A stretch of 64,000 nt of DNA from Pomacea canaliculata (lineage: Eukaryota > Mollusca > Gastropoda > Architaenioglossa > Ampullariidae), in NCBI RefSeq assembly GCF_003073045.1, contig NC_037590.1:5172016-5236015 (forward strand), read 5' to 3'. Positions 1 through 64,000 of this stretch are shown in pieces. The position numbers and the translations under genes were made by a program. Under the pieces are notes generated by a model that saw only the letters and a list, made by a program, of their open reading frames with translations, ran no database searches and was not told the origin of the DNA. The stretch's first letter is position 1, and every line of letters starts with the position of its first letter.

Positions 1-74
1 AAGGAAGTATTTAAAACGCATGAGCATGTCACATTTATACACACAAAATATATTTCAGCTAAACATCCTTTCAG

Positions 75-337
75 GGTGTAGTAGAAAAGAAATAAAATAT
101 GTTCGAGTGAAGTATCAAGGCGCAAGAGTGGAACGGAGAAGTTTCTGTAGCAAGGTAGCCAGCTGCAACTGTCAGCTTGAAGACCCCTGGGGCTGTTGTA
201 GGGAGAGTGTAGACCCTCATTATAGGCAACATCTACAAGTCGACATTCCACACTCTCAGCAGAATGGCACAGAGTGTGATGGGGGGCGAGTAAGAATGGT
301 TGGCATGCCATGTTCAAGGAAAATGATAACTAGATGA
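75..337 (+). CDS. Candidate terminal exon of a cysteine-rich secreted protein
   Basis: A good splice acceptor (a pyrimidine-rich stretch ending in ttcag) precedes an open frame that begins in phase 1 with a Cys codon and runs to a TGA at 335-337. The 86 or so residues contain eight or more cysteines, including a CxC and a CC pair, and are rich in Arg and Lys. Spacing does not match the minus-strand VWC-like family further along. The earlier exons would lie left of the window. I do not recognise the protein. Splice and frame evidence is fair, functional evidence is absent. Confidence 0.4.
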
Positions 338-1583
338 AAGCAAAAACGAATTAAAGCGACATAAATTTAAAAATTCTAAACGCAGACGAGGAAACAGATT
401 TTGATAGCATCCCATCATTCTTCAATTTCGTTGCCCCTCAATAATAACCAAACATACATACAAATATTTGCAGACACGTGGAAACAAAACAGAAATTATC
501 TTTATTTGAAAATCTTTGTCCATAACAATCTTTGCTCTAATCACGGCAGTGCAGATGTCGGGTCAGGCACAAGGCCACGACTGGTTCCCTGCGACCTCAG
601 GTCAGATGAAATGTTCTTCAAGGTGCCAGTCCTCCCAATACTGTTTACAGCCAAAACAATCACACCTCTTTGCCGTACCAAACAAGTCTTCAATGACCAA
701 CACAACTCTGTTTCAAAGCTTGAAAACTTCATTGTATGAAAAGGGATTTCCTAAAAGTTAATCTTTCATGTTTTTGGGAAAACTGTGTATAGCTGTCGTG
801 CAAGAAAAATAGAGACAGCAACAACAAGAATGTAATAAACTAAAACGTGTGAAAATTTATCTAAATAAACTGTATGCATAGGTAAGCAAAGAACAAGATT
901 ACATTTCACATGGAAGCAGGAACCGTATTTATTGTCTTTGTTTACTCACACATTTTTATTCTTACGCGCAGATGATTAAAGAACCACCCCTATGTTTGTC
1001 GCATAAACATTCCATCCTCTCTTGACCCTCACTGTCCGTCTGATTCCTCTGAGATTTGAAAGGAATACAATCGCCCCTAGAGATATAGCACCCTGCAATG
1101 AAAATGTCCCAACGCGCAGTTTGAATAGCAAGAATAACATGTGTGTTGTCGTGGTGTGAATACCTGCAATAAAGTTATCAACACACAGCTCACCCGTACC
1201 TGTCTACCCGGCAGGGTTCGTATTCATCACACTACTCGGGCTACCCGCAGGTAGCGGCTACAACACTTGTTTGGGTACTTCAGGCTACACCTAATTAGTT
1301 TTAAAAGCAGTTACTTTATTGGATTGAACCCCTTCCTATAATTTTGTCCATGTAGGGTGGATATTATAGGAAATTATGGATTAAAAGAATATACGAGTAT
1401 ATGGGTTAAGAGGCTGGCTATTTGGACGAGGTGATGACGATGGTGTAGTTTAGATTACAACTTCTTCTGGTAATAGTGTGGCGACGAACTTGAAAGTTAC
1501 CGCCGGACAGGTGCACATTTAATAACTTTGTAATCACAGCACTAAATATATTGACAGGGATTTAGACACTGACAAATACTCAC
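338..1583. other. No clear gene; ambiguous Cys-bearing stretch at 541-735
   Basis: Both strands of 541-735 have short open frames with a few Cys codons and AG sites at their edges. On the minus strand this is where gene A would need its last exon, entered in phase 1 at an acceptor near 722. The residues do not align convincingly with the last exons of the paralogues, so it is not called. The rest is AT-rich sequence with no recognisable feature. Confidence 0.3.
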
Positions 1584-2275
1584 CGAGTTCCTCTCCAGGC
1601 TGTAGTGTACTGCCGGACGCGTTCATATTCACGCATTTGAATTTCTGACATCTGTAAACAATCTCCTCATTCAGCTTCAGGCACGGCTTCCCTTTGAAAT
1701 CTTTAAGATTTTTGGTGGAGCACTGGTTAGCTACCACAACATCAGTAAAAAATACAATTTAATTGTGATCAACAAAGAGTGCATGACAGACTGACAGTGT
1801 TGGCAGTGATGTAGAAGTGTGTGGTGGTGGTGTGGTAGTCATGGTTGCGGCGGAGAGGTAGCGGTTTAGAAAGATCCGATGTATACAATGTTTAAAGACT
1901 TTGTTACAGAAAAACTGTCTTAGCCACATTTTGAGTGTGCGCATGCACATGTGTGTGCGGGTCTTGTTTTTGTTTTTTGTTTAACAAAGAGATAATTCAA
2001 TGATGCAATGGTGAATTTTCTTATACATTTTCTCACAAATTAGTTTGTAACTTAGGAACGTACATTTTTGTTGTTTGGTTTTTTTTTCCTTGAACCGTAT
2101 CCAAGTTTTGCTTCAATAATTTAATAGCGTTGTTCTGATCTAACATTTACAACTAAATAGACGAAACTAGAAATCCATTACCTGGACACTCAGATTTGCG
2201 GAAAACATTCTGAGGGAAAGCCCACGTGACAACAAAAGCACACAGGAACAGCGAGGTGCGAAAGAAGCTCACCAT
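1584..2275 (-). CDS. Gene A: small secreted cysteine-rich protein (two exons seen)
   Basis: Exon 1 (2275-2182) starts with ATG and encodes a clear signal peptide (MVSFFRTSLFLCAFVVTWA) followed by a short mature start ending in Glu-Cys-Pro. It leaves in phase 1 at a gtaatg donor. Exon 2 (1730-1584, 147 bp) enters in phase 1 after a gtag acceptor and leaves in phase 1 at gtgagt. It carries four cysteines, with a YRC..FKC arrangement resembling the second cysteine block of genes B-F, which suggests distant relationship. A last exon is expected below 1560 but could not be fixed. The product is presumably exported; its function is unknown. Confidence 0.6.
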
Positions 2276-5146
2276 GGCTTGACTGCAACAAGAAGAGTTA
2301 ACAACAACCTTTCACACGTGTTCTGCGGCTTTGTCATTAGTGCTTGTAATTTAAGAGTTTTATAATCTTACATCTAATTATTTTAAATTTAGACATTTTC
2401 ATTTTACAAGATTTAACCCAACGCTTTACCGGTTCAGCAACAAAGGTTCAGAATCATAAATTCAAAGTCACAGAAGCGCCAAACTGTTTGTAATCTTATT
2501 TAAATGTAAATTTAAAGTAGAAACAAGCAGTAAACGTTGCATAATCTGAAACAGAAACAACACAACAGATTTCTACCTGTTTGTAGTGAACAAAGTTCGT
2601 CTGGCTGTCAGTGAGTTGACTGTATACTGACGGGTACCTATCGTATTGTCTACGTCAGGACGTTGCTCCAGCGTCAGATAACACCTGTAGTTAGCGTGCG
2701 ACACTCATCTCTGTGATGATGATTACTATCTGTAGTACTGATGCTTCATCTGTCTAATGTCGTTCTGTGGCAGTCATACAGAAGAGTTGTTTAGAGGATA
2801 TATCTGTCAGTTAATACTGTCTGCTTACAGATTTGCTAGCTGTTTACAGATATCTTCTCAATCTGCTTCTCTTCTGCCTTCTTTTGTTAAGAAACAGCTG
2901 GCGACGATGGTCAACAATATGACATACAGAACTTTGCCCATTGCGACAGAAAGTTGTTGAAATGCGATAATTGCCCTCCTCAGATATACTTAACGCTGAA
3001 TGATTGCAGTCAAAACGTTTGTCACTTTGCCTGCTTCAGACTAGCAGACTAGAAGGAAATTACATAATTTACTGAAGAAGACAATTGAGATGAAACAGAA
3101 ACAACACAACATGTTTTTACCTGTTTGAAGAATATAATGAAGTAATCAGTCGTTTGAATCCCTGACAATATGTTTACGGGCATTGTACGTTTAGACTTTA
3201 AAGGACAAAGGTCAAATAACACAGAATCCATATCTAGCAATTATCACGTGACGAATTCTATTAAAATGTAATTTAAAAAAGTCTTCATTAGAGAATGTCG
3301 TTGCATATCAGCAATAATGACATGCTTGCTTTATTTGGGCTAAATATTAAACTTAATATCTTCATATTGTTCTCTTGATGTGACTGAACCGTAAGCTCTC
3401 TGACTGAACTTATTCTCTGAGTCGTTACCGTTAGATCTACAGTGATCTCCCTTTACTGCCGGAACACAAAGGTCACTGTTATCCACATCGAAGCGTGACC
3501 ACAAAACACAAACAAAATCAAGGACAGCCGATCCCCTCAGCCTGTTAGACGGGGGGACAGAACTCTCAAATCATAAAGACATTTGCAAAATGGCCCACCT
3601 TGTATAATACTTACATCGTGTTAAAATGTAGCATACAGTGGCTTCGCTCGACAGGCGGCTTATAATTCAGGGGAGGTAACTCCCCATTGTTCGGTAACGG
3701 GAATAATGCAGTAGCGTCCCTTAGAATGTATGCCCGCTAATAAAAATCATACTCCACACGAATAAAAGAACTATGAAAAAGAAAACTCAAGTTTCTACGA
3801 CAACTATTGTGTGCGCTTTGCAATGGCAAAGCAAAGTTTTAAATATGTTTGAGAACGCTATTCATGCAGCTTGTAATAAAAATTGAATATAAAAAAACTA
3901 AATAAATGAAGTACGTGTACTACAAAAGGCACCGTTAGAAGACTGTAGTGATATTTGATATGTGATGGTATGTGTATGGCTTGTGTCTTTATTTTATTTG
4001 CAAGCTGAAGTTTTTTGGTCAGTGCACGTATGTATGGAATGCTCGTGGGTTGTTTAGGCTGGTTTAGTAGGAAGGTGTTTACACCTTGAGGTGATTTCGT
4101 CATCGTCACTCTCCACCATCACCTCACCAACCACTTTTTGCAAAAGACTGAAGACCCATCTGTTTCTTTCAAACCAGTCTTAAACAACCAAGAAACACTT
4201 CTGCCTACATTTTTTACTTTCATGGTGTTTTATATATTTGTTCGCTTTACTCTTTCTTCTTTTGTTTTTTCTGCGCAATGAGCATTCTTCTGAATGAATA
4301 CCTGCTCATTACAAATCGACATCATCATCATCATCATTTCGTACTTGGGCTGGAGGGGAAGAGATTAAAATAGCGTGAGTACCCGGAGAAACCCCTACGC
4401 CCAGACCTGCAAACAGGTGTCACATATAGAGAGTGTCCCAAGATTATAAGTAGCGACCACAAAAGCTGAATAAAAATTTGTTCTAAAATAATGGACAGAA
4501 AACAATTTTGAAATGGATGTGTTAGTTCAAAAGTCACAGCAAACTAATAAAATAACATGTTGTTGCTCTGGTGGCAGAAATAGTGAGGATATGGTCATCG
4601 TAAGGAAAGAGAAGTTCAGAAGAATAGTTAGGGCAGGAGCCAACAAAGAAATGAAGACACAGCACACACAGTTTGTACTGAATGTGAGGACGGGTAGGTA
4701 GTCAGTACAGACAACGAAGGAGAGGAGTGACAAGGTCCCGTGTCCTACCTCAAGGCACCAGAAATAAAAGTTCCTTCCCTTCTCTCAAATGTTGGTTATC
4801 GATAGATTCGTCAATTCCTTCTTCTCCTATTGTTTTTAAGTCTGCCTGCTGCACTTCATTTGTCGTCTTGCTATAAGCTTTTCTTCTTTCCTTCTCTCCC
4901 GCTATCTTCCCCATTCAGTAAAGTGTGCAACTTCACAAGTTAATAAAGCAAACATCAGGGATCGAATCCACGACCTAACAAATTGAAATATAAAACTATT
5001 AAACACTTAACTATGCAAGTTTTAATACAAGCTGTCGATGGCAATATAACAGCAACCTCCAAATGTTTTGATACGAAGGTTGTAGTCAAGATTATTTCAT
5101 AGGAAGCGCAGGGACTACAAGCATGACGGTTGGGGGGAGTTGGTCC
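2276..5146. other. Intergenic; possible duplicated 5' UTR exon for gene A
   Basis: Two short similar stretches, near 2547-2600 and 3087-3135, share an A/C-rich run followed on the minus strand by a caaacag/gta donor. They could be alternative non-coding first exons of gene A, but no TATA box is obvious. Around 4350-4430 is a fragment resembling the tRNA-like repeat near 33.70-33.81 kb (shared cccggagaaa motif). The rest shows no gene. Confidence 0.3.
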
Positions 5147-6156
5147 TCATTTGGTGTCACAGTGGAACTGCAGCATGCCATTGGTGCCTTGGCGACAGAC
5201 ACAGGAGGGGTATAGAGTGCCGTTCTTTTTGAAGGCAGACGTTTCCCCGGGCAACCGACACAGACCATAGTAATCCTTGCACTCTGCAATCAGTTGGTCA
5301 AACAAGTGGTGTTAGTCTTCTCACATTAATTGCTTCAAACCGCCGGTGAGTCTCCCCATCAAACAATGAGTCAGTCAAAGGTAAAATTACTGACTTACTA
5401 ATTGATAGAGCATGTGCACTGACTTCATTGCATTAAAAGGTGCCTGAAATGAGTTTCCTGAAAAAATTAATGTGCGAATAAATCAACTAATAATCAAAAG
5501 GAAGATTAAAAGCTATTCAAAGAAATTTTATTATTTTCAATTGGTGTTTACTTGAAACAGTTCAGAGGTGTAATAAGAAGTACATATTGTATAAAAATCT
5601 TAAAAGAAGCTCTTAGGAGATGGATGTAGCAACCAAATAGAATTGTGGAGAACAGAATTTCCGACAAGTAAAGTTTTAAAAAATTACTGTGTCCTTCATG
5701 GCGATGATGTAGAGCAACGAATCAGTTTTAGTATTAAGTTAATTCAAGAATTCAATAAATATGTATTAATACATGATAAACTGAGGCTGGATTACTCTCT
5801 CTTTAGCTGTTGCCAAAAAGACTGTATCATGTTCTCACCACCATACCTTGCTGTCAATGTCGATACACATCAACTATTATTTTGTAATGAGTGCCAGACT
5901 TTCATCTACAAGACACACTGTTTCTATGCCCATCACCGGCTATCAAACATCTACTAAGTGTGTGAAGACAACTCACTTGCAGGGCCGATGTTTCGGAAGC
6001 GGTAGACCTCGGGGTCTTTGTCCTTTAACCTCTTGACGCAGGTGTACGTGTGACATTCGTGTACTACGATTGCGCCGAGAGGGTAGCATCTTTTATACCT
6101 AAAATAATAACAACCTGCGGAAACATACTTTGTTTATCGTAAATATTTTCTTTTTT

Positions 6157-6224
<68 letters not shown>

Positions 6225-6760
6225 TAACCTTCTTTTTATCATTACTATGATGATGAAATATAGTCGAAAGGATAAACGATTGATAAGTGTCAGTAGAGGC
6301 CAAGAGAACACACCTTCCAGTCTCTCACCCCACCACACCTCAGCCCAGGTGAAAAACCGATGACTGACCTTCTTCAATAATCTTTGCGACTCCATTTTCA
6401 CAATGGTATTTGTTACAGGAACTGTACAGGCTTTGGGAAAAATTTGTTCCATGACGATAAAGCTTTCCGTCGATCAAGCAATTATCTGGAAAGAAAAGAC
6501 AAAACTTTTTTTGTTAGTTTCTTGTCTGTAAACCATTTCGCAGCCAGTTCTTACAGAATGATAGTTTGGGCACAGAAAAGTGATGAGGTTATCTCAAACA
6601 ATGGTGTCTGGTTACTCTGTCCAGATTCATCAAACTGCTGACCTTCTGTAAATGCTGCAAACATTCTTTTGGAGACTGTCGTGTTCTTCTCGTCAACTTC
6701 TTCTGTTGAGGTGCAGATGAGGACGAATGTCAACAGCCCGACATACACAATCTTTCCCAT
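5147..6760 (-). CDS. Gene B: secreted VWC-like cysteine-rich protein
   Basis: Four exons. Exon 1 (6760-6616) encodes a signal peptide (MGKIVYVGLLTFVLICTST) and an acidic linker. Exon 2 (6485-6369, 117 bp) holds cysteine block 1 with a CNKYHC motif. Exon 3 (about 6089-5977) holds block 2 with a CHTYTC motif. Exon 4 (5283-5147, 137 bp) holds block 3, CKDYYGLCRLPGE then PSCVCR, ending FHCDTK and TGA. Block order and the phase-1 junction between exons 3 and 4 match genes D-F. The acceptor of exon 3 is unclear: neither AG gives the expected frame from the usual exon 2 donor, so the boundary is uncertain or the copy is decaying. Export is inferred from the signal peptide; function unknown. Confidence 0.65.
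6152..6222. repeat. (ATC/GAT)n microsatellite in gene B intron
   Basis: About 23 tandem ATC trinucleotides lie in the intron between exons 2 and 3 of gene B. They create spurious poly-Asp, poly-Met and poly-Ile frames on the different frames and strands. Confidence 0.95.
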
Positions 6761-9275
6761 TGCCTCTGAAAGTTGTTAAAATGCATGTCTCTTAGAATAT
6801 ACTCCTTAAATACCCAAAATCATTAAAATATATACTTGATTCTAAATGATTTTGAAAAGTTTATCGCTAAAACGATGTTATTGCTTTTGGACAAGATTTT
6901 GTTAAAGGGAAGTTATACTCAGCGAAAAACAATTTAGCAAAAACTATCTACAACAGTTATTCAGCAAAGCTAGAAGTTTGTTTATACATGAAGAGAGACT
7001 GACAGGCTTGCTGGGAGGCAGACATTAAGATGAACACTCAGATGGATAGACAGCGTGGAGAAAAAAGAAAGGCACACATACAAAGCGCAGAAGTCGGGAG
7101 AAATCTGTCCACCTATCTTCTTTCTTTTTTAAAAAAAAAAAATACTGTATTATTGTACATACCCTGATACTCCAAGACTTGTCGTCGCCAAGAGACTGCA
7201 CTCGTCTAGTCAGCGCCCACCTTCCCAGACAATTCGTTTATCTGTTTACGTCCCTTTGTTGACAAACAACTTATTGCCACATCCAATTTCCTCTTTCCTT
7301 CAATCAACTATTATCCTGAATAAAATTGTCATCAGTCCCACAGCTTTAGTTCACATCTGTAGGAGGCGTGTAGCAGTCTTCTTTCCATTCAGCAAGTCAA
7401 AGATCAGCAAAGTCAAGGAACAGAGAGAAAGCCATGCAAACAAATTCAATCACACAGATGACATTTAAAGATAACGAAAGAGAAAAACGATACCCTATCC
7501 ATTAGATTTCATGTGAAAAATGCTTTTTAAATTTTATTTACATAGGCATATCAAAATACAACGAGTCTGCAAAACTTCGATGTTTGAGATCTTGTTACCT
7601 CTTAGGAGATTGCTCATGATGAATGTAGATAATAGCTGCATAACATCTCTTGACGATTTCACATTTCTAAAAGTAGAGTCATTAAATCATGCAGACAGGG
7701 AGTGTGTTTCAACGTTTAATTAACAGTGTTTTGTTTAATCATATTCTCCTATTTAACTGCGATAAAACAAATCATTCAAATACTTTCTTAACGTATAAAA
7801 TGTCTTATTGTTAAGTACGCAATCAGATACCATATGGATAGATATCAAATGACTATTATAAGTAATGAGATTCAAGATAATATGATTTATCATGAAAGCG
7901 GTTGGTTTAAAGACAGCTCATGTCATCAAAGATTGGAACGATCTTCATTCCTCCCCTAACTGTTTTCTCTTTCTTTCTCTCTCTCTCCCTCTCTATGTCA
8001 CACACACATATTCATCTTTTCCAAATGTTTCATACCTTTCCTTCTTACTTGTGGTTTTGTTGTGTTCAGAAAGATTGTGTTCAGTGTTGTCTGTTAATTT
8101 CTGTCTTGTCTGCCGCCCGATACACACTCACAAGCGCACTCACTGATACAAGCACGCTCACAGATATACACTCACAAGGACATATCTGTGCTGACAATAC
8201 AAACAGAGGTTTATTTAACATCAACGAATCAAAAGCTGGATAAAAACCAAAAAGAACAACAAACAACAGAAAACACACTCAAAATCAATAACATAAACCT
8301 GATATCAGTCTTAGTTACCCAATGTGCTAAATACGTTCCAACGTCGACACAGAAAACAAAGAAAACATCTGATGCAAAACCTGACGCCCTCCACGCTGCC
8401 CCTTAGCTCACCTTGTTTCTCCCCCTCACTCTCAGCCCCCTACCCACTGACTAGCCAATCACTGCTCGGGTCACAGATCACCGCGCAGAATCCATCGTAA
8501 ATGTCTTGCAGCGTCCTTTTCTCAGTCCTGGTGTAATTGTGCCTATTCCCTAGTTTGTTCCTTTCACTCAAACCCTCTTTTACAATTTCCTTATTCAACC
8601 AACCCTACATCATCTGCTACCAAATGAAAATACTCCGGCGAAACAATTAAAAAAAATTTAAACAATTAATATAAGATATTAATATAAAACATGATTTACA
8701 AGCATTAACCCCGAAGAAGATCCCTACCCTGCTGACCTTACACCTCTGACCTTCTACCCTTTAATATGTTCTTGGTGTATAATCTCCTCCAGCTTCTGCG
8801 GGATCTGTCTTTAAATTAATGTTTTCAATTTTCCATTGGAGTACTCTCCCTTACCGAACTAGTAAAGACGTGGGCTGAGGACCTGGGGTTTGAACAGTCA
8901 CAGGTGAGACATCTGTCGCACGTACTCAGCGCGATTAAGCATATTTTAAGTACGTCCGATCCTTTGTCATCTTTAACATCTGGTTATCTGGTAACAAGAG
9001 TCACCTTTAATTTTCCTGCCGATGCTGATATGTGTGAAAATCTCATATAAAATTAAAAATGCTATAAAGATGTTTTATAGACATGTCAATTAGGCAAGAT
9101 ATACACGTTGCTGACCTAAAGTTGACTTACACCACTTAAACACTATACAAGAGGTTTTGCAATAGATAAGACGAAATTAATTTTTTCATAAAGTGCTATG
9201 ACCTATAGGGACAGATGTTACTAAGAAAATGTTCCACATCATCAAATAAAACTTTAGTCTCGCAGCTTCCCAATA

Positions 9276-9359
<84 letters not shown>

Positions 9360-10111
9360 GGTCATTATAAAAATTAAACAATAATCTTGCAGCAAAGCAA
9401 GTAAATGAATAATGCATCAGAGCATAAAATAATACACGACAAACACATAATCATGATGAGAGTTATGTTCCTTCGCATAACAGACTAAAGATAATCAGTC
9501 TCTCTCCGCCGCTTCTACTATGTTAGGTCATCATCGACTGTAACTACTACTCTTTAGGACTTGTTTGTGGATATTATGATGTATACGTGGCAGTGAGCGC
9601 GCTCCTATTACGCTCCCTCTCTATCTATATATCACTAAATAAATGTGAAACTTCTTGTTTTTAGTTGTATAATATTTCTTATTATTAACAACCAGCTGAT
9701 ACCTTATACATCAACATAAACGCATAATAACAGTCTTTGCGTGCACAAGGGGAACCAACAGGCAGCCAGTGGGAACCGGGACTGGCAATGACAAACGATG
9801 AAACGATGAAAAGCTGCGATAAGTTGAAATCATGTTTGATGGGCATTGACAGTGACAGAACACACTGCACAATACTCTAGGATAAAAAGACAATAAAGAC
9901 AATAAAGATATCTTGCTTCGACACCTGCACAGCTGATCATAAAGATCTTCTGTTGACACAAACTTTTTATGCGAACTGTTCGTCATATACTATGATATTA
10001 AATGTATATCATCATTGCATTACAATCATCTACCAAATATTAACAAGTTTACATAAATACTCAAAGTGTACAAGCAGCAAAGTTTAGTTGTTGGACTTGC
10101 TGTTGTCTTCT
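6761..10111. other. Intergenic between genes B and C
   Basis: A possible non-coding first exon of gene B lies near 7163-7200 on the minus strand, where a stretch like the first exons of D-F is followed by gtatgt. A pyrimidine-rich tract with CA repeats covers roughly 7970-8010, and an ACTCACA-type short repeat 8120-8180. A (TTA)n tract occupies 9273-9359. No open frame here looks coding. Confidence 0.5.
9273..9359. repeat. (ATT)n microsatellite
   Basis: An uninterrupted run of roughly 29 ATT units. It produces an artificial poly-Asn frame on the minus strand. Confidence 0.95.
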
Positions 10112-10681
10112 CTACTTCATGTCACAGTCCAGTGCACTTCTGTTGTCCTTCAGACGGCAGACACATCGGACCATTCGCAAGTCTTTCACGATGGACAAGC
10201 CCTGGCCCTTCTCGATGCACTGTCCGTACATGTCCACACACCCTGCAGGCACAACATCAAACAAACTGTCAACAGCTTCCACAACATCTGGCGGCTTGGA
10301 CATCAGGGACGCAGACAGGAGACAACAGAGACAAAGAGATGAGCAATCAAGTTTACAGGACTGACATATTTCTCTGCTGCGTCTACCCGAGTGGTTCTGG
10401 CGCTGGCGACGGTTCGCTACCCGTGTAGGGCAGCAGATGAAGCTGTGAGACACCACTACAAGACCACCATTACCTACCCTTGTCTTTGACATCTACGTGG
10501 TAGATGAAGCTGTGATACACCACTACAAGACCACCACTACTTAGCGTGGTAGACGAAGCTACACCACTACAAGACCACCACCACTACCTACCGTTGTCTT
10601 TGACGTCTTCTACGTGGTAGACGATGCTGGAGTCAGTCACAGTCTTCACACACCTGAATGTCCGACATTCATATTGCACTT
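10112..10681 (-). CDS. Gene C: partial VWC-like cysteine-rich gene (last two exons)
   Basis: The upstream exon (10681-10592) follows a ttaaacacag acceptor and encodes a piece with a YECRTFRC motif equivalent to block 2, leaving in phase 1 at gtaggt. The last exon (10242-10112) enters in phase 1 and encodes block 3, GCVDMYGQCIEKGQG then RCVCR, ending DCDMK and TAG. The C.DxYGxC, CVCR and final C arrangement matches genes B and D-F, but sequence identity is low, so C is an old paralogue. No signal-peptide exon or block-1 exon was found upstream, so the gene is incomplete as seen. A local duplication of the donor region lies in the intron. Confidence 0.55.
10440..10620. repeat. Local tandem duplication around the gene C donor
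   Basis: Three diverged copies of a unit of about 60 bp lie end to end, sharing the words caccactacaagaccacca and tacgtggtag. Copies 1 and 3 include the 3' end of the upstream gene C exon together with its gtaggt donor, so a second near-identical donor sits about 110 bp further into the intron on the minus strand. Confidence 0.8.
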
Positions 10682-12817
10682 CTGTGTTTAAAGCAAAGCA
10701 TCGTTTGGGTCCATGAAGAAATAAACAGTGTTGATCTGCAACAAGACGAGTGTCAATTAAAACTGGTTTCTGTTCACGCCCATTCCACAGTTGTGTTTGT
10801 TTCCCGTTTTGTTCTCTTTGTAAATATAATTATGTGGTCATAAAACATTTCTATTTTGGTTAGTTGTACGAAGCTTGCATTTCTTGATGATGCTTTCAAT
10901 CTCGTGTAGATGTTTGTTGTTCTCACGTTGCATAGTCTAGTCTGTCAATGTTGACAACAGATAAGGTCCCTCTAGGTGAACATTTCATACGAGACTGTCC
11001 GAGAGTTCAGATGTATCTGTAATAGTCTGCGTGCGCTTGTGCGTCGGTCTGTGTGTCAGGAAGAGAGAGAGAGAAAAAAAGAGTGATTGAATAGGTTAAA
11101 GAAAGTTAGAATCCTATTGATAACAGTGGGCCGACTTGTCATTCTAACTACGAAGATATTGGTAACCCTGTAACCTTACAAAGGTCGCAACCTAACCCTA
11201 CACCCTAAATACCTGGACAACCAACATGAAGACCTTCAGATACAAAGGAGCAGGTGAGAGTATATGACAGCACCACGAGTAGCCAAAGGCTTTGCATTGT
11301 GTCTCTGGAAATAAAACAAACCATTTTTTAATCAACTTCAATCTTTTTAATAGTCTTTTATATTGTTTATAAGAAACGGGAGTTTATTTTTATTATTTTA
11401 CGTACCATCGAATGTTGATGATATTGTAGAAACAACTATTATAAGCGACAGGTGATTTTATAGCAAATGAGTTTCTAATGACGAAAGTATTGAAGTACGT
11501 GGTAATTTATTATTTATGGCGAAACTGGCGTTAATAATAATATTCCAGATTTATGGAGTTCATTTCTCTACTGTACAATACACTCAGAAAAAGCGACTGC
11601 AGCATTAATGTGTGGCCCCTCGGGATGTTTGCCTCTAAACATGATAAGCAGCGCTTACCTTCCCTTGTTTTGTGCCGAGAAATAAATAAACGAGACAGAA
11701 CTGTCACGTGATCTTGGTTGCCAACAAACCGAGGCTGGGAAGCGGACGAAGACTGAGTGTTGTCGTCTGCCTCACAAATCCTCACAACACTGAGTCCCTC
11801 CAGCTTCCCTGGCGCATGCAGACGACATCATCACCTGTTCAGTTACCTCCCCTATTTTATTAAAGTGCAGACAAGCTGTTTTCATCGCCTGGACCACCAA
11901 ACCTTCAGCACTTCCCTAATAAAATTTCATCGTGAGAGCTAAAACGATGGCGATGCCACAGGGTCACGACCCTTTGAGTGATTTGCGGCTAGTGCGTAGT
12001 TAGCCGCCATCTGGAGTATGTAACCCTGCTTATGCACTGCCAATAATTGTATTAGCAAACTGTTCGCAGATACTCATCCAGCTAGCGCCTCTGATTTGTT
12101 TTATTCATCATCGGTATTGTTGTTTATTCTTCCCCAGATCATATATTGTTTATTCTTCTGTCCCTCGGATGTTGTCCATGTCTTTAAGAACGTCCTCTCG
12201 AGGAGTGTTAGCGTGCACTTTATAAATTTTGAATTTATTATTATTATCTCTAATCAATCGGTAGTGCGTGTGAAATTATGTTCATGAGAACCCCGTGTGG
12301 TATGTCTTTCACTCCTTTCCTTCACGCACACAGCATGCACGTGTGTAGGTGGAGCTGTCTGTATGGCGAGACTCACTCTTAGCCTCTTGCGAAGTTCTCC
12401 GCTGTTAGTCTCGGCGAGCCTAAACAATGAATGTGACTAAACCGGAAGCTTTATACAAACCTGCTTTGTTTTAATATTTAAATAGAAACAAAACCGTCTG
12501 CCAATAATACGAGTTCGTGCTCACAGCGTGTGTGTATGTGCGTGTGTGTATGTGCGTGTGTGTGTGTGAGAGAGAAAGAAATACAAAAGAATCATGGTAA
12601 GGATCAACACACAAAACAATCATTTCAAGAAACAAAAATCAGATAATTCCTGCAATTTTATTTGTAGAGAATCTAAGACTATCATTGAAACATGTTGTTT
12701 ACATATTTTCCAGGCTAACGTGTGTCTTGAACTTTGATGCGAGGTTTGCATTCATCTTCGTCCAGTTGGAAGCGCAGAGACTTGACATGTGACGTCATGG
12801 TCATGTGACGTTGCCGC
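10682..12817. other. Intergenic between genes C and D
   Basis: Contains short GA and TG runs near 11060-11080 and 12530-12575, and a duplicated repeat at about 11690-11945 described separately. The missing upstream exons of gene C were sought here and not found. Confidence 0.5.
11690..11945. repeat. Repeat paired with 15430-15680, downstream of gene D
   Basis: This stretch and 15430-15680 share many blocks, for example tgtcacgtgatcttggtt, gaggctg, tgtcgtctgc and cagacgacatca. Each lies roughly 0.9-1.1 kb beyond the 3' end of its gene (D and E). The pairing suggests that the D and E units arose by a duplication that included downstream DNA. An interspersed repeat is the alternative. Confidence 0.6.
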
Positions 12818-13964
12818 TCACCTGCTGTGACACTCGTACCGAACGCTGGTAGGACCAGTTACGCGACAAACACAGGCTGGGTACGAACGGCCTTTTATGG
12901 TATATGGAAAGACATCCCCAGGCGATCTACAGACCCCATCCTCATCCTTGCACTCTGCAATCAGTCCGTCAGACAAGCGGCGTCAGACGTGTAACAACCA
13001 TTGCTTCCCACTGTCGGTACGTCACGCCGTCAAACGTGTGAGTCAAACAGAGATGAGATGACACCAGACTGTACCATCAAACACTATTTGTCTGCAGTAG
13101 TCACCCACACTAGTTCTCCCGCCCACCATCTGATGTCTGAGTAAACAGTTGAGAAAACAACTCACTGGGTGGGTCGACGGGCTCGAATTTGTAGTGGGTG
13201 TAATTTTTGTCCCCCTCTTCGTGCAGCGGTATGTAATGCACTTGATTTCAGTCATGGCGTTTATCTGGATGCAGCGATCGTTTTGTTTAACATAACACCC
13301 TGCACAAATAATAATAATAAAGTGACTGAACAGCATCTTCCTCTCTCTTCAGAATGACTGTCATCAAGTGTATACGGTGTTCTACAGAGACACATGTTGA
13401 AAGCCAAGATACTACTTAGTCACCACACACCTACTCCTGCGTCTACCTAGCTATGGTTATATCCACCACCACCACCACCACCACCACCACCACCAACACC
13501 ACCACCACCACCGCCGCCACCAAACGTTACCAAATGCTGACCCTCTTTCACAATCTTGGGAGTACCCTCTTCACAACGGTATTTGACACAGGGGCTAAGT
13601 TTACTCAGAGTGAAGGTGACTCCATTTCTGTAGGTTTTTCCTTCAGCAAAGCAGAATTCTGGAAAGAAAAGACAAAATTTTCTTTTGTTAGACAGATAAA
13701 ATCTAGTCTCCTGACTATAACTGTTTCTCCGTCAGCTCCTACACAAGAAATGACTTCCATCTCCCGTCATGTAGTATACTCTCACTTACTATTGTCGCTG
13801 TATCTCTTATCTCTAAATATGTCCTCCTCCACCGTCACCCCTTCTGTAGGTAAAATATCCACATTTTTCGACACTACCAAAGGCTTGTCGTCGGCGGCTT
13901 CTGATGACATACAGGTCAGGACCATTGCCAACAGCACCACATGGAGACGTTTGTCCATTGTCAT
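12818..13964 (-). CDS. Gene D: secreted VWC-like cysteine-rich gene, frame not intact
   Basis: Four exons match genes B, E and F: signal exon (13964-13790, MTMDKRLHVVLLAMVLTC or the inner Met), block 1 (13658-13542, 117 bp, with CVKYRC), block 2 (13299-13166, with CITYRC) and block 3 (12954-12818, 137 bp, with CKDEDGVCRSPGD, ACVCR, ending YECHSR and TGA). Splice donors and acceptors are conserved and outer phases are 1. The combined frame is not open throughout, with about one break, so this is a recent pseudogene or carries an assembly error. A TATA-like promoter and a non-coding first exon lie upstream. Function unknown. Confidence 0.65.
13459..13514. repeat. (ACC)n microsatellite in gene D intron
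   Basis: A run of ACC/CCG trinucleotides in the intron after the block-1 exon, giving a false poly-Thr frame on the plus strand. Confidence 0.9.
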
Positions 13965-14250
13965 TCTGAAAGATTTTAATATGACAATCGTCCTTAGGAC
14001 ATACTTGACTGAATGATTTTATTTGCGACCTGAATATTTGACAGAGATACTGACTTCTGTGGATATTCTGTGTGGACACGAGTTTACTATTGTGGGAACA
14101 TCGACAAAAGCATTATTTGATGTGAAAGAACACTCAGGTAAGCTAGAGGAGCGATACACGGACATGCAGCAAAGTAGATAGATAAAGGCTGGATAAAAGA
14201 TTGAAAATACCAAAAGGAATGAAGTGTACAGGTCGTGAAAGCACTCTAAC

Positions 14251-14390
14251 CTTTTTCTTTATCTGCTCAGGTAGAGTCAGGTAGACAAAGATGATATTCG
14301 CGACTTGCAGACAGATTCCTGTCCTCCAAGCTTCGTTGTCGCCAGCAGACGGATGAGCCCTTGTCTTGAGGAAGACCCTCCTTTTAAATC
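14251..14390 (-). promoter_or_regulatory. Gene D promoter and non-coding first exon
   Basis: Reading the minus strand, a TATA-like gatttaaaagg (14390-14380) is followed by a conserved gacaagggctc word, a stretch with gcttggaggac that is shared with genes E and F, and a donor (gttaga) at about 14250. The arrangement matches the E and F promoters, which supports a spliced 5' UTR. Confidence 0.5.
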
Positions 14391-14825
14391 CGTTGAAGAG
14401 AGAACAAATCAATGCTAGTGATATATTCCCACGAATCACGACCGCCAGGACCGAACTTCTCTCAAGTTTAATTAAGACAGTCTCTCCTATCTGACTATTT
14501 TAATTAACCACCTTTGTCCCTTTCACTGTAATCTTGTTCTGACTTCATGTGGATCGACTTTCAGTTTTAATAATCGTGATTCATGGGAATTTACCTGCAA
14601 AATGGATTTTTCTGTTCCACGTTGTTTGCCAGGTGTGACGAGTACATCAACTATGGTGTAAATAAAAACTTGAACAAATTAACGCGCGTCACCTAAAACC
14701 AGGTTTTGAAATGCACGCAAAGACAATTATTTGTTTATTTCCTGTCATGACCTATAGGGACAGCTGTCACTACTAACAACTTTCATATTTTTAAGTAAAC
14801 ACTTAGTCTCACCGCTCCCCGAGGA

Positions 14826-14955
14826 AGGGAGGAGGGTGGTAATTGGTATTTTACGCCGAGTCAGCAGCTAGGGTTACATCACAATCAGCTAGCCCTATAG
14901 ACAGACGCCACATGCAGAGAAAGAACAGCATCCCCGAGATGAAGGCTGACCACTC
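14826..14955 (-). repeat. tRNA-derived SINE, tail part
   Basis: Diverged copy of the SINE seen whole at 46676-46864 and 54066-54257. It keeps the tail (attggtattttacgcc and cagcagctagg on the plus strand) and the middle (cacatgcagagaaagaacag) but lacks the tRNA-like head. Confidence 0.7.
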
Positions 14956-15429
14956 TTGTTTGTGTCTGTTTTTTTTTTCCTTCACTTCATTACTCAAATC
15001 CTTGCCTGCAAGCTGCCCTAAATACTTTTTTCATCTTTTAAAGGTTCCTCAAAACGCAGCTCTTCCTTGAGTATTACTCCTAACAACAGTCAACACAATG
15101 TTGATCCTCCGTCACACCCCACCCCTCTCCCCTCTCTTCCACTCAGTGCTACTTCCCTGCTTGTCTTCCTTTGCTCAGATGCTCTGTCCTTGTTACTTGG
15201 TTCCTCTTAGTGTTTCTGTATTTGTCTTTTAATCGTCACCGATACTGTTTTTTTTATTCTTTCATCGTTCATGTTTAATTTGTTTGTACTTCTGTCCCTC
15301 GTACGTTGCCCCTATCTGGTTTTTTTTTTAACGCTACGAGCATGCTCCTTACAAATGTGAGTTTTGCGCTTTAAAAATAATTATTATAATTAAAATAATT
15401 ATTATTATGCAGATAAATAATTACGCCTG

Positions 15430-15680
15430 ACAGAAATGTCACGTGATCTTGGTTTGAAGCGAATCGAGGCTGTGAAATCGATGAAGACTGTGATGTCGTC
15501 TGCTTCACAAATCCGCGAAGCACTGAGTGCAGTTTCCCTGGCGCAGCAGACGACATCAGTTATCGCCACCTTTCATCAGAGTGCAGACAGCCAGTTTCAT
15601 CGCCTGGCTCTTGTCCAGGACCACCAACCCCTCATCTATTCCACTATAACCTTTCATGATGAAAGCGATGACACATCAGC
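15430..15680. repeat. Repeat paired with 11690-11945, downstream of gene E
   Basis: See the partner at 11690-11945. The shared blocks keep the same order and orientation relative to the neighbouring gene. Confidence 0.6.
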
Positions 15681-16290
15681 GACGATGCCACAACCACAAC
15701 ACAGACTGTCAATACAAGGAATGAAAACGAAAAGGTGATGAGTTCTGCAATTTTATTTGTAAAAAAACTAAGATTTGAACATATATATTTTTGTCCGACT
15801 ACCGTGTATAATTAGTATAGTTATATACTTTATAAAGCTTCTTAGCTCGTTCACGTTGCTAGATAACCTCACGTGATCTGTTACATCTAATGATGTGTTA
15901 TTGCTGACGACGGGGGCGAGGGTGTACACATCAAGTACCACTAGCAGTCTGAAACGACTCTTGTCACTGACATCAATGTTTTGCATAAATAGTCCTCTTT
16001 ATTAGATTAATCAATGACTATCTTCTGTTTTGGCATTGATAAAGTCAACAACATGCTACAGAACTCAAAATAAAACCTACCAACCCACGTGACATCAACA
16101 CCCCGAACACCGATGTCTGCACTTATCGTCAATACCCAGAAAATAGAAAATTCCATGAAATTTTTGTAAACGTATATGCTCCTAGTCTTGAGGGCTGCAT
16201 GATGTCTTGAGGTGTGACGCATTGGTTCAACATCGTCCAGTTTGAAGCGAAGAAGTTGGACGTGTGACATCATGGATGTGACGTTCTTGC

Positions 16291-17942
16291 TCAACTGCTG
16301 TGACACTCGTACTGAATATTCAGAGGGCCGAGTGGGCGGCAAACACAGTTGCGGTAGAGACGGCCGCCCAGTGCGTAGGGGAAGACCTCCCCAGGTCGTC
16401 TACAGCGTCCATAGTAATCCTTGCACTCTGCAATCAGTCCATCAGACAAGCAGCGTCAGTCCTCCTACAACTACTGCGTCACACTGTTGGTACGTCACAC
16501 CGTCAGACAAGGGAGACAAACGTCACTGTTCTCACTCGTTGACTGTTTAGTACAACGTGCTCGTCGGCAAGCTTGTCTGTGTCAAGGTTTTATTACATGA
16601 AAAGACACATTAACCGACCTTTTTGTTTGAAGCAAAACAAATAAATACATAGCATAATAAACAACATTGCTCATACTGCTGTGAGTAAAGAATGAAGAGG
16701 ACAAACTCACTAGCTGAGTAGATGGGATCAATTTTATAGAAGTAGAAGTTGTTGTCCGTCCTCCTGGTGCAGCGGTAGGTCACGCAGTTGATTTCAGTTT
16801 CAGCGTTGACTGGGATGCAGGTGTGATGCTGTCGAAAATTACATCCTGCACAAACAAACTGTGACCGTACTACATCTTTCTTTCTCTCCAAAATAACGGA
16901 CTGTGATGTCATTGAGTGTGCATGATGTTCAACCCTATCTACCGCTACATCTACCCCAAAGTGCCTAAACTCCGGATAGAAGTGCCTTCTGGCATATTCC
17001 GATCTCTGTCCTCCACCAGTCATTACTTGAACACATTTAGTGATTTGGAGTTAAAACTTTCTAATCCGTTAAATTGTTTTTCTCACTCTCATCTTTGACT
17101 TTCTTCTTGTAATAAAGAGTGGAAGAAGAAAAAAATTAAAAGTCTAAAAATTATGACCTTCATGATAATCTCTTTATCACATCTTAATGGGAAGTTTTCA
17201 TTTTTAAAGAAATACAAAATAAACATTTATTCGTCGAGCTGGGTTGTATTGTTCTTATGCTATCATGTCCAGTTATTCGCTAACCCATAAAAGCGTGTAC
17301 TTGAAGCCAGTTAAATAGTGGATGATGATGATGATTTCAAGTTTTACAGCATGCCCGAGACGAGATTTGAACCCAGGACAGTCAATTCTTACTGTATTGG
17401 TGACATTGCTAACAGTTGCGTCACCGGAACACCATGTTATAACATACGAACGATTGGGAAGTGTAAACAAAGCACAACAGCACACACCTTCCACCCCTAC
17501 CCGCTTAACCCAAGTAGTCAACAACTGCTCACCATCTTGTACCACCCTGTGAACTCCAAATTCACAACGATATTTGATGCAGGGGTTGTGGCCGGTAAAG
17601 ATGTCGCCATGGTTGTACATGACTCCTTGAACAAAGCAGAAGTCTGGAAAGGAAAGAAAAATTGTCTTCTGTTAGACAGATACAATCCAGCATCATAACT
17701 ATAACTATTTCTCCATCAGCTCCCACAAAACAAATGACTTCCATCTCCAGTCATGTAGTATACTCTCACTTACTATTGTCGCTGGATCTCTTCTCTGTAT
17801 CTATTTTTTCCTCCACCTGCTCCTCTCCTGGAGGTGCAATAGTCACAGTTTCCGACACTGTCGCACCCTTGTCGTCGGCGTCTTCTGCTGAGGTACAGGT
17901 GAGGACGATGGCCAACAGCACCACATGGAGACCTTTGCCCAT
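16291..17942 (-). CDS. Gene E: intact secreted VWC-like cysteine-rich protein, about 183 aa
   Basis: All junctions are phase 1 and the frame is open: exon 1 (17942-17774, 169 bp), exon 2 (17643-17533, 111 bp), exon 3 (16845-16711, 135 bp), exon 4 (16427-16291, 137 bp), 552 bp in total. Residues 1-20 are a signal peptide (MGKGLHVVLLAIVLTCTSAE); an acidic, Thr-rich linker follows. Block 1 has FCFVQGVMYNHGD and PCIKYRC; block 2 has GCNFRQHHTC and CVTYRC; block 3 has CKDYYGRCRRPGEVF, NCVCR and a final YECHSS. The cysteine layout resembles single-domain von Willebrand factor C proteins, some of which act in invertebrate immunity or as venom or glue components, but the match is by pattern only. This is the reference copy of the cluster. 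Confidence 0.82.
17318..17440 (-). repeat. tRNA-derived SINE fragment in gene E intron 1-side flank
   Basis: Diverged piece containing the gcccgagacgaga B-box side and the tRNA-like head (gttgcgtcaccgga on the plus strand) of the SINE family. It lies in the intron between exons 2 and 3 of gene E. The equivalent intron of gene F holds another SINE piece at 24735-24865. Confidence 0.65.
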
Positions 17943-18187
17943 TGTGCTTCTGAAAGTTTTTAATGCCAAAATGTTTTGTTTAACATCTACTTCACTGAGT
18001 GATTTTTTTAAAAGTGTATTATTTGACAAAGATGTCGACTGCTGTGGATATTTTGTGTGGACATGATTTCGATATCGTGGGAAAGCATTACTCGATGCGA
18101 AAGAAAACTTGCTAAGAACACAAACATATTGTGAAGGAAAGACTGATATAGATATGAAAAGTGTACAGGTCATGAAAGCACACTTAC

Positions 18188-18327
18188 CTTTTGTTGTTTA
18201 TGCGCTCAGGTAGAGTCAGGTAGACAAAGATAATATTTGCGACTTGCAGACAGATTTCTGTCCTCCAAGCTTCGGTGTCGCCAGTAGACGCAATGCTCCC
18301 TTGTCCAGCCACCTTCACCTTTTATAG
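18188..18327 (-). promoter_or_regulatory. Gene E promoter (TATA box) and non-coding first exon
   Basis: On the minus strand a canonical ctataaaagg (18327-18318) lies about 130 bp upstream of a strong donor (aaaag/gtaagtgtg, donor at 18187-18182). A transcription start about 30 bp after the TATA box would give a 5' UTR exon of roughly 100 bp, spliced to the signal-peptide exon whose ATG is at 17942. The same words recur upstream of D and F. Confidence 0.65.
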
Positions 18328-18329
18328 AC

Positions 18330-19925
18330 AATCCCTCCTGCCTCCATCAGACTTTGCTTTAACCACTTTTATCCCATTCACAATAATCTTTCTGTTTGAC
18401 CTTTCACGATTAATAAACACTCCTCTATTTGTGAGCATGAAAATGTCACTACTGCCACCTTTTAATTACCTCCACGCTGGAGTCTGTAATCACCGTTACT
18501 GCAATCTCTGCAATCAAGGAGTGCAAAGACATTCATTTGCTCTGTATGCTTGCTGACGTCATAAGCAGACATACAAAGACGCACGCGCGGACACACTCGC
18601 ACACACACACAAGCATACCTACAGTAGAAAGATGGTGGAGAAGGTCAGTACGTACACTACTCTGACTAACAGTCATCAAATCACTGTATTTATTATATCA
18701 CTAATCTCTAATGACAGACATTTGCAACATGTGAACGAGGTGATACGTCATGGCATGACTCACGTGGACAAATCTTCTCTGCCATTCCGGATATAGTTAG
18801 GAGCCCGGTATTTCCTGACTTCAAGGGTGCAACAAGTGTATCAAGTTCAGAGCAAGACATTAGTTCTTTTGGTGTTTAAAAGCTTTTTTGGAAACCATCA
18901 CGAAGCCTTTCACCACCATCACACTCCGCTAAATATTGGCTTTCCCTTCTTATTATGACTTCACCTATACAGTAAGAAGATTTCACCTGAATAGTATCAT
19001 CCTACTATAACATATTTTTAAGTTATAATGCATCATACACATACATGTGTATCATAAATCACTAAATAGCTTTAGTGTATAGTTTTCTTTGTTTAAAGTG
19101 CCCACGACAAAAAAAATGCTTTGCTGTTGGTTTTATTTCACAGGTTCTACACTGATGATAAGTATTATAAGAGCAACATCACAATACAACCAGCGTTTAC
19201 TATTATGCCCAAGTTGGATTGTGGTTATTTACGTATTGAGTAAAGGAAAAACAAAAACACGAACAGAGGATACAGAAAATTAATGTCAATGTAAGTTTTG
19301 AATGGTTAACACTTTTTCATTAGAAATCTTCCTCGTCGCGTACATAAATGAACGCGGACACCAAAACACACACACACACACACAGAGTAATGTGATTGAA
19401 ATGCTGACAAAATTTCCTTGGTCGCATTTTCAAGGAGGAATAAAAGTGAAAGATGCAGCAGGGGAGGGAGGAAGAGAGGAAACGTCAAGGTCAGAAATTA
19501 TATGGATGATTATTTCTCCATGCAGGAGTGAATGAATAAAATTAATGCATAAAAACATCTAAGCGTGCCATAATTATTGGGTAAGACCACTTTGCCTGAA
19601 TCCCCGAGAGTTAACTACCCCTGCATATGATGACCACGTGATATCAAACAGCCAATGACATCACGACCCAGGATGCGACCCACGCAAGATATCAACTACA
19701 GACGACTGTAATCGGCCCATCAGGCATCCGCTTTTAAAGGTTAACGACTGTTGTTTCTCCCTCCTCCTCACCCCCACCTCTGTCTAAATACCCGGACATT
19801 TGAGGCCGGAGTCACAGGACGTGGGGGTAAAACCGTCCTTCCATGGGCCACAAATGTCAGAAAAAAGCGCCAGGGAGATAATCAACACAATATTAACTAG
19901 AAGTCTGAGCATAAACATCGGCTAC
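18330..19925. other. Upstream flank of gene E, no gene seen
   Basis: Part of the segmental duplication. Contains CA-rich runs near 18595-18612 and 19366-19384. No coding exon could be supported on either strand. Confidence 0.5.
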
Positions 19926-19926
19926 T

Positions 19927-20118
19927 GTGAAGGGGGAGGGAGGATTTGGTGTTTTATCACTAGCCAGCAACTAAGCCTGTATCACAAGCAGGCAGCCCTG
20001 TAAACACATGCCACAAGCAGAGAAAAAAAGAGGGCCCGAGACGAGAGCTGAATCCAGGACGGGCAAACTTCACTGTACTGTTGACAGGCACTGACCGTAG
20101 CGCCACCGCCACTGCTGG
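19927..20118 (-). repeat. tRNA-derived SINE, diverged full-length copy
   Basis: Shows tail (tttggtgttttatcac, cagcaactaagcc), middle (atgccacaagcagag, gcccgagacgaga) and tRNA-like head (gcactgaccgtagcgccaccg) in the same order as the complete copies. Substitutions are numerous, so the copy is old. Confidence 0.75.
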
Positions 20119-20689
20119 AGAAACATCTACAATAAAATCCGCCATTTACTACTGCACTAAATCACTTTGTTCAAAAGAATCAGGTCGGAATATGCGTGTT
20201 CCAGTTGTCCGATTTTACTAACCATTACAGGTAAGTTCTGAAACTTCGCAGGCTATAACACTCGCGATAGAAACAATTCTCTCGTCAAATTAATCTCAAA
20301 ACTGATAAATAAATTAAATTATTAGAAGCAAATGCTTACAAATTTAGTAGACCTAGGGTTTGTTCAATCATGAGGGACGAGCTTGGCAGTTAGCATCTTT
20401 TAGAGGAGGACGTTGTTCAGATTCTGGCTGATGGATGCTTTTCATCCGGCACAACGCATGACAGTGAACAACTGAGGGAAGTGGAGTTGGAGGGTGGGGC
20501 TGGAAATACGGAGATGGGGAGGTCATCAGGGTTAGAGTCTGAAAAAAAAGCTAAAAGCAAACAGCAAAAGAAAGATTAGAGTTTTCACACATCTTTTCAA
20601 ATCCTTGTAAAAGTAACCACTTAGTTTACTTTTATTTTCTCCTATACTCCTTGTGCACACGACCTCCTATATCCCGTTAGTTAGTGGTG

Positions 20690-20998
20690 CACGTGAAGTT
20701 CATGGGAATCTCGTGCCGTATTGTGAGTAGTATACAAGAGGTTTGTTGTGTGAGGGTCTAAGAAATCTTGACAGCGGGTAGACTTTCTTGGAGATAAATT
20801 TGCTGGTGGCAGAGATGTGCTGGGACCACGATAAGTTATTGTCGATGGTAACAGCCATGAGTTTGTGGAACTGTACTTACATTGTTGACTGAGCGCCAAT
20901 ATGGATACCTCGAAATGGGAGTGGGGGCTAGCTTTTGTCCTTCCTGTCTGGTCTGCATGACTTCAGTCTTCTGGGGGTTGAGTGACACGTGGTTTGAG
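20690..20998 (-). mobile_element. LINE reverse transcriptase fragment, 3' piece
   Basis: Minus-strand translation gives the RT-thumb type segment LSLNPQKTEVMQTR-like (with one change) followed, in another frame, by VTIDNNLSWSQHI and SKKVYPLSRFLR, which is characteristic of LINE reverse transcriptases. The frame is broken. It continues on the other side of the P-type element at 22880. Confidence 0.7.
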
Positions 20999-22879
20999 CA
21001 GAGAGCTTAGATGTAGAGAGGGTGCACTCCTTCTTTGTCCTTACTTGTTAAGAAAAGTAGAGACGGAGTTGCGTCCCTTCGAAAAAAGATGCTACGCAGC
21101 AGTTGCTACTATCAACCACTACTAAACAAAGTCGTCGATAGCTGTGTTTATCTTTGGAGTAAATGTCTAGGTGTTTGCGATATCAAATGACCTTCATCTA
21201 AGAACAGATTTTTGTGTCTTTTATTCATGGGAATTGCTTAGATGAGGGTAGCTTGGGAGAGTTTTAATACATGTCTGACAGCTGACTATATTTAAAAAGG
21301 AAAACTTTTATAAATTCAAACAGCAAATCCATGAACACAAATTTGCATTTATTTAAAATCCATAAAAATTTAATTTATGAGACTTTATGAATATGAGATA
21401 AGCAGTTAAAAACAGACTTACATTCAGATTACATTCACATTCAGAAGACTTGCTCACATACTGAGACATATAGATTTCTGTTTACATACAAGCATGCAGC
21501 AATAAATTCTCACACAAATCTTACTACTACTACTAATCGTAATTAATAACAAATCATAATACTACTATTAATAATAATGTATATATCTATCAACATTCAT
21601 ATCCCTTATTGTAGGAACATTGGTGGACAATTTAAAGATAACAGCGATGCTTACAAGAAAATATACAGCAAGTAGATACTCAAAAGGGATCATTCACACA
21701 TGTACTTTAAATAAAGATTTATAACATTTTCTTTCACACTGTTCTAAAACAATTTTAAATTACTTTAGCTTAGAAGCTACAAAACATGTAACTTCAACAT
21801 TTTCTGATTTCTCTTTGTTCCTTTCTCAAAAAAGGACACAGAGCTATCTTTAAGTGAAAAATGAAGGCGAACATTGATAAATAGATTAATCACACTTCCT
21901 TTCAGATCACACGCACCAAGTGGACAACAGAGGTCAATGCTTTTTAGCTCTTCCCACAGAAGTCGAATCAACTGAGATTTAACTTTTTTCCCAGGAAGTA
22001 ACTGGTCAATATTTTTACAATAGGCACACTCTAATATTTTAACTGTCTCACTCAGAGTTGTGCTTGGAATATAGAGTCCACCAAACTGCTTGTTTATAAG
22101 AAACTCTTCTGATTCTGATCCTGTGAGAGATCCTGCAATAGTTGTCTTACATTGATCACAAATCTTTCCCATTAACTTTTTAACAAGATATCCTGAAATA
22201 TAGTGCAACACATTTTCTTCTGCAATGTTTAAACATTTGTTTTTTGGTGGTGGTTGTATGGAGAAAATGGCTAGAGGGTCACTACAGTTATCAAAATTAT
22301 TGAAAGTGATATTTACTTTATCACTAATGTCTTTGTCATTTAAACAATCACTGTCATGGTCACAGTCATTCTCATCAATATCTTCATTACATATCATTAT
22401 GTCCTGTTGTTTGTCAGTTGTCACAGATGTCAGAGTCAATAAAGAGCTGTCATTGTCCTTCTGGCAATTACTTCCACGACTGTGATGAAACAGGTTCTCA
22501 ATCATGAGCTGACGGAAGAATAATCTAAACTGTTCTGCAGTGGGATTACGTAGATGCCCCCCTTTTCCCCGAATGCAAGAAAAAAAGTTTTCTAAGCAGT
22601 CTTGATTCAGTCTATCTGTAAGAAGGAATGAAATACCATGATTTGTCTGAAGCTCATCAAAAAGCTCAAGCAGAGCCTGTACAGTCATCTTTTTTTCTTT
22701 CGAGGTTGATTTAAACCTGCCGTTCTGACAGTTAACTGCAGAACAAAATTGCCCACCTTGCCTCAAACGATCGCCTTGTGCCGTGTTGTTTCGTAGCATC
22801 CAATTACGAAAGATAACTCTAACCCTGACGAGTTTTCCCGCCGGTCGCGAGTGCACCCTCTCTATATCTAAGCTCTCTG
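20999..22879 (-). mobile_element. P-element-type DNA transposon, internally deleted, 31-bp TIRs
   Basis: The ends are inverted repeats of 31 bp (20999-21029 and 22849-22879) that match at 30 of 31 positions; each terminus reads cagagagctta inward. The flanks carry a 7-bp direct repeat gtttgag (20992-20998 and 22880-22886). P elements of flies also have 31-bp terminal repeats, with 8-bp target duplications. The element is 1881 bp, carries one transposase-derived frame on the minus strand, and has landed in a LINE remnant. Matching ends point to a fairly recent insertion. Confidence 0.85.
21777..22799 (-). CDS. P-element/THAP9-like transposase, internally deleted
   Basis: The start is the first Met wholly inside the element (MLRNNTAQGD); the frame runs 340 codons to a stop at 21777. 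Residues about 16-21 (FCSAVNC) look like the first zinc ligands of a THAP DNA-binding domain. Soon after, near residue 35, the sequence passes straight into the C-terminal transposase region: LLTDRLNQDCLENFF and NPTAEQFRLFFRQL are hallmarks of P-element and THAP9 proteins. A long acidic loop (residues 135-190) and a CxxC pair (KICDQC) follow. The rest of the THAP domain and the catalytic centre are absent, so the protein should be inactive as a transposase; it could act as a repressor or be junk. The continuous 340-codon frame is notable. Confidence 0.8.
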   Translation of the reverse strand: MLRNNTAQGDRLRQGGQFCSAVNCQNGRFKSTSKEKKMTVQALLELFDELQTNHGISFLLTDRLNQDCLENFFSCIRGKGGHLRNPTAEQFRLFFRQLMIENLFHHSRGSNCQKDNDSSLLTLTSVTTDKQQDIMICNEDIDENDCDHDSDCLNDKDISDKVNITFNNFDNCSDPLAIFSIQPPPKNKCLNIAEENVLHYISGYLVKKLMGKICDQCKTTIAGSLTGSESEEFLINKQFGGLYIPSTTLSETVKILECAYCKNIDQLLPGKKVKSQLIRLLWEELKSIDLCCPLGACDLKGSVINLFINVRLHFSLKDSSVSFFEKGTKRNQKMLKLHVL

Positions 22880-23235
22880 GTTTGAGTCGGTCCAAGCCTG
22901 AAGCTCGTTGCGCTCAGCTGTGGGAAGCAAGTGGCTCAATCTGTTGATGGTGTGTCTTATTATCTTGTGGGTGATTGTGATGTGTTTTTCTAAGGGTTTT
23001 GAGAGAGGTGATAGAATTGAGATTAGGCGATAATGGATCCCCTAATTTATGTATTGGGATAACATTTTCTTGCTTTAGATGTGTAGGAAAGTAGGATTGA
23101 TGAATTCAGAGGTTGTACACGTAGGTCAAGGTTTCAGTAAAGGCCGGTGATGGGAGCTTTAGAATTTTGTTATCGATGCTGTCAGGCCCTCTGGTGTTTA
23201 TTTCTTTGAGTTGGGTAACTGCTTGATGTACTTCC
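22880..23235 (-). mobile_element. LINE reverse transcriptase fragment, 5' piece
   Basis: Minus-strand translation has TRGPDSIDNKILKL, TYVYNL, and a YFPxHLKQENVIPIHKLGD-type stretch, the start of a LINE RT domain, with stops. The palm region that should follow is missing; only the later LNPQKTEV part survives beyond the P-type insertion. Confidence 0.7.
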
Positions 23236-23930
23236 AAAAGGGTTAGGGTTACTCATTGAGATAAAGAAAGAGAGAAATAAAAAATCGGACTGGATGAAAA
23301 AACAACAATACAAGAAACCAAAACATCTTTCGAATGAAAAGCTGATGAGTTGGTAGATTTCAGCCAATTATTTGAACATGCTGCTTTATATATTTGCCTG
23401 ACTAACGTTCACAAATCATGAGACAGATCTTTTACAACGCTTCATACCACACTCACATTGCTAGTTAATTTCATTAATTTTTATTTGTTGCATTTAATGG
23501 TGGGTTACTGACGATGGGACAATTCAAGTGGTTCAAGAAGTAGACTTTTTTATTTCTATCACCGCTAGCATTCTACAATTGGTCTTTGCCACGTCGCCTG
23601 ACATGTAGTGTCTGACATAGTCTACATTACTAGATGTTTCAAAGACTTTCTTCTACTTTGTACTTTTCATATCCCACTGACCCGCCTTTGATAAAGTAAA
23701 CAACATGCTACGGAAGTGAAAAAAAAAACAACATTAGGACCTCGAACACTGAAGTTTGTTCTCATCGTCAATTCCAATACAGTAGCAACCACCCTAAATT
23801 TTAACAGGTAGATGTCAGTAGACTTGAGCTGGTTACATGGCGTCTTCACATTTCAATAGAGGCTTGTATTCAACATCGTCCAGTTTGAAGAGAAGTTGGA
23901 CGTGTGACATCGTGGATGTGACGTTCTTGC

Positions 23931-25399
23931 TCAACTGCTGTGACACTCGTACTGAATATTCAGAGGGCCGAGTGGGCGGCAAACACAGTTGTGGTAGAGA
24001 CGGCCGCGCAGTACGTAGGGGAAGACCTCCCCAGGTCGTCTACAGCGTCCATAGTAATCCTTGCACTCTGCAATCAGTCCGTCAGACAAGCGGCGTCAGT
24101 CCTCCTACAACTACTGCGTCACACTGTCGGTACGTCACACCGTCAGACAAGGGAGACAAACGTCACTGTTCTCACTCGTTGACTGTTTCATACAACGTGC
24201 GCGTCGGCAAGCGTGTCTGTGTCAAGGTTTTATTACATGAAAAGATACTTTATTAACAGATCATTGAAAACAATTAATAAATACAAAACATAATAAATAC
24301 AAACATGAAAATTAGTACGGGAAAAAATTTACAAAAGTCTACAAACACCCCAACAGTAAGACATACAACCAAAAAATACAAATATCAGCAAACCGATAGC
24401 CTTGGGCAAACATGAAAGGAAGTGTTTTTGATAGATTAATCAGCAGTAATGACCCAAACTAAGTCTATCGCCCACCACCTGATGTGAGTAAATAGCTGAG
24501 AAAACAACTCACTAGCTAAGTAGACGGGGTCGAGGCTGTAGTAGAAGAACCTGCTGTCCACCCTCTTGGTGCAGCGGTAGGTCACGCATTCGATTTCAAC
24601 GTCGGCGTTGATCGGGTAGCAGGAGCGTGTTTGTCCGGAATAACACCCTGTACAGACAATACCGTACTTCATCTTTCCTCTTCTCCAGAATTGTACTTGT
24701 AATATCATCAAGTGTATATGGTGTTCTACACTGACTCGGTATTGGTGTTTTGAACCGAGCCAGCAAATAAGGCTACATCATCGTAATGCGTAAACAGATC
24801 CCACATGCAGACAATGAACAGCGTGCCCCAGACGAGATCTGAACCCAGAACAGCCAATTATAATTGTTTTGGTGGCCGAACGTCAAACTTAGGAAAAACG
24901 ATTAAAAAGTGTAAAACGATTTCAACAGCACAAACCCTCTATCCTTACCCCAGTCATCCCATTTAACCCGTGTAGTTAACAAATGCTCACCATCTTCCAA
25001 CATTCTTTGAACTCCAAATTCACAACGGTATTTCACGCAGGGGTTGTGGCCTGTAAAGATGTCGCCATGGTTGTACATGACTCCTTCACAAAGCAGAAGT
25101 CTGGAAAGGAAAGAAAAATGGTCTTCTGTTAGACAGATACAATCCAGCATCATAACTATAACTATTTCTCCATCAGCTCTCACAAAACAAATGACTTCCA
25201 TCTCCAGTCATGTAGTATACTCTCACTTACTATTGTCGCTGGATCTCTTCTCTGTATCTATTTTTTCCTCCACCTGCTCCTCTCCTGGAGGTGCAATAGT
25301 CACAGTTTCTGACACTGTCGCACCCTTGTCGTCGGAATCTTCTGCTGAGGTACAGGTAAGGACGATGGCCAACAGCACCACATGGAGACCTTTGCCCAT
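23931..25399 (-). CDS. Gene F: secreted VWC-like cysteine-rich gene, near-copy of E
   Basis: Exon 1 (25399-25231, 169 bp) differs from gene E by one residue in the signal and linker region. Exon 2 (25100-24991) has PCVKYRC; exon 3 (24647-24513, 135 bp) has GCYSGQTRSC and CVTYRC; exon 4 (24067-23931, 137 bp) has CKDYYGRCRRPGEVF, NCVCR and YECHSS. Splice sites are conserved. The frame across the exons is not intact, with about one break, so F is a young pseudogene or has an assembly error. Exon 3 differs from that of E at about 21 of 45 residues although the flanking exons are nearly identical. Confidence 0.65.
24735..24865 (-). repeat. tRNA-derived SINE fragment in gene F intron
   Basis: Contains tail (tattggtgttttgaaccg, agccagcaaataaggc) and middle words (cccacatgcagacaatgaacag, gacgagatctgaaccc) of the SINE family, with the head degraded. 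Confidence 0.65.
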
Positions 25400-25683
25400 T
25401 GTGCTTCTGAAAGTTTGCAACAGCAAAATGTTTTCTTTAAGGTCTACTTGAGTCTGATTGACTTTATTTGAAGCGAAAATGTGAAAGAAAACTCACGATA
25501 AACACAGGCTAGCTAAAACAACGATACAGAAAATTACAATTCCATAATTTTTAAATGAAGGTAGACAAGCAGTTCCTCTTGTGGATAGACAGACATGTAG
25601 CAAAGTAGTGAGTCATATGGTGAGTTAAATCTGATATAGATATGAAAATAGATGTAGTACACAAGTCGTGAAAACACACTAAC

Positions 25684-25804
25684 CTTTTTCTGTCTCAGCT
25701 TAAATGAGTCCGGTAGAAAATAGTAATATTTGCTCAGATTCCTGTGTTTGTTGTTTTCCAGCAGACGGAATCAGCAACTGTAGCGCCCTTGTCTCCTTTT
25801 ATAA
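25684..25804 (-). promoter_or_regulatory. Gene F promoter (TATA box) and non-coding first exon
   Basis: A minus-strand ttataaaagg (25804-25795) is followed by gacaagggcg, as in genes D and E, and by a donor gttagt at about 25683. The layout and spacing copy those of gene E. Confidence 0.6.
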
Positions 25805-27399
25805 GCGGCAGACAATCTCTTGCATCTGTTTTTTTAACCACCTTTGCCCCTGCCACTGTGATCTTTCTGTTCGACCTTTTAAGAGAAACAAATAGTCCTT
25901 TATTTATTTTCATGAAAATGTCACTCCCGCCAGCTTTCAACAAACCCCAGGCAGGCGGCTGTCATTACCATTAATGCAGTCTCTGCAATTAAAGAGTGAG
26001 AAGACATTGATATGCTGTGTAGTCCTCCACAGTAGGGTAGCCCTATAGGACTGAACTCAACTGGACTTTCTGTCCTGGTGATCGTGATGCGTGCAAATAA
26101 ATTTTAATAACAGAAAAAATTAATATTGGTTTTATTTTACAAATTCAACGCTGATAACAATTATTATACGGAAGAATAATATCACAATACAACCAGTAAA
26201 GCTGTATGCACTTAAAACAGCCACGTATTGTGCTCTTTGTCTAAGTGGATTGTGATTAGTTACGTTGTGAGCAAAAGAAAAATAATGACATGAACCCAAA
26301 CAACAAAGAATTAATGTCAATGTAGACTTTCCATAGTTTTCACTTTTACACACACACACACAGAGACAAAGAGGTGGGGAACTAAAAAATAGAGCAAATT
26401 TAGCTTCATCCTTTTTGAAATGTTGCGTATAATGATCATTTCTTAATATCTCTCAATGGGCGAATACAAATGTGTTCAACAAAAAAAACATTACCATAAT
26501 TACTGAGTAAGACCACTTTGCTTGAAACCCAGAGAGTTAACTACCCATTTATATGATAACCACGGTACATCAACTTAGTAGCTGCTCAGCTAGTGGCCTC
26601 ACGATTCTGAATACGACTCTGGACATAAACTGTAAACGAATGTAACAGACTCAACGGGAATCAGCTTATTAATCACTGCTGTTCCTCCCACCTCCTCACA
26701 CCGACCACTGTGTACATACGTGGACACATTTGAGGCCTGAGTCACTGGAAGTGGAGGTATAAACGTCCTCCACAAAATGTCAGAAAAAAACAGAGAGTAA
26801 GATAATCAACACAACATTCACTGAAAGTTATCAAACTTCTGCTGGGGAAATATCTACAATAAAAATCACTTTTTAACAATAAAGAAAATAACTTCACGCC
26901 ATCAAACACTGTTAAGTAAATCCTTTATCTGAAAAGAATCAGGTTTGCCGTTAGTGGGTTCGCGTTGTTCGGTGTTACTAAGCACAACAGGCAAGTTTTG
27001 ACACTACGCAGGCTACAACATTTAAAAGATGATCAACTATCTTATCAAATTACTCTAAAAGGTGATAAATATAGCATATCTGTAAAAAATAAAATGCTTA
27101 CAAATTTTGTAGACTTGGTAGAGCTAGCGGTTGTCATAACTGCTCGAACTTAGCAATCAGCATTTTTTACTGTAAGACTGGTTACTCGTATTATGGACTG
27201 ATGGATACATAGAATGTTGCAGCTAGTCAGTGAATAACTGACGAGGGTGGAGTTGGAGGATGGGGCTGGGAATAGGGGTTGGGGGTTGGGAGGTCATCTT
27301 ACTTCCAGTAAAAGGTTAAAAAAAGTAAGCTAGTACAAAACAGTAAAGAAAGATTCCCGCTTCAGATCTTTGCAAGACTAGCCATTTAGTTTATTTTTA

Positions 27400-28180
27400 T
27401 TTTCTCCTACATTCTTTAAAATGTTGCCAAAATAATATGATTTATATTTCGTTTCCCCTTCAATGTAAACGCAGCACTTATGATCTCACTCCATTGGTCG
27501 GTTTTAAAAGCGGAAATGGAACACTACGGAACATGACCAATGGTAGTTTACGTATGTGCAGTATATTTGCCATAAAATACCTGTTCTGTTCAACATTAAG
27601 TGCATTAATTAAGATGAAATATGTATTAAAAAGAAGTGCGTCACAGGACAAAACTAAAATAAAAAAGATATCTTCAAAAGAACACACCTCGTCATGGATA
27701 ACAGCTGTACAAATGACAATTCGCGAAGTCTGCTTACATAACAACTATTGTTAATACAAAGAAAGTAGCCCTAAAACAACTGACTGAACAACATATTCTG
27801 TTCTAGAGTCATAGAGCTCCGTTTTGCACAGGGGTAGTAATCCCTGATTACATGCGTCTAAAAATTGCAGTGCTCTCCCTTTGTATGTTGTCTGGCAAAA
27901 AGTTATAGCCTACTTTCAAAGCTTATTTCGGGCGTCTTTCTTTGTTTTGTTTTTTGTTTTTGTTTGTTTTTTGTTTTTTTTGTTTTTTTTGGTTTGTTTT
28001 TGTTTTTGTTAGTTTGTTGTTTTTGTTTTTTTGAAAAGAACATTTTGAATCTTTCCCCATCTTTTCGTGGAAATCGGGTGCAGCACATTCCCGAGGCGTG
28101 GTTCTCACTATGGAAACCACACGTCATAGGGTCACGTGACGGAGAACGAGATTTAGTCGAAGCAAAAAAAAAAACAACAA
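27400..28180. other. No gene; T/G-rich low-complexity tract
   Basis: Positions 27940-28030 form a run of T with interspersed G. The open frames crossing it on both strands are compositional. Nothing else is recognised. Confidence 0.5.
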
Positions 28181-28184
28181 AAGA

Positions 28185-28335
28185 GTCCCGTGTAATTTCT
28201 CTTATTAAACACAACATTCTACTAAAAACCTTCAACGTCTTCCACATGAACACACATATAAATAGACGAGATTCAAATTTATCTTACTCTTTACGCGATT
28301 CTAAGCACTTTTATTTTGCCTTTAGAATCCCTATA
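28185..28335 (+). repeat. Interspersed repeat, inverted relative to 33400-33545
   Basis: The two stretches share, in opposite orientation, words such as aacacaacat, aaaaccttcaac, cacatgaa, gacgagattcaaat and gcgattctaagca-like runs. They flank about 5 kb that includes the LINE at 29.96-32.38 kb. The family is not known to me. Confidence 0.55.
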
Positions 28336-28859
28336 TAAACATTGGGTTGTAAAACGCTATATACATTGTTCTAGTACAACACAGATTTAATGTATGCTTA
28401 TTAGGTGTGATTTGTCAAACAAAGTTTTCTTTTTGAATAGTGTGCTCGTACATAATCTGAAGAATGAAGAAAACTCGAGAAGACATTGTAGAATGTAGAG
28501 GCTTCATCGGATGATTGTATTAAGGAGTACTAAGCATAAATTCCACTTCAATATTTATGTTTCTTGAGATTATTACCTTCTAAATGTTACATTACAAATC
28601 TCTCTAAGGAAGCTCAACTTTCGCGTAGGTAAAGCACTTTTAATCTGCTCAGTGAAGACTTCAAAGTGCATGGAGACCCCCAACATTCAGCACTTAAGTG
28701 TAGCTACTCTGTCAACTACCTACAGTTATTTATCATGGCTTTACCTACTGGTAGTGTAGAAACAGATGGTTAAGCCTTAGAGTAAAGCCGCAAAGAATAA
28801 TAAAAGTGACATGAGGATGCAATCTAAGCTTGTAAAACAAGTGGAATGATCCGTTAAGT

Positions 28860-29045
28860 CTCTGGTTAATGTCAATCAGTGACATATTTCCTTGACATCA
28901 TTAGCGCGTTTATATATTGATAAATGTTAGGTATATTTAAGCCACCATTACGAACAGTTTTCACTACAACTTTCCTGTTTATTCGATCAGGTTTTCCATC
29001 CCACACAAAGTTAAAGCATTTCTATTGGAGTTCCTTCTAGGAAAT
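28860..29045 (-). mobile_element. LINE (L1/Tx1-like) reverse transcriptase C-terminal fragment
   Basis: Minus-strand translation gives FVWDGKPDRINRKVVV then NGGLNIPNIYQYINAL, matching the F(L/V)WxGKPxRIxRxxL...GGLxxP motif downstream of the L1/Tx1 RT domain. Only this short piece is recognisable. Confidence 0.65.
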
Positions 29046-29959
29046 CTTAGTGTGCCCTCCGACTCGTCGTCACTTAGAAACTCATCGATGAGTGTAGCAA
29101 GGGCTATCACAAGCGATGACATAAACTTATTGAAAGATCTTGAAGTGAAATAATACCATAATCTTACCGAGAGGGACCCTTCAGATAGTTGTTTTGCGTC
29201 TTTCCTGTATGACTGTAAAGTTTCAGCAGAGTGGTTAGCACTTTAGTCGGGAGAAAACGAACACACTTAGCACATACACGCTCCTAAACGAATTCTCTCT
29301 CAAATATCTGTTTAATATATTTGATATTAATTTCTCAATTCTTTAAAATTTCTTGCTTTTGCTCTTGTGTGCATGTGCGTGTGTGAGAGAGAGAGAAGGG
29401 AGAGGGAGAGATAAAGAGGGAGTAGGAAGAAGAAGAGAATAGAACTAAAACTGAAGTGTACTCATTACAGTACCTTTATTCCGAAAAAAATACTTTTGTT
29501 TTAAGAAATTTAAAGTTAAACACTTTTACTTTGAATAACTCGAAAACATTATGAATACATATTCACATTCTATTTTTGAGGACAGTTAAAGGGATACAGG
29601 TGTCAGGACTGGTTCAAGTTAATTCAGTAGAATTAATTAGCAAACTTCAATCTGAAGCTAGATTTTTGTTTAGGGTTACGTTTAGAAAGAGACTACGCCA
29701 TTGCATCGTGAGCTTTACACTCACCACCGGCCTAAACACACATGACTCATCAAGCAGACATAAAGAACACACACGGAACAGTAATCGCTGAATAACTAAC
29801 GAACTTTGCGATCAGCAATAGGATTGATAAATTTGATTTTATTTTATCCAGGCTGTACTCGAAGGTGGGAAGGAGGTATCGGCCCTATTTCTAATGCTGT
29901 TGGTGCATTAAGGTGGTCATCACTCATTTGTCAATCACTCAAGATAAAACGCTCTTCAT

Positions 29960-32382
29960 TGAAGTCAATCTACTTTTAAAGCTATATATGGATTAAAAAG
30001 CTAAATGTCACTGAACACCAATGGAAAGATGTAAAGATAAAGATAGACCCAAAACTCGTAGATATAGATAAATATGGCCCAAATGTGTAAAATGACACAC
30101 AACATAAAAATAAATTTTGGGAAGATGTATTAAATGCTTATAAGGAATTATATTATTATGTCAAGCCAGAAACATCAAAGGAGGTAATGGCAGAACCAAT
30201 TAATACACTTAAACAGTAGATTTCAGCTTGGCAAGAAGGTTATTTTCTTTAAAAACTGGGTTAGTAAAGGGTTATATAGAATTCAACATTTTTATAATGA
30301 ATCTGGAGTACTTTTGTCCCTGGGTGAAATTAATGCCAAGTATGGAACAACAATAGATATAGTTACATACATGGGCTGTGCAAAAATAATTAAAAAATTT
30401 ATACAGTCAATGGGCATTACAATTAGGAACAACACTGCGCAAGAAACATCAAAAACTATTAAACTAATTAATTCTATAAAGAAAGGTTCCAAATATTATT
30501 ACGAAATATTGACAAAAAATACAATCAGGCCCAAATGTTGTGAAAAGTGGGAAAATAAAATGGGGGCCCAATTACCCTGGAAAATAATATTTTCAAAGGT
30601 TCAAGGAATAAAATATTAAACTGAGATGGTTTCAGTGCAGATTACACACAGAATTCTAGGTACAAACTCCTGGCAGAATATATGGGGTAGAAGTTAATAA
30701 TAAATGCACTTTCTGTGGCAATGAAAGGGAGACAATTGAACATCTATTTTGGCGCTGTAAGGCAACCAAACTATTTTGGACAAGCCTAGAAAAGGCAATA
30801 AGGGAAAAATGCTCTAAAAATAATAAATTAGCACTTAACGAATCTGTAATACTATTTTGATATGAAGCAAACTGTCCAATAGATAAGGTGTTAGAGAATA
30901 TACTACTAGAAGCAAAGTTGTTTATCTATAAATGTAAAATAGAGAAGAAACAGTCAGACTTAAGAGTTTTTATTCTGCAGTTAAATAGAAAATACAAGAT
31001 TGAGGAATTTAGCGCACTTGTTAATATGAAATTGCAGGAATTTATAATAAGCTGGGCTGATTATATGAATTTTATGAATTTATCTGAAACTATATAATTT
31101 CACAACTTTATATTAAACAAAAAATAATAATAAAATAAAAAATAATGTGACTGCCTGGTGGGGGGATAGGTAAAACAAGAAAAGTAAAATACATTTAATT
31201 TGTTTTGCATTTAGTTTTAAAAGTCCTATTTTCTTTCAACAAACAAACACCTGGTAGGTACAGAGAAAAACAAATGTTGAACAGACATTATTTCCTCCAT
31301 ATTCTACCAATGATCACGTCAACTACTGTGCAACTTCTAATTGTTTCTATTGATCTGTTATTTATGTGGGTACTGTTTATTGTTTATGAATTGTTTGCAG
31401 TCCTATGCTCCAGTGGGGGCATACAGGACTAAGAAGTCTGTTTAGTAGTGATGCTACATATGCAAACTTTTGGAATGAAAATAATGATTTCATGTCAAAG
31501 TTTCAGTGACTAACATTTGGTTTAAGTTATTTTTGGTGTTAATTAAGAGGGGTCATTTAATATATCATTTCCAGAGTTTTTCTAGTGTGAATATTTTTTA
31601 AGTGGATATTTTCTGAGCTTGGGAAATGGTCAAATTGTGAATGAAACATATGGGTACTGTCAAAATTTTTGAATGTCTACATTAGAAATATGCATAATCT
31701 GTATTGAATCAATCTTTGTGAAAGAAGGGTTTCCTTTGGACGTGAACAGAATGCTTGAAAAAAAAAAAAGGTGCAGGTGTAGGGAGCCTTGCTATGCTGT
31801 TGCTAAGCACAGATCACCTCAATTTGAATTATTTTCCAGGTAATGGGTTGATTGTATGCATGTCAGTAATTGTAGTACTAGTACAACCCAAAACTCAGGT
31901 ATGATGAAAACAATATATCAGAGTGTCAAGAGAACCAAGAAGTATGTTTTAGAAGAATACAAAGGACAGTGATGGTGTTTTGCTTTCTTAGTGACACATT
32001 TAAGCTCTCCTACTGGTCAGTTGATACTTCAAACGGGAGTGCTTATGTCTATGGGCTGCTGGAAAGTTTAGTACAGTTTACTCCATTTGCATGTTTCTCA
32101 GTCTCTGTCTATGCTCTTTTGTGTGTGCACCTTTCTTTTTGAATGCTGTACAGATGCACACTGGTCAATCCTAAACAAATCTTTTGCAGTACTCCTTTTT
32201 TTTAATTACAACGCTTATAGGTTACTTTTTGCTTGTGAATTTTTTTTTTTAATTATTATTTTTTCCTTTCTTATTTTTGTAATGTTTGGTGTTCCATATT
32301 ATAAGATGCATTATTGATGGCGAAAATAAAAAAAAAGTATTAAAAAGTAAAAATCCTTACAGAATACAAAAAAAAAAAAAAA
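29960..32382 (+). mobile_element. LINE (L1/Tx1-like), 5'-truncated, with 3' UTR and A-rich tail
   Basis: From about 29970 to 31097 the plus strand encodes, over several frames with stops, the C-terminal part of an L1/Tx1-type ORF2: HQWKDVKIKIDP, MGAQLPWKIIFSKV, LRWFQ, a zinc-knuckle-like CTFCGNERETIEHLFWRC, and a final stretch ending NLSETI and TAA. The 3' UTR follows and ends in A-rich runs at 32325-32382. At least three frame breaks occur. The endonuclease and RT catalytic parts are absent. Target duplications were not found. Confidence 0.7.
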
Positions 32383-32389
32383 GATTTCC

Positions 32390-33810
32390 TAGAAGGACAC
32401 TTCGTTGGTGATTGCTAGATACAACCAATCCATGTATCTCTCCTCATAAACACTCTCAAACAACATATCTAAGCTGCAGGGGCAACATTTCACTTTTTAT
32501 TGAGCTTTTGGAGAACAGATGACAGCAGCCAAAACTGAAATCAAACCCTTTTCGATTCTACTGTTTGGAATTTTCAGCTAACTGCACTCTGTGGTAGTTA
32601 ACTGAAAAAAACAGGCATACCTGATACTCATTAACGATAATCGCTAGTTAAAACTGCATTTTATTCCTAGAATCTTTGAAGCAAAGCTGAATGCGTTGAT
32701 GCGTGTGTGTGTGTGCGCGCGCGCTTTGTTGTAAGCTATGCAAATTGACAAAATGTGCAGAAGTTTTCCATGTACGGGGAGGTCATACACTACGTTCATA
32801 AGTCTGGATCCTCCGCTCTATGCTCCATAAAATAAATCTACGTAGAACAAATTTTGACAACATGGTCGTCTGTCTTTCTCTCTCCATCAAACACACATAG
32901 AGAGAAAAAAACCACCTAGACAGACAAGATATATGCATGGCGGCCGGCAACACTACCATGTTTCTCTCTCTCTTTCGCTTCCCTGTACCCTTATATGTCA
33001 TCCCTACAAACAGTGAGCGATGTCAGCCTAGCAGGCGAAGGGTCATCAACCAGACAACACAAAGTGCTCTGGTTATTAATGCATTTTACGCAGTATTAGC
33101 TTCGTGCATATGTTCTTTGGTTTTTCTAATTTTCTAACCCCCTTGAAAGAGCAGGAACTTTTACGAATTTGCATGCTTTTCAGTAGCCACCTCATTAGAT
33201 TAAACTGCTCATTAGATTTGTTGTGTTACTATAACGTTTAAACATATGTCGACCCAAATATAACTTCTTTCTTATTACTTCGATAGTCTGCTGTACCAGC
33301 TTCTCCAAACTAACAATAATCGAGATCAGTGTCGAGTGTTAACACGATCAGTGTCGAGAAATGTATATGTCACAGTTTGAGACTTCAACAACTCCGTGCT
33401 CTTCAAAGTGATTCTAGAGGCAAAATACAACTGCTTAGAATGGCGTACAGAGTAGGATCCATTTGAATCTCGTCTAGTTTCCCGTCTCTTCATGTGGAGA
33501 AAGTTGAAGGTTTTGTAGCATGTTGTGTTCAATAAAAGAAATTACACAATTATTTCTCCTGTATTGTACTCTGTAATTGTATCTAAATATATTTTTGAAA
33601 CGTTGGACCGTCGCCACAGCTTTATCACAAGCCTTGAGTATCCTTTTCAACAGGAAAGTGCTTCCACATTGAGGCGATTTCACACTAAAGAGAGGGACAG
33701 GGGGGGTAGAGGAAATCAGAGGACCCGGAGAAATTTCCCGACGCTACTCCCACGGACAGGTGACACATACAGAGCGTGTCGCGAGACGGGATCTGAACCC
33801 TGCGTCTGGG
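32390..33810. other. No gene; short repeats only
   Basis: Holds a TG/CG run at 32702-32724, the inverted partner repeat at 33400-33545, and a tRNA-like repeat fragment at about 33700-33812 (acccggagaaatttccc, gagacgggatctgaaccc) resembling the piece near 4350-4430. Confidence 0.45.
33400..33545 (-). repeat. Interspersed repeat, inverted partner of 28185-28335
   Basis: See the partner entry. It adds about 30 bp of clear similarity near gaaagttgaaggtttt and gttgtgttcaataa. Confidence 0.55.
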
Positions 33811-33814
33811 AGTG

Positions 33815-34650
33815 AAAGATACTGTGTGTAAAGATAGCAATGTGTGTGTGAGTGTGTGAGTGAGAGAGAGAGAGAGAGAAAGATACTGTATGTAAAGATA
33901 GCAATGTGTGTGTAAGTGTGTGTGTGAGAGAGAGAGAGAGAGAGATACTGTATGTAAAGATAGCAATGTGTGTGTAAGTGTGTCTGTGTTAGTGAGGTAC
34001 TTTATGTAAAGATAGCAATGTGTGTGTGAGTGTGTGAGTGTGTGTGTGTGAGAGAGATACTGTATGTAAAGATAGCAATGTGTGTGTAAGTGTGTGTGAG
34101 AGAGAGAGAGAGAGATACTGTATGTAAAGATAGCAATGTGTGTGTAAGTGTGTCTGTGTTAGTGAGGTACTGTATGTAAAGATAGCAATGTGTGTGTGAG
34201 TGTGTCTGTGTTAGTGAGGTACTGTATGTAAAGATAGCAATGTGTGTGTAAGTGTGTCTGTGTTAGTGAGGTACTGTATGTAAAGATAGCAATGTGTGTG
34301 TGAGTGTGAGTGAGAGAGAGAGAGAGAGAAAGATACTGTATGTAAAGATAGCAATGTGTGTGTGAGTTGTGTGTGTGTGAGAGAGAGATACTGTATGTAA
34401 AGATAGCAATGTGTGTGTGTGTGTGTCTGTGTTAGTGAGGTACTGTATGTAAAGATAGCAATGTGTGTGTGAGTGTGTGTGAGAGAGAGAGAGAGATATT
34501 GTATGTAAAGATACCAATGTGTGTGTGAGTGTGTGTGAGAGAGAGAGAGATACTGTATGTAAAGATAGCAATGTGTGTGTGTGTGTGTGTGTCTGTGTTA
34601 GTGAGATACTGTATGTAAAGATACCAATGTGTGTCAATATGTGGCAATGT
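33815..34650. repeat. Minisatellite of about 45-75 bp units (TGTG/GAGA mixed)
   Basis: The core gatactgtatgtaaagatag followed by caatgtgtgtgt recurs about 14 times. Between cores lie variable blocks of either (GA)n or a tctgtgttagtgaggta spacer. The alternation of two spacer types gives a higher-order pattern. The His/Thr/Leu-rich frames seen on the minus strand are products of the repeat. Confidence 0.95.
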
Positions 34651-34659
34651 ATATTTGAG

Positions 34660-35352
34660 ATCTCAATACACATTAGATGGCGAGAGATCAATAATGAATC
34701 TTGAATCTTAACTTTCTCACTACACTAGTGACAAGCGAGTGTTTGAACCCCTACACGACTGGACCAACGACAAACGGTCTTCTAATGGGAGTGACAATGG
34801 ATAACGAAAATAACAGGAGCAGTGCTAACAATCTTCAAACAAAACAAAATTCAGAAACTGCGGACTCTATGAAACACCCTTCAAGATATTTCACGAGCCT
34901 CAACCCCCGGACTATGTATTTGTGCTTTATTTCCAGCGATTGTCGTTCAGTGTGGTGTTGGCCTTGAAGACCTGAATCTTATATGAGAAGCGTGTTATGA
35001 AGACAATGTATTCTGAGTGCACACGTGTGTTCTGTTTGAGAACGTTTGTCTTGGTTGTCACGTGGTGCTACTGGTTGAACACTACTACACCTGCTGGCAA
35101 CACGTTTGTGGAAAGTCATCAATGACACTGAGAATATTTGTGGACTTTCTGTATACTTTAATATCAAAGACTCTTGAGCTCTCTGACAGTGTGGTATACA
35201 GAAGTCATTTGTAAATTGCATAACAGGAGTTGATCAACAATTTAGTGTATGGCTATATATGCCACGTGCGTGAAAACAGTGTACCTTTAGTTAATAAATA
35301 TGCTAGTATAGCCTTAAGTTATACAAGTATCTCTGAAATAGGAGTGTATTAG
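34660..35352. other. No gene seen
   Basis: Unique-looking sequence without a supported exon, repeat or promoter on either strand. Confidence 0.4.
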
Positions 35353-35354
35353 TA

Positions 35355-36203
35355 CAGTGATACCTCGGTTCTCGAACGCCTTGACTTTCGACCAAATCGG
35401 TATTCGACCAGGAAATTCGAGAAAATTTTGTCTTGGAATCCGAACAAATATTTGGAACTCGAACAGCCGAACGTCCGAGATGAGCCGAATGGCGTTCATT
35501 CTGCCCAGCGCGCCTTGCTTGCGTCATCAGTGTGAGTGCAGAGAGAGAGAGTGACGTTTTGTGGAGAGAGTCATGAAATGTGTGCAAAATGGGCAGAAAT
35601 CGCAAATTTTGTTGAACAACATCACCCTGATAAAGTGGTAGCAAATAGAGCAGTTAACATTTTTAATGACAATGTTATGTCCACTTTCCGCAAAATTTTG
35701 CAAAGGAGAAAAAAACAGCAAACAATTGACAAATTCTTCAGTAAAGAAATCAGACAAGCAACTGCAGAGCAAGATTCTGATTCTCCTCAGCAAAAGATAC
35801 AAAGAACAGAAACACCCGAAAAGCAGTTACCCTCTGTTTTTATTGAAGAGGACTCTTCAAAACAATAACCATCCCCCTTTCCTCCTCCCTCCACATTCAT
35901 TCCCTCCTGCCATAAAGTTTGGTACAGGTACAGTAAATGAAACACAATTTACTGTACTGTACAGTACATTTTATTTTATTTTGTTTTAATAAATACACTT
36001 TTATTTCTTATTTCTTGTTGAGACTCATGATTTTCTACATATTATATACAAATTAGGCCAGTAAATAGGCATTTTCTGGAGCTTGGAACGAATTAATCCA
36101 GTTTCCATTATTTCCTATGGGTTTCATTGCTTCGGTTCTCGAACAATTTGGTTCTCGACCGTCCTCCCGGAACGAATTATGTTCGAGAACCGAGGTATCA
36201 CTG
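35355..36203 (+). mobile_element. Tigger/pogo-type DNA transposon, internally deleted
   Basis: The ends are near-perfect inverted repeats starting cagtgatacctcggttctcg and ending in its reverse complement. They are flanked by TA dinucleotides (35353-35354 and 36204-36205), the target duplication of the Tc1/mariner/pogo superfamily. The 849-bp element keeps only the last part of the transposase. Inner terminal sequence is also palindromically related (gaacgaattatgttcgagaa near the right end). It depends on a full-length relative for movement. Confidence 0.88.
35536..35868 (+). CDS. Tigger-type transposase C-terminal remnant
   Basis: The open frame encodes MCAKWAEIANFVEQHHPDK, RAVNIFNDNVMSTFRKIL and QQTIDKFF, the usual C-terminal end of Tigger transposases and TIGD proteins, then a short acidic tail and TAA. 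The helix-turn-helix and DDE catalytic regions are absent. The first 14 residues come from non-homologous sequence; the Met at 35578 is where similarity starts. A polyadenylation-type aataaa lies at about 35988. Confidence 0.75.
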   Translation: MQRERVTFCGESHEMCAKWAEIANFVEQHHPDKVVANRAVNIFNDNVMSTFRKILQRRKKQQTIDKFFSKEIRQATAEQDSDSPQQKIQRTETPEKQLPSVFIEEDSSKQ

Positions 36204-36204
36204 T

Positions 36205-36850
36205 ATAACAGTACAACTGATACACGCGTACAGTAGTGAGAATATTGTCTCCTCTTTCTAGAGGAGTTATGTTTCCCTCCCTCCCTATGAGAACAGCCAG
36301 AGCGGTGCGGTTGTATATTTTTGACAAATATCACAATTTTGACAAAAGGCATACTTTAGCGGATTACTTTGTTTTGTTTACAACCCTATGTAAAATACTT
36401 TTTTTTCATCCGCATCGAGGTTTACTTGTCACACTTTCTAAAGTTTAGTGATGCTTTAACACTGATTGCGCCATTGAAGTACAGTGTATTCCAATAACAG
36501 ACTACGCTCTCCACCACTAAGATCGAGCTAAACTATACAGACTTTATCATTGAGACCTAGCTAAACAATACAGATGTTATCATGGAGCATTAGCTAAACA
36601 ATACAGATGTTTTCACTGAGACCAAGCTAAACAATAAAGACATCGCTGAGACCTACCCTTTGATGTATAAATACTAGATTTTGTTGTTGCCTGTGCTATC
36701 ATCCTCTTACGACTTGCTGGTATCTCGTGATCAAGTGTACGTATAAACAAATCAGTAATTATGAAAGTTCTGTTTTCGTGAGCTGATGGAGTTGCTCCCT
36801 AACTTCTGGTCACAGCGTTTTTTGCGATGTTTTGTTGGAAATTCGGTTCT
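36205..36850. repeat. 3' flank of the micro-exon gene with a 34-37 bp tandem repeat
   Basis: Between about 36520 and 36655 the unit agctaaac(a/t)atacagatgttatcattgagacc recurs four times with small changes. This lies 0.2-0.3 kb beyond the last coding exon and may be within its 3' UTR. No other feature is seen. Confidence 0.75.
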
Positions 36851-36878
36851 TTACTCCTCCTCTGGTGCTTCTTCTCCA
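36851..36878 (-). CDS. Exon 11: last coding micro-exon with stop
   Basis: Entered in phase 2 after cctgcag. With the preceding GG it reads Gly-Gly-Glu-Glu-Ala-Pro-Glu-Glu-Glu and TAA. Like the others it is Glu-rich. Confidence 0.7.
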
Positions 36879-39800
36879 CTGCAGGAAAACATAAATTCAA
36901 GGTTTCAAATACAGTAGTTCTCTAACGTATAAATTATACCTAAAATTTTATTATTTCTTAGAAGGACAAGAAAGGTAAAAACAATGCACCACAGATAAAA
37001 TCGAAAGTGAAAACATCAAATGTTGCCTTCAATTGACGTGTCTTGTTATTCCTGGATTCAGTAGTCTCTTAGACGGGAACCTACTTCGTTGGTTTGTAAC
37101 TCACAAACAGCAGCTACCCAATTTTTAGACGTGTGCGATGAGGTTTTTAAAAAAGTCTGCATTTAAAACAAGACACTTCTGTAAGACAGTGTCTCTGTGT
37201 CTCTATACACATCTACCAGACATATCCCCTGTCTCTGTCTCTGTCTCTGTCTCTGTATACACATCTGTTTGCTAAGCCCAAATACATGATATCGAGTCTT
37301 CGGTGCGCCTTTCCGTCTGTCAGTCCAATGGACAGCATGAAAAGGTCAGGTAGACGTTTGACCCTCCATCTCTTTACATTTCTGTCAGTCCCACCATCTC
37401 TCCGTTTTCAAATGCATGTCGGTTTGAATGTCGTATTTTCTGACTAGTAAAGTCCACTTACCCCTCTGCTGCTGATTCTTTTGACCTGCAACAGCAGATA
37501 TAAACATTCGCGCTTTCTTCAAAAGCATAAACGTTGAAATATGAAGTAAAATGCCTTAGCTTCTAATGAAGAGAGGAGAACAGCACAGTTGATATATATT
37601 TTAATAGGAACTTAAACTTACGACAGCTCCGATAAAACTGTAAGAACAACACAACGCATCTCTATTTTTTGTTGCTCTCCTTAACAAAGACGTAAATTTC
37701 TCGTTCTTAGCAGCTCTCATATATAATAGAGTAAAAAGATAAAATAAAAAAGTCAGTCAGTCAGCCACACAACCACACTCACACTCAACCACTCAGTGGC
37801 ATCGCAACTGATTAAAAGGTCTTGGGGAAAGATTTCTTCTTGGCGACTAGTTGTTTCTATTGGCAACCAGAGGGTAGGATTTGGAAATGGTGACGACGGG
37901 TTATAGTGGTCTGTGACATGGGAAGCTTTATTTGTTTCCTAATCTATACTCGTACCTCAGTTGTGCAGGCACCTGACATTTTTAAAAGCAAACTTTACTT
38001 TGAATAAATTTTCTAAAGATCATCAAAGCTGTGCTCCATTGTCACAGGGAGCGTTTATGTCGCTACTTTCCAACTAAATAATGTTCTTTGTCTTCAGCAG
38101 TTTCCCTTGAGAGGTGTGTCCTGTCTTACACGTACTAACAATAAAGTCGCCAGTGAAATACATTTCTCTCACACTGTCTTTCTGTCGTTTTCTTAGGAAG
38201 TTGTATTAGCCCTACCATTCTTCTCAACTTTTAACTTTCTTAGCAGTTCGATCTGTCGTCAGACGATGTCATAAACTATTCAAGATTTACAGTATATACT
38301 TACTCTTCGCTACCATCGGCACTTTTGTCTCCTTCCGATTCTTCCCTGCAGTAGAAAAGAAATCGCAAGTTAAGACAATATTATCAATATGGTAAATTAA
38401 GTAATTTCAGAAGCATTTTACAAGAAATTATATTAGCTTTCCATACGCAGATAATTTATTTCATTTTAAAGTAAAAGCATTGTCAAATACACTAAGAAGT
38501 GTGAAAACATGTCTTAAGATAAATATCATATAAGTATACAGTAAATATCAAGTCACCAGTAAAATACATTTCTCCCACACAGTCTTTCTGTCGTTTTGTT
38601 AGGAAGGTGTATTAGTCCTACAATTCTTCTCTACTTTCAAGTTTGTTAGCACTTCAATCTGTCGTCAGAAGATGTCATAAACTGTTGAAGGTATACAATA
38701 TTTACTTACTCTTCTCCGTCATCGTTCTCTCTGCAGTAGGAAAAAAATTTCCCAAGTTAAAACAATATCATTATCACGAACAAGCCTGGTTCAAGGCAGA
38801 ACTAGAGGTCAGACATGGGGTAGGTAATTATAGGTGGACAGCAGTCAGTATTAGCGGTCAGTACAGGGAAGCCTTTCTGTTGGTTTTTACCTCTTGACAG
38901 GTGGCCTTGACTGATGGAGGCGATGGAGGCCCAGGGTCAAGTTGGGGGGGATAAGATGAAGCTGTTTGGGGGGTATAGCGCGGTGAGCAGTAGTTTCCTT
39001 AGTGTTAGAGCGATAGCGACAGGGCCGGGTTGATTCGGTACCGAGGGGTCACGTGTTCTAGCAGTATATAGTTTAGAGTAGATGTTTAGGGGCCTTTTCC
39101 CAATACACCAGCAGGGACTACCGTCTCTGAGTGTAGGCAGCAAGTCTGAGGGAGGCCCGTTCCACGTGGACGCGTGGCGCTACTTGCTGGCACTAACAGT
39201 CTGGCACCGTGGAGACTGAGAGAGGGGTCTCCGTCCTCGCAGACGACAAGAAGGGGACACACCGTCAGAAGCGCGAACAGCAACTCTGCCACCCTCTGCC
39301 TGGGGCAACCGCCGGGGGTAGTGACTATACTGTGCCTGTGTATCCGAGGTCTTTGTCGTATGAAGCCGGTGCCGGACCACTGTCGCCTGAGATCGCCACC
39401 CCATCAGTCGTCCGTTGCCTGGGGCAACCAGAGGAGCAGCAGTGCCAGTGAGCTAGGGACAGTGCGTCACGAAACTCACTTCTAACGTCGTCGCCATCGT
39501 CATTGCCATGGGGCAACGGTGTGTGACCTGTGATCTCGGCCAGTAGTGACAGTAGTGTGCCGAGGCAGTTCTGCGACTGTCCACTACTGGGTGTCAAGGG
39601 GCAGCCTGTCGCGAGGACACTGCCGTGCTCCCAGGTGTGTCCAAGACTGGGGAGGTGTGAGTATCCGGGGGTGGGGGATGTTCGTCACACACAGACTCAG
39701 AGTGCTGGCAGGAAAGTGCGTTTGAATTTTGCTTTGTCTAACTTAAAGGGACCTGATGACAGATTGTGTATTCAGAGACCCGTACTGCGTCTCATATTAT

Positions 39801-42800
39801 TCAACCTTGTTTCTCTTATGATTATAATTTGTTTGTTGTACAACTGTCTTGCCGGTTGTATTTGCGCACGTGGGTGAGTGTGATTGTCGGTGTGTAAGCG
39901 TGTGGACGTGTCAATAGGTGGGTGAGTGGGTGTAGCGGACAAGTCTGTAGAGAGGGGGATGGGGGAAGGTTGGCACTTGTTGACCTCTTTTCGTGGAAAG
40001 CGTTGGCCACGAGTTCAGCGAACTCCACGTGCGGGTCGGACAGTGCTTACATCTGGTCGAGTGTGACTGGGGTGGGTATTTAACCCGAACGTAAGCGGCC
40101 AATGGGCTGCTGCTGCTGTTAAAATTGTGAATTTTTCACCGAGCCGCTGCTGTGGCTGTGGATTTATACCAAAGCCAAACTGCTGCTTCGGTTAGCAACT
40201 TTACCTAAGTTTGCGGAAGATGCTACGCCCTTCTGCTGCTGTGTGCGGAGAACAAGCGCCGAGCTGAAGGAGGGTTTCCAGAGGAAGGACAACCGGAGCT
40301 GGCGAGAAGGCGGTACGAATCCAAGCAGCGCTACCGAGAGTGTTGAGCGATTGGGCTCCACCTTCGCCCATTTCAGCGACGACAGCCCACTGACTACGGG
40401 GAGGGCCGTCGCGGCAGCGCGTGGAAGATAGACACGTCCGTGTGCACCGCGCCGTTACGTCCGGGGGACCTCTGACACAGGGCCTACGCGTGAGCTATCG
40501 GGGACGCCGACGAGTTTTCACAGGTGTCAGCGTTTTGAAAGTAAGACTTTCTTTTAAATTTTACATGTAGAAGGGGGGGGGGTGTCGTGCCCTCGTTGTT
40601 ACCTTCCACCTTCGTCTACAGGGTGTGAAGTAAAGACTGTTGATTAGATGGCTTGTCAACGAGCACATGCGATTTATTTTGTATTAGAAAAGTGCTGTAA
40701 GGGGCTCAGTAATTAGAATGATTAGAATCTGAAGTATTTTTCTTGAGCATCTTTCGTAACTTCTGTGGACTAAGTGTGCAGTCTTAGTTACTGCTTTAAT
40801 TTTGGCTGTGTGCGGTTGTGGCATTGACATTATTCGTGAGTGTGTAGAATTGTTTATTGCTTGGACTGCTTTGATGTAAAATTTATTGTATTTCTAATTA
40901 CACTTGACGTTTTCTTGGGCTTATTAAGCATAGGTCCGGGAAGGGACCTCCCAATCTAAAGTGATTTCGTGTTATTGATTTGTAAGAATGCGCATGTCCG
41001 AGTGGAGGTCGGGACAGTGGGTGTGAGGGCGGAAGTCGGGTGGGCGACCCATAAAGTAACCCCTTTACCTTCGGGCGAGTTAGGCCCATCCTTCTCCCCG
41101 CCTCGTTCGTCACAGTTATCAGTATGGAAATGTTAACAATTTCATGAGCATTTGACAAGAAATGATATTAGCTTTCCATAAGCAGATAATTGATTCCACT
41201 TTAAAGTAAAAGCATTGTCACATAAACTAAGAAGTGTGAAAATGTCTTAAGACATAAATATCAAGTCACCAGTAAAATACATTTCTCCTGCGCTGTCTTT
41301 CTGTCGTTTTGTGAGGAAGGTGTATTAGTCCTATTATTCCTCTATACTTTCAAGTTTGTTAGCACTTCGATCTGTCGTCAGAAAATGTAGTACACTGTTG
41401 AAGGTATACAATATTTACTTACCCTTCTCCTCCAGCTTCTTCTCTGCAGTAGGAAAAGTAATCCCAAGTTAAGACAACATTATCAATATTCTAACTTAAG
41501 GTAATTTCATTAGCATTTTACAAGAAATGATGCTATATTACCATACGCAGATAATTTATTTCATTTTAAGGTAAAGCATTGTCACAGAAACTGAGAAGTG
41601 TGAAAATAATATCTTTAGATATAAACATCAAATCGCCAGTGATTATCATTTCTCCTACACAAGGAGTATTTTTCTGTTGCTTTGTTATCTTAGTGGATTA
41701 GTCCTCCAACACTTCTCTACTGTCAGGTTTGTAAGCATGCCTGTCTGGCATCAGAAGATAAACTGTTCAAGGTATACAGTAAATATTTACTTACCCCTCT
41801 GGATTTTCGGCATTTCCTCTGCAGTAGGAAAAGTAATGCCAGGTTTAGACAATAATATCAGCCTTGTATATTAAGGTCATTTTACAAACCTTTTACCAGG
41901 AATAAGACAAGATTTCTTTAAATACTCTGTTGTGTTTTAAAGTAAAAGCATTGTCACAGAACGTTAATGAATATGATTAAAAAGTGTGTCTTATTGTTGG
42001 AAAATCATTTTAGAAGTTTTACAACTCAGGAATGAGACAAAAGTGTGTGAAAACATTAAGTCGCCAGTGAAATACATTTCTGTAACACTGGCTCTGCCAT
42101 TTTGTCAGTCCGGTGTATTAGTCCTACAATTATTCTGTACTTTCAAGTGTGTTGGCATGTCTGTCTGTGGTCATAAACTGTTCAAGGTATTCAGAGAGCA
42201 TTCACTTACCCTTCTGGAGCTTGTGCGGGACTGCAGTAGAAAAAGGTAAGCCAAGTTTAGACAATGATATTTATCTAATAACTGCTAAAAGCTGTAAAAG
42301 TAATTCCTAGAGCTTAGCTTGGGAGCGGAACCAGGCTTAGTTTGTGTTTGTGTGGAAGAAATCATGCGAAACACCTGAGGACGTGTTTGCAAAAAAAAGG
42401 CGAGCACGAGTGTCATGACACCTGTCCCGAATGTTTGTAAATTCACCGTCTTTAATTATTTTTCTTTTTTCATCTCAGAATATCGTTCTCCTCAATAATA
42501 ATCAGAGGATTTTAATAAAAATAATTTGTTTTCACATATCTAAATCACTCTGTCTCTTTTTTTCTGGCTGATAAGTTATCACAAAAATATTTACCGTTGG
42601 GCCTGCCGACGCTTTCTCCACACTAGGCACACACACAATGCTGCAAAATACCAAAGTTTAAAATATGATTGATAGATTGAGGCACTTTTGTGTCTCAGAT
42701 TCACAGTTTCTTGTTAAGTTTTATCATCAAGCTAGCTTGAATATTCAAACCTTCATGATTATCATCATGAGCAGCAGCAGCAACATGTCCTGTTAACCCT

Positions 42801-45800
42801 CATTAGCGTGGGGGAGGGACACTAAGTGTTCTGCACTTTTGTGTGACTTGAGGGTCCGATTGGCTGTTGTGTGGATTTTGTTTTCCTCTCTTTTACTGAT
42901 GCTTACCTAAAGGCAAGGACTTATAAACTCTTGATGTAGATCCGTGCCTACACTATTGACTCAGCCTGTGAGCGATACATCTATATCATTTGACATACAG
43001 ACATTGTAAAATATTCAGTTCAAGTTTCGATGTTTGCCACTCTTGAGACAATGGTAGATTATTATATCTTTTCTGTATTATTTTAATTATTCGGTTTCTG
43101 TCTAACTTTATTTATCATTAATATTCACATTTCTTCTGCTGTTTTCATTTAGTCGTTTTACCATATCACTTTCTATTTTGTCTTTGCCGTTTACCACGGC
43201 ATTGCTCTTGCCAGTGCTGATCTGATGTTTTCTACACGTGTCTGTCAGTCCGCTTGTAAGGTCTTACAGTTCGCTGCTGCTGATCGGTAGGTTTCGTAAG
43301 GAGAGGTCGACGCTGAGGTGGACAGAGGAACAACTGGCAGGACTGGTGATTCCATGTAGGACCTGCTCACCCTTACTTCAGACAGGCATGTGGTGAGCAT
43401 TGTAAGCCCGTACACTCGTTCTTCTGTTGTGCGTGCGTAGGTGCGTTTGTTCGTGCGTGGGAGCTAACATTCAATGGCATCCGATTTCCCGTTTAAAAAC
43501 TGAGACAAGAAACAACTGACTGGCGGTGGATACTCTTTCCTCAGGGTCTCATCTTAATTACTTCCTTCCATTATAAAAAGAAGACACACACATATTGCAG
43601 AACCAGCACGTGCCCTGTGACGTTCACGCATTATTTAACAAAGACTCACCAATCAAACCGGCAATGCCAAGTGCAATGAGAATAGCCGCCCATATCGGAA
43701 ATTCTTTCTCTGGTGCTGCAGTAGTTGGTGCCGCAGTAGTTGGTGCTTCAGTAGTTGGTGCTGCTTCAGTAGTTGGTGCTGCGGTAGTTGGTGGTGCTGC
43801 AGTAGTTGGTGGTGCGGTAGTTGTTGTCGGGTTTATTACTGATTCATTGAAGATTGAGATTAATAATAAACTTCATTAGCTGATATTCCGGACACTTACA
43901 TTTTGATCGAGAAAATGATTTCTAACAGATTTTCATTCTAGCAATAGTGATATCTAATAGTCGACAGCATTCAACATTTGTTACACTTTTACTTTCTGGA
44001 TATTAACTTGTATTATTCTCTCTCTTTTCAATTTACAAAATCTTAATCTCAAAAGAATGCTTCACTTGATTACAAACAACACTTTTATACATCTGGCCTA
44101 CACTTTAGTAAAAACACAATAGTATCTACCAATTCTAAGGTAACACAACCGACTGTACTTGTCGTCTGTTTTCTTTTGTTGCCAAACAGCAGCTAAGACT
44201 TGAGCCTTTTCACCATGTAGCCAGTCAACGAGCTTGTGCTAACTGTCTGATTGTAGTCAGTCATTACACGACCTTTCAACTGTATGTCAGTCTTGCTTTT
44301 CGCTTCTCACTCCAGCAAAAGACAGTGCCCAACCTTCCCTCTAGCAGTCTAGCATAACGTAGTAAACCTGGATGACTCTACATTATTTCTACAGGCCTCT
44401 TCCTTAGTTCACCATGCCTCTACCTCATTTCTACATGTCACTGCCTTATTTCTACAAGCCTCTACCTTATTTCTGCATGTCTAATCTCGATTTGTAGCTT
44501 TTCGTCATACTAAAGCTGTGTATGTAACTTTACCTCTAGCACTTCCTCCATCAAAACTGTGTGAACGTTACGAAGCTAAGCCCATGCTCAAGACAACTTA
44601 ATACTGAGCCCAGGGCATGTAAATGAAAGAAAGCAGCACCAGAAGTCCAGGACCAGATACCTCGTCAATTGTATATAATATCAATCATATACCTAATACC
44701 GTGTCTATAATATCAATCATAGACCTAGTCCCGTGTCTACAATATCAATCATAGACCTAGTAATGTGTATATAATAGCAATCATAGACGTAGTCACGTGT
44801 CTACAGTATCAATCATAGACGTAGTCCCGTGTCTACAATATCAATCATATCAAATTTCGAGAATATTTGCTGAACTGTGACAATCACAGACAACGCGCAG
44901 TGTCGACAGGTGCTGCCATGACATACGATGCACAGTGTCTGACAGTCGCTGACAGTAGTGTCTGTGTCTGGTCTCCAACATTTACTGACGACAGACAAGG
45001 AATCCAGTTATCTCGCACACAAAGGGGAAGAGTGAGGTGAGTGAGTGAGTTAGTGTGTGAGAGAGTCTTCTCTAAAAAATAGTATAACAACTTACTTTTT
45101 ATCTGACATGGTGGCATGGAGTTAATCAATATACAGTTTTTTTTTGTCATGATCCTCTCGGCAATATTCAAAACAATACATGCTTTCTCCGGAGTACTTT
45201 TGAGTTACATTGAAAGAGCAGGTATACGTCCTGTAGGTGTTCCCCTCAATACAGTTAGTCTCGCCAGTTGGTTTTCCAGTCTGGCAACTGCCATCACTCT
45301 CCGTATATAGCTTGCAAGCGACCAACGATTCAGAATTAGAACTAAACTGGAGCGTCCTTTCATTCCCGCAGTTGCTTTCACCACGTGTAGTGTGGTGAAT
45401 ATTACAACTCAGTGTGTGAATTGTGTTTAAATAGAAAGGGCCGTTACATGTCATGCTAAAGTTGTTTCCCTTTCTGTCTGAAAAAAATAAGATAAACAAT
45501 AATAATCATCAACAGTTTCTCTTGTGGATTTCAAAATTGACAAGAAATAGGATGTGCAAATATAATGTACTACGTAATTACTTGTTAGTAGGTACTAACG
45601 CACCTTCCTAACACTTGGCTTAATATCAAACACACAAGTCTTGTCAACTCTGTATGTGTGTATTGAAGTGGCCGACTCTTTATTCGCTGTTTTCTTGCTC
45701 TAGTTTTTGGAGGAGGTTTATTCGTTCGCACGTTTTAGGAGTCACGTGAGTTTAAATCAAAATATCGTCTGCAACGTTTTTCATTTTCATGTTGCTGTCG

Positions 45801-48800
45801 TTGAAATGGTAGTTAACTGACTTTATTCACCTACAACATATTGAGGGTTTTAGTAAGCGTAACATTCTATTGGATATTTAGGCTACATCTGACAAAGGAG
45901 GTCAATGTTTTTGAAACGAATCAATTTTCTCTGTTCGAATCTGACCATCGAGTCACCGAGCTGTCCTGTCGATTGTGTAAGTGTTTAGTAAGTGTGCATG
46001 GTCCTTACACCATTGTTGTCAAGCTGGCCATGACATGTGGACCACTTTAACAGCAAGAGCCTTACAAAAGGTGTCTCTCGCAGTTCCTACATTAGTAAGG
46101 GTTTACTGTCATTAGTTCGTAGACACTACAAACAAGGTAACACTATGGCGGTAACCGTCCTGGCAAGATATTATTATAATAAAGGCTACTTTACAAGGCG
46201 CAGCATCAACACCAAGATAAGCCGCACTCTCTGCGCAGACCAGTCATGATAACAGATAACAGAATAGATAACAGACAGCTGTGAGACAAGGGGCGCCCGG
46301 TAGTTAGAACACTCGCTTGGTACCACTGCAGTCAGTGGCTCAGGGTTTAGATCTCGTCTCGGGACAACTATTTCACACGTTGTTCCCAGGGCTGTGCGTC
46401 GGGGGTTTTCTCCAACCATAGTGAGAAATCGCCGCAAGGTAGAAGCCCTTTTCTACTAAAAAAAAAAGCAACCAACCAACGGTGGGATAAGTATAGGCAA
46501 ACTGAACAAAATAAAAATGTACAAGAGTAGAACCTAAAGCAATGGATGAAGGTATGAAGGGATTTAGATACTAGAAACTGTGTAAGATGGAGTTGTTACA
46601 TGATGGTTCACATAACAGACAATATTGCAAAAGGAGTTAAGGATAGAATTTCAGGGAAAGTACTTTAATTTGTGAGGGGGGGGGGTGAATTGGTGTTTTA
46701 CGCCGTGCCAGCAACTGAGGCTATATTACGGCAAGGCAGCCAGCCCTGTAAACAGATGCCACGTGCAGAGAAAGAACAGCGTGCCCGAGACGAGAAATGA
46801 ACTCAGGGCAGCCAACCTTCACTGTATTGATGACAGGCGCTAACCGTTGCGCCACCGGACCGCTCTTTAATTTGTGAACAGATATGTTTCCAGAAAGCTT
46901 TTAAATGTAGCCTTCGAGTCCTAGTGGCGAATGTGATTGTCATGAACAAGCCTGGTTCAAGGCCTGAACAACAGGGCCGACGTCGGGTAGATTTTATAGG
47001 TGGCCAGCGGACAGTAAAGAGAAGTCTTTCTGTTTTTGACAGGTCACCTTGATTGATGAAGGCGATGATGAAAACCCAGGAATGTGCGAGGGTAGGACAT
47101 AGCTGCTTAGGGGTATAGCGCGGTAGGTAGTAGTATAATATCGATAGCGACAGGGCAGGGTAGATTTGATTTTGAGGGTCACGTGATTAGAGAGGTATAT
47201 AGTTTAGGTTACATGTTTAGTACTAGGTGTCACATGGTCAGATTTGCGAGTCCGCACTTCTGGACTTTCTGAAGCTTATCAATGGATACTGTAGATGCCA
47301 GCAAGAAGAGAGTTGCAGTAGTCTACTGTATACAGAACAAATAAGCAGAGAAACCGTGAAATCAATCCTGAAGAAGGCAGATGATCCTTATTTAGCGATT
47401 AACACATATCGCGGTACGCCACTTCAGCAAGGTCTCAGTCCAGCAGAACTGTTGTTCGGGAGAAGACTACGCACCATGGTCTCCACCATACCATCTCAGT
47501 TTTCCGAGAAAAAGGAAAAGGAAAAAGAATGGAAGGACTTTCATAAGAAAAACGAGATGCAGAAGTTGAAACATAAACAGAACTTCGACAGAGCACACAC
47601 AGCCGCTGAGTTGGAACCAGGTCAGCCGGTTTGGGTGAAACCAACCCAGACACCAGGGACAATCATCAAGTCTCTGCCCAACAAGTCTGTGCGCAACAGC
47701 CGTCTCTTGATTCCCAGAGATCCCAATCCCGAGAATCCCAGACCTATCCCAAAGAATCTGTCATCCCTTATTCCAACAAACCCAAAGTCCGAAGAGGATC
47801 CCGACCCCTGGTCTGGTACACACTCAGACGTTCCTGTTGCCAATTTAGAGCCATGTCCAGGAGCCGCAGAAGAAAAGGTGCCAGCGTCCAAAGTCATCGC
47901 TCCTCCAGATCAGCCTGTCAAGACGACCAAGAGTGGTCGCACCATCAAGATCCCACAGAAACTTGACTTGTAAATGATTGACTCGAATCAAACGCACATA
48001 GACTTGAATAGGAAATTCAAGAATATTAAAAGTTGTGTTATAGTGTAAGAAAATTGCAAAAATAATAAATGCACTAACTAGGAAAGTTAGGCGTGGAGGA
48101 TACAGGCTAAAATTAATGTTAATTAAGTTAGGTTGAAACATTAATGTCCATTTTAACTAAAGAAAGGGAGATGTGACATAAGGCAAGTGTTGGCCTGATT
48201 CCGAAAATGTAAAAATCCGTTAAAGGTTTAGTTCCGTTTTGGTTGAGTATACTTGGGCGGGAGCCTACAAGAAGATGTCTCTTGTGCGTGGTCTGACTGA
48301 ATGAATGAAGGAGACTTATAACGCGCAAAATCCGAATCCCTTGGGAAACGCTCAATGCGCCGAAATGTTACAGAAAAGTACACCAATAAAACATTATCAG
48401 CTGCAGAAAACCAAAAGGAAAGTTAGAATCAAACGATCGGACGGCTAAAAAAGGACCACAGTTGTGAGCGAACGATCTGCTGCTACAAAGCGCATGACCA
48501 CTACTCACAACACAGGTCCACAAATCAGAAAAAGGAAAAAAAGGTGTTTGCATGGGCAAAAATGAAGGGTTAGATCATCAGATGCTTGGCCCTGCAGTAC
48601 AGTCCACAGTCCTCTTGACGAGTGCTGAGCTACATGCACTGTGGTCGTATCTCTGACCTGTATATAGCTGATCGATACAGGCCACACTGTCAAACTGCAC
48701 GATGACCCCCTCTGATGATTGTGATCAACATCTACAAGCCACATGATGTAAGTGTCTTTGTGTTGTTATCAACATCTACAAGCCACATGATGTAAGTGTC

Positions 48801-50177
48801 TTTGTGTTGCATTCTGCGAACTGACTGATCTACAGGCTGGATGTCGATCGCTCTCGCGTGCTTCACTCACTGTCACAGCGAACTTGAGTTGTAGTAAAGA
48901 AAGTGAAGCGACGATCCGTTTGTCATTGTATAATATGATAAGATTCCTTCATAGTCTTAAGATGTTCTCAGTATATTCTCAAAATTTTTCCGATGTCATC
49001 GATCCTTGTTATCTGGAGTCGTCGCCGTTAGATCTACAGTGATCGCCCTTATTAACCACAAATAACCACAAAACTACAAATAGTTTGCACTTCTTTCTCG
49101 TGGAACGGCTGAGACTCTCAGCTGTCAGTGTTAGTATCAGCTGCACAAAGGACTGTCAGTGTCCGCCATAGAAGCAAACTCCGAGAAAAGCTCTTGTATC
49201 GGAAATATCGTGTGGCAACAGCCTGTCCTCAGTGTTCACAGAACAGGAAAACAGGTTCTTGTTATCTGCACAATGGTGGGGAGGTGATGTCGATGGTAAG
49301 GCTGACTTGCTGGTGTACAATCAGGCAGTTTAGCAAGTCGTCTGCCCTGGGCCCGTACTGGATCTCAACGGCCCTGAGTTCAGATCTACAGCTCGGAAAG
49401 CCATAGTGTCGTCATACAGTAGCAACGCAGAATAGAGCAATGATGAAATCACAAAACAGGAAAACTGCATGAAAATTTTGAAAGCAAAGGACTGACTTGT
49501 GTGATCTTCAAGATCTTCAGAAAAAAAAACCGTTATGCAGAGAAGACCAGAAGTCGACGGAAAATCCGAAATCGCAGAAGAAACCAAAGTCAAATAGTCT
49601 TGCACAGCAACGACGAAACGAAAAAAAAAGCACCGGGCTAACCAATGGGCACCAAAAACACAGCAAACTATTAAAAATGCAAAAATTGCGGAGAACCGCC
49701 TCCCTCAAACCTGCCAGGCTAAGGGACGCTACTCACTAGAGAGTTTATTGAATGTCACCACTCATAATACCCACAAACCAATAACACCACAGTTGAGATG
49801 CACAGAGTATGACGAATGGAGCTGATCTTCCAGAGCTCATAGTACGCAGAACGACAGATGTGAGAGATATGTTCATCAAGAAACATGTCTAGAGGGGGTG
49901 TCGCTTTTTGCTTTGGCTTAGTTTTTTTTTTTTTTTTTTTTGCTTTTTTGTTGTAAGTTATAAGTCAAAGCACAGTGAAAGTAAAGAAATGTCAGAGTGA
50001 GTAGCAAGTTGTACAGATTGTGTACACTCATACAAACACAAGAGAAAGTAAAATCGGCTTACAGTCAAAATTGTGAAATATGGGGCACTTCGCGCCGTCG
50101 AAAGCCATCACTCCACGGATTATGCAGAGGATCACCAGCAAATGTGTCAAAGGGCTTGAGGAGTTTACAAACGCCAT
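36851..50177 (-). CDS. Single-pass membrane protein with Ig-like ectodomain and micro-exon tail
   Basis: Eleven exons are proposed: 50177-50063, 45477-45096, 43838-43650, 42640-42595, 42230-42210, 41818-41795, 41443-41423, 38730-38710, 38345-38304, 37485-37462 and 36878-36851. All have AG acceptors and GT donors, mostly gtaagt, and the phases chain as 1,1,1,2,2,2,2,2,2,2 once one homopolymer position is discounted. The product would be about 303 residues: signal peptide, cysteine-rich ectodomain, Thr/Ala/Pro stalk, a transmembrane helix with Arg/Lys stop-transfer, and a strongly acidic tail ending EEAPEEE. The role is unknown; a cell-surface or immune receptor is an inference from layout. Joining exon 1 to exon 2 across 4.6 kb is the least certain link. 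Confidence 0.72.
37462..42230 (-). CDS. Array of six symmetrical phase-2 micro-exons
   Basis: Exons 5-10 are 21, 24, 21, 21, 42 and 24 bp long. Each is divisible by three, starts and ends in phase 2, has a conserved ctactgcag-type acceptor (exon 10 has ttgcag) and a gtaagt donor. The encoded pieces are PAQAPEG, GNAENPEG, EEAGGEG, ENDDGEE, ESEGDKSADGSEE and SKESAAEG. Any one could be skipped or repeated without shifting the frame. This would let the length and charge of the tail vary by splicing or by unequal crossing-over. Coordinates were derived by hand from both splice sites. Confidence 0.75.
38776..41118 (+). mobile_element. Nested LTR fossil: older solo LTR-like element (outer)
   Basis: The outer sequence begins acgaacaagcctggttcaa and ends cgttcgtcaca. 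Without the inner insertion it is about 1.25 kb long. A short direct repeat (ttatc) flanks it, which suggests a target duplication. Its first 0.3 kb recurs at 46938-47226, showing that it belongs to a repeat family. It has no coding region and reads as an old solo LTR of an LTR retrotransposon, lying in the intron between micro-exons 7 and 8. Confidence 0.65.
39931..41016 (+). mobile_element. Solo LTR (inner), inserted in the outer LTR
   Basis: Runs from tgtagcggac to ggtcgggaca, 1086 bp, with TG..CA ends and 5-bp target duplications gtggg at 39926-39930 and 41017-41021. The start, end and the stretch with gggggatgggggaaggttg match the solo LTR at 55281-56395. It is a fossil left by recombination between LTRs and is younger than its host LTR. 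Confidence 0.85.
42595..42640 (-). CDS. Exon 4: end of transmembrane helix and stop-transfer
   Basis: A 46-bp exon entered in phase 1 after ttttgcag and leaving in phase 2 at gtaaat. It encodes ALCVCLVWRKRRQAQ, which completes the hydrophobic helix begun in exon 3 and adds the positively charged cytoplasmic anchor. It changes the intron phase from 1 to 2 at the start of the micro-exon array. Confidence 0.75.
43650..43838 (-). CDS. Exon 3: mucin-like stalk and first part of transmembrane helix
   Basis: 189 bp, phase 1 to phase 1, acceptor gaatcag and donor gtgagt. It encodes a run of about eight imperfect repeats of the type PTTAA/PTTEA, then EKEFPIWAAILIALGIAGLI. The Thr/Pro-rich part is a likely O-glycosylated stalk and the hydrophobic part leads into exon 4. 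The DNA repeat (agtagttggtgctgc) is a candidate for length variation. Confidence 0.8.
44668..44852. repeat. Tandem repeat of about 37 bp in intron 2
   Basis: Five imperfect copies of tatcaatcatagacctagtc followed by ccgtgtctacaa lie between exons 3 and 2 of the membrane-protein gene. Confidence 0.9.
45096..45477 (-). CDS. Exon 2: cysteine-rich, possibly Ig-like ectodomain
   Basis: The acceptor (T-run then ttcag) precedes a frame with nine cysteines over about 115 residues: MTCNGPFY, TLSCNIHH, SNCGNE, VACKLY, GSCQTG, TNCIEG, TYTCSFN, MYCFEYC. The LxC ... YxC spacing and N-linked sites (NFS, NVT) fit an Ig-like or related secreted domain, but I cannot prove the fold. As sequenced the frame stops at 45122, just after an A9 run near 45137-45145. 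With the run one base shorter, the frame would reach a perfect gtaagt donor (45095-45090) in phase 1, matching exon 3. Either the run is a sequencing error, or the allele makes a soluble product. Confidence 0.7.
46283..46480 (+). repeat. tRNA-derived SINE, second family, plus strand
   Basis: Begins with a tRNA-like head (gcgcccggtagttagaacactcgc, A-box-like) and a B-box-like agggtttagatctcg, then a body with gttgttcccagggctgtgcg and gggggttttctccaacc, and ends in an A-rich tail with caaccaacc. It lies in intron 1 of the membrane-protein gene. The head suggests derivation from a tRNA. Confidence 0.7.
46676..46864 (-). repeat. tRNA-derived SINE, intact copy with target duplications
   Basis: The minus strand starts gcggtccggtggcgcaacgg, a tRNA-like head with A box, and has a B-box-like region near gagttcatttctcg. 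It ends in the tail gctggcacggcgtaaaacac. A 13-bp direct repeat ctttaatttgtga flanks it (46663-46675 and 46865-46877). It is a recent, complete insertion. Confidence 0.88.
46938..48372 (+). mobile_element. Gypsy (Ty3)-type LTR retrotransposon fossil
   Basis: The parts are: a copy of the first 0.3 kb of the outer LTR family (46938-47226), a remnant of the pol C-terminal region (47235-47973) with integrase features such as NTYRGTPLQQGLSPAELLFG and a following GPY/F-like region, and a purine-rich tract (aaagaaagggagatg) at about 48157-48172. The start of a 3' LTR (tgtgacataa) follows, to roughly 48372. Gag, protease, RT and RNase H are absent. It is broken and reduced to a fragment, of moderate to old age. 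It lies in intron 1 of the membrane-protein gene. The LTR piece and the pol piece may come from different elements. Confidence 0.7.
48373..49128. other. Intron 1 sequence, no gene; short direct repeat
   Basis: A 42-bp unit (tgtgatcaacatctacaagccacatgatgtaagtgtc type) is repeated at about 48720-48760 and 48765-48805. No exon of the membrane-protein gene was found here. Confidence 0.5.
49210..49406 (+). CDS. Candidate plus-strand exon with VWC-like cysteines
   Basis: After a gtggcaacag acceptor an open frame reads ACPQCSQNRKTGSCYLHNGG and then LTCWC, ending at TAG. The C..C....C and CxC spacing with a Gly-Gly-Glu recalls the last block of genes B-F. No upstream exon was recognised and the acceptor is weak, so this could be chance. 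It lies inside intron 1 of the minus-strand membrane-protein gene. Confidence 0.3.
50063..50177 (-). CDS. Exon 1: signal peptide of the membrane protein
   Basis: The first true ATG of an open frame is at 50177. It encodes a 25-residue signal peptide (hydrophobic core THLLVILCIIRGVMA, cleavage likely after VMA), then FDGAKCPIFHNFD, and leaves in phase 1 at gtaagc (50062-50057). Exon 2 is entered in phase 1, so the two could join to give FDYRKGNN. There is no independent proof that they belong together. Confidence 0.55.
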
Positions 50178-50179
50178 CT

Positions 50180-51234
50180 GCTGGACACTGGCTGTCACAG
50201 GCTGAGGCCAATGCCGCTTGGAATGTTGCCCAGGATAGATCAAGCTTCGCAGGCTGTGATGGCGGCCTAAGCGTTGTCACGGCGGAAGTGGAGTGACCGT
50301 TGGTAGTACAGTAAATAAGTCCACGTATTCTACAAAATCATAAGCTAAACGAGAGGACAACTACACGGTTACTGTAGAAATGTTAGCTAATTACTGTTGA
50401 GTCAGGTACAAAAATACAGCATTTCAATTCATTCTAGGCCTTGATGACCCAAGCGGATGTGAACGTTGCACTATGTCAGATCACTGCGCCATGTTGTTGT
50501 CACATAGATCTAATAAAAATGTCGACAAACACACTTTGGCAGATGATGATGATTATTATTTATAATGCGCAGGTGTCCATTCATAAGAATGCTCTTTGCG
50601 CAGATGTGATGGTGTCGCATTTAATTCTCCTCAGACATTTGTTTCCACTATGACTGCCTCATTTTCTGAGTTGTGACTAATAGTTTGTTGTGCTCGATCG
50701 TGGCAACCAACATAAACAGATGTCCTTCGTTTTGTAATATCACGGTCTTTGCTCTTCCATATCCTTAGATTTCTTTTAGTTACAAGTTGTATTTGTTTCT
50801 CTTAAATTTGACTTTGTTGCTGTTTTAACTGCTTGTGATTGCCTTGCTTTCTGTTTCTGTGGATTTTACTGTAACGGTTACGCTCTCCGCCATTACCTTA
50901 GATCTGATTCCTACTGCTCGTGTTGTTTTCTTTTTTTTCTAAACTTAGTCTCACTTTAAATTCTCACATGGCGGACCTCCGCTATGTTGTGTAGCCGTGA
51001 GTACCTTCTCGCACTCTCTCTTACTTCGGCGACCCTCCATTATGATACTTCCACCTTTCCAACTATTATCCTACCTCAAGACTCGACCGTCCATCAGAAA
51101 AAAAAGCGAAAGAGAGGTAGGAGAGGAGGAGGAAATGCGGTCTAAACGACAAATGTAAATCTCCACCACTACTACACCTAACCACCAAACGAAGTACAAA
51201 TGGTGGGAGAAAGAAAGGTGGCCTAAATTTTAAT
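50180..51234. other. Upstream flank of the membrane-protein gene
   Basis: The promoter should be here, but no TATA box or conserved word is evident on the minus strand. A plus-strand CT-rich stretch near 50930-51060 and a purine run at 51095-51145 are the only features. Confidence 0.35.
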
Positions 51235-52055
51235 GTGAATTTTCCTTTGTCAAAGAGCGGGCGACTTTCAATAGAAACGAAAGATGTGACAAGTCTATGT
51301 GTTGGTCACTTAAATGTGCAGTCAGTCTGCAACAAGGCTGTGGTCATTCATGATTTAGTGTTGGATAGTGGCTTTGATGTATTTTTCTTGTCAGAGACAT
51401 GGTTAAAAGAGATAGGTGATGAATCAGTAATCAAAGATCTTACGCCACAGGGCTATACATTTGCACATAATCCCAGGAGTGGTAGGAGTGGAGGTGGAGT
51501 TTTATTTAAAGTACATTTGAAAATTACAGTTCTGAAGAGACAAACACAGTATAGGTCCTTTGAATACATAACAGCAAGACTGACATTAGCCAAGCAGACA
51601 TTAGAGATCATTTGTTCGTACAGACCTCCTCCATCGAAAAAGAATCAGCTTTCCGATTCTCTGTTTCATGAGGAATTTATTATGCTGCTGGACAGTTTAC
51701 TCACAAAGGAGAAGATTCTTATTTTGGGGGATGTAAATTTTCACTTTGATAGACCTCAAGATAGTGATGTGAAGCGGTTGATTGAGGTTTTAGATAGCCG
51801 TGGTCCTTGTCAGCTGATTGAGAAACCAACTCATAGACTTGGACACATTCTTGACTGGGCTATCACTCGTGCGCCATCAGAGTCACTGGTCAAGTCAGCT
51901 AATGTTGAGGATTTTTTGATTTCAGACCATTTTGTGCAGTCCTTGGTGACCGATCTTTCTCGACCAAGGCGTAGAAAGTCATCTGTTTTGTGTATAAATT
52001 TGAAGAAGATTGACCTGGACGCTTTCAGAGAAGACCTGCTTCAGTCAAAGTTGTT
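51235..52055 (+). mobile_element. LINE (CR1/L2-like) endonuclease fragment
   Basis: The open frame encodes an apurinic-type endonuclease domain: HLNVQSVCNK, DVFFLSETWL, RSGGGVLF, ILGDVNFHFD and LDWAITRA, then SDHFVQSLV. These are the catalytic N, E, D/N and SDH motifs in order, so the domain is nearly complete and unbroken for about 270 residues. Similarity ends at about 52055, where an opposing LINE begins. The RT region is missing. Confidence 0.85.
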
Positions 52056-53159
52056 ATTAGATCCTCCCACAGTAGGTATAGGGTGTGTAGCTGGGGGTTT
52101 CCTCTGGATGGTCTTGACTGTTTCCCAAAACCGTTTAGAATCAGTTATATTTTCTTTTAGACATCTCACTAAAGAGTTTTTATGGTCTGCTTTTTTCTTA
52201 CAAAGCAATTTTTTGTAGCTTTTTCTATAGTGCAGATATTTATGTCTATCCTCATCAGAGTGTGATGTACAAAATTTCTTGAGGGTCGTGCGTAGATGTT
52301 TCCTGCTTTCTCTACATTCTGCATCGAACCAAACTTTTTTCCTCTCTCTCCCTGTGTATATGGTCTTCTTAACACATTCACCAGCTAACCGTAAGCCATC
52401 ACTGAACATTGTAAAGGCAGTATTTATGTCTTTTACAATAAGATTTTCAGCCTTCCATAACGTATAAAAGGTATAACATAAAAGTAAAAGGCTAGAAGTG
52501 TGCAATGTTTCTAAACCATTAACAATTACAAGGTTAAATTCATTACAGACCTGCAACAAGAAGCGTCCAAAAGAGTTAATAATTACATCAGCAGAGTAGC
52601 TGTGGAAATTGCATAAAGTAGTATAGCACTGTTGAGTTATACCACTCTCGTCACCGTCAGCTGTACTCAAATTCTCAGATCCCGTTCTTGCATTCAGGTC
52701 GCCTATAATCATCAACGGTAATACCCCTAGTTGTTTTGACACTTCAAGTATACAGTCTTCTAATATGGCTATGCCATTGTAGATATCAGTATCTTTATAG
52801 TAAGGTGAATTTGGTGGGGGAATGTATAGACCTAAAAGTACAGCCTCTTGATCTCCACCCATCAGTTGTTTTGACATCTTAATAGCAACCATGTCAAATT
52901 CAACAAAAATTTGTGTAACGAATTGTCTCAAGTCATTCTTAATTAGTAAAGTGACACCGCCCGAAAGCCTGCCGGGAGAATCTGACAATTTAAAAGCAGG
53001 GGAGGTAAAAACTTTAAAATTTGGGAACATGGCCTCAGGCACTGATTTGCAGAATGTTTCTACCAGTAAAACCCCCTTATACTCAGGGTTGCGTACCCGC
53101 TCACATAAACATTCCAGGCCAAAGTCGGCCGCCACAAGCGGGCAGCGGTTGATGTCCAA
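52055..53159 (-). mobile_element. LINE endonuclease fragment of a second family, opposite strand
   Basis: The minus-strand frame starts MDINRCPLVAADFG and shows SGGVTLLIKNDL, LLGLYIPPPNSPYY, IGDLNARTGS and FNLVIVNGL, an EEP endonuclease of a LINE different from its neighbour. The last part of the domain (the SDH region) is missing: after NGL the frame enters unrelated residues. It then resumes with a linker before RT (KVWFDAECRESRKHL, RFWETVKTI). So there is an internal deletion that kept the frame open. No RT follows. Confidence 0.8.
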
Positions 53160-54065
53160 CTTCTAGCATCACTTGTACCAACTGCTGTCCACCGCGTATC
53201 GTGGTCTACAATTTTGCACAGGTTAAAAAAAAATATTTTAAAATTATCATATTTGGTATTTTATTGTAAATTGTAGCTGTACGTCGTGATAAGAAATTGA
53301 AAAAAAAAATGTATTTACATATTTAAAGGGTGTAATGCGTGTGTCGTGGTCTCAACACTTTCCCATCTAATGTTCTCATCCATTCAGCCATACATTCAAC
53401 ATACACTTGCTGTCTGTAACTCGTAAAAGGGTTAAAATTAACCTGAACAACACGGAGGCACGGACTGGTCCGTGACATACACAATTGGAGGGTTTCTGTT
53501 TTTTCCGTTGTTTGTTTGTCACAAGCCAGTGCTTGAGGTCGGTAATACGGGTTTATATAGGGGCAGTAGCAGAGTAAAACTCAGTAAAGTGGGAGCAGGG
53601 TGAGATGTTTGACCATCAACGAACACAGACTAGATGCTGTAGGTGAGGTAGGAGTTCAACCATGAGAGTGCACGTCCTGAAATTCGGAGACCACTCGTGG
53701 CACTGAGTAGGTGCACGGGGACGACGACAGGACGTTTTGGACCCAGACAGGTGAAACCAATTTCGGGTACAGGACATTGGTTAGGACACTATGTGGCAAT
53801 GCAAAATCAACAAAGTGTATTATATATTACCTTATACCTGCCCTCTATCAATAGATATTATTGATTACAATTTTAATTTGTAGGAATAAGAAATAAAAAT
53901 TGCTAGATGTAACCATTTTACAAAATTACCTTGCGTTTAAAAAAGAAAAGCTGTGAAAAAAGAAATGTTTTACACAGACAATACACTTTCTTACAAGGTG
54001 GTTGTCATGAGATAACTAGGAGCAGAACTATAGCGTTCGTACCGCATTACTTCGTAGAACACGAG
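53160..54065. other. No gene seen
   Basis: AT-rich sequence between the LINE fragment and the SINE. No exon supported. Confidence 0.4.
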
Positions 54066-54257
54066 GGGGGGGGATTGGTGTTTTACGCCGTGCCAGCAAC
54101 TGAGGCTATATTACGGCAAGCAGCCAGCCCTGTAAACAGATGCCACGTGCAGAGAAAGAACAGTGTGCCCGAGACGAGAAATGAACTCTGTTCAGCCAAC
54201 CTTCACTGTATTGGTGACAGGCGCTAACAGCGCTAACCGTTGCGCCACCGGACCGCT
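54066..54257 (-). repeat. tRNA-derived SINE, intact copy with 13-bp target duplications
   Basis: Same family as 46676-46864, from the tRNA-like head gagcggtccggtggcgcaac (right end) to the tail and a polypurine G-run at the left. The flanks carry the direct repeat cgtagaacacgag at 54053-54065 and 54258-54270. A small local duplication (gcgctaac) lies in the head. Confidence 0.9.
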
Positions 54258-54270
54258 CGTAGAACACGAG

Positions 54271-55275
54271 ACGACAGTATCGCGAAAGACAGGCCAAGGA
54301 AAACTCTCGGCCATTATCTCCTCATAAGCTTGGTCAGCAACTGGTAACCACGGACCCTTGCGTGTTCCGACTTTATCACAGCCGGCGTCAACGCTGACAG
54401 TGAATCAGAAGCTCGACTGTGTGGATCCTCTTCCTCCTTTTGCGGAACAGTACGTAGGAGAGGAGAAGGGTGGATTGGATGGGCAGTAGGGAGCTAGAAT
54501 GACCACCTGTCCGTTATGTACGAGATAGGCAGTGGTTAGTTGTAGTTGCACGTTGTAAGGAGAGGCTGTCAGGTGTGTTGACATCAGATCCTCTGTAGGA
54601 TGTTGGTCAGGCATTTGTGACTGCTTCAGCGCGACATACTCGGGTGTGTGCAGACACCATCAGCAATAAAGCGCTTAACGGCATGGGTGGGAGCCAGAAA
54701 TTTTCCTGGGACTGAAGATTTTTCAAGAGCCATGTAGTACTAGAGCATATGCATATAACGTTATATGACACATGGCTGCATACGCGTTTCACGTTTTTCA
54801 CATACATAACACACATAAGTCATACAATGTCTTTAGTAGTTAACAATGACAAATGTCCAACTTTATTAACCCTAATGGGCAATTATAACTTGGGAAGTGT
54901 GTTCTGTTACAAAAGTTTAAAAAAACTGCTAGTTACAGTATTATGCGAGTGGTGCATTATAAGAACGTGCATTCTTATATATAAAACATTCTTAAGGTAC
55001 ACCTATATCACACACCCATGCACACATACAACTGACAATTAATCTATAATCTAGGGTTGAGCATGTGGACTGCAGAGGTTGTAAACCATTTCAAGTCCCT
55101 ATTGCTTTTGCATATAGGCATAGTATGTTTGCCTGCCTGAACTCAATATAACAAATTCTCCTGCTAGGACATGTTCTGGTATGGACAAAATGCTGTAAAC
55201 TTTTCTGACAATTTGCTGATCATAAAAAGGAATCCAAATTTCTGTGCTTAACACCAATTACTTTAGAAAAATATG
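54271..55275. other. No gene seen
   Basis: Neither strand shows an exon with both splice sites. A CA-bearing stretch lies near 55000-55035. Confidence 0.4.
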
Positions 55276-55280
55276 GACAG

Positions 55281-56395
55281 TGTAACGGACAACTGCGTAG
55301 TAGAGGGGGCAAGAGGGGATGGGGGAAGGTTGACATCCGGTGTTGACGGTTTGTTTTTAGAAAAATGCTTGCGACGCAATTCAGCGAAGACCACGTGCGG
55401 GCCAGGCAGTGCTGACACCTGGTCTAGAGGGACTGGGGTGGTTATATTTAAGCCCGACCATAAGTGGCCGGGGGGGGGGCGGCGGCTGGTAGTAATTTGG
55501 TGGATTTGTGGTTATAATTCACCGACTGGACGATCTCTGTGGACGTAATAATATGTATGTATTACGGGGGATCTACTTTGTGGTAGTACCATCTCTGTGG
55601 ACGTGATACTGTGGCTGTATTACGGGAGATGTACTAGTGCAGATGTACTACTGTGGATGTACATCGTGTTTCTTTAGTCCTTATCATCGCTGTGGGAGCT
55701 CTGTGGTATGAGCAACAGGCCGTGCAAACTCTTGGGGGCCAAGAAACTGCACACTGACGTGGGCGAGCTGGAGCAGGGGACTTGGGAAGAGTAGGGAGGG
55801 GGCTACCCTGCCCTTCCTTATGCTGACGTACTGACCACCACCAGGGAGGGTGCCTGGTCAGCTGAAACTAACCGCCGGTGGAGGGATGGTTTCCTCTTAG
55901 TTTCACCCCAGCTACATATTGCTCTACCCACCCGCCTGACAGTAACTTATCGGTATGGTAAAAACACTCTTTTATCATTTATTGAACTGTAAAAGAAAGG
56001 ATTAAAGTGGACCAGAAGAAACCGGGGACTGGAGAGCTGCAGAGACTAAACGGTTATTAACATGTTGAACTTTGGTGTGTTATTATGGCAATTCTTCATT
56101 TGATGCCGTGTGGATTCCGGCTGAGTGACATGTTAAACTTTGATGGTGTGTTATTATTGTGACTCTTTAAATTGGTGCCGTGTGGAATCCGGCAGTGACT
56201 TGGTAAACTTTGATGGTGTGAACGTGATGACGTGTTATTATTATTGACTGTGGATTACTGTGCATATTTTGTCTACTTGTAAACTTGTGTTTGGTTCTAA
56301 TAATTATTGGTGCCTCTAAGGAGGGACGCCCACCCTTAAGCGATCTTATATTGGTTTTTGGAAAGAATGCGCATGTCTGCGGATGGTCCGTGACA
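55281..56395 (+). mobile_element. Solo LTR of an LTR retrotransposon
   Basis: 1115 bp from tgtaacggac to ggtccgtgaca, with TG..CA ends and perfect 5-bp target duplications gacag (55276-55280 and 56396-56400). It matches the inner solo LTR at 39931-41016 at both ends and in several internal words (gatgggggaaggttg, gaatgcgcatgtc). A fossil with no coding region; the intact target duplication suggests moderate age. Confidence 0.88.
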
Positions 56396-56400
56396 GACAG

Positions 56401-56786
56401 TATGGTTCAAACTGTTCATATCATGGACAGAAAACTGTAAAACCAGCATATGAAGGAAAAAAGTGAAACACTTTCAATGAATGACTGATAAAAACAGCTC
56501 AATGTTGCTGTGCTGACTGAAAACTATTCAGCTATTGAAGGCACACATGCTGATCATGTTTACATCCCATTTTAGCCTGCAATCAAAAACAGAGCCTACG
56601 TACCTGAAGGAGTTAACTGTCTCAACAGGTACACAATAAAACAAAATTTTATTTTCCTAAAGTCTATGCCTATCTCTTCTGTCTTATCTACATTTAATTA
56701 ATAAAAACAAGTAAAAAATCCAATACCCACCAAAACCTAACACTTCTTATTTTTTTAAAAATCCAGTGATTGATGTTTGCATTGGT
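56401..56786. other. No gene seen
   Basis: AT-rich sequence between the solo LTR and the LINE 3' end. Confidence 0.4.
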
Positions 56787-59700
56787 CTTTGTTTGTTTAT
56801 TGGTGTTTTATGCCATGCCAGCAACTAAGGCTATATCATGGCAATAAAAAAGTTTTTATGTTTAAAAGTTTCAGGGTAAATTTTCTCCAGTTATTTAACT
56901 TAAAATCAGACCTCGGTAATTAGTTAACTAGATGTTAAAGAAACAAATATGGTGTAAAATGGGTGGTGGAGCCCAAAAAGGCCGCCAACAAAACAGAAAT
57001 TGAATAAGATATATTAGACTTAGATTTGTTGTAAAAGTCCTATTCTTTTTAAAAAACCAAAAATAGCTGCCGATGGGATGGACCTAAATAAAACATAATG
57101 AATTTACTGTATAAAATTGTTGACGAATGGTCTGAAGTTTTGGACAGTTTATGAGAAGGTGTACAACGTTAAGATGTCCCCCACACCAGGGGCAACCTGG
57201 TGGTTGTTCCCCTCGCAAGAGGTATCCTTGCGTGGCATATGTGTGTCCTGTCTTTAGTCTTGTTAGGACTACCTCCTCCCGCCTTGTGGTATGGCACAAA
57301 GGTGGGCGGTCAGAAAGACAGGGAAGAGTGGCGAATAATTTATTCTGACAGAGGGTGTTCCAGAGGTTTTGCCATAAAGTCAGTATGTAGGTTGTAAGTA
57401 AAGTTTTACAGTCAGATGAAATAAGGAACTGTATTTTACCAGGGGACTGACATGCAGCCTTGGCAGCCTGGTCTGCTCGAACATTGCCTGGAATGCCAGA
57501 ATGGCCAGGAGCCCAGATAAAGACAATGTCCTTGTTTCGTTCGATAAGTGCTGCATGAATTTTATGAATCTTGACCACAAGGGGGTGATCAGATTCATTT
57601 GAAATAAGAGCTTGGAGAGCAGAAAGAGAGTCTGAGATTATCAGAAAGTTGTGCTCCGAAGAGCGGTGAGCATGCTGCAAGGCAAGTATGATAGCATAAA
57701 GTTCTGCTGTAAAGATAGAACTTTCGTCTGCCAATCGGGCTGAAGCAGCCCGTTGTGGTTGGCAGGATGGAACTGCTGCCGCAGCGACTGGGCCACCACT
57801 TGGGATTTTGGAGCCATCTGTAAAGATTGAACAGAATTGAGGATAATCAGAAATAAGTTTACGAAAGTGTTGAAGAAAGATTGGGTCACTAGTGTTCCCT
57901 TTTTTGAAAGTTGTAAGATCAAAGCGAATCTCAGGAATAGGGAGAATCCAAGGAGGAGTTGTTTGTGGAGGTAAAGGCTCTACCTGCTTGATATCTACTC
58001 CGGCAGCTTGAAGATGAGGTGCTACTCGGAGTGAAAGAGGCTTTTGCTCCTTGGTACGAATGGCATACAGGGCAGCACGCTGAGGTCTAAAGACAGCACG
58101 ATACGCAGGGTTCCCAGGATGGGATTTTAAGCGACAGGCATACGATAGCATGAGTTTCAAACGACGGAGAGAAAGTGGAGGCTCTCCAGCTTCTGCGTAC
58201 AAACTTTGTACAGGAGTGGTGCGAAAGGCACCCAGACAGATGCGGAGCCCTTGATGATGAATTGGATCAAGAATTTTAAGGTAGGACTCTCGAGCAGAGC
58301 CATAGATAATGGATCCGTAGTCTAGCTTTGAGCGGATCAGGGCACGGTAGAGACGTAGCAGAACCGTGCGATCCGCTCCCCAGCTGACATGGCCAACTAC
58401 TCTAAGAATGTCCAAGGCTTTCTGACAAGATAGGCGTAGAGATTTGATATGAGGTAGAAAAGACAGTTTACGGTCAAAGATGACCCCAAGAAATTTAACC
58501 TCTTGGACCACCTTGAGTACCGTGCCTTTGACAGTGATAGAAGGGTTTGGAAACATACCTGTCAGTTTGCAAAAGTGGATGCATACTGACTTCGTAGGAG
58601 AGAAATTGAAGCCGTTTTCTGTCACCCACTTTTGTACTGCATTTACGCACAGCTGAAGCCGGCGTTCGAGGCATGGAAGGGAGCGGCCTCGTATGCAGAT
58701 AGCAAAGTCATCTACATACAAAGAGGCCTCTAAACCTGGACAGACTGATTTCAAGATTGAGTCGATTTTGATGTTGAAAAGAGTTGGAGAAAGAATGCTG
58801 CCCTGAGGGACGCCCATTTCCTGTTCCTGAGGATCAGACAGTATAGACCCTACTCTGACTTGAAAATGGCGGTTTGAAAGAAAATTCTCAATGAAGAGTG
58901 GCATACGACCCCGGAAGCCCAGGGCATGGAGGTCTAACAGAATACCCGCTTCCAGGTAGTGTCGTATGCCTTCTCTAAATCAAAAACACCCCTAGAACAT
59001 GTTCTTTGCCGACAAAAGCGTCCCTGACAAAGGTTTCAAAACGGACCAAATGGTCCAGGGTGCTGCGGCGTTTTCTGAAGCCACACTGCAGGTTGGAGAG
59101 GAGACTCTGAGATTCGAGGTACCAGGTAAGGCGAGCATTTACCATACGTTCTAGAGTTTTACATAGACAACTAGTGAGAGCGATAGGGCGGTAAGAATTT
59201 GGATCAGAGGTATCCTTACCAGGTTTGGAATGGGTATAACTACTGCCTCTCTCCACGAGGGGGAAAACAGCCGGATACCCAAATAAAGTTGAAGATATCT
59301 AGAAGGAGAAGGAGAGAAGACTGTGGAGATGTTTTAGTAGCTGATAGGAAATATTGTCAGGACCCGGTACAGAATCCTTGCACTTTTGAAGGGCCTGTTG
59401 TAGTTCAGAAAGAGAAAAAGGTAGGTTGTACTTTTCGGAGTTGTCTGAAGAAAAGTCACAACCCGATGATTCTTGGACAGATTTTAAGCGTTGAAAATCT
59501 GAAGAGTAGTGTGAAGAGGAAGAATTATGAGCAAAGGTGGATGCTAAGGAATTTGCGACATCCTGTACCTCTGTGAGAAAAGAGTCTCCAACCCGCAGAT
59601 GGCCTATTGACTGAAATCTTCCCTTTATCTTCCTTATGGCCGCCCACACCGCTTGAGAAGTGGTACGGGAGGATAATGAGGACATAAATCTCTGCCACGC

Positions 59701-59821
59701 AAGTTTCCTTGCCTGTTTAAAAATATAACGGGTATGAGCTCGGGTACGTTTAAAATTTATTACATTTTCAGGAGTGGGTTGACGGAAGGCAAGACGCTGG
59801 GCTTTTTTCCGCGCACAACAG
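56787..59821 (-). mobile_element. RNase H-bearing LINE (I/Jockey-group), 5'-truncated
   Basis: Minus strand, in order: pre-RT linker and RT start (59815-59299, with CARKKAQRLAFRQPTPENV and VPGPDNISYQLL), RT fingers (59256-58975, KPGKDTSDPNSYRPIALTS, LQCGFRKRRSTLDHL), RT palm to RNase H (58904-57084, 606 codons), 3' UTR and a tail at 56787-56850. The three frames are separated by two breaks, so it is dead. The 5' end abuts the EGF-like exon at 59822. The tail (minus strand gatatagccttagttgctgg then aaaacaccaataaacaaac) matches the tail of the SINE family in this window. Confidence 0.88.
57084..58904 (-). CDS. LINE ORF2 C-terminal part: RT palm/thumb, RNase H, zinc knuckle
   Basis: The frame opens within the RT domain. 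GVPQGSILSPTLFNI (about residues 31-45) and YVDDF (about 65) are the RT palm motifs with intact catalytic aspartates. KFLGVIFDRKLSF is the thumb-proximal motif. RNase H follows from about residue 360: FTDGSK, FTAELYAI, SDSLSAL, and NVRADQAAK, which carry the D-E-D-D catalytic set. A CxxC..H..C knuckle (CPWCGGHLNVVHLLINC) ends the protein. A 606-codon open frame in an otherwise broken element means a recent loss of function. The initial Met is not a real start, since upstream RT lies in another frame. Confidence 0.88.
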   Translation of the reverse strand: MPLFIENFLSNRHFQVRVGSILSDPQEQEMGVPQGSILSPTLFNIKIDSILKSVCPGLEASLYVDDFAICIRGRSLPCLERRLQLCVNAVQKWVTENGFNFSPTKSVCIHFCKLTGMFPNPSITVKGTVLKVVQEVKFLGVIFDRKLSFLPHIKSLRLSCQKALDILRVVGHVSWGADRTVLLRLYRALIRSKLDYGSIIYGSARESYLKILDPIHHQGLRICLGAFRTTPVQSLYAEAGEPPLSLRRLKLMLSYACRLKSHPGNPAYRAVFRPQRAALYAIRTKEQKPLSLRVAPHLQAAGVDIKQVEPLPPQTTPPWILPIPEIRFDLTTFKKGNTSDPIFLQHFRKLISDYPQFCSIFTDGSKIPSGGPVAAAAVPSCQPQRAASARLADESSIFTAELYAIILALQHAHRSSEHNFLIISDSLSALQALISNESDHPLVVKIHKIHAALIERNKDIVFIWAPGHSGIPGNVRADQAAKAACQSPGKIQFLISSDCKTLLTTYILTLWQNLWNTLCQNKLFATLPCLSDRPPLCHTTRREEVVLTRLKTGHTYATQGYLLRGEQPPGCPWCGGHLNVVHLLINCPKLQTIRQQFYTVNSLCFI

Positions 59822-59988
59822 ACATCATGCCAAACAGAGTAGGTGGTCTCTGTAAGACAGATACAGCAGGCAGCCAGGGTACTTGTGGAGACAAGGCCGT
59901 GTGTAGCGCCACAGCTAATGGAGTCTGTCAATGTCCTCCAGGGTACCAGGGCCAAACATGGAGACACTGTGTGCAGTTAAGTCGTTAA
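59822..59988 (+). CDS. EGF-like terminal exon, copy 1
   Basis: Entered in phase 1 after acaacag, it encodes IMPNRVGGLCKTD, GTCGDKAVCSATANGVCQC and PPGYQGQ, then diverges to WRHCVQLSR and TAA. The six-cysteine EGF pattern is complete. Compared with copy 3 the last residues are in a different frame, yet the last Cys survives. Its 3' UTR (gttaaaattaaattatactt) matches that of copy 3. The upstream intron has been replaced by the LINE, so this copy has probably lost its gene. Confidence 0.65.
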
Positions 59989-60818
59989 AATTAAATTATA
60001 CTTTATGTTTAAAATTGTTAACTGTTAGAAAAAAAAATAGAGGCAAAACCGCGAGAGCATGCATGCATGTGTGTGATTTTTTGGGGGTATTACTGAGTGC
60101 ATTTTTCCTTTATCTACTTTGATTTGTTAATATTGCTCGTTTGAATTATTTTTAAAAAAAATTGAAATAAATTCGCATTTACCTGCCGGCTAAAAGATTT
60201 TTCACAGGTACACAATTGGCGGTAGCTAGAAAAGCATTGAATCTTATCTGCAGTCCTTTGACACAATAGCGGGGCAGCTGGAGTAAGCATGTGGTTGCTG
60301 GTGCACATGCTGGTCACAGGACTGTGTCTGATAGTCTTCGTGGTGTAGAGTATGACATCCAACTACAGTCATGAACCTCATTCAACCCAGGACTATGAAC
60401 ATTAAAATTTTTTTTGACAATTTGAAATAAAAAGGTTAAAACTACGACAAATTGTAAAAGTGTTAAGCATAAAAACGAAAATTAAAAATTGTTTAAATAA
60501 CTTGTTTAAGAAAAGAAAAGCATCTGACACCATTTAACTAATGTTTCTAAAATGTTTAGAATATCTTCAAGTCTACATTCCTTATCCATATATTATTTAC
60601 ACACACATGCACACACGCACAGGAAGTGTGCTCTGTCAAAAACAAAACAAAACGAAACGAAACAAAACAAGTGCTAGTTGCGAAATAAACATGAAGACAT
60701 TGATAACTATATTTATTTTTAAGGACTTCTTTAGTAAACGAATTTGCATACCTGATGCTCTAAATAGAACTGCCTTAGAATATGTGGTTGTATAACTCCT
60801 TTTAATATCTGCTTGCAG
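59989..60818. other. Intergenic or intronic, no exon seen
   Basis: Holds the 3' UTR of copy 1 and AT-rich sequence with an (AAAAC)n run at 60640-60670. Confidence 0.4.
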
Positions 60819-60971
60819 ACATCATGCCAGATAGAGTAGGTGGTCGCTGTACGACAACCACAGCAGGCACCCAGGGTACTTTTGGAGACAAGGCCGTGTG
60901 TAGCGCCACAGCTAATGGAGTCTGTCAATGTCCTCGAGGACATGAGGGCAATAACGGCGACACTGGATGTA
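60819..60971 (+). CDS. EGF-like exon, copy 2 (internal, phase 1-1)
   Basis: After a tgcttgcag acceptor it encodes IMPDRVGGRCTTT, TFGDKAVCSATANGVCQC and PRGHEGNNGDTGC, leaving in phase 1 at gtaagc (60972-60977). It is 153 bp, divisible by three, so it can splice to copy 3 in frame. One cysteine of the EGF pattern is Phe here. If unspliced, the frame would end at 61018. It is nearly identical to copy 1 over its middle part. Confidence 0.65.
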
Positions 60972-61018
60972 GTAAGCTGACAAATTTTTGTCACAAACCT
61001 GCTGTGTATTTTGTTTAA

Positions 61019-62358
61019 ATGTTTTTTTTTATTTATTATTATTTAGTTAGGAAGGGGATAGGGAGAAGTAATTGGAAAGGGAAGGTGGTAAAACACCTAT
61101 TAGTAGGCTGTCAGTGTCAACAGCCTGAGGCGTGCCGCGCCATACAGGGATGGCCGGTTGGTCTTTGTGTTAATTAAGTTCTGTTGATAGGTTGTTGGTG
61201 GTTACTTTGAACAAAGGAAAGAGTGTGGTAGTGTTTGGGATGTGTGTGCTTTGATTGGGGTTTTTCCTTGACGGAAGTAGGGAGAAGGGACAGTCTCTTT
61301 GGTGTTGTCAGTGCGTCCGGAGCGGACGGTTTTTGTTTGTGACCAGTCTTGACTGACTTGGTGTTGTTGTACAAATCCTGACCACATTTGTATTGTGTGG
61401 TACAAGTCCTGACCAGACTTGGATTGTGTGTACAAGTCCTGACCAGACTTGGATTGTGTGTACAAGTCCTGACCAGACTTGAAGTACCATACTTGTTTGT
61501 ACTTTTGTTAGCATTGAACCTGTAGAGGATTTACTTGTGGATTTTCTGGTGTATTTACTTTTGGATTTTCCTGTGGATTTTACTTTAGGATTTACTTTTG
61601 GATTTTCTTGTGGATTTTCTTTGGATTTTCTTGTGGATTTTCTTTGGGATATAACTTCAAGTAGAAGCGGAAACATTGTGCTGTTTCAAGTGAGACTTTG
61701 AGAGGAACTGTGCAAGAAGATGGAATACTTTTAAAACTGTTGGAAGAAACGTGTGTTCGAAAGTGGGGTTGGGGAATTAGGAATTGTTTTGTGTTGTGTT
61801 TCTCATTTTGATTTTTAAATTATATTATATTTTTAAATTTTAAATTGTTGTCTGTGTTTTGATTTTTTTATGTTCCTCGTCTGAAAGGCGCTGTAGAGTG
61901 CTGGTGACAATTTTATTTAGAATACGTTACGGCAAGAATCAGATGGCACAACTGAGGACATCATGGGCAGTTAAGTCGTTAAAATTAAATTATAAGCCAT
62001 GTTTAACTAATAGTACGTAATACAAACTCACTTACCAAGCTGCCCATTTCTTTCAAAATGTTTCTCTCACGCTTCTTACAGTGTAAAGTCCTTGATCGTA
62101 ATGTGCACAAAATGTTACAGAGGAATGCCTTATATATTGTCTATCTAGAATTATAATCAATTATACATCTAAAAGAGGTGCTAAAGAATATCAAAACACA
62201 CACGCAATCTTTTACATGTATTATTCTTTGGATAACCCTTCTGCAATCAGGTATCTTAGACTATAATTTTAAACTCTACATTGAGTGAACCTGCTGGGCT
62301 CAAAGCGAGGACACAATATGCGTTTATTTCTGGACATATGTATGGTATCTGTTTACAG
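61019..62358. other. Intron with tandem repeats and a stray EGF-exon 3' end
   Basis: Near 61372-61490 a 30-bp unit (gtacaagtcctgaccagact type) is repeated four times; near 61540-61650 a ggattttcttgtg unit is repeated. At 61957-62000 the sequence gacatcatgggcagttaagtcgttaaaattaaattata copies, in two parts, the end of the EGF exons and their 3' UTR. That suggests another broken copy or a split one. Confidence 0.6.
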
Positions 62359-62516
62359 ATATAATGCCAAATAAACTAGGCGGCAGCTGCACCACCAACA
62401 CCGCGGCCAGTAGAGGATCGTGTGTGGGCGATGGTCAGTGCAGCTCCACAACTGATGGAGTCTGTCAATGTCCTCAAGGTTACCAGGGCCAACATGGAGA
62501 CACTGTGTGCAGTTAA
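62359..62516 (+). CDS. EGF-like terminal exon, copy 3
   Basis: After a ctgtttacag acceptor, phase 1, it encodes IMPNKLGGSCTTNTA, GSCVGDGQCSSTTDGVCQC and PQGYQGQHGDTVCS then TAA. All six EGF cysteines are present. It is the most complete of the three copies and a plausible last exon of a secreted EGF-repeat protein running on the plus strand. The signal-peptide exon was not found in the window. Confidence 0.7.
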
Positions 62517-63282
62517 GTCGTTAAAATTAAATTATACTTTATGCTTAAAATTGATAACTGTTAGAAACAAATAGAGGCAAAACCGCGAGAGCATGCATGT
62601 GTTTGTGTGTGAGTTATTTTGGAGTATTACCGAGTGCATGTACACTCGTATGTATAAGTATAAGTTATATATGTATAACTTATAAACTGTATAATGTATA
62701 ACTTTATAAACATAGAAGACACAAAGAGGAATCGGAAACAAACAATAATGATGGAGACTGTCGTAACTCTGCAAAGCAAGACGAGAAGGCGGACTATTTT
62801 ATTGACTATGATCACAACTATTGACAGCTATGTTGATTGGTTTAAGAGGTAATGTGGAACAGATGTGGTTTTAGTGCACATTTAGAAGATTCAATGGTAT
62901 GTAGTTGGCAGAAATGGAGTGAAGAGAGTTCCCCTGTTTTGCACCACAGTTAACTAAAAAATCCAGCAACCGTATGCGGTTCTTCTCTGTAGTTTATTCA
63001 GTAGTTGAAAAACCTTTTCCTCTGAGAAAAAGAAACAGAAAACACGCCGACCTGAAAAAAATGTAGTCCTGCGTGTCTTGTGGTTGCATTACAAACGTTT
63101 GCTTCTTGAATGTAAAAAGGCAAGTGTAATCACAAGAAATGATTTCTCTTCTAAATCTTAAAAGATAAAATAATTCATGCTGTATTATTTATTTTCTGGA
63201 GATGAGCAGCAGTTCGATATTACCGAAAGCTTTCTGTGGAAACATTATTGGTACAAAGGGAAGAAAGCGCTGAGTTTCTTAC
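62517..63282. other. No gene seen
   Basis: Includes the 3' UTR of copy 3, which for about 100 bp matches that after copy 1 (aggcaaaaccgcgagagcatgcatg), and AT-rich sequence. Confidence 0.5.
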
Positions 63283-63411
63283 CACATGTTCCACCTTCAA
63301 CAAGGGCATAGCCGACATTACAAGCACAGCGTCCATCGGGGCAGTCGGCATTGGTGATGCATGCATATGCTCCTCGAGTGCATTGTGCTCCCGGGTACGT
63401 AGCGGCTGCCA
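63283..63411 (-). CDS. EGF-like/EB-type exon, phase 1-1
   Basis: 129 bp between a tattacag acceptor and a gtaaga donor on the minus strand. It encodes AAATYPGAQC, GAYACITNADCPDGRCACN and VGYALVEGGTCG: six cysteines in an EGF-like order. As a symmetrical phase-1 module it could belong to a multi-domain secreted or membrane protein continuing past 63.4 kb and below 63.2 kb. It is on the opposite strand to the other EGF exons and is not their close copy. Confidence 0.65.
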
Positions 63412-63547
63412 CTGTAATATGTTTCACTGATTTAATGTAGATCTTTTCGTGATATACATAATGTTATCAGTAACATCGGACACTGGCATGCAGTACTGAA
63501 TTCAGCAGCTTTGGTATCCTCAAGGGCAATATAGCTAGAGAACTAAA

Positions 63548-63645
63548 GACGACGACGACGATGATGATGATGAGGATGAGTCAGCTGGGTTACGAGCAGG
63601 ACAATAAGGTGCACGATGATGATGATGATGATGATGATGATGAGT
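63548..63645. repeat. (GAT/GAC)n microsatellites
   Basis: Two runs of GAC/GAT trinucleotides, at 63548-63578 and 63615-63645, separated by about 40 bp. Confidence 0.9.
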
Positions 63646-64000
63646 AGCGCCTTAAAATCAGTCAGTTTTGGAACATCAAACAAATCAACAATAAATCACC
63701 ATCATCTATTTTAAAATTCAATGTATTATAAAACAACTACAGCAGTATTATTCCTACAAAATGAATGTGAGCTTTCATAATGAAATGGCACCCACGTGTA
63801 ATTGTTCATTACCCTCCTTTCTCTCTCCTTAATTATATGAGTTGACAAGATAACTGGTCCCCTAACCTAGAAGTGAAAACTAAGTGGCATACTAAACCTT
63901 TTGTTTGTTGTGGCAACACTAACCACCAGACCATTTCCTAAGTAAACAATACTTTGCGTGCACACTCAAGAAAGAAGACTTCACCAGCACTACTCTGGAC

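What the first reader, a model, noticed from the sequence alone, without database searches (positions are those of the whole stretch)
36851..50177. Membrane protein gene whose acidic cytoplasmic tail is spelled out by a run of micro-exons
On the minus strand I can chain a signal peptide, a cysteine-rich ectodomain, a Thr/Pro stalk, a split transmembrane helix and a tail made of six 21-42 bp phase-2 exons plus a 28-bp last exon. Splice sites and phase agree at every joint except one homopolymer. The exons are too short for standard gene finders, so the gene is probably unannotated. Seen: splice sites, phases, motifs. Inferred: that all pieces form one transcript and that it is a surface receptor.
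Basis: partly seen in the sequence, partly recalled or inferred. Interest (0 to 1): 0.85.

Follow-up and report, generated by a model that had tools for sequence, protein, structure and literature searches.

The report
Snail membrane protein with micro-exon tail
A stretch of snail DNA holds what looks like an unannotated cell-surface protein gene whose acidic inner tail is written in very short exons, most of them copies of one small exon-plus-intron unit repeated in a row.

Summary
On the minus strand, 11 pieces chain from a signal-peptide exon (50177-50063) to a TAA stop (36853-36851), with 10 of 10 introns GT-AG. They include a transmembrane helix split by an intron and six micro-exons of 21-42 nt, all multiples of three. 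A splice-matrix scan of 64 kb gave 8 minus and 4 plus candidates; six of the 8 are these micro-exons, against a Markov mean of 0.1 for their region. New here: m5-m9 are tandem copies of one exon-plus-intron cassette, 375-412 bp apart except where an insert of about 2.3 kb lies between m7 and m8. Splice sites are best conserved (0.94), downstream introns less (0.78), exon bodies least (0.64). The tail is acidic (25 of 60 residues, no aromatics). A nine-A run in exon 2 breaks the frame as assembled. Two word-based searches of 5.8 billion proteins found no relative, although Pomacea proteins are held there. The ectodomain fold is undetermined; receptor function and alternative splicing are inferred. 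I rate it a new variant of a known kind: a micro-exon layout, as in schistosome MEGs or troponin T, in a snail membrane-protein tail.

The parts
50063..50177 (-). Exon 1: ATG, predicted signal peptide MAFVNSSSPLTHLLVILCIIRGVMA (cleavage site judged by eye) and first ectodomain Cys
   Evidence: hydrophobic windows within residues 2-31; donor weak (1.2); no coding periodicity signal (250 of 1065 windows as high)
45096..45477 (-). Exon 2: Cys-rich ectodomain (9 Cys in 110 residues before the homopolymer, 2 more after it), two N-glycosylation sequons (NFS, NVT)
   Evidence: acceptor 5.8, donor 4.3
45137..45145 (-). Run of nine A inside exon 2 that breaks the frame as assembled
   Evidence: no donor of the needed phase in E2 scores above 0.1
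43650..43838 (-). Exon 3: Thr/Ala/Pro stalk (tandem repeat in DNA) and first half of the transmembrane helix
   Evidence: tandem repeat 43711-43823; acceptor weak, -3.1
42595..42640 (-). Exon 4: second half of the transmembrane helix and basic stop-transfer WRKRR
42210..42230 (-). Micro-exon m5 (21 nt), cassette copy 1
41795..41818 (-). Micro-exon m6 (24 nt), cassette copy 2
41423..41443 (-). Micro-exon m7 (21 nt), cassette copy 3
38777..41115 (.). Insert of about 2.3 kb that splits the cassette array; a stretch at its end (39089-38764) recurs at 47220-46930 in intron 1, so a dispersed repeat is likely
   Evidence: cassette homology stops at 41116 and resumes at 38776; boundaries approximate
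38710..38730 (-). Micro-exon m8 (21 nt), cassette copy 4
38304..38345 (-). Micro-exon m9 (42 nt), cassette copy 5; its two 21-nt halves are not alike (6 of 21)
37462..37485 (-). Micro-exon m10 (24 nt), flanks not detectably related to the cassette
36851..36878 (-). Exon 11 (28 nt): last codons and TAA stop
   Evidence: first AATAAA downstream on this strand at 36005

Best explanation
This is a gene of a Pomacea-like snail for a single-pass (type I) cell-surface protein: signal peptide, Cys-rich extracellular domain, Thr/Ala/Pro stalk, one transmembrane helix, and a probably disordered acidic cytoplasmic tail. The tail grew by tandem duplication of a cassette of about 0.4 kb holding one phase-symmetric micro-exon (21 nt in three of the five copies) and its intron flanks; in-frame changes made 24- and 42-nt versions. 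Because all six micro-exons share phase 2, any of them can be gained, lost or skipped without shifting the frame, each adding 7, 8 or 14 residues to a tail that is acidic overall. The tail therefore most likely acts as a length- and charge-tunable spacer or docking segment and not as a tyrosine-based signalling tail, since it has no aromatic residue. Shown: exon anatomy, splice sites, phases, cassette duplication, composition. Inferred: that E1-E2 belong with E3-E11, expression, alternative inclusion, disorder, surface recognition role.
For: Exact exon chain, phases and stop. The splice-matrix scan picks out the six micro-exons, all multiples of 3, against a null mean of 0.1. The acceptor motif TTTTCCTACTGCAG with up to 2 mismatches occurs 5 times in 64 kb on both strands, 5 of 5 at m5-m9. 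Cassette homology among m5-m9 in eight alignments of 121-643 bp at 65-87%, besides two short rows of 26 and 44 bp. Splice consensus is the best conserved part of the cassettes, 0.94 against 0.78 downstream intron, 0.71 upstream intron and 0.64 exon, as expected if splicing is maintained by selection. Net exon length differences between copies are 3, 18 and 21 nt. Hydrophobic windows only within residues 2-31 and 209-237. Tail 25 of 60 acidic, 3 basic, 0 aromatic.
Against: The nine-A run in exon 2 breaks the frame as assembled. E1 has no independent coding signal, its donor is weak (1.2) and the E3 acceptor is weak (-3.1). No protein relative was found. A second reading frame is also open from within E4 through E11. 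The scan's cut-offs were set after seeing the gene's own scores. No transcript could be examined.
Confidence: 0.66

Rival explanations
1. Pseudogene: a once functional gene of this build that has lost its frame in exon 2, with the micro-exons still readable because decay is recent.
For: Nine-A run breaks the frame, and the assembled reading ends in TAA before the E2 donor. No protein relative found. Weak E3 acceptor.
Against: The break is a single register change in a homopolymer, where assembly errors are common (general knowledge). 10 of 10 introns keep GT-AG, and apart from this break the chain is open to its TAA. Splice sites are conserved above flanks between copies.
Confidence: 0.17
2. 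Two unrelated pieces: the tail exons E3-E11 are a real gene part, but E1-E2 belong to something else or are not coding, so the true N-terminus lies elsewhere.
For: E1 has no coding periodicity signal (250 of 1065 windows as high) and E2 a modest one (24 of 1062). Introns 1 and 2 are 4585 and 1257 bp, intron 1 with repeats. E1 donor and E3 acceptor weak.
Against: E1 gives a hydrophobic leader ending at a plausible cleavage site (by eye). The E1/E2 phase fits, and so does E2/E3 in the frame behind the nine-A run. The mature model has 12 Cys, an even number. I made no scan for ordinary-length exons that could replace E1-E2.
Confidence: 0.2
3. The micro-exons are not exons but a tandem intronic or intergenic repeat whose units happen to carry splice-like motifs.
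For: m5-m9 are tandem repeats, so the recurrence of splice-like motifs in five of them is not independent. A second frame is open across them too.
Against: Splice motifs are more conserved than the rest of the unit. Net exon length differences are multiples of 3, while intron gaps are of mixed sizes. m10 and E11 lie outside the repeat and continue frame and composition. The reading frame leads straight from a transmembrane helix with a stop-transfer signal.
Confidence: 0.07

Closest known systems
Schistosome micro-exon genes (MEGs)
   Same: Many very short exons, mostly multiples of three, between much longer introns, hard for automatic annotation, signal peptide at the N-terminus (abstract and passages of PMC10526429); very small symmetrical exons (passages of PMC4350168). 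An exon duplication associated with a transposon insertion is mentioned for MEG-3 (PMC4350168).
   Different: MEG products are described as secreted (PMC10526429), and most of their coding region is micro-exons (PMC4350168). Here the micro-exons spell only the cytoplasmic tail of a predicted membrane protein, the animal is a snail, and no direct sequence comparison with MEGs was made beyond the general searches.
Vertebrate fast skeletal troponin T (TNNT3), 5' alternatively spliced exons
   Same: Run of exons of one phase class at one end of the protein, alternatively spliced (abstract of PMC2447309). Acidity of that region is recalled; unusual divergence of those exons is known to me only from the title of a reference listed there.
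   Different: Intracellular muscle protein (recalled), 5' end of the gene; the exons there are suggested to come from exon shuffling, while here five are demonstrable tandem copies.
Biomphalaria GRC/PTC2 single-pass transmembrane (TM1) proteins
   Same: Snail single-pass membrane proteins; those of PTC2 have 166-530 codons and no known domain apart from the transmembrane segment (passages of PMC7494358). The present model, about 300 residues, would fit that description.
   Different: No sequence relation tested or shown; the word 'exon' does not occur in the main texts of PMC7494358 and PMC11426442, so their gene structure could not be compared; no polymorphism data here.

Membership tests
Type I single-pass membrane protein | N-terminal hydrophobic leader and one further transmembrane helix followed by basic residues | tested here: met
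   Kyte-Doolittle windows above 1.6 only within 2-31 and 209-237, then WRKRR; no dedicated topology predictor was available
Micro-exon gene organisation | Several symmetric exons of a few to 81 nt, multiples of three | tested here: met
   21, 24, 21, 21, 42, 24 nt, same phase; size range from PMC10526429. Sequence evidence only, no transcript
Schistosome MEG family | Secreted product with most of the coding region in micro-exons | tested here: not met
   The model has a transmembrane helix, and E1-E3 (686 of 913 nt as assembled) are ordinary exons
Schistosome MEG family | Alternative splicing giving variant proteins | not testable with these tools
   no transcripts available
Immunoglobulin superfamily (considered for the ectodomain) | Ig fold or Pfam Ig domain | tested here: inconclusive
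Biomphalaria GRC/PTC TM1 genes | Sequence relation to GRC or PTC2 genes | not tested
   their sequences were not compared directly; no relative of any kind found
Tyrosine-signalling (ITAM/ITIM) receptors | Tyrosine motif in the cytoplasmic tail | tested here: not met
   tail has 0 F/W/Y in 60 residues

The most novel reading that the evidence does not exclude
A snail receptor gene uses a tandemly amplified micro-exon cassette as a combinatorial splicing module: up to 64 tails of graded length and negative charge from six independently skippable exons. The exon bodies of the cassette diverge faster than their own introns while the splice sites are held, so that the inner tail, not only the outer domain, is under diversifying pressure.
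Probability: 0.2. Interest if true: 0.65.

Novelty: new variant of a known kind. Interest (0 to 1): 0.42.

Why it matters
If true, standard gene finders may miss or truncate a class of snail membrane proteins by dropping their cytoplasmic tails. It also shows a clear route by which micro-exon arrays arise: tandem duplication of an exon with its intron flanks. I know the layout mainly from schistosome secreted proteins and troponin T; finding it in a snail surface protein would suggest that it evolves repeatedly and would give a readable case of how splice signals and coding sequence evolve at different rates.

Tried and rejected
Ig-fold assignment of the ectodomain: I suspected it from a Cys and Tyr-x-Cys pattern (recalled), but Pfam, PDB sequence search and a low-confidence model gave no support. 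Not claimed. Pfam gave six families, all below their cut-offs; two touch the ectodomain: PF03409 Transmembrane glycoprotein (residues 64-194, E 0.064, 12.6 bits against a cut-off of 27) and PF24300 KWL1 (97-131, E 4.1). I did not build on them.

Simple positive selection on the micro-exons: a first comparison trimmed the exon ends and was unusable. A second, with exons held to one in-frame gap, put exons below downstream introns in 10 of 10 pairs. With the same gapped alignment for exon and intron the contrast shrank: exon below downstream intron in 10 of 10 pairs and below upstream intron in 8 of 10; in 4 of 10 pairs no same-length downstream window was as low, but in the other 6 pairs between 11 of 138 and 74 of 137 windows were. 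In one search the m7/m8 cassettes aligned freely had no 21-column window below 17 matches, the exon being aligned there with compensating one-base gaps. Codon counts gave pS 0.61 and pN 0.41 over the ten non-independent pairs, so silent sites are raised too. Conserved intronic splicing elements or gene conversion in the introns explain this at least as well as positive selection.

First splice scan used per-site thresholds too strict for this gene (1 candidate, then 0 and 0); one search used a summed score with cut-offs of 9, 10 and 11 chosen after seeing the exon scores (lowest 10.1). The site frequencies are approximate and recalled from general knowledge. At a sum of 10, one of the 4 plus-strand candidates (38098-38113) lies in the same region.

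An alternative donor in exon 2 that would bypass the nine-A run: none scored above 0.1 in the needed phase. Further cassette copies: none beyond five by the acceptor motif. Paralogues of the ectodomain in the window: none convincing, best other match E 1.2. m9 as an internal doubling of 21 nt: not supported, 6 of 21 matches. Rfam at gathering thresholds and tRNA: nothing. Literature: no paper with 'Pomacea canaliculata' and 'microexon'; 'microexons' and 'gastropod' in 3 papers, judged from the listing only and none on this subject; other searches, seen as listings except for the papers named in the report.

Full report
What was checked. The finding describes a minus-strand gene at 50177-36851. 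I re-derived each exon from the sequence. The pieces are E1 115 nt, E2 382, E3 189, E4 46, then micro-exons m5 21, m6 24, m7 21, m8 21, m9 42, m10 24, and E11 28 nt ending in TAA. 10 of 10 introns are GT-AG. From E3 on, one frame runs through all joints: a Thr/Ala/Pro stalk, a helix (WAAILIALGIAGLIALCVCLVW) split by the E3/E4 intron and followed by RKRR, then an acidic tail ending in GGEEAPEEE.

Origin. A reverse-transcriptase ORF in the window (57084-58979, minus) is 96% identical over 80% of its length to a protein named Pomacea canaliculata. The window is therefore probably from Pomacea or a close relative. The species itself was not established.

Is it more than chance? I scanned the 64 kb on both strands for exons of 12-60 nt bounded by good splice sites (matrices approximate and recalled, cut-off set after seeing the gene's own scores). 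At a summed score of 10, there were 8 candidates on the minus strand and 4 on the plus strand. Six of the 8 are the six micro-exons, the only ones on the minus strand of their 5.85 kb region (one plus-strand candidate, 38098-38113, also lies there); all six are multiples of three. A Markov-1 null of that region gave a mean of 0.10 and at most 2 in 300 runs. At a cut-off of 9 there were 8 minus and 8 plus candidates, 6 in the region on the minus strand, and a null mean of 0.26. Five of the six are copies of one another, so they are not independent; that does not explain m10, E11 or the conserved sites. Coding periodicity is strong for E3 (1 of 1064 windows as high, but E3 is repetitive), modest for E2 (24 of 1062) and absent for E1 (250 of 1065). 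E1 and E2 are thus less secure than the tail.

How the tail was built. Self-comparison shows that m5, m6, m7, m8 and m9 each sit in a copy of the same cassette of exon plus intron flanks. Spacings are 412 bp (m5-m6), 375 bp (m6-m7) and 385 bp (m8-m9), with 2.7 kb between m7 and m8. That gap holds an insert of about 2.3 kb, part of which recurs in intron 1. The acceptor motif TTTTCCTACTGCAG with up to two mismatches occurs five times in the window on both strands, 5 of 5 at these exons. In pairwise alignments of the cassettes (multiple alignment) the splice consensus is most conserved (mean identity 0.94), then downstream intron (0.78), upstream intron (0.71) and exon body (0.64). Net exon length differences are multiples of three, so the frame is kept.

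Exon divergence. Exon bodies are less alike than the downstream introns in 10 of 10 pairs and than the upstream introns in 8 of 10. In 4 of 10 pairs no same-length downstream intron window is as low; in the other 6, between 11 of 138 and 74 of 137 windows are. The pairs are not independent. Silent and replacement differences are both high (pS 0.61, pN 0.41), so I do not claim positive selection. Introns kept alike by splicing elements or by gene conversion would look the same.

The protein. It has a hydrophobic leader, 12 Cys in the mature ectodomain model, two sequons in the mature part, a stalk rich in Thr, Ala and Pro, one helix, and a 60-residue tail with 25 acidic, 3 basic and no aromatic residues. 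Pfam shows six hits, all below cut-off; two touch the ectodomain (PF03409 Transmembrane glycoprotein, E 0.064; PF24300 KWL1, E 4.1) and four the stalk, helix and tail. No PDB sequence matches the ectodomain. The protein database gave 33 candidates with none at E up to 1 (residues 1-168 scored), and 2 candidates with none at E up to 10. Between them these cover protein lengths of roughly 86-528 residues; a relative sharing no five-residue word would be missed. A single-sequence model of 110 ectodomain residues is beta-rich but has pLDDT 53.7, and fold comparisons are weak and mixed.

The frame break. Exon 2 holds nine A in a row at 45145-45137. Read as assembled, the frame stops at 45124-45122. 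No alternative donor in exon 2 with a fair score restores it. A miscounted homopolymer is the simplest account; a recent pseudogene is the main rival.

Mechanism and place among known things. I think it most likely a surface protein whose tail length and charge can change by gaining, losing or skipping symmetric micro-exons. The layout works like that of schistosome MEGs (passages of PMC10526429 and PMC4350168) and of the 5' exons of troponin T (abstract of PMC2447309). I do not file it as a member of either: the MEG features of secretion and mostly micro-exonic coding are not met, and membership in troponin T is ruled out by the whole build of the protein. Snail single-pass membrane proteins without known domains, in regions tied to parasite resistance, are known in Biomphalaria (passages of PMC7494358). 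Whether this gene is related to them was not tested.

Limits. No transcript, no second genome and no own-genome search could be had: the genome search did not answer in six tries.

Noticed in passing
window 13043-25207, minus strand: Three repeated pairs of short Cys-rich ORFs with similar motifs, seen by eye in the ORF list (such as YNHGDIFTGHNPC.KYRCEFG and TYRCT+R), looking like a small tandem family of secreted Cys-rich proteins; no Pfam match at E 0.01 for the six ORFs scanned.
   Followed up: partly
window 57084-59298, minus strand: LINE-type reverse transcriptase; the ORF 57084-58979 is 96% identical over 80% to a Pomacea canaliculata protein.
   Followed up: yes
window 38777-41115: Insert of about 2.3 kb inside the micro-exon array; part resembles 47220-46930 (70% over 331 columns).
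   Followed up: partly
window 59680-59988, plus strand: ORF with weak EGF-like matches, all below Pfam cut-offs.
   Followed up: partly
window 21777-22913, minus strand: ORF with a transposase RNase H C-terminal domain (PF21789, E 4.3e-11), probably a DNA transposon remnant.
   Followed up: partly
window 33810-34634: Tandem array of a 52-64 bp unit with GT/GA-rich parts.
   Followed up: no
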